Positions 1 to 48,579 of a stretch of 48,579 nt of DNA are shown piece after piece (within the stretch, counting starts at the first letter, position 1; each line of letters starts with the position of its first letter). The translations under genes were made by a program, and so were the position numbers. The notes under the pieces are model-generated. The model was not told the origin of the DNA. It saw only the letters and a list, made by a program, of their open reading frames with translations, and ran no database searches. This DNA comes from Planctomycetota bacterium (GTDB taxonomy: Bacteria; Planctomycetota; Phycisphaerae; Sedimentisphaerales; Anaerohalosphaeraceae): NCBI GenBank assembly GCA_019456225.1, contig VRUI01000033.1:1-48579 (forward strand), read 5' to 3'.

Positions 1-644
1 GTTGACGAAGCCATTGCCGTAGGCAATCGGTGATTTTATTTTGGCGGAAATGACATTTCGATTTATGAATGGTTCCCAGCGTAAAGCCAGAACTTCGCTT
101 TGGTCAGCATCCTAGCGGGGTGTGATTGGCCCGGCGCTTGCGCTTAGGGCTTCTGTTTGGTGTGCGGTTTTGTTGATCATTAAAGATGAAATTCTTAAAC
201 GTGAGGTTGTTGCTGTTTGCGTTTGGGTTCATTGTATTTGTTCGTCTGGGTCCCCGCCTTCGCGGGGATGACAAGTTTTTTTGTTTTTTGATGCGGGCCT
301 TTGGCCCTTTCCGGCTACCGCGGGGGTAGGGGGTTACGTGGTTTGGAAACGGGCTGACGGCCGACACTATTATTACTAAAACAGACACCACGCAAACTCT
401 TTAATTGCAGTGGTTTACCGTGTTTTTCGGGTCGTTTTCGTTCAGTTTGAGTAAGTAATAAGTCGGAATATTGCCATATCTTGCTTAAATTGAGTGTTTT
501 GTTTTTTTTCTTAAAAAGATGTTTTCAAATTCGTTTGTTTCTATATAATAATGGTTCGAGGTTAATACTTTTTGATTTGTTGAATTTGTGGGGATCGGCA
601 TCAGAGTACGGCAACTTTAATTGTATGGTTTTTGGAGCGAGACT
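1..644. other. Intergenic region with repeats, no supported gene
   Basis: No convincing gene is seen. The stretch holds a palindromic repeat of the form TCCCCGCCTTCGCGGGGA at 251-268, related to three copies near 28.4-29.4 kb. It also holds a second palindrome-like unit at about 129-155 (GGCCCGGCGCTTGCGCTTAG), with relatives at 5393-5415 and 7000-7024. An AT-rich stretch with TATAAT at about 544 precedes the histidine kinase and may carry its promoter, but no good -35 box is obvious. Confidence 0.6.
251..268. repeat. REP-like palindrome (copy 1)
   Basis: Near-perfect palindrome TCCCCGCCTTCGCGGGGA followed by TGACAAG. It belongs to the same family as 28388-28414, 29284-29308 and 29403-29427, which have ATTCCCGCCTTCGCGGGAAT. 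Palindromes of this type are widespread in bacterial intergenic DNA. Confidence 0.75.
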
Positions 645-3485
645 ATGGATGAAGTTTGCAAGACAGGAGCAGATCGTGCGGGAAAGGTAGAAGTACTCCG
701 CAAAAAGGGTAAGCCCTTTTCTGCAAAGGACATGACTTTTCAGCTTGCCAGTATTACAGAACAGGTGATTGATTCTGTTATCTCTACAGATCTTGATTTC
801 AAGATCACCTACGTAAACAGTGCCTTCGAGAAGAAGTATGGATACAGCCGCGGCGAAGTGATTGGACTGTCACCTGGTATTTTCAATGGCGATGCCGATT
901 CTGAAGAAATTCAAAATGAAATTTATCAAACTGTTTCTGCCGGCGAGGTCTGGAAGGGTGATATTTCTAACCGCAGGAAGGACGGCAGCACATTTCTTTG
1001 TGAGCTTACCATTTTTCCCTTGAAAGACGAAAATGGAAACACTTTCGCTTATACAGGGATACAGCGTGATGTCACAGCACGCAAGGAGGCTGAGGAGGCA
1101 TTGAAACGCCATAGTCTGCGCAGCGATGTTTTGCTTAAGCTTAACAAAATGAGAGATGCTTCCAAGGAGCAGATTCTTGACTTTGTTCGTGAAGAGGTGA
1201 TCAAGGTCACTGAAAGTGAATTTGCCTTTCTGGGTTTTCTGAGTGATGATGAGTCGATAATGAAAGTAGAAAGCTGGTCAAGTGGTGTAATGGCCAAATG
1301 TGCAGTTGCCGACAAACCGATGCAATTCCCCATATCGAAGGCGGGTTTATGGGCAGAAGCGGTCCGGCAAAGGAAAGCGGTTATTATCAACGATTGTTCC
1401 GGGCCGCAAGCGGCTAAGAAAGGTTTTCCGGCAGGGCATGTTTCAATAAACCGATATATGTGTATTCCCGTGTTTGAAGGGGATCGAATTGTTATGGTTG
1501 CAGCAGTGGCTAACAAGGAAGGAATTTATGACGAATCAGACATTCGCTCGCTGTCGTCTATGATGAACGATGCATGGGGTCTTTTCCGGCAAAAGGAGGC
1601 TGAGGATGCACTTCGCTTTTCTGAAGATAAGTTTTCAAAGGCGTTTCATCGCAGTCCCGATTCAATAGCTGTTACAAGTATTGAAAGCGGTCGGTTTATG
1701 GAAGTTAATAAGGGATTTGAGGAGATGAGCGGTTACAGCCGGGATGAGGTTATCGGGAAAACTACTTTAGACATAAACTTATGGCAAAATCCCGACGAAC
1801 GTAAAGCCATGTTAAAAGAGTTTAGTGTCAAGGGCAGTATTCGAGACTATGAAATACAAGGAGTTTGTAAAAATGGAGATATTCGTGAATTGCTGATTTC
1901 CTGTGAGTTAATCGAGATATATTCTGAGCATTGCCTGCTTTCTATTACCCGAGATGTTACCGAACACAAGCGGGCAGAGGAACGGATTGAAGGCCTCGCT
2001 AAATTCCCTTCGGAAAATCCTAACCCGGTACTAAGGGTCGATGACGACAGTAAACTGCTCTATGCAAACGATGCTGCGAAATCACTCCTTGCGGAGTGGG
2101 GCTGTAAAATCGGCGAAAGAGTCGGAAGCGACTGGCAAAATATTATCGCAGATGCCTTACAAAAAGGGACCGAACAAATAACCGAAATCGAGCATGATGG
2201 AAAAGTTTTCTCCTTCGCCATTGCTCCAGTCGTTAATGCAGGCTATACAAACTTATACGGAAGAGATATTACCGAACGCAAGGAGGCTGAGGAGCAATTG
2301 GAGGTCGCTAAGGAGCGTGCTGAGGCAGCTAATGCCGCCAAGGGTGATTTTCTTGCTAATATGAGTCATGAGATCCGTACACCTATGAGCGTTATTGCCG
2401 GATTTGGCGATATTCTGGCGTCTGAGGAACTTACGAAGCAGCAAATGGCTTATGTTGAGCTTATTCGTAATGCGGGTAAGTCATTGCTGGTTATCATCAA
2501 TGATATACTGGACTATTCGAAGATCGAGGCGGGTAAGCTTGAGATTTATTTGTATGAGCATCCACTGAAAGAGATCGTTGGTGATGTTGAGAATATGATG
2601 CGCCGGCTTGCGACTGATAAGGGTCTGGAGTTTGAGGTTGTCTGGGGTAAGGGATTGCCAGAGATAATCGAAACGGATCAGGTTCGTGTTAATGAATGTT
2701 TGGTCAATCTTGTCAGCAATGCAATAAAGTTTACGGATGATGGTTTTGTTTTCCTGAAAGTTTCGATGGTCGATCGCGATGGCGAACACTTTATTCGGTT
2801 TGATGTCGAAGATAGCGGTATCGGGATACCGGCAGAGGATCAGGAGCATATATTTGACTCTTTCAGTCAGGTTGAGAAAGGGAGCACTCGTAATTTTGGG
2901 GGTACGGGGCTTGGTCTTGCGATAACCGGGCAGCTTGCCGGTTTGCTTGGGGGGAGTGTTTCTCTTGCGAGTGAAGAAGGGAAAGGTTCGACGTTTACGC
3001 TGGTTATCCCGGCTGGGGCCTGCGCCGGGAGAGATAAACCCGGGGAAAAAAAGAAATGCGGGCGTAAAATAATTGAGGTTAAAAAAGCGAGGCCGAAGTT
3101 TTCCGCCAATGTGCTTGTTGCCGAGGACCACGAAGGGTGCCGGATGATCGTTCGGAAAATGCTTGAGCTGTACGGGCTGAAGGTTACGACAGCTAACGAC
3201 GGGAAAGAAGCAGTCAGAAAGGTGCTGAAGGGGAAATTCGACCTTGTGTTTATGGATGTTCGTATGCCGGAGTATAATGGTTTTGAGGCGACTGGGATAT
3301 TGCGCCAAAATGGGGTGAAGATTCCGATAATCGCGTTGACTGCGCATGCGATGGAAGGCGATCGGCAAATGTGCATCGAGGCGGGGTGTAACGATTATTT
3401 GTCTAAACCTGTGGAGCGTGATAAGCTTCTGGATATTCTGGGGGATTATGTGGTGGGAAAGGTGGGAAAGGTGGGAAAGGTGTGA
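645..3485 (+). CDS. Hybrid sensor histidine kinase (PAS-GAF-PAS-PAS-HisKA-HATPase-REC)
   Basis: A soluble-looking multi-sensor kinase of 946 aa. From the N-terminus it reads as a PAS domain (about 25-145), a GAF domain (about 165-320), two more PAS-like domains (about 325-445 and 450-560), HisKA with phospho-acceptor His575 in FLANMSHEIRTP, a HATPase with NAIKFT, DSGIGIP and GTGLGLAI boxes, and a receiver with Asp871 in VFMDVRMP. No membrane segment or DNA-binding domain is seen, so the output would go through phosphotransfer. I chose ATG 645 because GGAG lies 7 nt upstream; an in-frame TTG at 621 is possible but has no ribosome site. The C-terminal VGK repeats are encoded by the minisatellite that also supplies the stop codon. 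The signal sensed is unknown. Confidence 0.93.
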   Translation: MDEVCKTGADRAGKVEVLRKKGKPFSAKDMTFQLASITEQVIDSVISTDLDFKITYVNSAFEKKYGYSRGEVIGLSPGIFNGDADSEEIQNEIYQTVSAGEVWKGDISNRRKDGSTFLCELTIFPLKDENGNTFAYTGIQRDVTARKEAEEALKRHSLRSDVLLKLNKMRDASKEQILDFVREEVIKVTESEFAFLGFLSDDESIMKVESWSSGVMAKCAVADKPMQFPISKAGLWAEAVRQRKAVIINDCSGPQAAKKGFPAGHVSINRYMCIPVFEGDRIVMVAAVANKEGIYDESDIRSLSSMMNDAWGLFRQKEAEDALRFSEDKFSKAFHRSPDSIAVTSIESGRFMEVNKGFEEMSGYSRDEVIGKTTLDINLWQNPDERKAMLKEFSVKGSIRDYEIQGVCKNGDIRELLISCELIEIYSEHCLLSITRDVTEHKRAEERIEGLAKFPSENPNPVLRVDDDSKLLYANDAAKSLLAEWGCKIGERVGSDWQNIIADALQKGTEQITEIEHDGKVFSFAIAPVVNAGYTNLYGRDITERKEAEEQLEVAKERAEAANAAKGDFLANMSHEIRTPMSVIAGFGDILASEELTKQQMAYVELIRNAGKSLLVIINDILDYSKIEAGKLEIYLYEHPLKEIVGDVENMMRRLATDKGLEFEVVWGKGLPEIIETDQVRVNECLVNLVSNAIKFTDDGFVFLKVSMVDRDGEHFIRFDVEDSGIGIPAEDQEHIFDSFSQVEKGSTRNFGGTGLGLAITGQLAGLLGGSVSLASEEGKGSTFTLVIPAGACAGRDKPGEKKKCGRKIIEVKKARPKFSANVLVAEDHEGCRMIVRKMLELYGLKVTTANDGKEAVRKVLKGKFDLVFMDVRMPEYNGFEATGILRQNGVKIPIIALTAHAMEGDRQMCIEAGCNDYLSKPVERDKLLDILGDYVVGKVGKVGKV

Positions 3486-3578
3486 AAGGTGGGAAAGGTG
3501 AGAAAGGTGAGAAAGGTGAGAAAGGTGTGAAAGGTGTGAAAGGTGTGAAGGTGTGAAGGTGTGAAGGTGTGAAGGTGT
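3452..3578 (+). repeat. Minisatellite of 9-bp then 8-bp units
   Basis: Tandem array of ten 9-bp units GGTGNGAAA (N is G, A or T) followed by four 8-bp units GGTGTGAA and a partial unit. The first units are in frame with the histidine kinase and encode Val-Gly-Lys. The first GGTGTGAAA variant creates the TGA stop of that gene at 3483-3485. The rest fills the spacer before mnmA. Confidence 0.95.
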
Positions 3579-3657
3579 TGTTTTTTTGTTTGGTTTCTGG
3601 TATTATTGGCTTGCCTGGTTTTGGCGGGCCTTTTTTGTTTTGTCTGGATCGTTTTTT

Positions 3658-4773
3658 ATGAATATTTCTGAATTTGATTTGAAGTTGTATGAGCCGAGCT
3701 TTGAGGCGTTTTGCTCCGGCAAACCGGCTGAAAGCCAGGTTGCCGTTATGATGAGCGGCGGGGTTGACAGCAGTGTTGCGGCTTATCTTTTGCAGCAGGA
3801 GGGGTTCGATGTCGTTGGGGTTACTATGCGGATTCCGGTGGCTTGCGGGGTTAGCTCGCGTGGGTGCTGCGGAGCGGATGCGGCTTATGTTTGCGGACAG
3901 TTGAAAATGCCGCATTATTTTGTCGATGTTACCGAGGCGTTCAATGTGCTGGTTATCGACGCTTTTCGCAAAGCGTATTCGCAAGGCCGTACGCCTAACC
4001 CTTGTGTTGACTGCAACTCGATATTGAAATTTTCTTTGCTATGGGATTTTGTTTCTGAAAAGCTTGGGGTGGCCAATTTTGCTACGGGGCATTATGCGCA
4101 GGTTTTGCGAACAGAAAAAGGGGCGAGGCTTTGCAGGGCTGTAAACAAAGCAAAGGATCAGAGCTATTTTATTTATGGTGTGCCCGCCGAGAAGGTTGAG
4201 CATCTCTACTTGCCGCTTGGGGGGCTTACGAAATCGCAGGTTCGCGAAATTGCGGCGGGTATCGAGCTTGGGGTTGCCGAAAAGGCCGAGAGCATGGAGC
4301 TTTGTTTTGCAGGCGAGGGTGACTATCGCGATGCGCTTGGTTTGGACGCGGCGGACAGAGAAGGCGATATGCTGGATATGCAGGGCAATAAGATCGGCAC
4401 GCATAAAGGGGTGGCTAACTATACGCTGGGCCAGCGGCGGGGGCTTGGGTTTGCGGCTGGCGAGCCGGTTTATGTGGGGAGGATCGACCCGAAGAATAAT
4501 ATTGTCGCACTTGGAACGCGGGATGAGGTTACGGAGAAAAAAGTTTCGGCGGAAGATGCGAATGTGCTTGTTGGCGATGAGCTTTTTGTCGGGGCGAAGC
4601 TGTTTGGTAAGATACGGTCTGGGGGGGATCCTTATGCTTGCGTTGTTACGGATGTTAGCGAGAATGGATTTGGCGTTGAGTTTGATGAGCCGGTGTTTGC
4701 GCCTTGTCCTGGGCAGCGAATCGTTTTGTACAACGAGTTGGATCATGTTATTGCGGGCGGGGTTATTGTTTGA
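3658..4773 (+). CDS. mnmA: tRNA-specific 2-thiouridylase MnmA
   Basis: Adenylates and thiolates U34 of tRNA Lys, Glu and Gln, giving s2U. The 371-aa protein has the PP-loop SGGVDSS at 33-39, the first catalytic cysteine region NPCVDCNSILKF (C116, C119), GHYA, the DQSYFIYGV motif, and the second catalytic cysteine C216 in LCFAGEGDYRDAL, as in the family. Length is normal for MnmA. Start: ATG 3658 has only a weak upstream GGA. An in-frame TTG at 3586 would add a hydrophobic, non-conserved stretch touching the minisatellite, so I reject it. The two Cys pairs and the early CGVSSRGCCGADAAY segment match MnmA rather than other PP-loop enzymes. Confidence 0.93.
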   Translation: MNISEFDLKLYEPSFEAFCSGKPAESQVAVMMSGGVDSSVAAYLLQQEGFDVVGVTMRIPVACGVSSRGCCGADAAYVCGQLKMPHYFVDVTEAFNVLVIDAFRKAYSQGRTPNPCVDCNSILKFSLLWDFVSEKLGVANFATGHYAQVLRTEKGARLCRAVNKAKDQSYFIYGVPAEKVEHLYLPLGGLTKSQVREIAAGIELGVAEKAESMELCFAGEGDYRDALGLDAADREGDMLDMQGNKIGTHKGVANYTLGQRRGLGFAAGEPVYVGRIDPKNNIVALGTRDEVTEKKVSAEDANVLVGDELFVGAKLFGKIRSGGDPYACVVTDVSENGFGVEFDEPVFAPCPGQRIVLYNELDHVIAGGVIV

Positions 4774-5147
4774 GGGCTTTGGAACCACGAATGGACACTA
4801 ATGAACACTAATTAAAAAAGGAAAAGAATTTATCCGCGGATTTCGAGGCGTGTTTTTACCATGAAGATAATGAAGAAAAAAACATGAAGATCATGAAGGA
4901 AAAGAAGATAAAAAAAGGCAGAAGTTGGTGTTGTGGGAGTTTTAATGTAACTTATTGTTAGGTAAAGAATTGCGAAATTTATTATTAAAAAACGCGCATA
5001 AAAAACAAGGAGTTGCAAGATTGTAGTACTAATTAAAAAAAGAATTTATCCTCGGATTTTTAAGAATTTTTTTATTTTATTTGTAATATTTCGGGTTTTG
5101 GTGAGACTATAGTAATATATGAATGATTTTTTACCTGGAGTTTTGAT
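4774..5147. other. AT-rich intergenic region with repeats
   Basis: No supported gene. It contains two copies of an AATTAAAAAAAGAATTTATCC-like string, ATGAAGATCATGAAGG-type repeats at 4861-4905, and one copy (4921-5028) of a 108-bp dispersed repeat also present at 12391-12498. Confidence 0.65.
4921..5028 (+). repeat. 108-bp dispersed repeat, copy 1
   Basis: Aligns without gaps to 12391-12498 with about 12 differences (near 89% identity by eye). Both copies lie in spacers next to ATGAAG-rich strings. No inverted ends are visible; function unknown. Confidence 0.85.
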
Positions 5148-5354
5148 ATGGATAAGTTACTTGAGCCGGGAACGCTGACCCTTCTGTTGATCTTTGGATT
5201 GCCGATAGTTGCGGTGGTAGGTTATTTCTGGTATAGAATTGAGAAAGTCCGGTCAGACAATAACCTTAAACGGAGAATGGTCGATAGCGGGATGTCCATT
5301 GAAGATATCGAACGTGTTCTCAATGCCGGCAGCAAAGAGGATGACGACGAGTAA
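5148..5354 (+). CDS. Small single-pass membrane protein
   Basis: A 68-aa protein with one hydrophobic segment (about residues 8-27, LTLLLIFGLPIVAVVGYFWY), then a charged cytoplasmic part with the stretch RMVDSGMSIEDIERVLNAG and an acidic tail EDDDE. The ATG is preceded by GGAG 7 nt upstream. I do not recognise a named family. The layout (N-terminal anchor plus a short amphipathic helix) recalls small membrane proteins that bind partners, but no function can be given. It stands alone between mnmA and a convergent gene. Confidence 0.75.
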   Translation: MDKLLEPGTLTLLLIFGLPIVAVVGYFWYRIEKVRSDNNLKRRMVDSGMSIEDIERVLNAGSKEDDDE

Positions 5355-5358
5355 GGAA

Positions 5359-5394
5359 TAAAACCAGCTTTCCGATATGCTGGGGGTTTTATCC
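5359..5394 (+). terminator. Possible weak terminator
   Basis: AAAACCAGC and GCTGGGGGTTTT can pair imperfectly around a 10-nt loop and are followed by a short T run. It lies between two convergent genes. Confidence 0.4.
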
Positions 5395-5415
5395 CTGCGC
5401 TTGCGCTTCGGGCTT

Positions 5416-6891
5416 TTATGGGTTTTTTTGTTTTATTGCGAATAGGCGTTTTTGGGTTGCCAGGTATAGTGTTCCTTTGTGGGCTAGTGGGGTTATTGCG
5501 GGGGATTTTAGTTTTGATCTGCTTAGGACCTGTTTTTGTTTGCCTGCCTTAAGAATCCAGAGTACTTTTGCTTCTGTGCTTATGTATACTTTCCCGTTGG
5601 TGACGAATGGTGATGCGTGCCAGGTGCCGGCTTGCATGTCGTGTTGCCAATAAAGCTCGCCGGTGTCGGCGTCCAGGCAGGTTAGGTTTCCTGTGTAGTC
5701 TGAGATGTACAGCAGGCCGTCTGCGATTGCCGGCTGGGCGGTTGTTCTGTCTACTTTTTTCGATTCCCATATTTTATTGCCGGAGGCTGCGTCTATGCAG
5801 GTTAGCATTCCCTGGCCGGGGTCGTGGATTGGGCTTTGGCCGATGGGCACGTATATGCGGGAGTTATGGACGGCGGGGATGGAGATGATCTCGCTTGGAC
5901 CGCCGGGGTATCGCTTTCTCCATGACGAATAACGAAGGGTTTTGCCGTCTTTGACGCGGTAGTCGGCGGGGTTGCAGTCGTATTGCCAGAGTTTTTTTAG
6001 CGGGCTGGGTTTGTCGGGTGTTTCGGTTACGGGCTCGAAGGCGTAGAGGATTCCATCGCCTCCGCCGAACAGTATAATTGGTTTGCCGTCTACTGTCGCG
6101 GTTACCGGCGATGACCAGTTGCAGTGGAATGTGTTTTTGCTTATTCCTTCGGTTTCTATGGCGGCGAGTTTTCCGGTGTTTTTGTCGATGGCGATCAGGG
6201 CCGGGGCGTCGGGCTTTACGATATACTTGTGGTTTCCGTCCTGACCGTTGGAGGTGCATGCGTATAGGTAGTCGCCGACTAGCAGAGGGGTGGACCCGCA
6301 TACGTCGTGGGGGACGACATCTACGCCTTCGAGCATGTCGTATTGCCAGATTATGTCGCCGTCTGTTTTTTGGAGTTTGTAGTTTTCGGACGCTTGCATG
6401 TACTTTGCTTCTGATTTGAACGGTCCGTCGTTGCCGTCGGCCTGGCCGTTTCGGTCGATGCAGAGGACGTCTCCGCGGGGGCCTACGATGTAGAGTCGTT
6501 TTCCGTCGAATGCCGGTTGTGAGCATACGCCGCATCTCCAGATGTTGAAGTGGGCGGGGGAAATTTTGCCGGCTCTATTTCGGGGGATTGGCAGCTGCCA
6601 TACCATTTTGCCGGTATCCGGCTGAAGACGCATGAGGATGCCGCCGCCGGTTTGTTTGACGGCTGGGTGGTCGAGATTGTAGTCGTCGATGCCTATGAAG
6701 AGCTGGTTGTTGTCGATGATGGGTATTGTGTATTGGTGGGAGCCGAGTTTGATCTGCCATAAGAGGTCGGCGGCGTCGAATGCGTCGGGCAGTGCCGAAA
6801 AGGTGGTTTCGGCGGTGAGAGGCAAGGCGTTTGCGAACAACACAATTACAAAGATAAGTAATCGGGTCTTATTGGAATTTGTACAGGTCAT
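5416..6891 (-). CDS. Secreted PQQ-like beta-propeller protein
   Basis: A 491-aa exported protein. Residues 1-28 form a signal peptide (TRLLIFVIVLFANALPLTAE). The rest is a chain of propeller blades with repeated aromatic-strand signatures such as GKMVWQLP, GDIIWQYDM, KLWQYD, NKIWESK and GELYWQHD, typical of PQQ-like (BamB/YncE-type) repeats. No enzyme motif or heme site is visible, so binding of a ligand or partner is the likely role. Start: ATG at 6891 has AAGG 6 nt upstream; an in-frame ATG 13 codons earlier lies inside the promoter and is rejected. It is the only minus-strand gene in its region and is transcribed from its own promoter. Confidence 0.85.
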   Translation of the reverse strand: MTCTNSNKTRLLIFVIVLFANALPLTAETTFSALPDAFDAADLLWQIKLGSHQYTIPIIDNNQLFIGIDDYNLDHPAVKQTGGGILMRLQPDTGKMVWQLPIPRNRAGKISPAHFNIWRCGVCSQPAFDGKRLYIVGPRGDVLCIDRNGQADGNDGPFKSEAKYMQASENYKLQKTDGDIIWQYDMLEGVDVVPHDVCGSTPLLVGDYLYACTSNGQDGNHKYIVKPDAPALIAIDKNTGKLAAIETEGISKNTFHCNWSSPVTATVDGKPIILFGGGDGILYAFEPVTETPDKPSPLKKLWQYDCNPADYRVKDGKTLRYSSWRKRYPGGPSEIISIPAVHNSRIYVPIGQSPIHDPGQGMLTCIDAASGNKIWESKKVDRTTAQPAIADGLLYISDYTGNLTCLDADTGELYWQHDMQAGTWHASPFVTNGKVYISTEAKVLWILKAGKQKQVLSRSKLKSPAITPLAHKGTLYLATQKRLFAIKQKNP

Positions 6892-6928
6892 TTGATACCT
6901 TTCGGTTACGGTTACCGCTTTGGCAATC

Positions 6929-6957
6929 ATTATACAGGTAATGGGGGCTGGTGTCCA
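6929..6957 (-). promoter_or_regulatory. Promoter of the PQQ-propeller gene
   Basis: On the minus strand TGGACA, a 17-bp spacer and a perfect TATAAT lie about 38 bp upstream of the ATG at 6891. Confidence 0.65.
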
Positions 6958-7060
6958 GTTTTAATTGTGGGATTTTCACGTGCGTTGATTTGCGCGATTA
7001 GCCCGGCGCTCGCGATTAGGGCTACTGGTTAGTGTTTTTATAATGGGGGAGAGAAAATTG

Positions 7061-7089
7061 CTGACATTTTTGGGTTTATGTGGTAGATT
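7061..7089 (+). promoter_or_regulatory. Candidate promoter for the gene at 7208
   Basis: CTGACA, 17-bp spacer, TAGATT. Moderate match, correctly placed about 120 bp before the start codon. Confidence 0.4.
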
Positions 7090-7136
7090 AACGGCGTGTG
7101 TATTAAGGTACACGTTTCAGGGTTAAGCATTATGCT

Positions 7137-7196
7137 GTGGGCAAGATGCCCACAGTACGGGAAACAATGCCGGCAAGATGCCGGCGGTACTAAAAT
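7137..7196. repeat. Palindromic repeat cluster
   Basis: Two adjacent short palindromes, GTGGGCAAGATGCCCACAGT and TGCCGGCAAGATGCCGGCGG, each followed by TAC(GG/T). Relatives lie at 8528-8604, 10061-10110, 11092-11112 and 13653-13703. Confidence 0.75.
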
Positions 7197-7207
7197 TTGG
7201 AGAATTG

Positions 7208-8281
7208 ATGGTTATTGTTGTTACTGGTATGGTTGGGATCGATAAGAAGCGGTATCTTGAGGAACTTTGTGTTTTTTCCGGGGATATGGGGCGCGAGCTT
7301 ACTCTTTTTAATGTCGGCGATGAGATGTATGCCGAGGCTCCGGATATTGCTCCGGGCAAGATCCTTGATGTTCCTTTTCAGCGGCTCCGCACGCTTCGGC
7401 GGAGTGTGTTTAAGGATATTATCGCCAGGTCCAAAAACGGCGGCGATCTTATTATCAATACGCATGCGACATTCCGGTGGCGGCATGGGCTTTTTCCGGC
7501 TTTTGATTTTGATCAGATGCGCCAGCTTAACGCTGATATGTATATTTGCATGGTCGATAGTGTTGACTCGCTGCATGTTCGCCTTGCCAGCGAACATGAG
7601 ATCGGGCATTCGCTAAAGGACCTGCTTGTGTGGCGGGAGGAAGAATTGCTCGCGACGGAACTAATGCAGCAGGCGGTGAATGAAAAGGCGGTGTACTACT
7701 GCCTTGGGCGCGGCGCCGATTCGAGTACTATCGAGACTTGTTACAGATTAATCTATGAGCGGGATCGGAAAAAGGCTTACCTGAGCTTTCCGATCACGCA
7801 TGTTATGGACCTGCCGGATGTGCTGTCTGAGATCGCCGGGTTTCGGGATGTTATGAAGGCGCGGTTTTCGTGCTTTGATCCGGCGGATGTTGAGGAGGCG
7901 TATCTTCCGTATTTTGCGCGGAAGGCGGCCGATGCAGGGCAGGAGTATATTGAGCTTACGGCGATCGGACAAAAGGTTCGGTTTTCGGTTGGCGAGGTTC
8001 AGCGGGTTGAACGGGACATTAACGCACAGATATATACGCGGGATTTTGCGCTGGTCGACCAGGCGGATATGATCATCAGCTATATACCCGAGCTCGCCGC
8101 GGGCAGGGCCGGGATATCCAGCGGGGTTGAGCGGGAACTGCAGCATGCCCATGAAGCGGGTAAGGATGTTTATGTTATCTGGACGCCGAGTTGTGAGCCT
8201 TCGGTTTTTATTACGCAGACGGCAACTAAGGTGTTCAAGGGAGTTGATGAGGCTGTTGGTTATTTTGAGAGTCGTTATTGA
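7208..8281 (+). CDS. Degenerate P-loop (adenylate-kinase-like) protein with C-terminal deoxyribosyltransferase-like domain
   Basis: A 357-aa protein of two apparent parts. The N-terminus MVIVVTGMVGIDKKRYL looks like an adenylate-kinase-type P-loop in which the usual GKT/S is replaced by DKK. It is followed by VFKDIIARSKNGGDLIINTHATFRW, like an archaeal-type adenylate kinase. From about residue 195, KKAYLSFPITH and later SSGVERELQHAHEAGKDVYVIWTPS resemble the Rossmann-like fold of nucleoside 2-deoxyribosyltransferases or related TIR-like nucleotide-processing domains. Start: ATG 7208 has GGAG 5 nt upstream; an ATG at 7178 lies in a palindromic repeat and is rejected. Both assignments are by eye and the function is unknown. 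Confidence 0.75.
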   Translation: MVIVVTGMVGIDKKRYLEELCVFSGDMGRELTLFNVGDEMYAEAPDIAPGKILDVPFQRLRTLRRSVFKDIIARSKNGGDLIINTHATFRWRHGLFPAFDFDQMRQLNADMYICMVDSVDSLHVRLASEHEIGHSLKDLLVWREEELLATELMQQAVNEKAVYYCLGRGADSSTIETCYRLIYERDRKKAYLSFPITHVMDLPDVLSEIAGFRDVMKARFSCFDPADVEEAYLPYFARKAADAGQEYIELTAIGQKVRFSVGEVQRVERDINAQIYTRDFALVDQADMIISYIPELAAGRAGISSGVERELQHAHEAGKDVYVIWTPSCEPSVFITQTATKVFKGVDEAVGYFESRY

Positions 8282-8619
8282 TTTGCTTTTTTTATCCGCT
8301 GATTTCGCGGATTAACTTGGAGCAGCATAGCCGCAACCAAAACGTTTTTTTTGACAGGATTAACAGGATAAAGCAGGATAAAAAGTTTTTTTAGTAAATC
8401 AGCATTCACTTAAATTTGGCAGCTTGTTTTTTTATTGTGAGGTTATTTTGCCACAGAGGAAAAAGAGTTTAAAAGAGAGAAAAAGAGAAAAGATTTAAAA
8501 CTAAAAGATAAAAACAAAGGAAGGAAACCGCCTTCGGCGGGGCTGTTTTATTTGTTGGCAGGAAGCCAACACTACGGAACAGCATGGGCACAGCCCATCC
8601 TACCGAATAACGGAAATAT
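8282..8619. other. Intergenic spacer with stacked repeats
   Basis: No gene. In order: TTTATCCGCTGATTTCGCGG (8292), TTGACAGGATTAACAGGATA (8351), GCCACAGAGGAAAAAGAG (8450), a CCGCCTTCGGCGG palindrome (8528) and GTTGGCAGGAAGCCAAC (8554). Each type recurs in other spacers of this window (10007, 12296, 12341, 13388, 25948). Confidence 0.7.
8528..8604. repeat. Palindromic repeat cluster
   Basis: Three palindromes in a row: CCGCCTTCGGCGG (8528-8540), GTTGGCAGGAAGCCAAC (8554-8570) and ATGGGCACAGCCCAT, the last followed by CCTACCG. It ends 16 nt before the pabB start codon. Confidence 0.75.
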
Positions 8620-10002
8620 ATGAAGATTGTTTTTGAAAAATTGGATATTGATGTTTTGCTTGCTTCGGTTAGTGAGGTTTTTGCGCGGCTTGAGCTTGCT
8701 TCTATTCTTGGGGGTAATGATGGGGTTTGCGAAGGTAACCGGTTTAGTGTGTGGGCTGGTGAGCCGCTGGAGGTTTTTGAGGTTTGCGCTAATGATGAGG
8801 ATGTGTTTGGAAAATTGAAGGTTGCTCTTGAGAAATATTCGGTTGATACTTGCCGGTGCGGTTTGCCTGAAGGGATGTTTTGCTGCGGTTGGATCGGGTA
8901 TTTCAGCTATGATCTTGGGCGGTGTATCGAGAAGGTGCCGGTGACGGCTGTTGACGATCTTGGGCTGCCTTTGGTTCGGCTTTGCTTTTATGACGCGGCT
9001 GTTTGTTATGACCATGCGGAGAAGGTTTGGTATGCTGTAGCGATTGATGACGACGGCGATGGCGAGGGGAAGATTTCCCGGCTTTGCGGATTGCTTGAGG
9101 AGGCAAAGAATACTACCGTTGATGATGTCGACGCCGGGGATCTGCATGGGGTTGATGTTTCGGATATCCGGTGCAATGTGAGCAGGGAGTATTATATGGA
9201 GGCACTGGCGAAAACTCGCGAGTATATTTATGACGGGGAGGTTTATCAGATCAATTTTTCGCAGCGGTTTGATTGCGATTTCGATGCGGATGCTATCAAA
9301 CTTTATCACTGGCAGAATGAATATAACCCGAGTCCATACGCAGCGTTTATCGCGGCGGGCGATCATGCTATCGTGAGTGCTTCGCCGGAAATGTATATTA
9401 CTATCGTCGGAGACAGGATATCGACCAAGCCGATCAAGGGGACGCGGCGGCGGTATGGCGGCGGTGAGGCTGACGACGCTATCAATGATGCTAATTTTGT
9501 TGAGCTTGTCGAGAGCGCCAAGGATCAGGCTGAGCTTAATATGATCATCGATCTGGAGCGGAACGATCTTACGCGGATCTGCAAATATGGGACGATAAAA
9601 GTCGTTCAGCCGCGGACCATCGAGGCATACCCGACGGTGTTTCACGCGGTGGCGACTGTTGAGGGGGTGCTTTGCGGGCTGTATGATTTTTGCGATATTT
9701 TGCGGGCGATGTTTCCGGGCGGTTCGATCACGGGGGCTCCGAAAATACGGTCGATGGAGATTATCGATGAGCTTGAGCCGACTCAGCGAAGCGTTTATAC
9801 GGGCAGTATCGGGTATATCGGCGTCGATGGGAATGTGTGCTTGAATATCGCGATACGAACGGTTATTATAAAAGGCGGCAAAGCGTATGTCCAGACCGGC
9901 GGCGGGATCGTTGCCGATTCTGTTGCTGAAGACGAATGGGAAGAGACCATTACTAAGGCTCGGGCGCTGCTTGCCGGGATAGCCGCAGTTCAGGGCGGTT
10001 GA
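8620..10002 (+). CDS. pabB: Aminodeoxychorismate synthase component I (PabB)
   Basis: Chorismate-utilising enzyme of 460 aa that makes 4-amino-4-deoxychorismate for p-aminobenzoate and folate. The C-terminal core carries PIKGT with Lys273, which in PabB replaces the Ala of anthranilate synthase TrpE and forms the covalent intermediate. It also has VESAKDQAELNMIIDLERND, FPGGSITGAPKIRSMEIIDE and TGGGIVADS, all family motifs. The next gene is a class IV aminotransferase-fold lyase, which fits PabB plus PabC. The glutamine amidotransferase PabA is not in the window. The start has a GGA about 5 nt upstream, immediately after a palindromic repeat. Confidence 0.92.
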   Translation: MKIVFEKLDIDVLLASVSEVFARLELASILGGNDGVCEGNRFSVWAGEPLEVFEVCANDEDVFGKLKVALEKYSVDTCRCGLPEGMFCCGWIGYFSYDLGRCIEKVPVTAVDDLGLPLVRLCFYDAAVCYDHAEKVWYAVAIDDDGDGEGKISRLCGLLEEAKNTTVDDVDAGDLHGVDVSDIRCNVSREYYMEALAKTREYIYDGEVYQINFSQRFDCDFDADAIKLYHWQNEYNPSPYAAFIAAGDHAIVSASPEMYITIVGDRISTKPIKGTRRRYGGGEADDAINDANFVELVESAKDQAELNMIIDLERNDLTRICKYGTIKVVQPRTIEAYPTVFHAVATVEGVLCGLYDFCDILRAMFPGGSITGAPKIRSMEIIDELEPTQRSVYTGSIGYIGVDGNVCLNIAIRTVIIKGGKAYVQTGGGIVADSVAEDEWEETITKARALLAGIAAVQGG

Positions 10003-10060
10003 TTTTTATCCGCAGATTTCGCGGATTACGCGGATAAAAAAACAAAAATAAAAGAAAAAG

Positions 10061-10110
10061 CCGCCTTCGTCGGGGCTATTTTATTTGTTGGCTGGAAGCC
10101 AACAGTACGG
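10061..10110. repeat. Palindromic repeat between pabB and pabC
   Basis: CCGCCTTCGTCGGGG then GTTGGCTGGAAGCCAAC and AGTACGG. The terminal ACGGAAG lies 10-16 nt before the pabC start and is the only Shine-Dalgarno-like sequence there. Confidence 0.75.
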
Positions 10111-10121
10111 AAGATTGATTT

Positions 10122-10958
10122 ATGGGTAAGGTATTTTTGAATGATTCGGTTGTTGAGGCCGGAGATGCCAGGGTTGCTGCCGATGATAGCGGGTTTCTTT
10201 ATGGTATGGGTCTGTTCGAGACTATGCGGGCGGCCAGCGGTGCGGTGTTTCGGGTTGACGACCACCTGGAACGGCTGTTTGCAAGCTGCGAAAAGCTTGA
10301 TGTAAAGAACAGCTATACGAAAGAATATGTTAAGGAAGCTATCGCAAAGCTGCTGGCAGCTGGCGAGCTTGTCGATGCGAGGGTAAGGCTTACTCTTACG
10401 AGCGGGTCGGTCACGGACGAAGAAGGTGCGGGGACATTGCTTATTACGGCAGTGCCTCTTAATGCGTATTCCGATGAGTTCTACGAAAAAGGTATAGCGG
10501 TTACACTTTGCGATTATCGGCAGAACAGTTTCGATCCGCTTTGCGGGCATAAGACGACAAACTATTTTTCGCGGCTGATCGCCCTCAAAGAAGCACACAA
10601 GAAAAAGACCGTGGAAAGCCTGTGGTTTACAACGGATAATAAGCTTGCCGAGGGTTGTGTAAGTAACGTGTTTCTCGTAAAAGACGGGACTGTTTATACG
10701 CCCGCCCTTGACACGCCTGTTTTGCCGGGGATAGCGCGTAAGACTGTCGTGGAGATAACATCGAAAGAAAATATCCCGCTTAAAGAGAAACAGCTTTTCA
10801 TTAACGATCTGCTCGAAGCCGATGAGGTATTTATTACTAATTCTATTATGACAGTGATGCCTGTGGTTACCGTTGAGTCGCATGCTGTTGGTGATGGCAA
10901 GCCGGGGAAGATGACGAAGTATTTGCTCGGATGCTATAAGGATTTGCTTGGAGAGTAA
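10122..10958 (+). CDS. pabC: Class IV aminotransferase family, probable aminodeoxychorismate lyase (PabC)
   Basis: PLP enzyme of 278 aa in the fold of branched-chain aminotransferase, D-amino acid aminotransferase and aminodeoxychorismate lyase. Visible family motifs are DDSGFLYGMGLFETMR, the PLP-lysine segment GHKTTNYFSRLIA, LAEGCVSNVFLVKDG, TPVLPGIARKTVVE and EADEVFITNSIMTVMPV. Position 119 bp after pabB favours a lyase that releases p-aminobenzoate and pyruvate, but sequence alone does not exclude an amino acid aminotransferase. The spacer to pabB is filled by a dispersed palindrome, so co-transcription is likely but not shown. Confidence 0.85.
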   Translation: MGKVFLNDSVVEAGDARVAADDSGFLYGMGLFETMRAASGAVFRVDDHLERLFASCEKLDVKNSYTKEYVKEAIAKLLAAGELVDARVRLTLTSGSVTDEEGAGTLLITAVPLNAYSDEFYEKGIAVTLCDYRQNSFDPLCGHKTTNYFSRLIALKEAHKKKTVESLWFTTDNKLAEGCVSNVFLVKDGTVYTPALDTPVLPGIARKTVVEITSKENIPLKEKQLFINDLLEADEVFITNSIMTVMPVVTVESHAVGDGKPGKMTKYLLGCYKDLLGE

Positions 10959-10988
10959 TGGTTTGCTATTTTGCAACGGTTATTTTGC

Positions 10989-11015
10989 CACCCTTCGGCA
11001 AGCTCAGGGCAGGCT
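10989..11015. repeat. Dispersed short repeat
   Basis: CCCTTCGGCAAGCTCAGGGC followed by AGGCTCC, a common intergenic repeat type with a CCCT...AGGG palindromic core. A second palindrome, GTGGGCACGGCCCAC, follows at 11092-11106 and ends in CCTACCGGGAG, the ribosome site of the next gene. Confidence 0.6.
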
Positions 11016-11121
11016 CCAGACAACGAGGAAAAAAGAGTTAAAAGAGAAAAGAAAAGGAACTAAAAGAGTTAAAAACAAAAAGCGACAGCGTGGGCACGGC
11101 CCACCCTACCGGGAGTTTATT

Positions 11122-12234
11122 ATGAAGATTAAAGATTTGGGTAAGGTTGTTGATGGGATCGCTCCTTTGGGGCTTGCTTTGGATTGGGATAATGTTGGTT
11201 TGCTTATCGGCAGTGCAGAGGCTGAGGTTAAGAAGGTGCTCTTGACTATCGATGTTACCAGGGCCGTTGTCGGCGAGGCTAAGCGGCTTGGGTGCGATAC
11301 TATACTTAGTTATCATCCGGTCATCTGGGATGGGCTTAAGCGAATCACGGCCGAAGGTGAAACTTCGCATATCTACGATCTTGTTCGGTCGGGCATTAAC
11401 GTGTTTTCGTTTCATACGGCGTATGATATGGCGGCGGGCGGGGTTAATGATGAACTCGCCGCGATACTCGGGATAGTCGGCGGTGAGGCTATCGGGGATT
11501 TTGTCGACAGTCCTGAAGGGGTATATTATAAGATTGTGACTTTTGTTCCGGCGGGCAGTGTTAATAAGGTTGCCGATGCCATGTTTTCGGCTGGGGCGGG
11601 GTCTATTGGAAATTATTCGAGTTGTTCTTTTCGGTCGGATGGGGTTGGGACATTTTTGCCGCTTGAAGGAGCCAGGCCTGCTATCGGGAAAAAAGGGAAG
11701 CTTGAAACGGTTGACGAGATCAAGCTTGAGTCTATTGTTGCCGGCAGGAATATCGAAGCGGTTGTTGCGGCTTTGAAAAAAGCCCATCCTTATGAGAGGC
11801 CTGCTTATGATGTTTTTCGTCAGTATGAGATCGGCGGAAAGTTTGGGCTTGGGCGGATCGGAAAGCTTGCAAAGCCTGCGAAACTGGCTGATCTTGTCGC
11901 TAATATTAAAAAGGTTACCGGGGCGAAAGCTGTCGGGATGATCGGGCCTGAAAAGCGGATTGTTCGCAGGGCGGCTGTTTGCGCGGGGTCTTGCGGGAAG
12001 ATAATTAACACTATTATGGCCGGTGATTGCGATCTTTATCTCACCGGAGAGCTTAAACATCATCAGGCTTTGGCTGCCCAGGAGGCCGGATTGAGTTGTA
12101 TTTGCCTTTCGCATACGGTTTCTGAGCGGTTTGCGCTAAAAAAACTTGCAAAGTTGTTGAAAAAGTCGCTGAAAGATGTGACAATAGCGGTTAGTAAGAA
12201 GGATGCTGACCCGTTTCGTTGGGTGTATGTTTAG
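11122..12234 (+). CDS. Nif3-like dinuclear metal center protein (DUF34, GTP cyclohydrolase I type 2 family)
   Basis: A 370-aa member of the NIF3/YbgI family. Metal-binding motifs are visible: SYHPVIWDGLKRI and FSFHTAYD in the first half, TGELKHHQALAAQEAG and LSHTVSERFAL in the second. Between them sits the PII/CutA-like insert (about residues 130-235, including YYKIVTFVP and AHPYERPAYDVF) found in longer bacterial members. Biochemical role in this family is unsettled. Start: ATG 11122 has GGGAG 6 nt upstream. An upstream in-frame ATG at 10948 would translate spacer repeats and is rejected. Confidence 0.9.
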   Translation: MKIKDLGKVVDGIAPLGLALDWDNVGLLIGSAEAEVKKVLLTIDVTRAVVGEAKRLGCDTILSYHPVIWDGLKRITAEGETSHIYDLVRSGINVFSFHTAYDMAAGGVNDELAAILGIVGGEAIGDFVDSPEGVYYKIVTFVPAGSVNKVADAMFSAGAGSIGNYSSCSFRSDGVGTFLPLEGARPAIGKKGKLETVDEIKLESIVAGRNIEAVVAALKKAHPYERPAYDVFRQYEIGGKFGLGRIGKLAKPAKLADLVANIKKVTGAKAVGMIGPEKRIVRRAAVCAGSCGKIINTIMAGDCDLYLTGELKHHQALAAQEAGLSCICLSHTVSERFALKKLAKLLKKSLKDVTIAVSKKDADPFRWVYV

Positions 12235-12615
12235 AATTCGGATTCTTAATTAACCATGAAGACCGTGGAGCAGCATAGCCGCAACCAAAAGAACTTAACC
12301 GCGGATTTCGCGGATTACGCGGATTAAAAAACTAAAAACTTTGCCACAGAGAGCACAGAGGGCCACAGAGAAAAAAGAGAAAAAAAGATAGAAGTTTGTG
12401 TTGCGGGAGTTTTAATGTAACTTGTTATTAGATAAAGAATTGCGAAAGTTGTTATTGGAAATCGCGCATAAAAAACAAGAAGTTGAAAGATTGTAGTATG
12501 AAGATAAAGGCATGAAGGTCATGAAGAAAAGATAATTAATTAGGGAACGCCTTCGGCGATGCTTTTTTCTACCGTATTAGTAAATGATATATTTTGATGT
12601 TGTGAAAGTTTTTTT
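12235..12615. other. Intergenic spacer with stacked repeats
   Basis: No gene. Contains AACCGCGGATTTCGCGGATT (12299), GCCACAGAG repeats (12341-12370), the second copy of the 108-bp repeat (12391-12498), an ATGAAGGTCATGAAG string and a CGCCTTCGGCG palindrome. Confidence 0.7.
12391..12498 (+). repeat. 108-bp dispersed repeat, copy 2
   Basis: Ungapped match to 4921-5028. The conserved blocks include GGGAGTTTTAATGTAACTT and CGCGCATAAAAAACAAG. Confidence 0.85.
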
Positions 12616-13359
12616 ATGAGTATTGAACATAGTGATGAACAGATCGAGGATGTTATTGGTGAAGTTGTTGAGATCGATGCCGATAGTTTGGCTGCTGCTG
12701 CTCAGAGCGCGGGGATAAGCGAAGGAGATGCTGAAAAGTTTGAGAATCCGGAAGAGTTTGAAGAGTTGGAAGAGGCTGACGATGACGCCGAAGAGGTTGA
12801 GCTTGTTACCAGTATTTGCGGCGACGATGGTTTTGAGGTTACTGTTGAGTCGGTTGTTGAGGCTATTCTTTTTGCCAGCGATGAGCCTATCACTGTCAAC
12901 CGGCTTGTGAGTATTGTCGAGACCGGCTCGGTTAAGCAGATGCGCCAGTGCGTTAAGAATCTTAACGAAAAGTATCAGCAGAATAACCTTGTCTTTCGTA
13001 TCGAACGGATCGCCGGCGGGTACCAGATGATGACGCTGGACGCGTATAATCACTGGCTTCGTAAAATGATCCGTGTTCGTGCCGATAACAAACTTACACA
13101 GGCCGCGCTCGAGACGCTTGCGATAATCGCATACAAACAGCCGATCATGCGTGCGGACGTCGAAGGGATTCGCGGGGTTAGCTCGGGCGAGATGATCCGG
13201 AGCCTTATGTACAAAGGGCTTGTTCGGATCACGGGCAGAGCCGAAGTGCTCGGGAGGCCGATGCTGTACGGGACGACTAAGAAATTTCTTAATGTGTTCG
13301 GGCTTAACAGCCCCAAAGACCTTCCGAAACTCGATGAGCTTAAGAAGCGGCAGGAGTAG
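12616..13359 (+). CDS. scpB: Segregation and condensation protein B (ScpB)
   Basis: Subunit of the SMC-ScpAB condensin complex that compacts and separates chromosomes. The 247-aa protein has the two winged-helix domains of ScpB from about residue 74 (VESVVEAILFASDEPITV) to 235. The strongly conserved core is LETLAIIAYKQPIMRADVEGIRG, followed by GRPMLYGTTKKFLNVFGL. An acidic N-terminal extension of about 70 residues, rich in Glu and Asp, is unusual in length. Its usual partner scpA is not adjacent. The ribosome site is weak (GAAAG). A hairpin starts right after the stop codon and is interrupted by a MITE. Confidence 0.93.
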   Translation: MSIEHSDEQIEDVIGEVVEIDADSLAAAAQSAGISEGDAEKFENPEEFEELEEADDDAEEVELVTSICGDDGFEVTVESVVEAILFASDEPITVNRLVSIVETGSVKQMRQCVKNLNEKYQQNNLVFRIERIAGGYQMMTLDAYNHWLRKMIRVRADNKLTQAALETLAIIAYKQPIMRADVEGIRGVSSGEMIRSLMYKGLVRITGRAEVLGRPMLYGTTKKFLNVFGLNSPKDLPKLDELKKRQE

Positions 13360-13613
13360 CTCAAACTGGCCTTTGGTGTAACCATTCACAGTTTTTTTTG
13401 ACAGGATTACAGGATAAAAAAAAGATTATGAAAAGATCATAGCCTGTGTTTATACGGTTTATAATAAAATGGGATTTTGAATTTTGGTAAAGATAAGGTA
13501 GAAGTAAAACGAAAAGTTAAAAATTTATAATCATCCTGTTATCCTGTCAAAAAAGAGAGCTTAGAGTGATTAACAGGAAAACCCGTGAACGGTTACCCTT
13601 TGGTCAGTTTGAG
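13360..13613. terminator. Hairpin after scpB, split by a MITE in its loop
   Basis: CTCAAACTG at 13360-13368 and CAGTTTGAG at 13605-13613 are perfect inverted repeats starting one base after the scpB stop. Removing the MITE and one target copy restores CTCAAACTGGCC-TTT-GGTCAGTTTGAG, a 12-bp stem with a 3-nt loop. There is no T run after it, so terminator function is inferred. Confidence 0.6.
13378..13596. mobile_element. MITE-like element, short copy (219 bp)
   Basis: Ends are inverted repeats GTAACCATTCAC and its partner (reverse of GTAACCGTTCAC), with a second inverted pair inside (GACAGGATTACAGGAT and ATCCTGTTATCCTGTC). It is flanked by an exact 8-bp direct repeat CCTTTGGT at 13370-13377 and 13597-13604. 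It carries no ORF. The interior matches the 474-bp copy at 25935-26408 apart from two internal blocks missing here. Confidence 0.9.
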
Positions 13614-13652
13614 AATGTCTAATGATTATTGTATAATGTATAATGGAGGAAA

Positions 13653-13703
13653 CGGCCTTCGGCCGAGGCTTTTTTAATTTGTGGGCTTGAAGCCCACAGT
13701 ACG
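13653..13703. repeat. Palindromic repeat
   Basis: GGCCTTCGGCC then GTGGGCTTGAAGCCCAC and AGTACGG, the same family as 8528-8604 and 10061-10110. It ends 2 bases short of the stop codon of the small minus-strand ORF at 13705. Confidence 0.7.
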
Positions 13704-13704
13704 G

Positions 13705-13818
13705 TTAGAAGATTTTTTTTCTGAATCTTGATTTTGCCAGCCATGTCAGGTGAATACCGAGTACTGTGTATACCGTGGCGAATGTTAGTATTAGCATTGT
13801 TGTGTCGAATGGAGACAT
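13705..13818 (-). CDS. Possible 37-aa single-pass membrane peptide
   Basis: Starts MSPFDTTMLILTFATVYTVL, continues through one hydrophobic helix, and ends in a basic tail (AKSRFRKKIF). The helix and positive-inside tail look like a true small membrane protein. There is no well-spaced ribosome site (GGAAG is only 2 nt from the ATG). The upstream side abuts an IS1380 transposase remnant, so the gene may have lost its promoter. Family unknown. Confidence 0.35.
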   Translation of the reverse strand: MSPFDTTMLILTFATVYTVLGIHLTWLAKSRFRKKIF

Positions 13819-13822
13819 TCTT

Positions 13823-13936
13823 CCGGTCGGCCAGTTGACATTTCAGATGGCAGAGGTGTTGGTATCGAAGTCCCTGTTCTATGAAATCCTTGAAAAAATA
13901 AAACGTTTGAAACCAATACCAGTTGGATATGACTAA
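13823..13936 (+). pseudogene. IS1380-family transposase, C-terminal remnant
   Basis: An open stretch of about 37 codons ending at TAA. It reads PVGQLTFQMAEVLVSKSLFY and then EILEKIKRLKPIPVGYD. The TFQMAEV core followed by an (F)xxIL(E)xI(x)RL tail is the typical C-terminus of IS1380-family DDE transposases. No N-terminal part is present. The family call is from memory of the motif. Confidence 0.65.
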
Positions 13937-14141
13937 TGAGAAGAATTGCTAAAAAGTTGGATTTCAGACAGAGACACCAGGTGAGGTACGTCAAAGAAAC
14001 GATAATCAGTAGCCAAATTCGTGTTTTTGCTATTATTGTGGCTGAAATATTTTCAAAATGAAGCTGGAAACCTTGAATTGTTGAGAGTAATGTGATATTC
14101 TATTGGAAAAGAGGCTTAGAGGCGTAGCTGAGCTGAAATAT

Positions 14142-14165
14142 ATAAGGTTATATGGGAAATCTCAG
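14142..14165. repeat. 24-bp direct repeat, left copy (probable IS end)
   Basis: ATAAGGTTATATGGGAAATC followed by TCAG. It matches 19369-19392 with one difference (T/C), and a CTYAGAGG string precedes both. It lies about 205 bp downstream of the transposase remnant stop, where the right end of an IS1380-type element would be expected. Confidence 0.7.
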
Positions 14166-14181
14166 ATAAAGGAAGAAGCAA

Positions 14182-14547
14182 ATGTTCACGGTAGGCCAGA
14201 TATTGCGATTGAAGGATGGGGCCTATGAGGAGTACAAACGGCGCCATGATGAACTTTGGCCCGAGATGGTTCAGGCGATGAACTCACTGCGCATCAACAT
14301 GGCCATCTATCGTTACAAGGAGCTGCTATTCCTGTTTGCCACTGCCCCGCACGAGCAGGCCTGGAAGGATATGGAAAACCACCCCGTCACTCCTCGTTGG
14401 GATCAGTACATGTCGGACGTTCTCGAGCCGGTCGAAGGCGACAAGTATTACGTGGATCTTCCTTGTGCCTTTACGTTCGGCGATTTTGCCGCCTGTCAAG
14501 GAACTTCTCCAGACACAACTCAGCATAACGTTCGGGATATATCATGA
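14182..14547 (+). CDS. L-rhamnose mutarotase family protein (RhaM-like)
   Basis: A 121-aa protein of the RhaM family (DUF718), small dimeric ferredoxin-like enzymes that interconvert alpha and beta anomers of L-rhamnose. It shows GAYEEYKRRHDELWPEMVQAM near the N-terminus (the family YxxRH..iWPE motif) and RWDQYMSDVLEPV near the C-terminus. The central IYRYKELLFLFAT strand also fits. The start has AAGGAAG about 7 nt upstream. Its stop overlaps the start of the transporter gene as ATGA, so the two are probably translated together. No rhamnose isomerase, kinase or aldolase is in the window, so the sugar could be a related deoxy- or methyl-sugar. Confidence 0.85.
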   Translation: MFTVGQILRLKDGAYEEYKRRHDELWPEMVQAMNSLRINMAIYRYKELLFLFATAPHEQAWKDMENHPVTPRWDQYMSDVLEPVEGDKYYVDLPCAFTFGDFAACQGTSPDTTQHNVRDIS

Positions 14548-15593
14548 CTTTCATTTTGGGTCTTCTGTACAATACTCTCGGCGCTTTTTGCGCGGCAAGC
14601 TTTTACATTCCTTTCAAGAAGGTGCGAGGCTGGGCATGGGAAACGTACTGGAATGTGGCTAATACACTGGCCTATGCCGCTGCTCCGGTGATAGTCGCTC
14701 TTATCACTGTACCGGACCTTCTGACGGTGCTGCGCTCATCACCCCCGGACAGCATTGTTGCTTGTTGTATTTTCGGATTCTTATGGGGGATCGGCAATCT
14801 GTTGTGGGGTCTGTCGATACGTTATCTTGGCCTGTCCCTCGGTTATGCCCTTACGATGGGGTATTGCGCAGCCTTTGGCACTATTGTGCCGCCTATCTAT
14901 GACGGAACGTTTGGCGAAATGCTCGGCGAGACATCTGGCGTGGTTACTTTGGGCAGCGTAGTTGTATGTCTTGCGGGCATTGCCGTTTGTGGCTGGGCGG
15001 GCTCGGCCAAGGAACGCGAACTTTCACCGGAGCACAAGAAGGAAAGCATCAAAGAGTTCCATTTCAAGAAGGGAATGGTCGTGGCCCTGCTATGTGGAAT
15101 CATGAGTGCTTGCTTTCCGTTTGCGCTCGAGGCCGGCAAACCCATTGCTGAGAAAGCATTGGAGTCGGGCGCCAATCCTAACTTCGTGAACAATCCGGTT
15201 TGCTTGCTCGCGTTGGGTGGAGGAGCGATTTCCGGCTTCCTCTGGTGCGTGTTTCTTAACATCAAGAATCGAACGCTGGGAGACTATTGCAGAAGCCGCC
15301 AAACACCGCTTGTCTCGAACTATGTGTTATGTACATTGTCGGGTATCGTGGTGTACCTGGGCTTCATGTTCTATGGAATGTGTACTCCGAAAATGGGAAA
15401 ATATGATTTTGCCAGTTGGAGTATCTACATGGCTCTGATCATTGCCTTCAGCAATATATGGGGACTCCTGTTCCGCGAATGGAAGGGCTGCAGCAAACGC
15501 TCGCTGATGACTATCTTCCTGGGTATAATCATACTAATAATATCGGCTATCATGACCGGATTAGGAGCCTACCTTGCTATGGACGGCAAGTAA
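14544..15593 (+). CDS. L-rhamnose/proton symporter family transporter (RhaT-like)
   Basis: A 349-aa polytopic membrane protein with about ten hydrophobic segments, close to the length of RhaT. The segments FGFLWGIGNLLWGLSIRYLG and LGLSLGYALTMGYCAAFGTI and the C-terminal FSNIWGLLFREWKG are characteristic of the RhaT family. Substrate specificity cannot be read from sequence. It overlaps the mutarotase gene by 4 nt and is followed 39 nt later by the methyltransferase, which has its own AGGAG. The three form one probable transcription unit between IS remnants. Confidence 0.88.
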   Translation: MTFILGLLYNTLGAFCAASFYIPFKKVRGWAWETYWNVANTLAYAAAPVIVALITVPDLLTVLRSSPPDSIVACCIFGFLWGIGNLLWGLSIRYLGLSLGYALTMGYCAAFGTIVPPIYDGTFGEMLGETSGVVTLGSVVVCLAGIAVCGWAGSAKERELSPEHKKESIKEFHFKKGMVVALLCGIMSACFPFALEAGKPIAEKALESGANPNFVNNPVCLLALGGGAISGFLWCVFLNIKNRTLGDYCRSRQTPLVSNYVLCTLSGIVVYLGFMFYGMCTPKMGKYDFASWSIYMALIIAFSNIWGLLFREWKGCSKRSLMTIFLGIIILIISAIMTGLGAYLAMDGK

Positions 15594-15632
15594 TGGGTAA
15601 GATGGTACGGTGGCCATTTCAGGAGAAATATA

Positions 15633-17090
15633 ATGATTGAAAACATAAATAAAGACGTCTTTTCCTTGAAGTCGCAGTTTTCCGTTGCTGCCATACACGA
15701 GATTTCCTTGCGAATCCTGGCTGAAATCGGAATCCCAATCCCCTCGAAAAAAGCTCTGGATATCCTGCGCGCCGTCGGCTGCAAGGTCGACGGAAACCCG
15801 CCAAGGGCCTTTATCACCGAAGACGTGATTGCGGGATCCTTGAAGAAGGCCGTCCCGCAATACGGACTATTTGACCGCTCGGGGGAAAAAGAGATTGTTC
15901 TCGGCGGAGATAACGTGGCGTTCATGAGCGGTGCGGCCGCGATACGGGTAAGAGATTTTGACGGAACGTATCGCCAATCGACGTTGAAAGATCTCGCCGA
16001 CATGACCCGGCTGCAGGACTCTCTACCCAATCTCGACGTGATGCACGGGTTGGTCGAGGCCTCCGACGTCGATCCGTCGACCTTCCGTGTGGTCATGGCC
16101 GCGGAGATGCTCAAGAACACCACCAAACCCTGTGCCTTCGTGGTGGAGAAGGCCCAAGACGTGGACGACATCTACAAGATGGCTGTGGCCATTCGAGGCT
16201 CGGAAGAGTCCCTCAGGGAGAAACCCCTCTTCACGATCCACGACATTTCCGCTGAAGCCTCGCTGGGAATCGTCAAGGAAGGCTGTGAAGCGATGATGAA
16301 ATGCGCCGAACGGGGAATCCCCACCGGCCTTGCCGCGTATCCCGTGATGGGGATGACCGGGCCCGTTGCCTTGGAAGGCGCGCTGGCCTTGGCGAATGCC
16401 AACGTGCTGGCCGCTCTGGTGATCGTGCAGCAGATCAATCCCGGCAATCCCTTCCTGTACATGATCATGGCAGGTTCCACCGACATGCGCAACGCGGAAA
16501 TCGTTTCCTCCGCTCCGGAAATCTGGCAGTACTACATCGCCGGACAAAAGATGGCCGAATACTACAGTCTGCCCAGCCAGTGCATTATCTCCGCCGACGG
16601 AAAGCTTTCGGACGCTCAGTTGATGCTGGAGAAGCTTCCGGGCATGTTGATATCGGTGCTCAGCGGCATCAATCTCATCCACGGGTCGATCTGCCAAATG
16701 GACAGCATGAACGGCGCCAGCTACGAGCAGATCCTGATCGATGATGAGATGATTTCCATGGTCAAGCAGGCGGCAACCGATCCCGGCTTTTTCCGAGGCG
16801 ATTTCGATCAAGATGCCATCTTCGACGACATCAAGCAATCTCTCGATGCCTCGATGTTATTCATGGCCAGCGACGTCACGCTCGCGCAGTTCAAGACACG
16901 ATTGTGGAAAAGCAGTCTTATCGCCAAGCAGAACTTTGACCGATGGCACGCCGGCGGCATGGAGAGCATGGCCGATCGTGCTCTGCAAAGGGCCAAGGAA
17001 ATCCTCGATCGTTATGAAGTCGATCCGCTCGATCCAACCGCGCTGCGAACAATCGACAAGATTGTCGCAGAGACAAGCTCATCAAGATAG
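15633..17090 (+). CDS. MttB-family (trimethylamine methyltransferase-like) corrinoid methyltransferase, non-pyrrolysine
   Basis: A 485-aa TIM-barrel protein of the MttB superfamily (COG5598). Archaeal MttB needs pyrrolysine from an in-frame TAG. This ORF has none, as in MtgB-type enzymes that demethylate glycine betaine and other quaternary amines through a corrinoid protein. Family signatures include GIPTGLAAYPVMGMTGPVAL, a glycine/alanine-rich barrel strand region, and INLIHGSICQMDSMNGASYEQILIDDE. No corrinoid protein or reductive activator is nearby. It sits behind a rhamnose-type mutarotase and transporter, so the substrate is unclear. GC content is visibly higher than in the neighbours. 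The last codons overlap, in another frame, a transposase fragment starting at 17072. Confidence 0.85.
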   Translation: MIENINKDVFSLKSQFSVAAIHEISLRILAEIGIPIPSKKALDILRAVGCKVDGNPPRAFITEDVIAGSLKKAVPQYGLFDRSGEKEIVLGGDNVAFMSGAAAIRVRDFDGTYRQSTLKDLADMTRLQDSLPNLDVMHGLVEASDVDPSTFRVVMAAEMLKNTTKPCAFVVEKAQDVDDIYKMAVAIRGSEESLREKPLFTIHDISAEASLGIVKEGCEAMMKCAERGIPTGLAAYPVMGMTGPVALEGALALANANVLAALVIVQQINPGNPFLYMIMAGSTDMRNAEIVSSAPEIWQYYIAGQKMAEYYSLPSQCIISADGKLSDAQLMLEKLPGMLISVLSGINLIHGSICQMDSMNGASYEQILIDDEMISMVKQAATDPGFFRGDFDQDAIFDDIKQSLDASMLFMASDVTLAQFKTRLWKSSLIAKQNFDRWHAGGMESMADRALQRAKEILDRYEVDPLDPTALRTIDKIVAETSSSR

Positions 17091-17149
17091 GAGCCAAAGT
17101 GGTCAGGCATTCGCGTTACATGATATTTCAAATGGCAGAAGTGGCTTAG
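17072..17149 (+). pseudogene. IS1380-family transposase, C-terminal remnant overlapping the mttB-like stop
   Basis: Read in the frame starting at 17072 the DNA gives DKLIKIGAKVVRHSRYMIF then QMAEVA and TAG. The VVRHSRYMIFQMAEVA string is a hallmark of IS1380 transposase C-termini. It begins inside the last six codons of the methyltransferase gene. DNA at 17122-17143 matches 13837-13858 at 19 of 22 positions. Confidence 0.7.
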
Positions 17150-17235
17150 TTTAAGAAGCTTATTTGGGTGCGGGAAAAGGCCTATAACATAAAACTAACG
17201 GATAAGCTGAAACCGTATTATGAAAAGGAGAAGTT

Positions 17236-19158
17236 ATGAAAAAGACAGATCAAAATGACCAGCCCTCGAATAATAATTTACATCAAAACAATATAAGTCG
17301 CAGGGAATTTCTTGCTGCGGGCGTTGCTGCTCCGCTTATGCTGCCGGCGCTAATGCAAACCTTCGTAAACGCTCAACCGAATAAACAATCCATGGGAATA
17401 TCATCCAGCGTTCCCCTAAAAGGCAAGGTAACACTGTTGCCCTTTGATTACAGGAATGTTAAGCTCAATCCGAGTCGATGGCAGCAGCAGTACCAATCAG
17501 CACGCGATTTTTATTATAGCGTCTCGGATGATGATATTCTGTGCGGCTTTAGAAGAGCTGCCGGACTTGATGCCCCCGGCAAACCCCTGGGAGGCTGGGC
17601 TTCAGGCAATTCTTCGGTGGTTTTTGGACAGTGGCTCCAGGCAATGGCAAGGACTTCACAGGCTAATAATGACACTGACCTGAGAAAAAAAGCTATAAAG
17701 CTCGTTGACGAATGGGCAAAAACCTTACCGGCCAATGGCGATCCACGCATGCGTCACTACCATTGGGAAAAAATGCTCGGCGGCCTGTCAGACATGAAAC
17801 AATATGCAGGATACGAAAAGGTGGTCCCTCTTATGGATAAGATCACTCAATGGGCCATTGAAAACCTCGACCGAACACGTACCCCCGCCGCGAACAAACC
17901 ATGGAAGCTTCACTCCGGAGTCCCACTCGAATGGTACACACTCAGCGAAAATCTCTATCGTGCATACCTTGTCACCGGTGACAAAAAATACAAAGATTTC
18001 GGTGATGTCTGGCGATACGATTCCTATTGGAACAAGTTCGCCGACACTTCCGATCCCAAAGATGCTCATGGCGTTCACGCATACAGCCATTGCAATTCCT
18101 TCAGCGGTGCAGCTATGGCATACCTTATCGAAGGCGACGCAAAACTTCTCAGGTCTATGACGAATTTCTACGACTTCCTGCAGAATTCACAATGCTATGC
18201 CACAGGCGGTTACGGCCCAGCTGAAAGATACGTTATTAACGACGGCGCTCTCGGTGAATCCCTTGAAAGCAGGCTCGACAGCTTCGAAGCTCCCTGCTGT
18301 TCATGGGCAGCCTTCAAGCTCGCAAAATACCTCACTATGTTCACAGGTCAATCACGATACGGCGACTGGATGGAAAAACTACTGTATAACGCTATCGGTG
18401 CCGCATTGCCTATTGTAGAAAACGGAAAACATTTCTACTACGCCAGTTATCATCTCGGTGCTGGCCATAAGATTTACTCCAGGAGTAACTATACCTGCTG
18501 CTCCGGAACATATTTCCATGATATCGCCGAATACCAGAACCTTATCTATTTCAATGACGTTGATAATAATGCCCTCTGCGTAAATCTCTATCTGCCTTCG
18601 CAAGTCACCTGGACCCCTGCCGATGATTCCGCCAGGCCGGTAAAAATTACTCAGCAAACCGATTATCCCGAAGGCGAAACTATCAATTTCAAACTTGATA
18701 TGCCAGCCCCATTCGTTTTCTCTCTGAAATTCCGCGTACCCGCCTGGTCTAAAAATGTTTCATTTAAGATCAATGGCTCTGTAGCAAATGTCACTGTAAA
18801 ACCTGGCAACTGGGCAACAATAAAAAGACAATGGAGGTCAGGCGATCAGATCCAGATGACTATTCCTCTGACCTTTCGCAGAAGCCCCATCGATAAATGG
18901 CATCCCAACCGTATTGCTATCGTAAGAGGCCCCGTCGTTTACGCCCAGCAGATCGTCCACAAAAACCTTGTTAGCATCCCCCCCGACGACGATGCACTTA
19001 ACAAATGGATGGTTCCAACGGACAACCCTGCGGTCTTCCAGTACGCCGGACAGGAGCAGTCCTCACAACGAGATGACTTTATGCCGTTCTACAGGTTTGG
19101 AGAAATGGAAAGATATCGAATGTATTTCGATTCTTCTATGAGAAACATCCTCTGGTAA
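17236..19158 (+). CDS. Tat-exported GH127-type glycoside hydrolase (DUF1680, beta-L-arabinofuranosidase family)
   Basis: A 640-aa secreted enzyme. Residues 21-47 form a twin-arginine signal (SRREFLAAG, Arg22-Arg23, then a hydrophobic run ending in VNAQ). The rest is the (alpha/alpha)6 barrel and beta-domains of DUF1680. Cysteine motifs FEAPCCSWAAFKLAKYLT and NYTCCSGTYFHDIAEYQNL fit the GH127 zinc/cysteine active site, in which a cysteine acts as nucleophile. The first motif is E-x-x-C rather than the E-x-C of the best-known enzyme, suggesting another subfamily. An AAGGAG lies 7 nt before ATG 17236. It follows the methyltransferase by 145 bp, a gap that contains a transposase fragment, so it may or may not be functionally linked. 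Confidence 0.88.
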   Translation: MKKTDQNDQPSNNNLHQNNISRREFLAAGVAAPLMLPALMQTFVNAQPNKQSMGISSSVPLKGKVTLLPFDYRNVKLNPSRWQQQYQSARDFYYSVSDDDILCGFRRAAGLDAPGKPLGGWASGNSSVVFGQWLQAMARTSQANNDTDLRKKAIKLVDEWAKTLPANGDPRMRHYHWEKMLGGLSDMKQYAGYEKVVPLMDKITQWAIENLDRTRTPAANKPWKLHSGVPLEWYTLSENLYRAYLVTGDKKYKDFGDVWRYDSYWNKFADTSDPKDAHGVHAYSHCNSFSGAAMAYLIEGDAKLLRSMTNFYDFLQNSQCYATGGYGPAERYVINDGALGESLESRLDSFEAPCCSWAAFKLAKYLTMFTGQSRYGDWMEKLLYNAIGAALPIVENGKHFYYASYHLGAGHKIYSRSNYTCCSGTYFHDIAEYQNLIYFNDVDNNALCVNLYLPSQVTWTPADDSARPVKITQQTDYPEGETINFKLDMPAPFVFSLKFRVPAWSKNVSFKINGSVANVTVKPGNWATIKRQWRSGDQIQMTIPLTFRRSPIDKWHPNRIAIVRGPVVYAQQIVHKNLVSIPPDDDALNKWMVPTDNPAVFQYAGQEQSSQRDDFMPFYRFGEMERYRMYFDSSMRNILW

Positions 19159-19184
19159 GCTTAACGAACATTTGATATGCAAGT

Positions 19185-19330
19185 TTAACGATCTTTTGAT
19201 TTTTCGTATTCCGCAAGATCAAAAAGCAGGATGCCTCTGCCGATGCCTGCCCAGTCACCCAATTTTGCATATTTGAAATGCCATATATCTTCCATCATCA
19301 CTGATAACCTTTGGGATTATGCTTATCACA
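19185..19330 (-). pseudogene. C-terminal remnant of a TolB/PD40-type propeller protein
   Basis: On the minus strand one frame reads VISDDGRYMAFQICKIG and a frame one base away continues GDWAGIGRGILLFDLAEYEK then SKDR and stop at 19185. The spliced reading looks like the last blade of a TolB-like (PD40) propeller, of the kind found in polysaccharide-degradation proteins. One extra T in a T run would explain the frameshift. Upstream sequence is lost. Confidence 0.5.
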
Positions 19331-19368
19331 TTCGACTCAGAGGTAGAAGTTGTAAGCAAAAAAACAGA

Positions 19369-19392
19369 ATAAGGTTATATGGGAAATCCCAG
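19369..19392. repeat. 24-bp direct repeat, right copy (probable IS end)
   Basis: ATAAGGTTATATGGGAAATC followed by CCAG, in the same orientation as 14142-14165. Together the copies bracket the 5.2-kb rhaM/rhaT/methyltransferase/GH127 block. Confidence 0.7.
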
Positions 19393-19847
19393 TCTATATG
19401 GCTTTGCGGTGCGGCAGGTTTTGGTTTAGTTTTTTCTTTTTTAGTTTTTTCGATCTTTCTTGGTTTTGGGGCTGCACTGGTGGGTTTACGTTAAGATGGA
19501 GCCAGTGTGTCTATTATAGTGGTTTTTTTGACATCCTTGGCTGTTTAAGATTTGGCTGTATTGCGGAGAGGGAAAAGCTCGGTCTCGGATTCTACCCAAT
19601 TCAACAAGTAATGGCTTTGCTAAATTGCCTATCCCCCCAGGGGTCGTTTCTTTCTCCGGGGTCGTAATATTGGCCTGGTGAAATGAAAAAAGTGGTCTTT
19701 GAGGGAAATTTATTAATTATATGTAACGTTTCGTCTTTTGTGCTCTCTTGATTTAAGAGAGGCTAAATGTTATAGTTGTTGTTTAAGCAGGGTTTCGTCA
19801 AAAGTCGATACCCTGCTGATATTATTGGCAATTAAGAGGGAAATTAG

Positions 19848-22800
19848 ATGGGTAAGTGTTTATCTGATAAAGATTTTGAAATGTTGCTTTCGCAGTCAGC
19901 TTCTAACGTAATGACAGTGAATCATCGCCAGCATCTTCGGATTTGTGACAGGTGTGCCGGGCGGCTTGCTGAACTTCGGATAGGATCTAAAGGCCTGCAA
20001 TGCTCAACTTCTTCATTTACTACTCGTGATAAGAGCAACATGTCAATTCAACATTCTCTGGAGCCTAATATTGAGATCGGTGATTTCCGCATCGAGAAAC
20101 GGCTTGGGACCGGTGGGATGGGGGTTGTTTATCAGGCGCATCAGATATCGCTGAAAAGGCAGGTTGCCCTTAAAGTACTTGGTGTCAGGCTGCTGGCAAA
20201 CGAATTGGCTGTTGAGCGTTTTCATCGGGAGGCGCGTGCGGCGGCAAAGCTGCAGAACCCGAATATTGTGTCAATCTATGAAGAGGGAGTTGAAGAGGGA
20301 GTATGCTACTACGCGATGGAACTGGTCGAGGGGAAAAGTCTAAGCGAACTGATAACCGAAAATAGAGAGAATAATTGCAAACAAGAAGATCTTTCCAGTA
20401 CAAAGACTAAATTAACTGAAATTTTCGAAACGAGATTCGGCAGCGAAACACAGTTCACAAAAAGTCATGGCAGAAGGGAACATTTTTTTAATATCGCCAG
20501 GATAATTGCAGAAGCTGCTGATGCTCTTGAGTATGCTCATCAGAACGGGGTAATTCACCGGGATATCAAACCTTCCAATTTAATACTGTCTAATAGTGGT
20601 CGATTGATGATCACGGATTTTGGGATCGCACGGGTTGTTGACGATAATGCTATGACGGTTACGGGGTCATTTCTCGGTACGCCTCTTTACATGAGCCCTG
20701 AGCAGATATCAGAAAGCAGTAATATAGATCATCGTACAGACATCTATTCGCTTGGGGCGACTTTGTATGAGATGTTGACGCTGCAGCCTTTGTTTAAGGG
20801 ACTAAAGACTCACGAGCAGGCAATTACACATATTCTCAACAAGATACCGGCAAAACCGCGGTCCATCGATGAGAAAATTCCGGTGGACCTTGAAACGATC
20901 TGCTGTAAGGCGATAGAGGGGGATATGGACCGGCGTTATCAGTCAGCGGGTGAGTTTGCCGAAGATCTGAGGCGATTTATTGACGGGCAGGTAATTAAGG
21001 CAAAGCCTGCGGGGCCGTTGGATAAGGTTTCCAAGTTTGTCAAGAGGCATCAGATCGCCTCGGCTTTAAGTTGCGGCATTATTATTGTCGCAGCCGTTGC
21101 CGCCAGTTTCGGGTGGAGTAATTTTCAGGACAATCGCGTACAGAAGATCATTCCTCATATTGCGCAATTGATAGAGCAGAAAAAGTTTTTCGACGCTTAT
21201 ATGCATGCCAGAAAGGTCGAACGTATTAAGCCCAATGCCCCGATGCTCGAAGAACTATGGCCGAAGATCACCCGAAAGCATTCTATTACCAGTGAGCCGT
21301 CAGGAGCGGATATTTATATTAGAGACTATTATAATGATGAGTCTGACTGGATCAAGATCGGGCAATCACCTATGGAAGATGTTCGAGTACCGTTCGGGAC
21401 TAACAGCTGGAAGTTGACAAAAGCCGGTTATGTTGACAGGCAGGTTGCATGGTCAAATGAAGTTATTACAGGCAGCGGATTTAAGATCACAAAGAAGGGA
21501 AGCCTGGCTTTTATCCTGCAAGAGGCCGGCAAGTATCCTGAGAATATGGTCTGGATTCCGCCTTCGAATCTTAGCCGAACGCTTTTCCATAATGATGTCG
21601 ATGTCAGTAATAGTCCTGGTTATCTTATCGACAAGTTTGAAGTGACAAACAAACAGTTTAAAGAGTTCGTCGATCATGGGGGATATGCAAATGTTAATTA
21701 CTGGCAAGAAGTTTTTGTTAAAGATAAAGTGTTTCTTGTGTGGAAAGAGGCCGTGCAGCAGTTTGTCGATTCAACGGGCAAGCAGGGGCCTTCGACGTGG
21801 GTAAACGGCAGCTATCGAAAAGGACAGGGAGATCACCCGGTATCCGGTGTCAGTTGGTACGAGGCGGCCGCTTATGCGAAGTTTCGCGGCAGGGAACTGC
21901 CAACAGCTTTTCATTGGTATTGGGCGGCTATGAACTGGGACAGGCAGTTTCGAATTATTCAACAAAGCAATTTCGGTGACTCTATTGCCCCTGTAGGAGC
22001 TAATAAGGGGATGGGGCGGTACGGTATTTATGACTGCGCCGGTAATGTGCGTGAATGGTGTCATAATGCCGTTGAAGATGAGAACGGACAGAGATGTCTT
22101 TTGGGGGGGGCATTTGGTGATCCAAGCTATATGTTTGGAGATACCAATTGTGCATCGCCGTGGAACCGTGATATTCGCAACGGGTTTCGATGCGTTCAGT
22201 ATCCCGGAGGTAAAGATAAGGTGGCAGGAGCGGCGTTTGCTTTTCTGCTTAGAAAGGGAAGGTGTTTGAGCGATTTTACACCTGAATCAATGGAGTCTGT
22301 ACAGAACTACATTGACACATTATACCAGTACGATAAAACTCCTTTGAATGCTTTAGAGGAATCTTTTGAAGAGCTTGACTATTGCCGGATTGAAAGAGTT
22401 TCTTATGACGCTGCTTATCCGGAGAGAATTACAGCTATATTATTGCTTCCAAAAAACGCTAAGCAGCCGTATCAAACGTGTGTCTGGTTTCCAGGGTCCA
22501 GTGCTGTTAGAACGGCATGGAAAGGAGATATAACAACAGAACAGATACTGATAGTTAAAAGCGGACGAGCAGTGTTGTTACCTTTTTATCAGGGAACCTA
22601 TAACCGCAGGATTGAAGATAACAAATTATATCAAATGACCATTGCTTCCAGGAATATAAATATTCAGAGAGCCCTGGATCTTCGAAGGTCGGTTGACTAT
22701 ATTGAGTGGCGTGAGGATCTTGATTCCAAAAAAATCGCTTATATCGGTTTTAGCTGGGGAGCCTCCATTGGTCCGCTTATGATGTCTGTTGAGGAGCGTT

Positions 22801-23123
22801 TTAAGACGGGCATATATCTTCTTGGTGGTTTATGCGGCTGTTATCGTCATCCGGCGTATGACGCAGCAAACTTCTCCAGATTCGTAAAAGCTCCGGTTTT
22901 AATGGTTAACGGGATAGACGACTCCATACAAACTTTTGAAAGCCAAAAATACATTTTTAACACGCTTGGTACTCCTGAAAAAGACAAAAAACATGTCCTG
23001 TTTCCCGGCGGGCATAGTATTTCGTGGGAGTTCAGGGATGAATACAACAAGGTGATACTTGATTGGCTTGATAGATATCTTGGAATTGCCGAACTGATTG
23101 GAGTTGAAGAGACTGACTTATAA
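19848..23123 (+). CDS. Ser/Thr protein kinase fused to FGE-like and alpha/beta-hydrolase domains
   Basis: A 1091-aa membrane protein. A short N-terminal zinc-finger-like segment has H29-x3-C33-x2-C36 (HLRICDRC), like zinc-binding anti-sigma domains. The Hanks-type kinase follows (about 80-370) with a GTGGMGVV loop, Lys109, HRDIKPSN with Asp239 and DFG with Asp257. One membrane helix lies at about 404-424. Next come a PEGA-like domain (about 482-560), a formylglycine-generating-enzyme-like domain (about 565-785: DKFEVTNKQFKEF, GVSWYEAAAYAKF, CAGNVREWCHN, NGFRC) and an alpha/beta hydrolase (about 830-1085) with Ser969 in GFSWGAS, GIDD and a late GGHS. An ECF sigma factor gene follows 127 bp later, so the kinase probably controls it. 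Kinase-FGE fusions are known in planctomycetes; the third, esterase-like module is less usual. Confidence 0.9.
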   Translation: MGKCLSDKDFEMLLSQSASNVMTVNHRQHLRICDRCAGRLAELRIGSKGLQCSTSSFTTRDKSNMSIQHSLEPNIEIGDFRIEKRLGTGGMGVVYQAHQISLKRQVALKVLGVRLLANELAVERFHREARAAAKLQNPNIVSIYEEGVEEGVCYYAMELVEGKSLSELITENRENNCKQEDLSSTKTKLTEIFETRFGSETQFTKSHGRREHFFNIARIIAEAADALEYAHQNGVIHRDIKPSNLILSNSGRLMITDFGIARVVDDNAMTVTGSFLGTPLYMSPEQISESSNIDHRTDIYSLGATLYEMLTLQPLFKGLKTHEQAITHILNKIPAKPRSIDEKIPVDLETICCKAIEGDMDRRYQSAGEFAEDLRRFIDGQVIKAKPAGPLDKVSKFVKRHQIASALSCGIIIVAAVAASFGWSNFQDNRVQKIIPHIAQLIEQKKFFDAYMHARKVERIKPNAPMLEELWPKITRKHSITSEPSGADIYIRDYYNDESDWIKIGQSPMEDVRVPFGTNSWKLTKAGYVDRQVAWSNEVITGSGFKITKKGSLAFILQEAGKYPENMVWIPPSNLSRTLFHNDVDVSNSPGYLIDKFEVTNKQFKEFVDHGGYANVNYWQEVFVKDKVFLVWKEAVQQFVDSTGKQGPSTWVNGSYRKGQGDHPVSGVSWYEAAAYAKFRGRELPTAFHWYWAAMNWDRQFRIIQQSNFGDSIAPVGANKGMGRYGIYDCAGNVREWCHNAVEDENGQRCLLGGAFGDPSYMFGDTNCASPWNRDIRNGFRCVQYPGGKDKVAGAAFAFLLRKGRCLSDFTPESMESVQNYIDTLYQYDKTPLNALEESFEELDYCRIERVSYDAAYPERITAILLLPKNAKQPYQTCVWFPGSSAVRTAWKGDITTEQILIVKSGRAVLLPFYQGTYNRRIEDNKLYQMTIASRNINIQRALDLRRSVDYIEWREDLDSKKIAYIGFSWGASIGPLMMSVEERFKTGIYLLGGLCGCYRHPAYDAANFSRFVKAPVLMVNGIDDSIQTFESQKYIFNTLGTPEKDKKHVLFPGGHSISWEFRDEYNKVILDWLDRYLGIAELIGVEETDL

Positions 23124-23250
23124 TGAGTAATGCGTCACTTGGAATCGCAAGAGTGCTTTTGAGTTGGCGTATTTTTTATCTCAGGTTTGTTTTATTCTTG
23201 AATGCGAAAAAGAGTCATGTTATTATCAAATGCTGTATTAATGATTCCTT

Positions 23251-24192
23251 ATGACAGAATCGCATAGAATGAATGACGAAAAAAACAGTGACAGAGATCT
23301 TTTAGAATCGATCCGAAATAAGGATGTCGATGCTTGGACTGTTCTTATTGACCAATATCAGGGCAGGTTGTTTAATTATGCCAGAGGTAAGGTTAAGCAA
23401 CTTAGCGATGCTGAAGATATGGTTCAGGAAACGTTCACTTCTTTATTGAATATTTTGCACAAAAAACCGGAAACTGAAATACAACGGCTTGATGCATACC
23501 TGTTTAATATTCTCAAGAATGCGATATGTTCGCAATACCGGAGTCGATGGGCAAGGTCTGTTTGCCTGATCGAGGACGTATTTTACAATAAGGATGAAGG
23601 TGAGGTTATAAATGTATCCGAACAAATTACTTCCGGTGACATTAGTGTAAGCCGATTTGCAAGCGGCAGCGAACAAAATGCAAAAAGGCATCAGCTTCTT
23701 ACCGAAGCATTGGTAGATATTATCGGTAAATATAAAAAGACGCTGAATTTTCGTGATATTAAGATGTGCGATCTGCTGTTCTATTCAAAAATATCGAGTA
23801 TTGAAACTGCAAATATTCTTAACCAGAATGAGTCATCGGTGAGAGTTTTCAAACATCGGTTTCTCAAACAGGTTACCCAGAGAATACCTCAGCAGTTCAG
23901 GCTTGCAGATAACAGTATGTTGAGCAGCAGTGATATTTTTTCGGAAATCTGGGAAACAACTCAGTTGACTTGTCCTAAATACAGCACTCTGGTGAATTTT
24001 ATGATGGAAAAGCTCGATCCTGAATGGTTCGAATACATTGATTTCCATCTGACTACGTTTGGGTGTCATTTCTGCAGGGCAAGCTTTAAGGACATCCGGC
24101 AAAAGTATAGCTCTGTCAAGCAAAAATCATTGCAGGAGTCGATCATGGCTTCTACGATTGGATTTTTTAAGAAGCCAGACAATGGCGATTAG
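23251..24192 (+). CDS. ECF-type RNA polymerase sigma factor with C-terminal zinc-finger-like extension
   Basis: A 313-aa sigma-70 family protein. Region 2 spans about residues 25-95 (FNYARGKVKQLSDAEDMVQETF) and region 4 about 180-215 (LFYSKISSIETANILNQNES, then a recognition-helix-like VRVFKHRFLK). Unlike minimal ECF factors of about 190 aa, it carries roughly 100 extra C-terminal residues with H266-x5-C272-x2-C275 (HLTTFGCHFC), which resembles the H/C motif at the start of the neighbouring kinase. Pairing with a Ser/Thr kinase gene matches the kinase-linked ECF groups described for planctomycetes. The start lacks a clear ribosome site; ATG 23269 is an alternative. Confidence 0.85.
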   Translation: MTESHRMNDEKNSDRDLLESIRNKDVDAWTVLIDQYQGRLFNYARGKVKQLSDAEDMVQETFTSLLNILHKKPETEIQRLDAYLFNILKNAICSQYRSRWARSVCLIEDVFYNKDEGEVINVSEQITSGDISVSRFASGSEQNAKRHQLLTEALVDIIGKYKKTLNFRDIKMCDLLFYSKISSIETANILNQNESSVRVFKHRFLKQVTQRIPQQFRLADNSMLSSSDIFSEIWETTQLTCPKYSTLVNFMMEKLDPEWFEYIDFHLTTFGCHFCRASFKDIRQKYSSVKQKSLQESIMASTIGFFKKPDNGD

Positions 24193-24366
24193 GAAACCGC
24201 CTTACGGCGGATACTATTACATACCGGATCCAGGATCAAGTCCGGGGTGACAACATTTTTAAGCCTGCACTAATTGAGCAACACGCCCTCGCGCTTCGAG
24301 CTTTTGTTGCCGCTAAACTCGCTCACTTTTCTGCTGCAACGACAGCCAAAGGGGTACAATTACCCC

Positions 24367-24395
24367 TCTCCCGGCAATTGTACCGGGAGACTTTT
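24367..24395 (+). terminator. Candidate intrinsic terminator
   Basis: Perfect 8-bp stem TCTCCCGG/CCGGGAGA with an 8-nt loop CAATTGTA and a CTTTT tail. It lies 175 bp after the sigma factor stop. Confidence 0.5.
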
Positions 24396-24476
24396 AATTT
24401 TCCCAAATACCCTAAAAAAGACACTTGCGACCATTCAGGCTAAAGGCTCTTAATTACATAAACTCCTTCACAGTCA

Positions 24477-24716
24477 TCCCATAAGTCCGTAAAGGCTGTT
24501 TCTGAACTGGCTGCGTGCGACGGTCAGAAGAGAGGGCCTGGCAAAAAAACACTGAAACAATTCTGACAAGAAGAAAACATCGATATACAAGGTGCAATAG
24601 AAAAATTAAAAGCGGCGGGAATCGAGGCCGGAGAAGATGACAATCTGCGGGTTCTTGCCGATAAAGGGCTCACAAACCCGGTTGCAATAGCCAAAATCGC
24701 CGGTTCGAACAAATAA
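24477..24716 (+). pseudogene. Small gene remnant with in-frame TGA
   Basis: The frame reads through VSELAACDGQKRGPGKKTLK QF-stop-QEENIDI and then GAIEKLKAAGIEAGEDDNLR into VLADKGLTNPVAIAKIAG and TAA. Protein-like composition on both sides of the TGA at 24564-24566 shows a once-coding sequence. The tail resembles the C-terminus of small membrane or cytochrome-associated proteins, in which a Cys codon would fit at the TGA, but I cannot place the family with confidence. No N-terminal part or ribosome site is visible. Confidence 0.5.
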
Positions 24717-24815
24717 TAACTCACCTTAAACCGCCGGCACTTCAGGATCAACCCTGTCGCTTTTGTTGTTTTTCACATAAATTTGTGAATGATTTTATTT
24801 TTTGTTTAAAAAAGA

Positions 24816-24843
24816 TTGACAACCTTACTCATCCGTGTATAAT
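24816..24843 (+). promoter_or_regulatory. Promoter of rplM-rpsI
   Basis: Perfect -35 TTGACA and perfect -10 TATAAT with a 16-bp spacer, 38 bp before the rplM start. The best sigma-70 promoter in the window, as expected for ribosomal genes. Confidence 0.85.
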
Positions 24844-24880
24844 AACTCGCTTTCTAAAATAGTGTTGGAGCTTTAAAATC

Positions 24881-25309
24881 ATGAAGTGTTATATAGCAAA
24901 AAAAGAAGATGTTGTCCACGGCTGGAAGCTTGTCGATGCCGATGATATGATCCTTGGACGTCTGGCTTGTAAAATCGCCCCTATCCTTATGGGCAAGACA
25001 AAGCCTACATACACCCCGCATGTTGATACGGGTGACTATGTAGTCGTTGTAAATGCCGCGAAGATAAGGGTTTCCGGCAACAAGGCTGACACGAAGGAGT
25101 ATCAGTACTATACCGGTTATCCCGGCGGTCAAAAGGCTAAGTCGTATGCGGATATGATGGAAACACAGCCGGAAAAGGTCATCAGTGAGGCCGTCAGGCG
25201 GATGCTTCCTAAGAATAAACTTGGCCGCGTAATGCTTTCAAAGCTGAAAGTTTTCAGCGGAGCCGAACATACGCATGCCGCTCAAAACCCGGAAAAAATT
25301 GAATTGTAA
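24881..25309 (+). CDS. rplM: 50S ribosomal protein L13
   Basis: Protein uL13 of the large ribosomal subunit, 142 aa, full length. Family stretches are visible: WKLVDADDMILGRLACKIA, YTPHVDTGDYVVVVNAAKI, RVSGNKADTKEYQYYTGYPG and the C-terminal AVRRMLPKNKLGRVMLSKLKV. GGAG lies 10 nt upstream of the ATG. It is followed 21 bp later by rpsI, the almost universal bacterial pair. Confidence 0.97.
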   Translation: MKCYIAKKEDVVHGWKLVDADDMILGRLACKIAPILMGKTKPTYTPHVDTGDYVVVVNAAKIRVSGNKADTKEYQYYTGYPGGQKAKSYADMMETQPEKVISEAVRRMLPKNKLGRVMLSKLKVFSGAEHTHAAQNPEKIEL

Positions 25310-25330
25310 TATTATTGAGAGAATATAAAA

Positions 25331-25840
25331 ATGGCTGAAAACGAAGCACAAGCCCCTCTAATCGATATCGGATCTGTTGCAGAAGTCAGTACTGAACAGG
25401 CTCCTGTTGCAATAACCCGCAATGTCGCAGCTCGCAGAAAAGTACCCGACCGCGGCGGCTTTATCTGGGGTCTTGGCAGACGCAAAAGCAGCGTAGCCCG
25501 CGTACGGATCAAACCCGGCGACGGCAAACTGCTCATCAACAAAAAAGAAGTAAGCGATTACTTTACGCAGGTCAAAGACAGAAACGATGTCGTTGCACCT
25601 CTTAAGATCGTCGACTGCATGAAGGCTTTTGACATCTACGTAAACGTCAAGGGCGGCGGCACTACCGGTCAGTCCGGTGCTGTTAGGCTCGGTATCGCAA
25701 GAGCTCTGGTTAACTACGATGAGACTATGCTTTTGAAACTTCGCGACAGCGGATACCTTACCCGTGACGGCCGTATGGTCGAGCGTAAGAAACCCGGTCA
25801 GCCCGGTGCAAGAAAGAGCTTCCAGTTCTCGAAGCGTTAA
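25331..25840 (+). CDS. rpsI: 30S ribosomal protein S9
   Basis: Protein uS9 of the small subunit, 169 aa. The conserved body starts at about residue 43 (IWGLGRRKSSVARVRIKPG) and ends with the basic tail VERKKPGQPGARKSFQFSKR that reaches into the decoding site. About 40 extra N-terminal residues (acidic, then basic) precede the body. The first codons AENEAQAPLIDIG show no known domain. Second gene of the rplM operon, closed by a strong terminator. Confidence 0.96.
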   Translation: MAENEAQAPLIDIGSVAEVSTEQAPVAITRNVAARRKVPDRGGFIWGLGRRKSSVARVRIKPGDGKLLINKKEVSDYFTQVKDRNDVVAPLKIVDCMKAFDIYVNVKGGGTTGQSGAVRLGIARALVNYDETMLLKLRDSGYLTRDGRMVERKKPGQPGARKSFQFSKR

Positions 25841-25862
25841 TTTTTATCCGATTGGATCTTTC

Positions 25863-25899
25863 AAACCGCTGGGCTGGAAAAGCTCGGCGGTTTTTTTTT
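25863..25899 (+). terminator. Intrinsic terminator of rplM-rpsI
   Basis: AAACCGCTGGGCT pairs with AGCTCGGCGGTTT (two G-U pairs) around a short loop and runs straight into nine T residues. Confidence 0.9.
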
Positions 25900-25934
25900 G
25901 GACTATATTCAAGCCAGATTGATATAAAGAAAAA

Positions 25935-26408
25935 GTAACCGTTCACAGTTTTTTTGACAGGATTACAGGATGAAAAAAAGATTATGAAAAATCATGTCAA
26001 TCCAAAAGAAATATTATTACTTGCGTAAGGTTAAAAATGCTGTATAGCGAACTGACATAAAAGATCATAGCCTGTGCTCATACGGTTTATAATAAAATGG
26101 GATACTGAAATCAGTTAGTAAAATTGTTAATCTCTTACAAATGAAATTGTGCGCTAGATGGTCACAAAATATTAATGCCTGAGCTTGACTTAATACTCGC
26201 CTGTTTGGTTCAGGCCAGGCCTGATTAAGGCACATGAAATTCAATTGGCCAATTTCTCGTTAGTACCGACAAGCCTGTCGGCCTGATTTTGAATTTTGCC
26301 AAAGATAAGGTAGAAATAAAACGAAAAGTTAAAGATTTATAATCATCCTGTTATCCTGTCAAAAAAGAAAGCTTAGAGTGATTAACAGGAAAAATCGTGA
26401 ACGGTTAC
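25935..26408. mobile_element. MITE-like element, long copy (474 bp)
   Basis: Perfect inverted ends GTAACCGTTCAC and an exact 8-bp target duplication AAGAAAAA at 25927-25934 and 26409-26416. The left and right parts match the 219-bp copy at 13378-13596. Two extra internal blocks (roughly 25992-26062 and 26107-26280) are present only here, so the short copy is probably a deletion derivative. No ORF of transposase size. The right end is 10 bp before the start codon of the next gene. Confidence 0.9.
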
Positions 26409-26418
26409 AAGAAAAATA

Positions 26419-27291
26419 ATGAGTATCGAAAATGACAAATTTAAAGGCACTGCGCTGATATTGGGCTCAAGCTGCATGTACAGCTTGATGGCCTGTTTGA
26501 TCAAGATCACAGCCGATAGCATCAGCTCTTACAGGATAGCGTTCGTACGATTTCTGTTCGGTTTGTGTTTATTTTGTATTTTGGTGCTTTCAGGCAAGCT
26601 AAAGCTAAAGTTCACTAACTGGGCATTGCTTACCGCACGCGGGATCATCGGCGGCACCGCGGTCTGGATCACTTATCTTGCAATCAAGGAACTCGGGATC
26701 GGCAAGGGGACGGTGATCATGTACTCGTACCCGGTGTACGCAAGCCTGTTCGGTGTGATCATTCTCAAGGAAAAATTGCGATTGACAAATTTCATATCAA
26801 TCGGCTGTGCACTGTGCGGGCTTTATCTGCTGGTCATGAAACCCGGCGAATCGCTGCTTGACGTCGGCAAATTTGAAATCATAGCGATAGTCGGCGCCGT
26901 TGCGGCGGGATTAACTGTTGCGATCATCAGGAAGCTGCACGAAACGGAATCAACTTTTGAGATATTCTTCGCCCAGTGCTTCTTTGGCGTTTTGCTTATG
27001 GTAATCCCTGCCAATATGGGCGATCAGTCTATCGATGCAAACGGTATAATCCTGCTGCTTGGCATCGCCGGCGCCGCCTTTGCCGGGCAGTTGATGATGA
27101 CGGAAGGTTTTCGGTATCTGCCGGTCAATATCGCTTCCATCCTTGGGATGGGTGAGTTGATATTGAACTACAGTATCGGTGTGGTCATTTTCAGCGAACC
27201 AACGAGTATGCGTTCGATTGCAGGTACCGCATTGATATTTGCTGCATGCGTTTGCAGCCTTCTTGGAAAAATCAACGGTGCTAAGAAATAA
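26419..27291 (+). CDS. EamA/DMT-family membrane transporter
   Basis: A 290-aa protein with ten predicted membrane helices in two homologous halves, the EamA (drug/metabolite transporter) layout. Typical stretches are ILGSSCMYSLMACLIKI in helix 1, WITYLAIKELGIGKGTVI and ASLFGVIILKEKL at the end of the first half, and the parallel MTEGFRYLPVNIASILGMGE in the second. Substrate unknown. The ATG follows the long MITE and its target duplication by 2 bp. No real ribosome site is present, so expression may depend on sequence brought by the element or be low. Confidence 0.88.
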   Translation: MSIENDKFKGTALILGSSCMYSLMACLIKITADSISSYRIAFVRFLFGLCLFCILVLSGKLKLKFTNWALLTARGIIGGTAVWITYLAIKELGIGKGTVIMYSYPVYASLFGVIILKEKLRLTNFISIGCALCGLYLLVMKPGESLLDVGKFEIIAIVGAVAAGLTVAIIRKLHETESTFEIFFAQCFFGVLLMVIPANMGDQSIDANGIILLLGIAGAAFAGQLMMTEGFRYLPVNIASILGMGELILNYSIGVVIFSEPTSMRSIAGTALIFAACVCSLLGKINGAKK

Positions 27292-27294
27292 TTA

Positions 27295-27322
27295 GTGACA
27301 AATCTTGCCGATGCGTTATGAT
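27295..27322 (+). promoter_or_regulatory. Candidate promoter of argC
   Basis: GTGACA, 16-bp spacer, TATGAT, 37 bp upstream of the argC start. Confidence 0.55.
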
Positions 27323-27359
27323 GATTGGCGGATTTTATAATGTTTGAAAGGAAATGAAA

Positions 27360-28367
27360 ATGATACGAGTAGCGATAATCGGGGCAAGCGGGTATACGGG
27401 TGTTGAGGCTATCGAGATACTTTTGCTCCATAGCGCCGCGGAGCTTACATATCTGACCGCCCTGCCGGACGAGTGCGCCCATGTTGCAGATACCTTCGGC
27501 CAGCTGCGGGGTCGGCTGGATATGATGATCGAGCCGCTGGACCTTGACGTGCTTAGCCAAAAAGCGGATGTGGCACTGTGCTGTCTGCCTCATAAAGTTT
27601 CCATGGGATTCGTTCCCAAGCTGCTCGATGCCGGTGTTAAGGTTATCGACTTTAGTGCCGACTACCGGATCAAAGATGTTGACGTCTATGAGAAATTCTA
27701 CCAGGAGCATACCGACCAGGATAATCTCGCTCATGCGGTTTATGGTCTGCCGGAACTCTTCCGGGATCAGATCAAAGACGCCAGGTTGATCGCAAACCCC
27801 GGATGCTTTCCGACCGGAGCGTCTCTTGCGATAGCCCCGCTGCTCAAAGCCGGGCTTATCGACGTGAGCGATATTATCGTAAGCTCGGTGACGGGAGCAT
27901 CGGGTGCGGGCAAAAACCCGTCGCCGGTTTTTCACTTTCCAAACATGAACGAAAATGTATTCGCTTACGGAATCGGCGCACACAGGCATATGCCCGAGAT
28001 CGAACAAGTCACTTCGGAAGTTGCCGGCAAACAAACGACTGTTCTCTTTCAGCCGCATGTTGCATCTTTCGACCGGGGGATACTTTCGTCGGTATATTGC
28101 AAACCGACAGGCAAAGTTACGCAGGAATCGCTGCTGGAACTTTATAACGATTTCTATTCCGGTGAAACTTTTGTATCGGTACTGACCGGAACGCCAAAAC
28201 TGAAAGACGTTGCCAGGAGCAATTACTGCCAGGTCTTCCCGACATTGTCAAAGGGCCGGATCGTATGTTTTTCGGTAATCGACAACCTGATCAAAGGCGC
28301 ATCGGGACAGGCGATACAGAATATGAATATCATGTTCGGATTGGATGAAACGCTTGGACTGAAGTAA
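27360..28367 (+). CDS. argC: N-acetyl-gamma-glutamyl-phosphate reductase (ArgC)
   Basis: Third step of arginine biosynthesis: NADPH-dependent reduction of N-acetyl-glutamyl phosphate to the semialdehyde. The 335-aa protein has the nucleotide-binding GASGYTGVE near the N-terminus, catalytic Cys149 in ANPGCFPTGA, SSVTGASGAGKNP, HRHMPEIEQ and FQPHVASFDRGI, all conserved in ArgC. AGGA lies 7 nt before ATG 27360; the ATG at 27354 is only 1 nt from it and is less likely. Together with argJ at 29.5 kb it forms part of a dispersed arginine cluster. Confidence 0.94.
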   Translation: MIRVAIIGASGYTGVEAIEILLLHSAAELTYLTALPDECAHVADTFGQLRGRLDMMIEPLDLDVLSQKADVALCCLPHKVSMGFVPKLLDAGVKVIDFSADYRIKDVDVYEKFYQEHTDQDNLAHAVYGLPELFRDQIKDARLIANPGCFPTGASLAIAPLLKAGLIDVSDIIVSSVTGASGAGKNPSPVFHFPNMNENVFAYGIGAHRHMPEIEQVTSEVAGKQTTVLFQPHVASFDRGILSSVYCKPTGKVTQESLLELYNDFYSGETFVSVLTGTPKLKDVARSNYCQVFPTLSKGRIVCFSVIDNLIKGASGQAIQNMNIMFGLDETLGLK

Positions 28368-28387
28368 GTCCAAAATCGCAGAACGTA

Positions 28388-28414
28388 GATTCCCGCCTTC
28401 GCGGGAATGACAAG
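28388..28414 (+). repeat. REP-like palindrome (copy 2)
   Basis: GATTCCCGCCTTCGCGGGAA followed by TGACAAG, directly before the amidase gene. Confidence 0.8.
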
Positions 28415-28425
28415 ATGGATTGATT

Positions 28426-29274
28426 ATGGAAAGCGGAAAATTAAAAGTTGCGACTTGTCAGTTTGCTGTCAATGGCTCGGTTGAGCATAACTCTGGTAAG
28501 ATCCAGATGCTTATGCGGCAGGCTAAAGACGGCGGTGCGGATATTGTGCATTTTTCTGAGTGTGCTCTGAGCGGGTATGCCGGGGTCGATTTTGAGAGTT
28601 TCGACGGTTACGACTGGGAGTTTTTGCGGGCAGAGATCAAAAAGATCATGGCCCTTGCCGGCAAACTTAATATCTGGGTTGTGCTGGGTTCCAGCCATCA
28701 ACTGACCGAACCTAACAAACCGCATAACAGTTTGTATCTGATAAACCCAGACGGCGAAATTGCAGATCGATACGACAAACGCTTTTGCATCGGCAAAGAA
28801 ATGCCACACTACACGCCGGGAAACCGGTTTGTTAATTTTACAATTAATGGGGTTGTTTGCTCGCTGCTGATATGCTTTGATCTGCGGTTTCCGGAAATAT
28901 ATCGGGAACTAAAAAAGCAAGGCGTCCAGTGCATCCTCCAGTCATTCTATAATGCCCGCCAGCAGGGCCCAAGCATCCACACAGACATAATGCAGCAATC
29001 AATGCAATGCCGTGCAGCGACGAATTATTTCTGGGTGTCGATGACAAACTCGAGCGGCTGGTTCTGTCCATACGCGTCATGCTTTATCCGGCCGGACGGG
29101 AAAATAATCGCAAAACTCGAAGACCACAAAGACGGAATAACGATAAACACAGCAGACACCACCGAAGAACACTACGACCCGTCAAAGGATTTCAGACAGA
29201 TGGCGATGGATGGAATGTTGAGTAATGGTGCGTCAATTGAGGATACACGGTCAAATAATGTGAAAGAACTGTAG
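28426..29274 (+). CDS. Carbon-nitrogen hydrolase (nitrilase superfamily amidase)
   Basis: A 282-aa cytoplasmic amidohydrolase. The catalytic triad is visible: Glu45 in VHFSECALSGY, Lys118 in YDKRFCIGKE and Cys150 in SLLICFDLRFPE. The second conserved Glu lies just after the cysteine. The family cleaves amide bonds in ureas, omega-amides or small peptides; the substrate here is unknown. Position between argC and argJ could hint at nitrogen or arginine metabolism, but the flanking spacers are independent repeats, so an operon is not shown. ATG 28426 has no strong ribosome site; an in-frame TTG at 28420 is the only other start. Confidence 0.85.
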   Translation: MESGKLKVATCQFAVNGSVEHNSGKIQMLMRQAKDGGADIVHFSECALSGYAGVDFESFDGYDWEFLRAEIKKIMALAGKLNIWVVLGSSHQLTEPNKPHNSLYLINPDGEIADRYDKRFCIGKEMPHYTPGNRFVNFTINGVVCSLLICFDLRFPEIYRELKKQGVQCILQSFYNARQQGPSIHTDIMQQSMQCRAATNYFWVSMTNSSGWFCPYASCFIRPDGKIIAKLEDHKDGITINTADTTEEHYDPSKDFRQMAMDGMLSNGASIEDTRSNNVKEL

Positions 29275-29283
29275 CCCCCAAAC

Positions 29284-29308
29284 TGTCATTCCCGCGAAGG
29301 CGGGAATC
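29284..29308 (-). repeat. REP-like palindrome (copy 3, inverted)
   Basis: TGTCATTCCCGCGAAGGCGG followed by GAATC. Opposite orientation to copies 2 and 4; forms a head-to-head pair with copy 4. Confidence 0.8.
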
Positions 29309-29402
29309 TAAAACTATGCGATATTATTGCGTGTACATTATGGCGAATCGTAAAAACGGAACGATTTATACGAAAAGATTAAATAAAAATAGTAACGTGT
29401 GG

Positions 29403-29427
29403 ATTCCCGCCTTCGCGGGAATGACAT
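29403..29427 (+). repeat. REP-like palindrome (copy 4)
   Basis: ATTCCCGCCTTCGCGGGAAT followed by GACAT, 33 bp before the argJ start. Confidence 0.8.
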
Positions 29428-29459
29428 GTTTAGAATGATAGTTTATTGAGGTGTTTATT

Positions 29460-30662
29460 ATGGCAAACAATACAATAACATCACCGAAGGGTTTTTTGGC
29501 TGCTGGGCTTTCCAGCGGGGTTAAGCGGTCTGGTAAGCCTGATATTGGCGTGATCGTTTGTCTGGGCGGGGCTAAGGCGGCTGCTGTTTTTACTACCAAC
29601 AAAGTGTTCGCCGCTCCTGTCAGCATTTGCAAAAAGCATGTTAAGAGCGGTAAGGTCTTTGCTGCTGTGGTGAACTCGGGCAATGCTAATGCTTGTACCG
29701 GGACGAAGGGGTTTAATGATGCCATTGAAATGTGTTCGACGACCGCCAGGCTGATCGGTTGCGATCCGCACCACGTGCTTATCGCTTCTACCGGGATCAT
29801 CGGTGAGCCTATGCCTATTGCCAAGGTTACCAGGGGAATAAAAAAGGCATTCGAAAAAACCTCCGACAGTGCAAAGGCGGGCCTCGATTTTGCCAGGGCG
29901 ATGATGACGACCGACACACGGCCCAAGCAAGCGGCGACAACGTTTAAGATTTCCGGCAAGGATGTAACCATCGCAGCTACCGCAAAAGGGGCCGGGATGA
30001 TCGGGCCTAATATGGCGACGACTATATGTGTGATCACGACCGATGTGGCGATAAGCAAGCCGCTACTCGCCAAGGCTCTGAAAGAAGCTATCGGCCAGTC
30101 GCTAAACCGGCTGACTGTTGACGGCCATCAGAGTACTAACGATACGGCGATGATACTCGCCTCGGGAGCAGCCGAAAACAGGCCCATCACAAGCCAGTGC
30201 CCGCGATACAAAAAATTTGCGAAGGAACTTCGAGAGATCTGCTGCGACCTGGCAAAACAAATGGCCCTGGACGCCGAAGGCGCAACGCGGATGTTTACGG
30301 TAACAGTAAACGGAGCGGCGACAAAAACAGACGCCGCCAAAGCCGCACGAGCAGTCGCCGACTATGACCTGGTCAAATGCGCCATCCACGGAGCAGACCC
30401 GAACTGGGGAAGGATCGTCTGCGCGGTAGGCTCATGCGGAGTAAAACTGAATCCCGAAAAATTGTCCTGCAAGATCGGAGACATAACGGTATTTAGAAAC
30501 GGCCAGCCAACAAAGTTTGACGCAAAAAAGGCAAGCAAGATAATCGCGAAAAAAGAACACACAATAACGATCAACCTCGGCACAGGAAAAGCAACAGACT
30601 TCTGCTACGGCTGCGACCTAAGCAAAGATTACGTAACAATAAACGCAGATTACCACACTTGA
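29460..30662 (+). CDS. argJ: Glutamate N-acetyltransferase / amino-acid acetyltransferase (ArgJ)
   Basis: Transfers the acetyl group from N-acetylornithine to glutamate, recycling acetate in arginine biosynthesis. The 400-aa precursor cleaves itself between Ala186 and Thr187 in GPNMATTICV, freeing the Thr nucleophile of the beta chain. Other family stretches are VVNSGNANACTG, TDTRPKQA, VDGHQSTNDT, GADPNWGRIVCAVG and the C-terminal DYVTINADYHT. ATG 29460 has GAGG 8 nt upstream; a GTG at 29451 overlaps that site. Whether it also uses acetyl-CoA for the first step cannot be read from sequence. Confidence 0.95.
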   Translation: MANNTITSPKGFLAAGLSSGVKRSGKPDIGVIVCLGGAKAAAVFTTNKVFAAPVSICKKHVKSGKVFAAVVNSGNANACTGTKGFNDAIEMCSTTARLIGCDPHHVLIASTGIIGEPMPIAKVTRGIKKAFEKTSDSAKAGLDFARAMMTTDTRPKQAATTFKISGKDVTIAATAKGAGMIGPNMATTICVITTDVAISKPLLAKALKEAIGQSLNRLTVDGHQSTNDTAMILASGAAENRPITSQCPRYKKFAKELREICCDLAKQMALDAEGATRMFTVTVNGAATKTDAAKAARAVADYDLVKCAIHGADPNWGRIVCAVGSCGVKLNPEKLSCKIGDITVFRNGQPTKFDAKKASKIIAKKEHTITINLGTGKATDFCYGCDLSKDYVTINADYHT

Positions 30663-30695
30663 AAAATTTCTTTGTAAGTCGATAAAGGATAATTT

Positions 30696-31208
30696 ATGGA
30701 AAACCAGGACGAGATTGTTATTACCTTAAGCAGGAAAAAAACTTTTTTAATGGCGATTGGCTCTTTAGGCTTTGTCATTGCCGGAGTTTGGGTGTTGATG
30801 CTTGGGGCGATAGGTGTTGGGATTGTGTGTATACTCTTTTTCGGCTTTTGTTTAATATGTGCGATAAATAAACTTTTTGAAACTTCTGCCGGACTTGTGC
30901 TTAATGATCAAGGTTTCTATAATAATTCATGTGGTTTGCCGGAAGTTTTCGTTCCCTGGGCAGAGGTTGTTGGGATTGTTGAATTTGAGGTCAGTGGTAT
31001 AAAAACCATTTCGATATTTGTCAATGATCCGGATAAATATGTCGGTCGCGGAAATCTGGTACAAAGGCTGTTAAATCGTGATCAATTAAAATCGACGGAT
31101 ACGCCAATTAGTATCTCAGCACATATATTAAACATTGACCATGATCAATTATTTTCAACTTTTGAAAGTTATGTTAAAAATTACTGCGATTTAGAATTAG
31201 AACAATGA
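30696..31208 (+). CDS. STM3941-like membrane protein
   Basis: A 170-aa protein with two membrane helices (about 17-35 and 38-58), followed by a soluble PH-like domain containing AGLVLNDQGFYNNSCGLPEVF, VPWAEVVGI and an IFVNDPDKYV stretch. This order (helices, then a tryptophan-bearing strand, then a DP-K-Y segment) matches the STM3941 family of unknown function. AAGGA lies before the ATG. Its stop overlaps the queE start as ATGA, so the two are translationally coupled, although no functional link is known. Confidence 0.75.
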   Translation: MENQDEIVITLSRKKTFLMAIGSLGFVIAGVWVLMLGAIGVGIVCILFFGFCLICAINKLFETSAGLVLNDQGFYNNSCGLPEVFVPWAEVVGIVEFEVSGIKTISIFVNDPDKYVGRGNLVQRLLNRDQLKSTDTPISISAHILNIDHDQLFSTFESYVKNYCDLELEQ

Positions 31209-31879
31209 TAATAAACGAAATATTCTATTCATTACAGGGCGAAGGTTCTCTCGCCGGGGTTCCTTCTGTATTTGTTCGTCTTGCAGGCTGTCCTTTACGC
31301 TGCGTTTGGTGTGATACCAAGTATGCATGGGACAAATCAGCCGGTGAGGAGATGAGTATTGAGGCTGTTAAGGCGAAGGTGCTTGCCTTTGAGGTTCGCC
31401 ATATAGTGATCACAGGCGGCGAGCCGTTGGTTAATGATGAGTTGATCGCGCTGATCGATGCGATCGGCGACCCTTCGCTGCATATTACTATCGAAACCAG
31501 CGGGATCGAGTATGTCGCCTCGCTTAAGTGTGATCTCATGAGCATCAGCCCGAAGCTTTCTAACTCGATTTCGGCAGAGGCGGCTGATGCGCTTGAAATC
31601 GATCCCCTGAATATCGATGCGATGCAGCGGCTTATTGACGAGTATGATTATCAGATCAAATTCGTCGTTGACGCACCGGCCGATCTTGACGAGATCGCCG
31701 CCGTTATCGCCAAGCTTAAAAACGTAAACCCGTATAAGATAATGCTGATGCCGCAGGCGGCCACCAAAACAGAGTATGTAAACAAGCTGCCGATGGTCGC
31801 AGAGATCGCCAAAAATACCGGTTTTGCCCTTTCGCCCCGGCTCCAGGTGCAGCTTTGGGGCAATAGCAGGGGAAAATAA
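31205..31879 (+). CDS. queE: 7-carboxy-7-deazaguanine synthase (QueE)
   Basis: Radical SAM enzyme that contracts carboxy-tetrahydropterin to 7-carboxy-7-deazaguanine on the way to queuosine. The 224-aa protein has the iron-sulfur motif C29-x3-C33-x2-C36 (CPLRCVWCDTKYAW), the N-terminal NEIFYSLQGEGSLAG substrate loop and the ITGGEP SAM-binding motif. Length and motifs fit the standard form. Other queuosine genes (queC, queD) are not in the window. Overlaps the preceding gene by 4 nt. Confidence 0.93.
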   Translation: MIINEIFYSLQGEGSLAGVPSVFVRLAGCPLRCVWCDTKYAWDKSAGEEMSIEAVKAKVLAFEVRHIVITGGEPLVNDELIALIDAIGDPSLHITIETSGIEYVASLKCDLMSISPKLSNSISAEAADALEIDPLNIDAMQRLIDEYDYQIKFVVDAPADLDEIAAVIAKLKNVNPYKIMLMPQAATKTEYVNKLPMVAEIAKNTGFALSPRLQVQLWGNSRGK

Positions 31880-31910
31880 CGGTAAAATTGCAGAAATGGG
31901 CAAAAAAGGC

Positions 31911-31938
31911 TTGCAGAATGTGGATTTGCCCGTAAAAT
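31911..31938 (+). promoter_or_regulatory. Promoter of tRNA-Leu
   Basis: TTGCAG, 16-bp spacer, TAAAAT, with the tRNA starting 18 bp after the -10 box. Confidence 0.6.
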
Positions 31939-31955
31939 ATGCACTTCCAAAACCT

Positions 31956-32039
31956 GCCCGGGTGGCGGAACTGGCAGACGCGCTAGCTTGAGGGGCTAGT
32001 TGGGGCAACTCAGTGGAGGTTCGAATCCTCTCCCGGGCA
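31956..32039 (+). tRNA. tRNA-Leu (anticodon GAG)
   Basis: Cloverleaf is complete. The acceptor stem GCCCGGG pairs with CCCGGGC, followed by discriminator A. The anticodon stem CTAGC/GCTAG closes the loop TTGAGGG, giving anticodon GAG, which reads CTC and CTT. A long variable arm follows, as in class II tRNAs, and the T arm is GGAGG-TTCGAAT-CCTCT. The 3' CCA is not encoded. Confidence 0.97.
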
Positions 32040-32046
32040 CTAATTT

Positions 32047-32090
32047 AAAGCTCAATATTACGGTTTAAACCAAAGTATTGAGCTTTTTTT
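32047..32090 (+). terminator. Intrinsic terminator after tRNA-Leu
   Basis: AAAGCTCAATA pairs with TATTGAGCTTT and continues into a T run, 8 bp after the tRNA. Confidence 0.85.
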
Positions 32091-32180
32091 ACGCCCAAAA
32101 ATAAAACCACTGTGAAAATAAATGTGAAATAATTGTGTGGGTTTTGATTCTTGAATTAGTTTCAGGTTAAATGTTTGCAA

Positions 32181-32216
32181 AAAGAAAGGGCTGTGAATTT
32201 TTGGTTCACAGCCCTT
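32181..32216 (-). terminator. Intrinsic terminator of the 39-aa gene
   Basis: Perfect 12-bp stem AAGGGCTGTGAA/TTCACAGCCCTT with a 7-nt loop. Read on the minus strand it is followed by TCTTTTTG, and it lies about 38 bp after the stop of the small minus-strand gene. Confidence 0.8.
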
Positions 32217-32253
32217 GTGAGTTTAATCGGCAATAGTGGCAATTTCAGCCAGG

Positions 32254-32373
32254 TTAGGAGGCAATTGCTGCGGCTTTGCGTTCACGCTCTCTTGTCTTAC
32301 GATTGGAATTGGCCGCACGCGTTTTCAGTTGATTTGTTCGTCTTTTATTAATTTTATCTCTACGTCGTCCCAT
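32254..32373 (-). CDS. 39-aa strongly basic small protein
   Basis: A short gene of 39 codons plus stop. It begins MGRRRDKINKRRTNQLKTRA and ends RERERKAAAIAS. About 15 of 39 residues are Arg or Lys, with no hydrophobic segment, which suggests binding to RNA, ribosomes or DNA. AAAGGGA lies 6 nt before the ATG, and a strong intrinsic terminator follows the stop, so the unit is complete. I do not recognise the family; it does not match bTHX. It lies alone, opposite to its neighbours, behind the tRNA-Leu terminator. Confidence 0.7.
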   Translation of the reverse strand: MGRRRDKINKRRTNQLKTRAANSNRKTRERERKAAAIAS

Positions 32374-32639
32374 AAAAATTCCCTTTCAGTGTTTTTATCA
32401 AACCTGCCACGCTGCGGAAGGTTTCATAGCAAATAAAGCATTTTCAGTATTACAGCCTGCCTATAATACACATCCTCGAATTATAAGCACCAGGCAAGGC
32501 AAAAGCAATGATTTTTTTGGGAAATCGAATATAAACTAACATTTCCAATTAAAAGGTATTGTCGCTTGACTGGTTTGGATGGTCTGGATATTATGACGAG
32601 TGTAAATACGTGAGACATATTCAATATACAGGAGATAAA

Positions 32640-33161
32640 ATGGATAAAAATGAAATGGAAATTTTTTACGGCAAGTTTGCGAAATTTGTTGTTATTCTTG
32701 TTACAGTCATCGGTTTTGGATTTGGCGGCTGGGCAGGGGTTATGTATGCCGAATCGACCGGCAGGGGGATGACTGCGATACTCGGGGCCGTCTTAGGGGG
32801 CGCAAGCGGGTTTGTGCTATCGAAGTTATACCTCAAGTACCTTGTGAGAATAATCGCGAGCGAGCTTAATGCATTTGTCAGGTGGCTGCTGCCAACACTG
32901 GCGGCTGTTGTTTGCGGGCTGGTCTGCACTACTATTATACATGCAATATTGTCAGGGATACTTGTAATGACTTCTGAAAAACCCTTGACCGAGCACTGGG
33001 ACGGGCTGTGGAGTGCTATCGTGGTGGGATGCGAAGTCACCGGAGCAATTGTCGGCTTTGCGGCCGGGGCCTTGTGCACTTCGCTGTATATGTGGAAAGT
33101 GATCGATAAAAACGAAACTGCCGAAGAAACAAAAATCGATGAAACTAACGAATTATCTTAG
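32640..33161 (+). CDS. Small polytopic membrane protein of unknown function
   Basis: A 173-aa protein with about four membrane helices (about 14-32, 40-58, 78-104, 122-145), rich in Gly and Ala (GFGFGGWAGVMYAESTGRGM, GAVLGGASGFVLSKLYLKY) and with a charged C-terminal tail. AGGAG lies 7 nt before ATG 32640; a longer upstream reading has no ribosome site. No family recognised. It has no obvious operon partners. Confidence 0.75.
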   Translation: MDKNEMEIFYGKFAKFVVILVTVIGFGFGGWAGVMYAESTGRGMTAILGAVLGGASGFVLSKLYLKYLVRIIASELNAFVRWLLPTLAAVVCGLVCTTIIHAILSGILVMTSEKPLTEHWDGLWSAIVVGCEVTGAIVGFAAGALCTSLYMWKVIDKNETAEETKIDETNELS

Positions 33162-33223
33162 ACTGCTTCCTGTTTTTGGCAGGTGCTTGTGGAAGCTTCC
33201 ATTTCGGCATCTGCTTTATATGG

Positions 33224-33331
33224 CTAAGCTGCTGGGTTATGAGAATCCGCATTCTTCTTGACAAACGTTTCATTGATTTCAACAAGTTCAGCAACCTGTT
33301 TTTCAAGTTTCGTCCTCAAGTTTGCCAACAC
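33224..33331 (-). pseudogene. Short coiled-coil fragment, possible gene remnant
   Basis: The minus strand reads LANLRTKLEKQVAELVEINE then TFVKKNADSHNPAA and stop. This heptad-like, charged sequence looks like the end of a real protein. There is no ribosome site, and a stop lies shortly upstream. It may be a truncated gene or chance. Confidence 0.25.
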
Positions 33332-33461
33332 GATTATTATAGGACAAATTTAGGCCTTTGCTTGAGATAAATATTGACATACCACCTTGAGTATGCTACC
33401 ATTCATCAAGTTTGAAATGGGCATTTTGACATTGAGTGCGTTGCTCAATACGCTCAAAATT

Positions 33462-33476
33462 CCCGTGAACGGTTAC
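33462..33476. mobile_element. Solitary MITE end
   Basis: CCCGTGAACGGTTAC is identical to the right end of the 219-bp copy. No matching left end or target duplication is seen nearby, so it is a truncated copy. Confidence 0.6.
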
Positions 33477-33534
33477 GTTTTTTGCTGTTTTGGCTATACT
33501 GGTAAACAGTTTTACACTTTTAGGAGACATTATA

Positions 33535-35937
33535 GTGTTTAGATTTCACATCTTTATTGCTGTTATTTTTGCTAATATTGCTTCAGCCAACAGTCTAACC
33601 GCAATTGAGCAGGATTGGCTCCTGCGGGAGAAATATCGACCCGGAAAGGATTCTAAGGCCCTCACTGATGCGAAAAACTGCTCCAAACGCATTGACGAAA
33701 TCGCCGATTATTGTCAAAAGCAAATAGATTCACTAGCCCAGCAGAGCACTGACGTCAGCCAATACAAACAAAATCTAAAACAGCTTTTAGCATCAGAAGG
33801 GCATACAACCCAGGATTTTTTCAGAGCAAAGCGTTTGCAGCGAAAACTCACCCTCGCCGACGAAGCTTTCGACTTTGATGACATTCTCTTCGTAAAACGC
33901 AAACCCGGCTGGTTCAATCATATGTCCGACCAGTACTTCGGCTGGTGGTCAAGACCCGGCGGCGGCATATACATACTTCGCGATTTTAAAAGCGACGATC
34001 CGCAAGAGTATTGCATCACAGATTCATTCACCGCCCAGGGCAGTTTCCTTCGGCCCGCTATCTCATACGACGGCAAAAAAGTACTCTTCGCATGGTGCAA
34101 ATATTACGAAAGATTAGCAGGCAAACAAACCGGACGTTTCAAATACGCACTCGGCGAACAAAACAAGTTCGACAAAAGCAATGTCCCCGAAGACGCCTTC
34201 TACCACCTTTACGAAATGAACATCGACGGCACAAACGCAAAACGTCTTACAAGCGGCAAGTACGATAACTTCGATGCAAGATACCTGCCAGACGGCAAGA
34301 TAGTATTCCTCTCCACACGTCGCGGCCATGCCGTCCAGTGCGGACTCGACAGCGCAACCCGCACAATGGAACAAAACGATCTGCCCGACGTCTACGTCCG
34401 ATGCGGCGGCGGCCTAAGTCGCCCCTGTGCCGTCTATACCCTCCACACCATAGACGCCGACGGCAAAAACCTAAACGCAATATCTCCCTTTGAGATGTTC
34501 GAATGGACCCCGAGCCTCACCCCAGATGGCAGAATCCTTTATTCACGCTGGGACTACATCGATCGCTGGAACAACCCCTACATGAGCCTCTGGTCAATAA
34601 ACCCCGACGGCACAAACTCAAAGCTCGTCTACGGCAACTACACCATTTCACCGCATTGCACCTTCGAGCCAATGCCAATACCAAACTCAAATAAGATCAT
34701 CTTCACAGCCTCGGCCCACCACGCACAGACAATGGGATCGCTGGTACTGCTCGACACATCCATAGGCACCGAAGGCGCCGACCCCATCACAAGATTAACA
34801 CCCGAAGTAGTCTTCCCCGAAGCCGAAGGCTGGCCAAAAACATTCTACAAAAACCCATGGCCCCTCTCCGAAAGATTCTACCTGACAGCATGGTCCAATG
34901 AAGGCGACATGAAGGCCCAGGACTGGGACGTAGGAGAAAACACCCTAAGAGCACCGAACGGAATGGGCATATACGCATTCGATGCTCAAGGCAATATGGA
35001 AATGATAACAAGGGACCCCGAGATCGGCTCTGTCACACCGATACCACTAAGAAAAACCACCCCGCCGGCAAAGATACCCAGCAAAGTAGATTGGCTCGGC
35101 CCAAAAGAGGGCACCATGTTCGTAAGCGACGTCTACCGCGGCCTCAAAACCGTAAAACGAGGCGACATAAAAGCAATCCGCATAATCGCCGTCCCGCCAA
35201 AGACTCACCCGAAAATGCACTACCCGCCGATCGGGCTGACAAGAGATGACCCCGGCAAATGCGTCCTCGGAACCGTCCCCGTAGAACCAGACGGCTCAGC
35301 CTATTTCAAACTCCCCGCCGGCGTAATAGTATTCTTTCAGGCACTCGACAAAAACGGCATGGCTGTCCAGACAATGCGAAGCGTAACATACGTCCAGCCC
35401 GGAGAACAAGCCGGCTGCATTGGATGCCACGAACCACGCCATCAGGCCGCACCTGTTAAACGTGTCGTCGACGCCGTAAAACGCCTGCCATCACAAATAA
35501 CCCCGGGCCCAAGCGGATCATGGCCACTGCGATTCGACAAATTGGTTGGCGGCGTAATAGAAAACAACTGCAAAAGCTGCCACAACCCAAAAAGCAAAAA
35601 TATCGCCGCGGCAAAATTCGACCTGACCGAACAAAAGGCATACGAAACACTCGTAAACTACGGCAAACCAAGCCTGAAAGATAAGGTAAACGAAAAATAC
35701 AAAAAGGGCTATTCCGTAGAAGGCGACTGCATGGCAATGACAAGCGCGGTCCTGAAAAAAATAAACGACAAAAAGATCCACCCGGACCTGTCCCTCAACG
35801 CCGAAAGCACCAAAAGGCTGATAATCTGGATGGACAGCTATGCCCAAAAAGCAGGGTCATTTAGCGAAATACAGGAAAAAGAGCTACTTGAGATCAAAAA
35901 ACGCTGTCAGGACCTGTCAATAACAAGCATAAAATAA
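33535..35937 (+). CDS. Exported TolB-like propeller / HzsA-like / di-heme cytochrome c protein
   Basis: An 800-aa exported protein. GTG 33535 has AGGAG 8 nt upstream and opens a signal peptide (FRFHIFIAVIFANIASANS). Residues about 170-480 are TolB/PD40-type blades (LTSGKYDNFDARYLPDGKIV, FLSTRRG, PSLTPDGRILYSRWDYID). The next part (about 480-620), with PPIGLTRDDPGKCVLGTVPV and DGSAYFKLPAGVIVFFQALD, resembles the middle domain of hydrazine synthase alpha. Two c-type heme motifs follow: C628-I-G-C631-H and C679-K-S-C682-H. Homologues of HzsA are widespread in non-anammox planctomycetes and their role is unknown. A periplasmic redox or sensing role is inferred. Confidence 0.85.
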   Translation: MFRFHIFIAVIFANIASANSLTAIEQDWLLREKYRPGKDSKALTDAKNCSKRIDEIADYCQKQIDSLAQQSTDVSQYKQNLKQLLASEGHTTQDFFRAKRLQRKLTLADEAFDFDDILFVKRKPGWFNHMSDQYFGWWSRPGGGIYILRDFKSDDPQEYCITDSFTAQGSFLRPAISYDGKKVLFAWCKYYERLAGKQTGRFKYALGEQNKFDKSNVPEDAFYHLYEMNIDGTNAKRLTSGKYDNFDARYLPDGKIVFLSTRRGHAVQCGLDSATRTMEQNDLPDVYVRCGGGLSRPCAVYTLHTIDADGKNLNAISPFEMFEWTPSLTPDGRILYSRWDYIDRWNNPYMSLWSINPDGTNSKLVYGNYTISPHCTFEPMPIPNSNKIIFTASAHHAQTMGSLVLLDTSIGTEGADPITRLTPEVVFPEAEGWPKTFYKNPWPLSERFYLTAWSNEGDMKAQDWDVGENTLRAPNGMGIYAFDAQGNMEMITRDPEIGSVTPIPLRKTTPPAKIPSKVDWLGPKEGTMFVSDVYRGLKTVKRGDIKAIRIIAVPPKTHPKMHYPPIGLTRDDPGKCVLGTVPVEPDGSAYFKLPAGVIVFFQALDKNGMAVQTMRSVTYVQPGEQAGCIGCHEPRHQAAPVKRVVDAVKRLPSQITPGPSGSWPLRFDKLVGGVIENNCKSCHNPKSKNIAAAKFDLTEQKAYETLVNYGKPSLKDKVNEKYKKGYSVEGDCMAMTSAVLKKINDKKIHPDLSLNAESTKRLIIWMDSYAQKAGSFSEIQEKELLEIKKRCQDLSITSIK

Positions 35938-35957
35938 AAAACGTAAAAGGAACTACA

Positions 35958-35996
35958 GCAAGATGTTAATTGAGTATTTTTACTCAATTATCTTGT
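35958..35996 (+). terminator. Hairpin terminator
   Basis: TTAATTGAGTA-TTTT-TACTCAATTA with an outer CAAGAT/ATCTTG extension, 21 bp after the stop and followed by a T-rich stretch. Confidence 0.75.
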
Positions 35997-36052
35997 TTAG
36001 CTCCTTTAATTCTCACTTTTTTGAAAAAAATTTGTTTTTTTAGTGTTTTTCC

Positions 36053-36082
36053 TTGACATTTTACTGATTATTATGCTAAATT
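36053..36082 (+). promoter_or_regulatory. Candidate promoter of the first paralogue
   Basis: Perfect TTGACA, 18-bp spacer, TAAATT preceded by an extended -10 TG. It lies 350 bp before the gene, so a long leader would be implied. Confidence 0.4.
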
Positions 36083-36256
36083 AGTTTCATTGGAGGGTTC
36101 TGTTATTAGAAGGGTTTGATGGATGTTTGTTATTTCTTTCAATTTTATAAAGTTATTCATTTACAATATGCCTGGCATGTTGGGATACCTTTCTTCACCT
36201 TTCTTCACCAACTGATAAAGCTTCCCAGTTGTTTGAAAATTGGCTTCCCAGTTTCT

Positions 36257-36313
36257 CTCTACCTGTCTGTTACTGCTCCATAGATCTGCCCACTTGTAAA
36301 AATATATTAGTTT
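36257..36313 (+). repeat. Leader repeat, copy 1
   Basis: CTCTACCTGTCTGTTACTGC...ACTTGTAAAAATATATTAGT matches 37189-37246 except for a few central bases. Both precede genes of the paralogue array. Confidence 0.8.
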
Positions 36314-36438
36314 TTGGTTGGTTAGATAAATTTAGTTCGTATTTAGGCTGGGCCTGCGTGGGGCCAGCATTGTCACACTTGAGGTTTGGGTTGGTTACTT
36401 AAACCTCGAAAACTTTATTTTTTTTGAAAGGAAGAATG

Positions 36439-37119
36439 ATGAAAAAGACAATTGTATTACTGGTAGTAGCAGTAGCGGGATTGGTTCTCGCACTGGCACC
36501 GGCCGCACAGGCGGGCCTTCTCGATTGGACTAGTTCCATAGATGGCGGTTACCGTATCGCCTTTGTCACGGAAACGATGTCAATCGCGACTTCGACGGAC
36601 ATTACTACGTACAACACCACCGTAGCCGACGACGCCGCTGGGTCAACGTTGCTGGACGCCCTCGGCGCTACATGGAACTGCATCGGCTCAACCGAGACCG
36701 TCTCCGCGAAGGTAAACACCGGCACCACACTCACCGACGGCGGCGCAACTGACGTCCCGATTTACACGCCGGCCGGCGTCCTGTTGGCGACGGGTAATGC
36801 TGACCTGTGGGACGGGACCATATTAGCACTCATGGCCCGCCGGGATGGCACAGCGATAGACTACATCTACAGGGCATTTACGGGTTCGGATAATGACGGA
36901 ACCCCCGCGACCTCAGGCGATGGTAGACAACTTGGGACTTCCGGTCCCGTTTCGACGCGAGGAAACGATCCTCTAAACGGATGGTTACGTGGGGACTCGT
37001 CAGGGAACACCTCCCCGAACCGTCATCTCTTTGCTATGTCCGAGCCGATCCCCGAACCCGCAACGATGTTGCTTCTGGGTCTTGGCGGAATGATGCTTCG
37101 CAGACGCAAACGTGCGTAA
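36439..37119 (+). CDS. PEP-CTERM exported protein, paralogue A
   Basis: A 226-aa exported protein. Residues 1-25 are a signal peptide (KKTIVLLVVAVAGLVLALAP). Residues 26-200 form a domain shared, almost unchanged, with the two following genes (start LLDWTSSIDGGYRIAFVTET, end SPNRHLFAMS). The C-terminus is a PEP-CTERM signal: PEPATMLLLGLGGMMLRRRK, in which PEP, a helix and a basic tail direct exosortase-dependent sorting. No exosortase gene is in the window. AGGA lies 6 nt before ATG 36439. The shared domain's function is unknown. A strong terminator follows. Confidence 0.88.
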   Translation: MKKTIVLLVVAVAGLVLALAPAAQAGLLDWTSSIDGGYRIAFVTETMSIATSTDITTYNTTVADDAAGSTLLDALGATWNCIGSTETVSAKVNTGTTLTDGGATDVPIYTPAGVLLATGNADLWDGTILALMARRDGTAIDYIYRAFTGSDNDGTPATSGDGRQLGTSGPVSTRGNDPLNGWLRGDSSGNTSPNRHLFAMSEPIPEPATMLLLGLGGMMLRRRKRA

Positions 37120-37157
37120 TTGACGCATAGACAATAGAATAGATTAGATTATCCAAG

Positions 37158-37187
37158 GGGCGCACCCTTGCGGGAGCGCCCCGGATT
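37158..37187 (+). terminator. Intrinsic terminator of paralogue A
   Basis: GGGGCGC-A-CCC-TTGC-GGG-A-GCGCCCC hairpin followed by GGATTTTCTC, 38 bp after the stop. Confidence 0.8.
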
Positions 37188-37188
37188 T

Positions 37189-37246
37189 TCTCTACCTGTC
37201 TGTTACTGCTCCAAAGTTGCGGACACTTGTAAAAATATATTAGTTT
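37189..37246 (+). repeat. Leader repeat, copy 2
   Basis: See the copy at 36257-36313. It begins within the T run of the paralogue A terminator. Confidence 0.8.
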
Positions 37247-37459
37247 AAAGTACTAAGTTGTTTTTTAGTTATTTAGTGCGATTCATTAGAGTTGGATCGT
37301 GTCATATATCGACCTGAATATCCAGGCGATAACTTATTAAGCGTTATATCTCTTTTTGGCGATTATGTCAGGAATCAATAAAAGAGGGCGCGTGTTGATA
37401 GATAAAGGATTTATAATTGTATGTTTTTAAAATGAAATGTTTTTGAAAGGAGAATCACA

Positions 37460-38842
37460 ATGATGAAGAAGAAATTGTTTTCAATTGTATTACTGGTATT
37501 AGCCGCACTTCTATTCACACTGGCACCGACCGCACAGGCGGCCCTTCTCGATTGGACTAGTTCCATAGATGGCGGTTACCGTATCGCCTTTGTCACGGAA
37601 ACGATGTCAATCGCGACTTCGACGGACATTACTACGTACAACACCACCGTAGCCGACGACGCCGCTGGGTCAACGTTGCTGGACGCCCTCGGCGCTACAT
37701 GGAACTGCATCGGCTCAACCGAGACCGTCTCCGCGAAGGTAAACACCGGCACCACACTCACCGACGGCGGCGCAACTGACGTCCCGATTTACACGCCGGC
37801 CGGCGTCCTGTTGGCGACGGGTAATGCTGACCTGTGGGACGGGACCTCATTAGCACTCATGGCCCGCCGGGATGGCACACCGATAACCGAGACCTACAGA
37901 GCATTTACGGGCACGACTCCTGACGGAAGCAGCATGACCGCAGGCGATGGTAGATATTTGGGGTTCGTCGGCGATGTCCGTTCGACGCGTGGAAATGATG
38001 CTCTAAACCAATGGATAGGTGCGGACTCGTCAGGGAACACCTCCCCGAACCGTCATCTCTTTGCTATGTCCGGTGTAATCGGCGGCGGCGGATTTAATTT
38101 CGATCCTACACCGGCAGACGGCGCTTCCGTTCCTGCAGCTGATCCTTTGGCATTGAGTTGGGCGAATCTGCCAGAGCCCAATAGTGTGGCTGATACCATA
38201 TCGGTCGAGGTCTTTTGGGACACGGGCGAAGCGGGTGACGACGAATCCCAGTCCCTGACACTGCTCACTTCAAATTCGACTGAAGTGACATCCCCTGGCA
38301 TTGGGACATTTCACTGGAAGATCGTTGCTACTGATCCGAACACTGGCTACGTGCCTGTTGTGACAGAGGCTGTTTACTCGTTAACAACTACAAGTACCAA
38401 TGTGGCGCCAAGCGTCAATATCGACGGTGGTGATAGAGTTGCATGGTTTACAGATGGCATTATTTCGGTCCCGATTACCAGTGTGGTTACGGATGCGGAC
38501 GGGCCCGATGCCCTTTCGTATGAGTGGTTTGTTGACGACGTGCTTGTCGCAGGCGAGACCACAGATAGCATCGACCTGACCGAAGCAGACCTGGACGTAC
38601 CACTACTCGGTGCAACCAATGTATACGCAGTGCGGTTGGAGGCCTATGACGGTGAGGCCACCGGTGAAGATACGGTGACGATTACTGTCTATGCTGATGG
38701 TTGTGAAGCTGCTAAGGGTGAGGCCCCTGAGTACACTGAAGCTATGGCTCGAGAAATAGGCGATACGAACTATGACTGTGCAGTTAACTTAGTTGACCTT
38801 GCTGCTATGGCATTAAACTGGCTGACTGATGAATCACTCTAG
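37460..38842 (+). CDS. Exported modular protein with dockerin-like end, paralogue B
   Basis: A 460-aa exported protein. After a signal peptide (about 1-27) comes the same 175-residue domain as in paralogue A. Next is a fibronectin-like domain (about 208-305, FNFDPTPADGASVPAADPLA...VEVFWDTG) also present in paralogue C and the LamG gene, and an Ig-like domain (about 312-425, VAPSVNIDGGDRVAWFTDGI). The end has one dockerin-like calcium repeat, GDTNYDCAVNLVDLAAMALN then WL. GGAG lies 7 nt before the ATG. The protein ends in a dockerin-like unit where A ends in PEP-CTERM, so the same first domain is delivered by different anchors. Confidence 0.88.
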   Translation: MMKKKLFSIVLLVLAALLFTLAPTAQAALLDWTSSIDGGYRIAFVTETMSIATSTDITTYNTTVADDAAGSTLLDALGATWNCIGSTETVSAKVNTGTTLTDGGATDVPIYTPAGVLLATGNADLWDGTSLALMARRDGTPITETYRAFTGTTPDGSSMTAGDGRYLGFVGDVRSTRGNDALNQWIGADSSGNTSPNRHLFAMSGVIGGGGFNFDPTPADGASVPAADPLALSWANLPEPNSVADTISVEVFWDTGEAGDDESQSLTLLTSNSTEVTSPGIGTFHWKIVATDPNTGYVPVVTEAVYSLTTTSTNVAPSVNIDGGDRVAWFTDGIISVPITSVVTDADGPDALSYEWFVDDVLVAGETTDSIDLTEADLDVPLLGATNVYAVRLEAYDGEATGEDTVTITVYADGCEAAKGEAPEYTEAMAREIGDTNYDCAVNLVDLAAMALNWLTDESL

Positions 38843-38871
38843 TCTAGTTTGTTTTAGTTTTTAGAAGTTTT

Positions 38872-38908
38872 CAGCCGGGAGTTGCTTTTGTGACTCCCGG
38901 CTTTTTTT
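38872..38908 (+). terminator. Intrinsic terminator of paralogue B
   Basis: AGCCGGGAGT/ACTCCCGGCT hairpin with a T run. The same hairpin with its 35-bp left flank is duplicated at 46637-46705. Confidence 0.9.
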
Positions 38909-38909
38909 C

Positions 38910-38938
38910 TTGACAATGTGCAATCCGTCATGTATACT
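38910..38938 (+). promoter_or_regulatory. Promoter of paralogue C
   Basis: Perfect TTGACA, 17-bp spacer, TATACT, 75 bp before the start codon and directly after the paralogue B terminator. Confidence 0.8.
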
Positions 38939-39012
38939 AGCGTGATGATGGATGAAAGTTTTTATATAGTATGTTTTTTAAATGAAAAGTTTTTGAACGG
39001 AGAATCACAACG

Positions 39013-42000
39013 ATGAAGAAGGAATTGTTTTCAATTGTATTACTGGTATTAGCCGCGTTGGTGTTAGCACTGGCCCCGGCCGCACAGGCGGCCCTTCTCG
39101 ATTGGACTAGTTCCATAAATGGCGGTTACCGTATCGCCTTTGTCACGGAAACGATGTCATTCGCGACTTCGACGGACATTACTACGTACAACACCACCGT
39201 AGCCGCTGATGCCGCTGGGTCAACGGAGCTGAACGCCCTCGGCGCTACATGGAACTGCATCGGCTCAACCCAGGCCGTCTCCGCGAAGGTAAACACCGGC
39301 ACCACACTCACCGACGGCGGCGCAACTGACGTCCCGATTTACACGCCGGCCGGCGTCCTGTTGGCGACGGGTAATGCTGACCTGTGGGACGGGACCATAT
39401 TAGCACTCATGGCCCGCCGGGATGGCACAGCGATAGACTACATCTACAGGGCATTTACGGGTTCGGATAATGACGGAACCCCCGCGACCTCAGGCGATGG
39501 TAGATATCTTGGGTTCGCCGGCAATATCGTTTCGACGCGAGGAAACGATCCTCTAAACGGATGGTTACGTGGGGACTCGTCAGGGGACACCGCCCCAAAC
39601 CGTCATCTCTTTGCTATGTCCGGTGTAATCGGCGGCGGATTTGATTTCAATCCTAATCCGGCGGCCGGCGCTACCGTTCTTGCAACTAATTCTTTGGATT
39701 TGAGTTGGGCGAATCTGCCAGAATGCAGTGATCCGAGTGATTCCGCATCGGTCGAGGTCTTTTGGGACACGGACATAAATGGTAACGACGAAGACCAGAT
39801 CCTGATACCGGAAGTGTCCACTCCAAAAACGGTTAATGTGTCAGCCCCTGGCATTGGGACATATTACTGGAAGATCGTTGCTACTGATCCGGGCACGTCT
39901 AGTGTTCTGGAAGAGGCTGTTTACTCGTTAACAACTACAAGTAACAATGTGGCGCCTGTTGTTAATGCTGGGTATGGTGTAGGTGCGGATGATCTTTTTG
40001 CATTTCTGACCGAAGGCATCGTAGGCGTACCCGTTGCAATGGACGCATCTGTTGACGATCCTGGAGACACTACAGTTAACAGTTGGGCAGTTACGAGTCC
40101 AGCCGAAGTTGTCGATCTTCCGACGTTTGACGTTCCGGTAGACCCTCTTGGTGCAGGTGTAAATGTAAATGTAAATGTTACTTTCTACGAAGCCGGCATT
40201 TATACTCTAACTTTGACCGCGAACGACGAAGAAGCAGCTCCGGTAAGCGACAGTTTGGTAGTTACTGTTTATGCTGATGATGTTATTATTACTGAAACCG
40301 ACAGCTCCACCGTTGTGGCAGAAGGAGAATCCGCTTTTGATACTTACACCATTGTCCTGAACACCCCGCCGGATTACAGCGTAACTGTCACCGTTGATCC
40401 GGATGCCCAGACACAAGTCAATAACAACGGCGCGGGCAACCCCGAAGATTTGACTTTCACCACCAGCAACTGGGGCACACCGCAGACTGTTACAGTCAAG
40501 GCCATCGACGACAGCAATCAGGAAGGTGCCCATTTCTCGACGATTACGCACACCGCCGTCAGCACCGATCAGGGCTACAACAACATCAGTATCGCCAACG
40601 TGGAAGTTGCCATTGCAGACGACGATACACCCAGCCATGACATCAACGAGACCGGCGGCTCACCCGACACCGCCGACAGCACTGTTACCTTTAATGAGAT
40701 AATGTACCACCCGGCCCCTGAGACGGACCAAACGCTGGAATGGGTTGAATTTTACAATCAAATGGCTGTTGACGTTGATATGTCCCAGTGGAGACTCTGG
40801 GGCGGAATCGATTTTGATTTCCCACAAGGTACTGTTGTCGATGGAGGTGGTTTTTTGCTTCTGGTCAGTTTTGACCCTGAAAACGAACCTGCCATGGGGG
40901 AATTTGAGACGGCCTATGGTGCGATTCCAGGCGGCACTATAGTAGTTGGTCCTTTTACCGGGCAATTAAATAATGGCGGTGAAGAGTTACGGCTGCGTAA
41001 TGTCAGCAGCAGGCTTATGGACGTGATCGATTATCGTGACGGAGGCGACTGGCCGGTGGCGCCGGACGGCTCGGGTGTATCGCTTGCTAAGCTTGAACTG
41101 AACTACAACGGCTCGTCAGCGGCAAGTTGGAGCTGGAGCGAACAAATTGGCGGCACACCGGGTGCATATAATTTCTCCCTTGCGATACCAGCCAAACTTG
41201 CTTTTAACGAAATTGCCTCTGCCCAGACGCCGGACTTCTGGAACGAGATAGTTAATTATGATGATCAGTTTATTGATTTGCTTGGCTATGTGCTGACCTG
41301 TGCCGGCTTTACTGACGCGGAATATACTTTCCCGGCTCAACCTACCAGCCCTGGCGATTATCTGGTTTATAATGAAGCAACGATTGGTTTTCAACCTGCC
41401 GATGAAGACAAGCTGTTTTTGTATGCTCCCGGTAAGACTTCGGTAATTGACGCTGTCAGGGTTAAGAATTCACATCGTGGCAGATTTCCTGACGGCATGG
41501 GTGGTTGGCTATATCCTGATTTTGTAACGAAGTGGCTCGCAAACAGTTTCGATTTCAGTGATGAAATTGTTATTAACGAAATCATGTATCATCCCCGCAT
41601 AATATCTGAAGCACCGGCAACCTACGGACCTCCGACTATATTGGTAGCTTCTGGAGCGACAGCCAAAACATTTGTGCCAAGCGACGGTAGTCTGGGACTG
41701 ACCTGGACTGGTGGAAACGAATCTTTCAACGATACAGGCTGGACGCACGGCACAGGAAGCACCACCGGCATCGGATACGACACGGAGACAACATACGACG
41801 ATTTAATTAACACGGATCTAAAGGCTTTGATGTACACCCATAAGAACTCTTTTTACACTCGCATTACCTTTAGTGTCACCGACCCGCAGACAATTGAAAT
41901 ATTAAATCTCAAGATGAAATACGATGACGGTTTTGTCGCTTACATCAATGGTGTTGAAGTCGCCAGAAGAAATTTTATTGGCTCACCTGCCTGGAATTCC

Positions 42001-45000
42001 CGTGCCTCCCAGCACCCTGACAATGTTGCCCAGATATTTGAGCCAATCGATATATCCGCTTTTATCAATGTTCTCCAACCGGGTGAAAATATTCTTGCGA
42101 TTCACGGAATGAACATGACTGGCTCAAGCTCTGATCTTCTGATGGTACCGGAACTGGAAATATTGTGGCAACTGACCCCGCATATCCCGGGCGGTGAATC
42201 GCCGAAAGCCTGGATCGAGCTTTATAACAAAGGCGGCTCTGCGGTAACTCTTACCGACTGGAAGATAAGGGGAGGGATAGATTTTGACTTCCCGACCGAT
42301 ACGACCATCGCGGCAGGAGGGTATCTGATAGTTGCTGAGGACGCCGATTATGTCAAGGCCCTTTATCCCGATATCAGCAGCATTGTTATAGGTAACTTCA
42401 GTGGAAATTTGTCTAATAAAGGTGAGCTTATAATCCTCAAAGACGCCAACAATAATCCGGCTGACCAGGTACATTATTTTGATAGCAGTCCCTGGCCCAA
42501 GTTCGCAGACGGAGGAGGTTCGAGCCTGGAACTGCGCGACCCGTATGCCGATAATTCCAGCCCACAGGCCTGGGCCGCCAGTGACGAAACAGACAAGGCT
42601 GGCTGGAACACTTATACATATACAAAATCATGCTCGTCAAGTATAGGACCCGATTCGGTGTGGAACGAATTTATTTTGGGATTACTGATGAGCGGTGAGG
42701 TGCTCTTGGATGACATTAGTCTTACCGCATATCCGAGCGGGGCCGAACTGATTTCAAACGGCACATTTGAAAGTGACACTATCAACAGTGAGCCTGCCGA
42801 CTGGCGAATCATAGGCAACCATCATAGTGAAATAATTATTGACCCGGATGACGGCGGCAATCAGGTCCTGCATCTAACTGCCAATGGATCAACCGAGCAT
42901 ATGCACAACCATGCTGAGATCACTCTTAGCTCCGGTGTAAGCAACGGCACTCTGTATCAGGTTTCTTTCCGTGCCAAGTGGTTGGGCGGTTCTAACCAGG
43001 TTAACACCCGTGTATGGTTCAACCGATTAGCTAAAACAACACTTATAGATGTCCCGCACCCATCCACTACCTGCACGCCCGGCGCTCAGAACTCGCAATA
43101 TGAAAGTAACATGGGCCCGACTCTTAGCAAACTGGCTCACAGCCCTGCTGTCCCTGCCCCATCTGAACCGGTTACTGTTTCTGTAATCACCGAGGACCCG
43201 GACGGCACCGCAATACCAATGCTTTATCGTAGCATAAATGGCGGATCATGGACCAGCGATCCTATGAGCCATCAGGGCGACGGCCTATATACCGGAACAA
43301 TTCCCGGACAGTCTGCCGGAAGCAAGGTGCAGTTCTACATCGAGTCACCTGATCTGCTTGGAGCAAGATCATACTGCCCAGCTGGCCAAGAGAACTCACG
43401 AGCAATGTATGAAGTTGACAATGGTGAGGCGTCCGGCAGCTACAGCAACAACTTCCGTATTATTATGACAGATACCGATGAGACCTTACTACACACCCCG
43501 ACCAATGTTATGAGTAATGACAGACTTGGGGCCACCGTTATCTATAACGAAGAAGAAGTGTTTTACGATGTCGGCGTCAGACTAAAAGGCGGCGAACGAG
43601 CACGAAATGTTAATAGATGGGTCGGGTTCAGCGTGAAATTCAACAGTGACCATCTTTTCCGAGGCATCCATCAGAAAGTGGCTTTAGACCGCAGCAATTG
43701 GGGGAGGTATGGCGTTGCACATGATGAGGCTTTCGCCAAGCACCTAAGCGCACACGCCGGCGGTATTTACTGGCCACTGGATGATATCGTACACTTGATT
43801 GCACCTAGCGATGCACATAACGGCTCTGCCATAATGCAAACGGCACGAAACGAAGATGTGTTTCTCGATGCACAATTTGAAGATGGCAGTGATGGGCAAC
43901 TGTTCGAATATGAACTGATATATTTCATGAGAGATGCAGATCCAGCCACAGGCATTAAGCTACCATCCGGTTCTGGTGGTGACGGCGTAATTGGTGTGGA
44001 CATCCGGGACCTCGGTGACGATAAGGAGAATTACCGGTGGATATTCCTGATCAAAAATAACCGTGCCAAGGACGACTACAGCCAACTGATAGAATTCGCT
44101 AAAACATTCAGCCTTTCTGGTTCGACCCTGCAACAGCAGGCGCCCATAACAATGGATGTTGATAACTGGATGCGAACATTCGCGATGCAGTCACTGCTTT
44201 GTGTAGAAGATTCTTACACACGTGGCTACCAGCATAATCTCAGAGTATATATCCGTTCGACCGATCAGAGGACATTGGCTTTTCCGTGGGACTGGGACGG
44301 ACTGCTCCGTTCATCCACAACTGGCCCTCTGTGGGGCGGCAGTAATTTACAGAAAATTATTGAGTTGGCTCCTAATCGAAGGATGTTCTACGGTAATATG
44401 CTTGACATAATCACAACTACGATGAACTCAGCTTACCTGAACACCTGGGGCAATCACTTCGGGAATTTAGTGGGTGATAATTACAGCTCTTGTATTAACG
44501 GGTTTACAGACCGGTCGAACTATGTACAAACGCAACTGCCGACGCAACGAAAACATTTTGTGATAACCGATGCAGATTTTTCGGTAGCTGCCGACAACGC
44601 TGTTATTCATGGCCAAGCTTCTATTGATGTTAAAGATGTTTATATTCAGGGCAGAGACGACCCCCTGGAATTATCCTGGACACACAGCGGCTCCGGAACG
44701 GGTCAGCAGTTCCAATGGACTGCCACTGTACCGCTCGAACCGGGCGTGAACAGTCTTGTCTTTGAGGCTTATGATTATCAGGGCTATCTTATTACTATCG
44801 ACACGATTACAGTAACCAGTACTGTTTCGCAGCGGCCGTTGCGCGATAATTTGCGTGTGACTGAATTGATGTACAATCCAATCGATGGCAGTGATTACGA
44901 ATATATCGAACTGCTCAATATAGGCATAGTTGCGCTGGACATCAGCAATGTATTTATAGCTGATGGAGTGGTTTTTGATTTTGCGACCAGTACGGTCAGC

Positions 45001-46530
45001 AGTCTTGCCCCTGGCGAGTATGTTGTTGTCGTCAGAAACCAGGCTTTCTTCGAGGCGCGTTACGGAAACGGAATTAATATTGCCGGTGAATTTACCTCTG
45101 GAAAGCTCAACAACGCCGGCGAACGTGTCCAACTGCGTGCGGCCTATTCCGGCTACAATACCGATATTTTTGATTTCTCTTATAACGACAGTAGAGGATG
45201 GTCCTTGGCTGCCGACGGACCGGGCCATTCATTAGTGCCGGTCACAGGCGCTATAGCTGGTCAGGATCTTGGCACAATGGATTACGGCGCCAATTGGCGA
45301 GCAAGCACATATATAAATGGTTCACCAGGCCAAGCTGATCCTGCGCCGGTAACGGACATTGTTATAAACGAAATCATGGCCCATACCGATTACGCTATCC
45401 CACCGCACGTTTCGAACGACTGGATCGAATTATACAATACCACTGATTCTACTGTTACATTGACAGCCGGCCAATGGTATCTAAGTGACGACGATAATGA
45501 CCTGACCAAATGGCCCGTTCCTGCAACAGTTATACCCGCTTACGAAAGGGTTGTTTTTGATCAGGTAACCGGCTTTAATCAGGACGGCACGGGGCCGGAA
45601 GGTTTCGGTCTGAATAAACTCGGCGAGAAGGTTTATCTTTCTTATCTGCCCGGAGACTCCAGCGACCGCATGGCTGATGTTGTGGAGTTTGAGGGACAAA
45701 CCAATTCAGCTTCATTGGGCAGATACCCCGATGGTGACAATTATCTTGTTCATATGGCACCGACACGTGATGCTGCCAATAGCTCAGCTATTGGAAATAT
45801 TGTCATCAGCGAGTTTATGTACAACCCGTTGACCGGCGCCGGTGAGTATATTGAATTGTGTAACCCGACATCGTCACCAATAGTCCTTTATGATGATACT
45901 TCTACAGTCAATACCGGCTGGCGGCTCAACAGCGCTGTCTCATATTCATTCGCAAGCGGCGTTACTTTGCCGGCTTACCAATGTTTGCTTGTGGTTGACT
46001 TTGATCCCGGCGACCCTGGCCTGCTCGCTGCTTTTGAAGCTGATTACGGCTCTACCAGTGGTATTCAAGTTTTCGGCCCTTACATTGGCGGCATGGATAA
46101 TCGCGGCGAACGTCTTAGTCTGGAAAAACCGCTGGAGCCGGATAATCCTGGCGACCCTATGGGGTGGGTGATTGTTGACGAAGTGATTTATTTGGATCTG
46201 TGGCCCTGGCCGACAGAAGCCGATGGAACCGGGCAATCCCTGACACGGATTGATACAAGAGTGTCAGGCAATAACCCGGATAACTGGCAATCAGCCGAGG
46301 TATCGCTGGGAAGCCATTCTGTTTTAACTGCCGATTTCAGCGGTGACGGCAATATTAATCTTATCGATTTTTCTATGTTTTCAAAAGCCTGGTTGAGCAA
46401 TGAAGGTGAGTTGGGTTTTGACCAGAAATATAACCTGGCACAACCGGCGGATACTGTTATCGACATAAATGACCTGTTAAAATTTGCCGAAGAGTGGCTT
46501 AACGGAGCAAATGATTTGCCTGTCGAGTAG
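39013..46530 (+). CDS. Giant exported protein: shared domain, lamin-tail domains, CotH kinase-like domain, dockerin, paralogue C
   Basis: A 2505-aa exported protein. In order: signal peptide (1-27); shared domain (28-205); fibronectin-like domain (about 208-305); PKD/Ig-like domain (about 310-425); a Calx-beta-like repeat (about 430-545, SVTVTVDPDAQTQVNNNG); lamin-tail domains starting near 561, 731 and 854 (NEIMYHP); a CotH kinase-like region (about 1485-1850) with VGVRLKGGERARNVNRWVGF and PWDWDG; three more lamin-tail units near 1946, 2116 and 2263; and a two-part dockerin (DFSGDGNINLIDFSMFSKAW and DTVIDINDLLKFAEEWL). Lamin-tail/CotH proteins are typical giant surface proteins of planctomycetes. 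The CotH region may phosphorylate proteins. GGAG is 10 nt before the ATG. Confidence 0.9.
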   Translation: MKKELFSIVLLVLAALVLALAPAAQAALLDWTSSINGGYRIAFVTETMSFATSTDITTYNTTVAADAAGSTELNALGATWNCIGSTQAVSAKVNTGTTLTDGGATDVPIYTPAGVLLATGNADLWDGTILALMARRDGTAIDYIYRAFTGSDNDGTPATSGDGRYLGFAGNIVSTRGNDPLNGWLRGDSSGDTAPNRHLFAMSGVIGGGFDFNPNPAAGATVLATNSLDLSWANLPECSDPSDSASVEVFWDTDINGNDEDQILIPEVSTPKTVNVSAPGIGTYYWKIVATDPGTSSVLEEAVYSLTTTSNNVAPVVNAGYGVGADDLFAFLTEGIVGVPVAMDASVDDPGDTTVNSWAVTSPAEVVDLPTFDVPVDPLGAGVNVNVNVTFYEAGIYTLTLTANDEEAAPVSDSLVVTVYADDVIITETDSSTVVAEGESAFDTYTIVLNTPPDYSVTVTVDPDAQTQVNNNGAGNPEDLTFTTSNWGTPQTVTVKAIDDSNQEGAHFSTITHTAVSTDQGYNNISIANVEVAIADDDTPSHDINETGGSPDTADSTVTFNEIMYHPAPETDQTLEWVEFYNQMAVDVDMSQWRLWGGIDFDFPQGTVVDGGGFLLLVSFDPENEPAMGEFETAYGAIPGGTIVVGPFTGQLNNGGEELRLRNVSSRLMDVIDYRDGGDWPVAPDGSGVSLAKLELNYNGSSAASWSWSEQIGGTPGAYNFSLAIPAKLAFNEIASAQTPDFWNEIVNYDDQFIDLLGYVLTCAGFTDAEYTFPAQPTSPGDYLVYNEATIGFQPADEDKLFLYAPGKTSVIDAVRVKNSHRGRFPDGMGGWLYPDFVTKWLANSFDFSDEIVINEIMYHPRIISEAPATYGPPTILVASGATAKTFVPSDGSLGLTWTGGNESFNDTGWTHGTGSTTGIGYDTETTYDDLINTDLKALMYTHKNSFYTRITFSVTDPQTIEILNLKMKYDDGFVAYINGVEVARRNFIGSPAWNSRASQHPDNVAQIFEPIDISAFINVLQPGENILAIHGMNMTGSSSDLLMVPELEILWQLTPHIPGGESPKAWIELYNKGGSAVTLTDWKIRGGIDFDFPTDTTIAAGGYLIVAEDADYVKALYPDISSIVIGNFSGNLSNKGELIILKDANNNPADQVHYFDSSPWPKFADGGGSSLELRDPYADNSSPQAWAASDETDKAGWNTYTYTKSCSSSIGPDSVWNEFILGLLMSGEVLLDDISLTAYPSGAELISNGTFESDTINSEPADWRIIGNHHSEIIIDPDDGGNQVLHLTANGSTEHMHNHAEITLSSGVSNGTLYQVSFRAKWLGGSNQVNTRVWFNRLAKTTLIDVPHPSTTCTPGAQNSQYESNMGPTLSKLAHSPAVPAPSEPVTVSVITEDPDGTAIPMLYRSINGGSWTSDPMSHQGDGLYTGTIPGQSAGSKVQFYIESPDLLGARSYCPAGQENSRAMYEVDNGEASGSYSNNFRIIMTDTDETLLHTPTNVMSNDRLGATVIYNEEEVFYDVGVRLKGGERARNVNRWVGFSVKFNSDHLFRGIHQKVALDRSNWGRYGVAHDEAFAKHLSAHAGGIYWPLDDIVHLIAPSDAHNGSAIMQTARNEDVFLDAQFEDGSDGQLFEYELIYFMRDADPATGIKLPSGSGGDGVIGVDIRDLGDDKENYRWIFLIKNNRAKDDYSQLIEFAKTFSLSGSTLQQQAPITMDVDNWMRTFAMQSLLCVEDSYTRGYQHNLRVYIRSTDQRTLAFPWDWDGLLRSSTTGPLWGGSNLQKIIELAPNRRMFYGNMLDIITTTMNSAYLNTWGNHFGNLVGDNYSSCINGFTDRSNYVQTQLPTQRKHFVITDADFSVAADNAVIHGQASIDVKDVYIQGRDDPLELSWTHSGSGTGQQFQWTATVPLEPGVNSLVFEAYDYQGYLITIDTITVTSTVSQRPLRDNLRVTELMYNPIDGSDYEYIELLNIGIVALDISNVFIADGVVFDFATSTVSSLAPGEYVVVVRNQAFFEARYGNGINIAGEFTSGKLNNAGERVQLRAAYSGYNTDIFDFSYNDSRGWSLAADGPGHSLVPVTGAIAGQDLGTMDYGANWRASTYINGSPGQADPAPVTDIVINEIMAHTDYAIPPHVSNDWIELYNTTDSTVTLTAGQWYLSDDDNDLTKWPVPATVIPAYERVVFDQVTGFNQDGTGPEGFGLNKLGEKVYLSYLPGDSSDRMADVVEFEGQTNSASLGRYPDGDNYLVHMAPTRDAANSSAIGNIVISEFMYNPLTGAGEYIELCNPTSSPIVLYDDTSTVNTGWRLNSAVSYSFASGVTLPAYQCLLVVDFDPGDPGLLAAFEADYGSTSGIQVFGPYIGGMDNRGERLSLEKPLEPDNPGDPMGWVIVDEVIYLDLWPWPTEADGTGQSLTRIDTRVSGNNPDNWQSAEVSLGSHSVLTADFSGDGNINLIDFSMFSKAWLSNEGELGFDQKYNLAQPADTVIDINDLLKFAEEWLNGANDLPVE

Positions 46531-46639
46531 CACTGAAAGTGATGCTCGAGTATTAGGCGATACGAACTATGACTGTGAAGTTGACTTAGCTGACTTTGCT
46601 ATTATGGCATCTAACTGGATGTCTGATGTATCAAAATAG
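46529..46639 (+). pseudogene. Dockerin remnant after paralogue C
   Basis: In the frame one base off from the C stop codon the DNA reads GDTNYDCEVDLADFAIMASN then WMSDVSK and stop. It is close to the end of paralogue B (GDTNYDCAVNLVDLAAMALN), with the DNA around GGCGATACGAACTATGACTG conserved. It has no start and looks like the left-over 3' end of a B-type gene. Confidence 0.75.
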
Positions 46640-46705
46640 TCTAGTTTGTTTTAGTTTTTAGAAGTTTTCAGCCGGGAGTTGCTTTTGCGACTCCCGGCTT
46701 TTTTT
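46637..46705 (+). terminator. Duplicated terminator
   Basis: Repeats the 3' flank and hairpin of paralogue B (38839-38908) almost base for base; AGCCGGGAGT/ACTCCCGGCT then seven T. Confidence 0.85.
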
Positions 46706-46728
46706 AACTGTATGCGTAGCACACCGGA

Positions 46729-46977
46729 GCAAGCCCAGAAAACATCGACCTGACCTGGACCGAAACCGGTGAACACGTAGTGCTGTTGACGGCCTTTGAC
46801 GGTCTGGCCACCGGTGAAGAAACGGTGACGATAACCGTCTACGAGGATTCGTGCGAAGCTGCAAAGGGAGAAGACCCAGAGCTGCCACTGCAAAGCGATT
46901 TCAATGAAGACTGTATCACCGATCTCAAAGATTTAGCGATACTTGCAGCCCAATGGATTGTGAACACTGCACTGTAA
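46729..46977 (+). pseudogene. 3' fragment of a fourth paralogue
   Basis: Reads ENIDLTWTETGEHVVLLTAF then DGLATGEETVTITVYEDSCE and a dockerin-like DFNEDCITDLKDLAILAAQW before TAA. The match to the end of paralogue B (EAYDGEATGEDTVTITVYAD) is clear, but there is no start, signal peptide or upstream domain. Confidence 0.75.
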
Positions 46978-47025
46978 GTACAAGTACCGTAATGCTTTCC
47001 TGTTTGCAGGGGTATTGAATACAAT

Positions 47026-47062
47026 GGCCGGACGCCGATCGTGATGTGGCGTCCGGCCTTAT
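47026..47062 (+). terminator. Intrinsic terminator of the fourth-paralogue fragment
   Basis: Perfect 11-bp stem GGCCGGACGCC/GGCGTCCGGCC followed by TTATATTTG. Confidence 0.8.
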
Positions 47063-47446
47063 ATTTGTTTGTGGAAAGCTCTGAACCACAAGTTGGTGAT
47101 TTCTTTAATTATCTCGGTGCAGACGATTGTCCGCCGCAGCATCCGGATGCAGTGGTTCCATTTCTGCTTGACAAGCGCATGAGGTCGCAAATGAATGCTG
47201 TTTTAAATAGATATTATTTCAAAGAGGTTAATAATCAGTGTTTATGGCAGCAAAAATGGAGATTTACTCAAAAAAAGTACCGGACCCCTTAATTTTCCCA
47301 AAAATACCGACAAACGGAATGCCTCAAAGACGAAAAAAAATTATATCCTTGACTTTGCGTCAGAATATTGGTAAATTAAGAATGCGTCAGTCTGGTGGCG
47401 TACTCCAGACTTGAAAGAAGTGGATAATCATTCAGAAGGTGAAAAG
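47063..47446. other. Intergenic region with decayed sequence and promoter
   Basis: An open stretch to about 47292 looks partly protein-like, but no family is recognised and no ribosome site is present. A TTAATTTTCCCAAAAATACC string at about 47289 resembles TTAATTTTCCCAAATACC near 24396. The promoter at 47349-47377 follows. Confidence 0.5.
47349..47377 (+). promoter_or_regulatory. Candidate promoter for the LamG gene region
   Basis: TTGACT, 17-bp spacer, TAAATT, about 70 bp before the first small ORF and about 275 bp before the LamG start. Confidence 0.55.
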
Positions 47447-47575
47447 ATGCAATCGCACTTACTAAGTCATATCCCACCAGAGATGGTTTCTTTCGAGAAC
47501 AATCAGGGTGTCCAGGTTTGTTGCCAGGGCGCATCTAAACTTACTTTTTTTGAGAAGGGGAAATGTTATGTGTAA
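47447..47575 (+). CDS. Possible 42-aa leader ORF
   Basis: Starts MQSHLLSHIPPEMVSFENNQ and ends FFEKGKCYV. AAGG lies 7 nt before the ATG. It contains three cysteines and no hydrophobic segment. It overlaps the next small ORF and lies between a promoter and the LamG gene. No family recognised; may be non-functional. Confidence 0.3.
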   Translation: MQSHLLSHIPPEMVSFENNQGVQVCCQGASKLTFFEKGKCYV

Positions 47576-47654
47576 AAGACTGTTTTATTTAATTTCTTGT
47601 GTTTTGGTGTGTAACCAAAACGCGGTCGTTTTTAATGATGGAGGTATGTTATGA
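47568..47654 (+). CDS. Possible 28-aa hydrophobic leader peptide coupled to the LamG gene
   Basis: Reads MCKRLFYLISCVLVCNQNAV then VFNDGGML and TGA. It looks like a signal peptide cut short. GAGAAGGGG lies about 7 nt before the ATG. Its stop overlaps the LamG start as ATGA, so ribosomes could pass directly to the next gene. It could be a regulatory leader or the debris of a lost exported gene. Confidence 0.35.
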   Translation: MCKRLFYLISCVLVCNQNAVVFNDGGML

Positions 47655-48579
47655 AGAAGTTAATAATTTTAGTTTTAGTTTTGAGTCTTTGTGGTGTGGT
47701 TCAGGCAGCTCTGGTTTCCCAATGGAAATTTGACGGCGGCCTGACCGACAACGTCTGGACCAATGACGGCACCGCGGAAGGCGACGGTACACTCAGCTAC
47801 ATCTCTGGGGCACCCTATGGTGCCGACCCCAGTGGTCAGGCGGCTCATTTTGACGGGGACGTGTGGGTAAACGTGGGCAATGATGCCTCCCTGCAGCCGG
47901 CGACGGCTATTTCCTTTACCGCCTGGATCAAGGTGGAAAGGGAGCTTTCGGATTGGTGGCAGACTATCTATCGCAGGCCCGGTGATGGCAATACCCGCAT
48001 ATTATTTGACGTAGGCACCTGGGGGGGCGATGAAGGCCTCTGGATTGGTATTGGGACCCCGGACGGCTATGTCGAGATGGTTGGAACCGTAACCGATGCC
48101 CAGATGCGGGATGGCAACTGGCATCTGGCCGTAGGAACATACGACAGCAGTGTAAGCGGTCAGGACAATATGTTCCTCTACTGGGATGGTCAGGTTGTAG
48201 GAAGTGGGGAGCACAGCGGTCTCATGGTCACGGACAGTACCGAGGACGCTAAGATTGGTGCGTATATCCCAAGTTATCTTGAACCGTTCAACGGTGGTAT
48301 CGACGATCTCCGCGTCTATGACCATGCGCTTTCGGCAGCGGAAGTCGATGCGCTCTTCCTCCGCGGCGGCGGATTTGATTTCGATCCTACACCGGCGGAC
48401 GAGGCTACCGTTTTAACATCAGCTGTTCCTATGGCTTTGAGTTGGTCGAATCTGCCACCAGATCCCTGTAATGTGGCTGATTCCACAGAGGTCGATGTCT
48501 GGTGGGACACGTTAGAAGATGGTAGCGGCGGAACCCAGGTCCTGACAGAATCGCCCGAGGCACTAACGGTTGATGTGAC
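47651..48579 (+). CDS. Exported LamG-domain protein (partial, runs off the window)
   Basis: The first 309 codons of a longer gene. Signal peptide KKLIILVLVLSLCGVVQA, then a LamG/concanavalin-like domain (about 20-235) with WKFDGGLTDNVWTNDGTAEG, ISFTAWIKVE, DGNWHLAVGTYD and the closing FNGGIDDLRVYDHALSAAEV. From about 238 starts FDFDPTPADEATVLTSAVPM and DVWWDT, the fibronectin-like domain also found in paralogues B and C. GGAGG lies 6 nt before the ATG. LamG domains bind glycans; a polysaccharide or surface role is likely. The end is not in the window. Confidence 0.9.
   Translation, partial: MKKLIILVLVLSLCGVVQAALVSQWKFDGGLTDNVWTNDGTAEGDGTLSYISGAPYGADPSGQAAHFDGDVWVNVGNDASLQPATAISFTAWIKVERELSDWWQTIYRRPGDGNTRILFDVGTWGGDEGLWIGIGTPDGYVEMVGTVTDAQMRDGNWHLAVGTYDSSVSGQDNMFLYWDGQVVGSGEHSGLMVTDSTEDAKIGAYIPSYLEPFNGGIDDLRVYDHALSAAEVDALFLRGGGFDFDPTPADEATVLTSAVPMALSWSNLPPDPCNVADSTEVDVWWDTLEDGSGGTQVLTESPEALTVDV

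Follow-up and report, generated by a model that had tools for sequence, protein, structure and literature searches.

A locus-specific N-terminal module on adjacent PEP-CTERM, dockerin and CotH genes of a planctomycete

Three adjacent genes of a planctomycete draft genome, here called A, B and C, carry one N-terminal domain, X, in front of three different kinds of C-terminus. The trio is probably one instance of a gene set that recurs and that displays in three ways an N-terminal module, specific to each locus and most likely binding the glycan of that locus. The window, that is, the whole stretch of DNA that was analysed (48,579 nucleotides), is the entire contig C78 of this genome, which comprises 4.45 Mb in 152 contigs and is 95.8% complete. 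Contigs of the genome are labelled C with a number and extracted locus stretches L with a number, and the modules are called X (C78), Y (C105), Z and V (C66) and W (C32). Gene A would give a small protein, composed of signal peptide, module and PEP-CTERM, that is handled by exosortase and retained at the surface; gene B would carry the same module on an Fn-Ig/PKD stalk with a terminal dockerin repeat; and gene C would carry it on a large effector, LTD/CotH here and a carbohydrate-active enzyme in relatives. If the module binds the glycan acted on by its locus, the cell surface, the secreted or assembled stalk and the effector would all reach one target. New specificities would arise by recombination of a different module into the conserved gene ends, and the module copies within one locus would be partly homogenised by gene conversion.

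Three genes with one N-terminal domain

Genes A, B and C are real open reading frames and are all on the + strand. Gene A (36439..37119, with in-frame ATGs at 36436 and 36439) encodes a signal peptide, X and a PEP-CTERM tail, which scores 24.9 bits against PF07589 (cut-off 20.7, E 2e-5) and 24.4 against TIGR02595 (cut-off 16); the PEP motif, the hydrophobic stretch and the basic end are all present. Gene B (37460..38842) encodes a signal peptide, X, an Fn-like domain, an Ig/PKD-like domain and a tail made of one dockerin-like repeat (GDTNYDCAVNLVDLAAMALNW), which falls under the Pfam thresholds and is matched by homologues at the same position. The Fn - Ig/PKD - dockerin backbone of B (38084..38839, +) is common, in whole or in part, to C105, C66, C32, C103 and relatives. 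Gene C (39013..46530) encodes a signal peptide, X, Fn, Ig, five LTD stretches, CotH and a GC-type dockerin. The CotH kinase-like domain (44020..44454, +) matches PF08757 with E 6.9e-6 and 26.4 bits against a cut-off of 23.8 in the genome search, and scores 22 bits, under the cut-off, on the whole protein. The dockerin of C has two repeats and scores 20 bits with dockerin_GC (cut-off 29) and 14 bits with Pfam (cut-off 22.9), both under the cut-off. The open reading frames and domain matches bear out the central claim of the initial annotation, namely one N-terminal domain with three different C-termini. It had called these C-termini three anchors; three kinds are indeed present, but the third fits the role of an effector better than that of an anchor, with CotH here and CAZymes in relatives. 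Its statement that the Fn-like domain also occurs in the LamG gene (47651..48579, +; PF13385; cut by the contig end) is likewise correct, the domain at 48360-48547 having 78% DNA identity to gene B. Several contig ends carry this Fn stretch as a near-identical repeat, with 95% identity to C66 and 92% to C105.

The gene directly upstream of the trio encodes an HZS_alpha/PD40 protein with CxxCH-like motifs (33490-35937), and large proteins resembling it are found near dockerin genes on C105 and C80. The nearest CAZyme found to the trio is a GH127 gene (17236-19158), and none directly adjoins it. An Rfam scan of the window gave a tRNA as its sole match. The first half of the window has intergenic DNA repeats of 87-94% identity (13378-13596 with 25935-26408; 4901-5028 with 12371-12498), which are partly present on C47 too. 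A dispersed element of ~160-200 nt has 23 matches in the genome, many of them 94-99% identical. Copies lie at 33246-33477 of the window, L038 2494-2708 (-), L037 3537-3734, L095 9506-9708 (-), L097 2186-2386, L067 6887-7047 (-), L033 4910-5069 (-) and L060 13698-13854. The element adjoins, on the upstream side, the start codons of unrelated genes for CotH/LTD, HZS_alpha-like, PQQ and dockerin proteins and sulfatases, and contains a perfect TTGACA-17-TATAAT and an inverted-repeat-like stretch; it may be a promoter or leader in repeated copies, or else a mobile promoter.

X is a domain of ~177 residues at the N-terminus of A (36517..37041), B (37541..38071) and C (39091..39621), all on the + strand. 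The copies are 83-92% identical in amino acids (A and C against B, 83-88%; A against C, 92%) and 86-94% identical in DNA, with a repeat E value of about 0. The initial annotation described the domain as nearly identical, which agrees broadly with these values but hides a mosaic in which A switches from B-like to C-like. Over codons 26-129, A and B are alike but for about 1 position in 300 nt, while C has 10-11 differences there; past about codon 129, A agrees with C while B diverges. This switch of partner was reached by 1 of 10,000 permutations, and the mosaic indicates gene conversion or recombination among the three genes. The 3' (divergent) half of B's X has a dN/dS of 1.3-2.0, calculated from few sites. 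It is extremely improbable that a repeat collapse during assembly copied X into the three genes. The genome is a draft of 152 contigs, whose ends fall in repeated Fn and CotH stretches, but the X copies differ by 6-14% and have distinct flanks, and genomes of five genera, among them a single-contig one (L182), have the arrangement too.

The DNA match of gene C to B starts 72 nt upstream and extends through the Fn domain (86% identity over 1027 nt), and the protein match continues to the end of Ig. The homology to B stops at a VYAD motif (~40280) and restarts at 46525, and the stretch between (40285..46524, +), which has no counterpart in B, appears to be an insert between Ig and the dockerin tail of a B-like copy. 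Directly after the stop of C, in the +1 frame relative to C, lies a stranded B-type dockerin tail with its 3' region and terminator (46525..46705, +), which is 87% identical over 181 nt to B 38729-38908. A 5'-truncated relic of another Ig-dockerin tail is located at 46762..46977 (+; E 9e-15, 54% identity). The simplest reading is that gene C arose as a duplicate of B that took up ~6.2 kb between its Ig and dockerin parts, the insert being LTD-CotH-LTD-dockerin and bringing a stop of its own.

Conserved backbones with other modules in the same genome

The genome-wide copy count suggested by the initial annotation places X only in A, B and C. Searches with Fn/Ig/dockerin and PEP-CTERM located three further loci that have an arrangement like the trio with other N-domains. 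All three forms are found on C105, where a B-type gene, an A-type gene and a CotH/LTD giant all carry Y. On C66, an A-type and a B-type gene carry Z and a third, B-type gene carries V; on C32, an A-type and a B-type gene carry W. The fifth module, V, is present on the B-type gene of C66 and on a CotH/LTD gene of C10 with 96% DNA identity, and some CotH/LTD genes carry no module. When PEP-CTERM genes are paired with partner genes across the genome, both genes carry the same N-domain in 6 of 7 pairs within 3 kb versus 0 of 173 elsewhere (Fisher 1.6e-10, the pairs not being independent).

The matches between these loci include DNA outside the domains. The region upstream of A with its first codons (36010..36468, +) is 85% identical over 463 nt to C32 (L035 914-1365) and 86% over 134 nt to C105. 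The PEP-CTERM tail and 3' region of A (37045..37182, +) are 91% identical to C32, 86% to C105 and 96% (90 nt) to C66, and the A-B intergenic region with the start of B (37256..37470, +) is 94% identical over 215 nt to C32. In the comparison of C78 with C32, the A genes align over -413 to +45 (85%), have no match in the following interval, and align again over the PEP motif and the 3' region (91%). The B genes align over -203 to +11 (94%), and their similarity resumes at the Fn domain (86%). Against C78, C105 and C66 likewise have matching flanks, here shorter, around a module gap. Between loci, the DNA flanking the N-domain on both sides is 74-98% identical and the N-domain itself has no DNA match; the conserved backbone includes upstream DNA, the signal-peptide start, the PEP-CTERM tail, intergenic DNA and Fn/dockerin parts. 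Non-coding flanks of this similarity would not be expected next to N-domains that had drifted apart past recognition through descent, so that the N-domain was more probably replaced. The N-domain would be the exchanged part, with backbones common genome-wide and N-domains specific to each locus. The initial annotation had proposed a surface module that is shuffled between sorting systems; shuffling has occurred, but in the reverse direction, the N-domain being exchanged into conserved backbones.

Pairwise Smith-Waterman comparisons of X, Y, Z, W and V place nine of the ten pairs near shuffle level. The X/Z score of 60 exceeds all 200 shuffles (mean 38, sd 6), and X and Z may be remotely related. 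Y has no Pfam match, and W resembles a beta-helix surface domain more than a classical CBM. At L034 4533-7511 and 2-1174, a GH127 enzyme next to the C66 cluster ends in a LamG-like domain that resembles, by eye, V of the adjoining B-type gene, which suggests that this module may derive from the enzyme. A transposase-like gene, IS110-like by appearance, lies next to the C105 set (L033 8462-9403), and its terminal 252 nt share 96% identity with C83.

Pairing of the forms in related genomes

At 25 loci, own genome included, a PEP-CTERM gene has a B-type gene no more than 3 kb away; these loci span five genera, and several are orthologous and are not independent events. The N-domain is clearly common to both genes at 20 of these loci and weakly common at three (L117, L125 and L127). 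The two without a common domain, which stand as counter-examples, are L108, where a PEP-CTERM gene adjoins a B gene, and L181, where the genes are on opposite strands. In the single-contig genome of L182, one N-domain is found on a PEP-CTERM gene, on two B genes and on a pectate-lyase-like protein of 1463 aa. Other third partners in relatives are PL11 (L110, L114, L109), GH43 with an arabinofuranosidase-like protein (L115) and DUF5010+CBM35 (L195), and dockerin tails also occur on neighbouring enzymes. The module is CBM96 in L110, L111, L114, L129, L131, L187 and others, and LamG in L130. The Fn-PKD-dockerin backbone is mostly restricted to the family of the window's genome, a group of uncultured planctomycete-like bacteria.

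From the CBM96 and LamG identity of modules, the enzyme partners and the occurrence of X on a GH127 enzyme, we infer that each module binds the glycan of its own locus. The exchange of modules within genes that are otherwise conserved suggests that each cluster is tuned to one target, most likely a polysaccharide. The weakest point is the trio itself, which lies beside CotH, a kinase family, and not beside a CAZyme.

Plain tandem duplication of one surface gene with C-terminal fusions, in which X stayed and the tails changed without any special logic, is close to the initial annotation. The confinement of X to three adjacent genes, the youth of its copies and the fit of C to a duplicated B with an insertion agree with it. 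This reading is nevertheless unlikely. It is already weakened by the recurrence of the A and B backbones with unrelated modules and with conserved upstream and intergenic DNA. In addition, the PEP, dockerin and enzyme forms persist in related species at 37-60% identity, and the orthologous PEP-CTERM proteins of L107 and L121 are 89% identical versus 37% for PEP and B within one locus. Since orthologues are closer than neighbours within a locus, the paired forms are old and retained, and the arrangement outlasts duplication.

The swapping of modules within fixed backbones, together with the dN/dS of B's X, would also suit a surface-recognition or variation system in which the module varies for escape from phage or predators or for kin recognition. 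Against this, the same module class is kept at the same locus among species of one genus (L107/L117/L121; L110/L114) and the third partners in relatives are CAZymes, and such a system is very unlikely.

The recurrent gene set with a locus-specific module, our preferred reading, can be extended to a display scheme for the whole family, although only tentatively and with somewhat less than even confidence. In such a scheme each polysaccharide locus would own one binding module and carry it on three proteins, namely a receptor anchored by exosortase, a stalk with dockerin and an enzyme; new loci would arise by recombining a new module into the A-B(-C) backbone, and the endostatin fold would have been recruited as one such module.

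Predicted fold, sorting and comparison with known systems

Relatives of X are found in Planctomycetota (including Phycisphaerae), cyanobacteria, proteobacteria, Verrucomicrobia and Kiritimatiellota. X is absent outside its own genome among 59 family/order genomes, is present in 5 of 392 phylum genomes, own included, and has no relative in viral contigs. At fourteen loci with relatives of X, seven encode short secreted proteins ending in PEP-CTERM, one has the domain before Fn and one after a GH127 enzyme; the GH127 case is in Kiritimatiellota (L150), and X occurs with Fn in another Phycisphaerae genome. Fifteen members gave no relevant Pfam match up to E 10 and no CBM assignment. X has no match to PDB by sequence; its profile weakly matches FAM3C (E 0.53), and endostatin is not among the sequence matches. 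AlphaFold models were obtained for X (m9558fb4910d3, copy B) and for a relative with 42% identity, and are of moderate confidence (pLDDT 71 and 70, pTM 0.74 and 0.75, respectively). Both models resemble endostatin best, with Z of 12.9 and 12.7 over 149-155 residues, and C-type-lectin-like folds come next with 2.1 and 4.0. X is therefore predicted to have an endostatin fold. Endostatin-like domains may bind protein, and a common fold does not establish function. The Len family of Leptospira consists of bacterial endostatin-like proteins whose laminin binding is competed by heparin (PMC2063517). Like Len, X belongs to secreted or surface proteins of bacteria and is predicted to be endostatin-like; it is unlike Len in having no Pfam model, in the different lifestyle and in its link to PEP-CTERM or CAZyme contexts.

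The genome has three exosortase matches (PF09721), all above the cut-off, so that processing of PEP-CTERM proteins is plausible; gene A would plausibly be processed by exosortase and kept at the cell surface. Cohesin PF00963 has no match in this genome and is found in only 2 of 39 family genomes, leaving the dockerin repeats of B and C without a known partner, although a divergent cohesin may be present. Of the sorting systems in the initial annotation, the PEP-CTERM one is supported, and sorting of the dockerin forms is putative. A cellulosome- or planctosome-like assembly, in which the dockerin forms would dock on cohesins and the PEP-CTERM forms would be incidental, could account for the dockerin tails on B, C and the neighbouring enzymes of relatives. 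The planctosome model of other Planctomycetes combines LTD anchor, cohesin and dockerin, has peptide targets and rests on cohesins (PMC6461901). What the trio has in common with this model is large secreted proteins of planctomycetes that bear LTD and dockerin modules; the trio differs in its lack of a cohesin match and in a CotH/LTD protein that bears a locus-specific module. With so few cohesin matches and a single dockerin repeat in B, this assembly is quite unlikely.

PEP-CTERM/exosortase (EpsH) sorting was described by Haft et al. 2006 (PMC1569441), who note that the tail behaves as a modular domain and has expanded among paralogues. The tail of gene A, the presence of exosortase genes and tails more alike within than between genomes agree with that description; the pairing of PEP-CTERM with dockerin or enzyme genes by the N-domain and module exchange inside conserved flanks go beyond the passages of the paper covered here. 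A literature search found no paper joining 'PEP-CTERM' and 'dockerin', which is weak evidence, as subscription journals were mostly outside its coverage. PEP-CTERM proteins are numerous and mostly without a known role. If an anchored protein and a neighbouring enzyme have a common binding domain as a rule, the targets of many PEP-CTERM proteins would be predictable from genome context. The exchange of modules within fixed backbones offers a clear case of domain swapping in nature, and X forms a bacterial endostatin-like family, by predicted fold, without a Pfam model.

Polysaccharide utilisation loci contain surface glycan-binding proteins and CBM-bearing enzymes, and with the rule of a common binding domain, planctomycete polysaccharide loci would follow a logic similar to that of Bacteroidota surface glycan-binding proteins. 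The gene sets described here are like such loci in that, in relatives, the module is often a CBM and the neighbours are CAZymes, and unlike them in that the anchor is PEP-CTERM and one module class is present on all forms of a locus.
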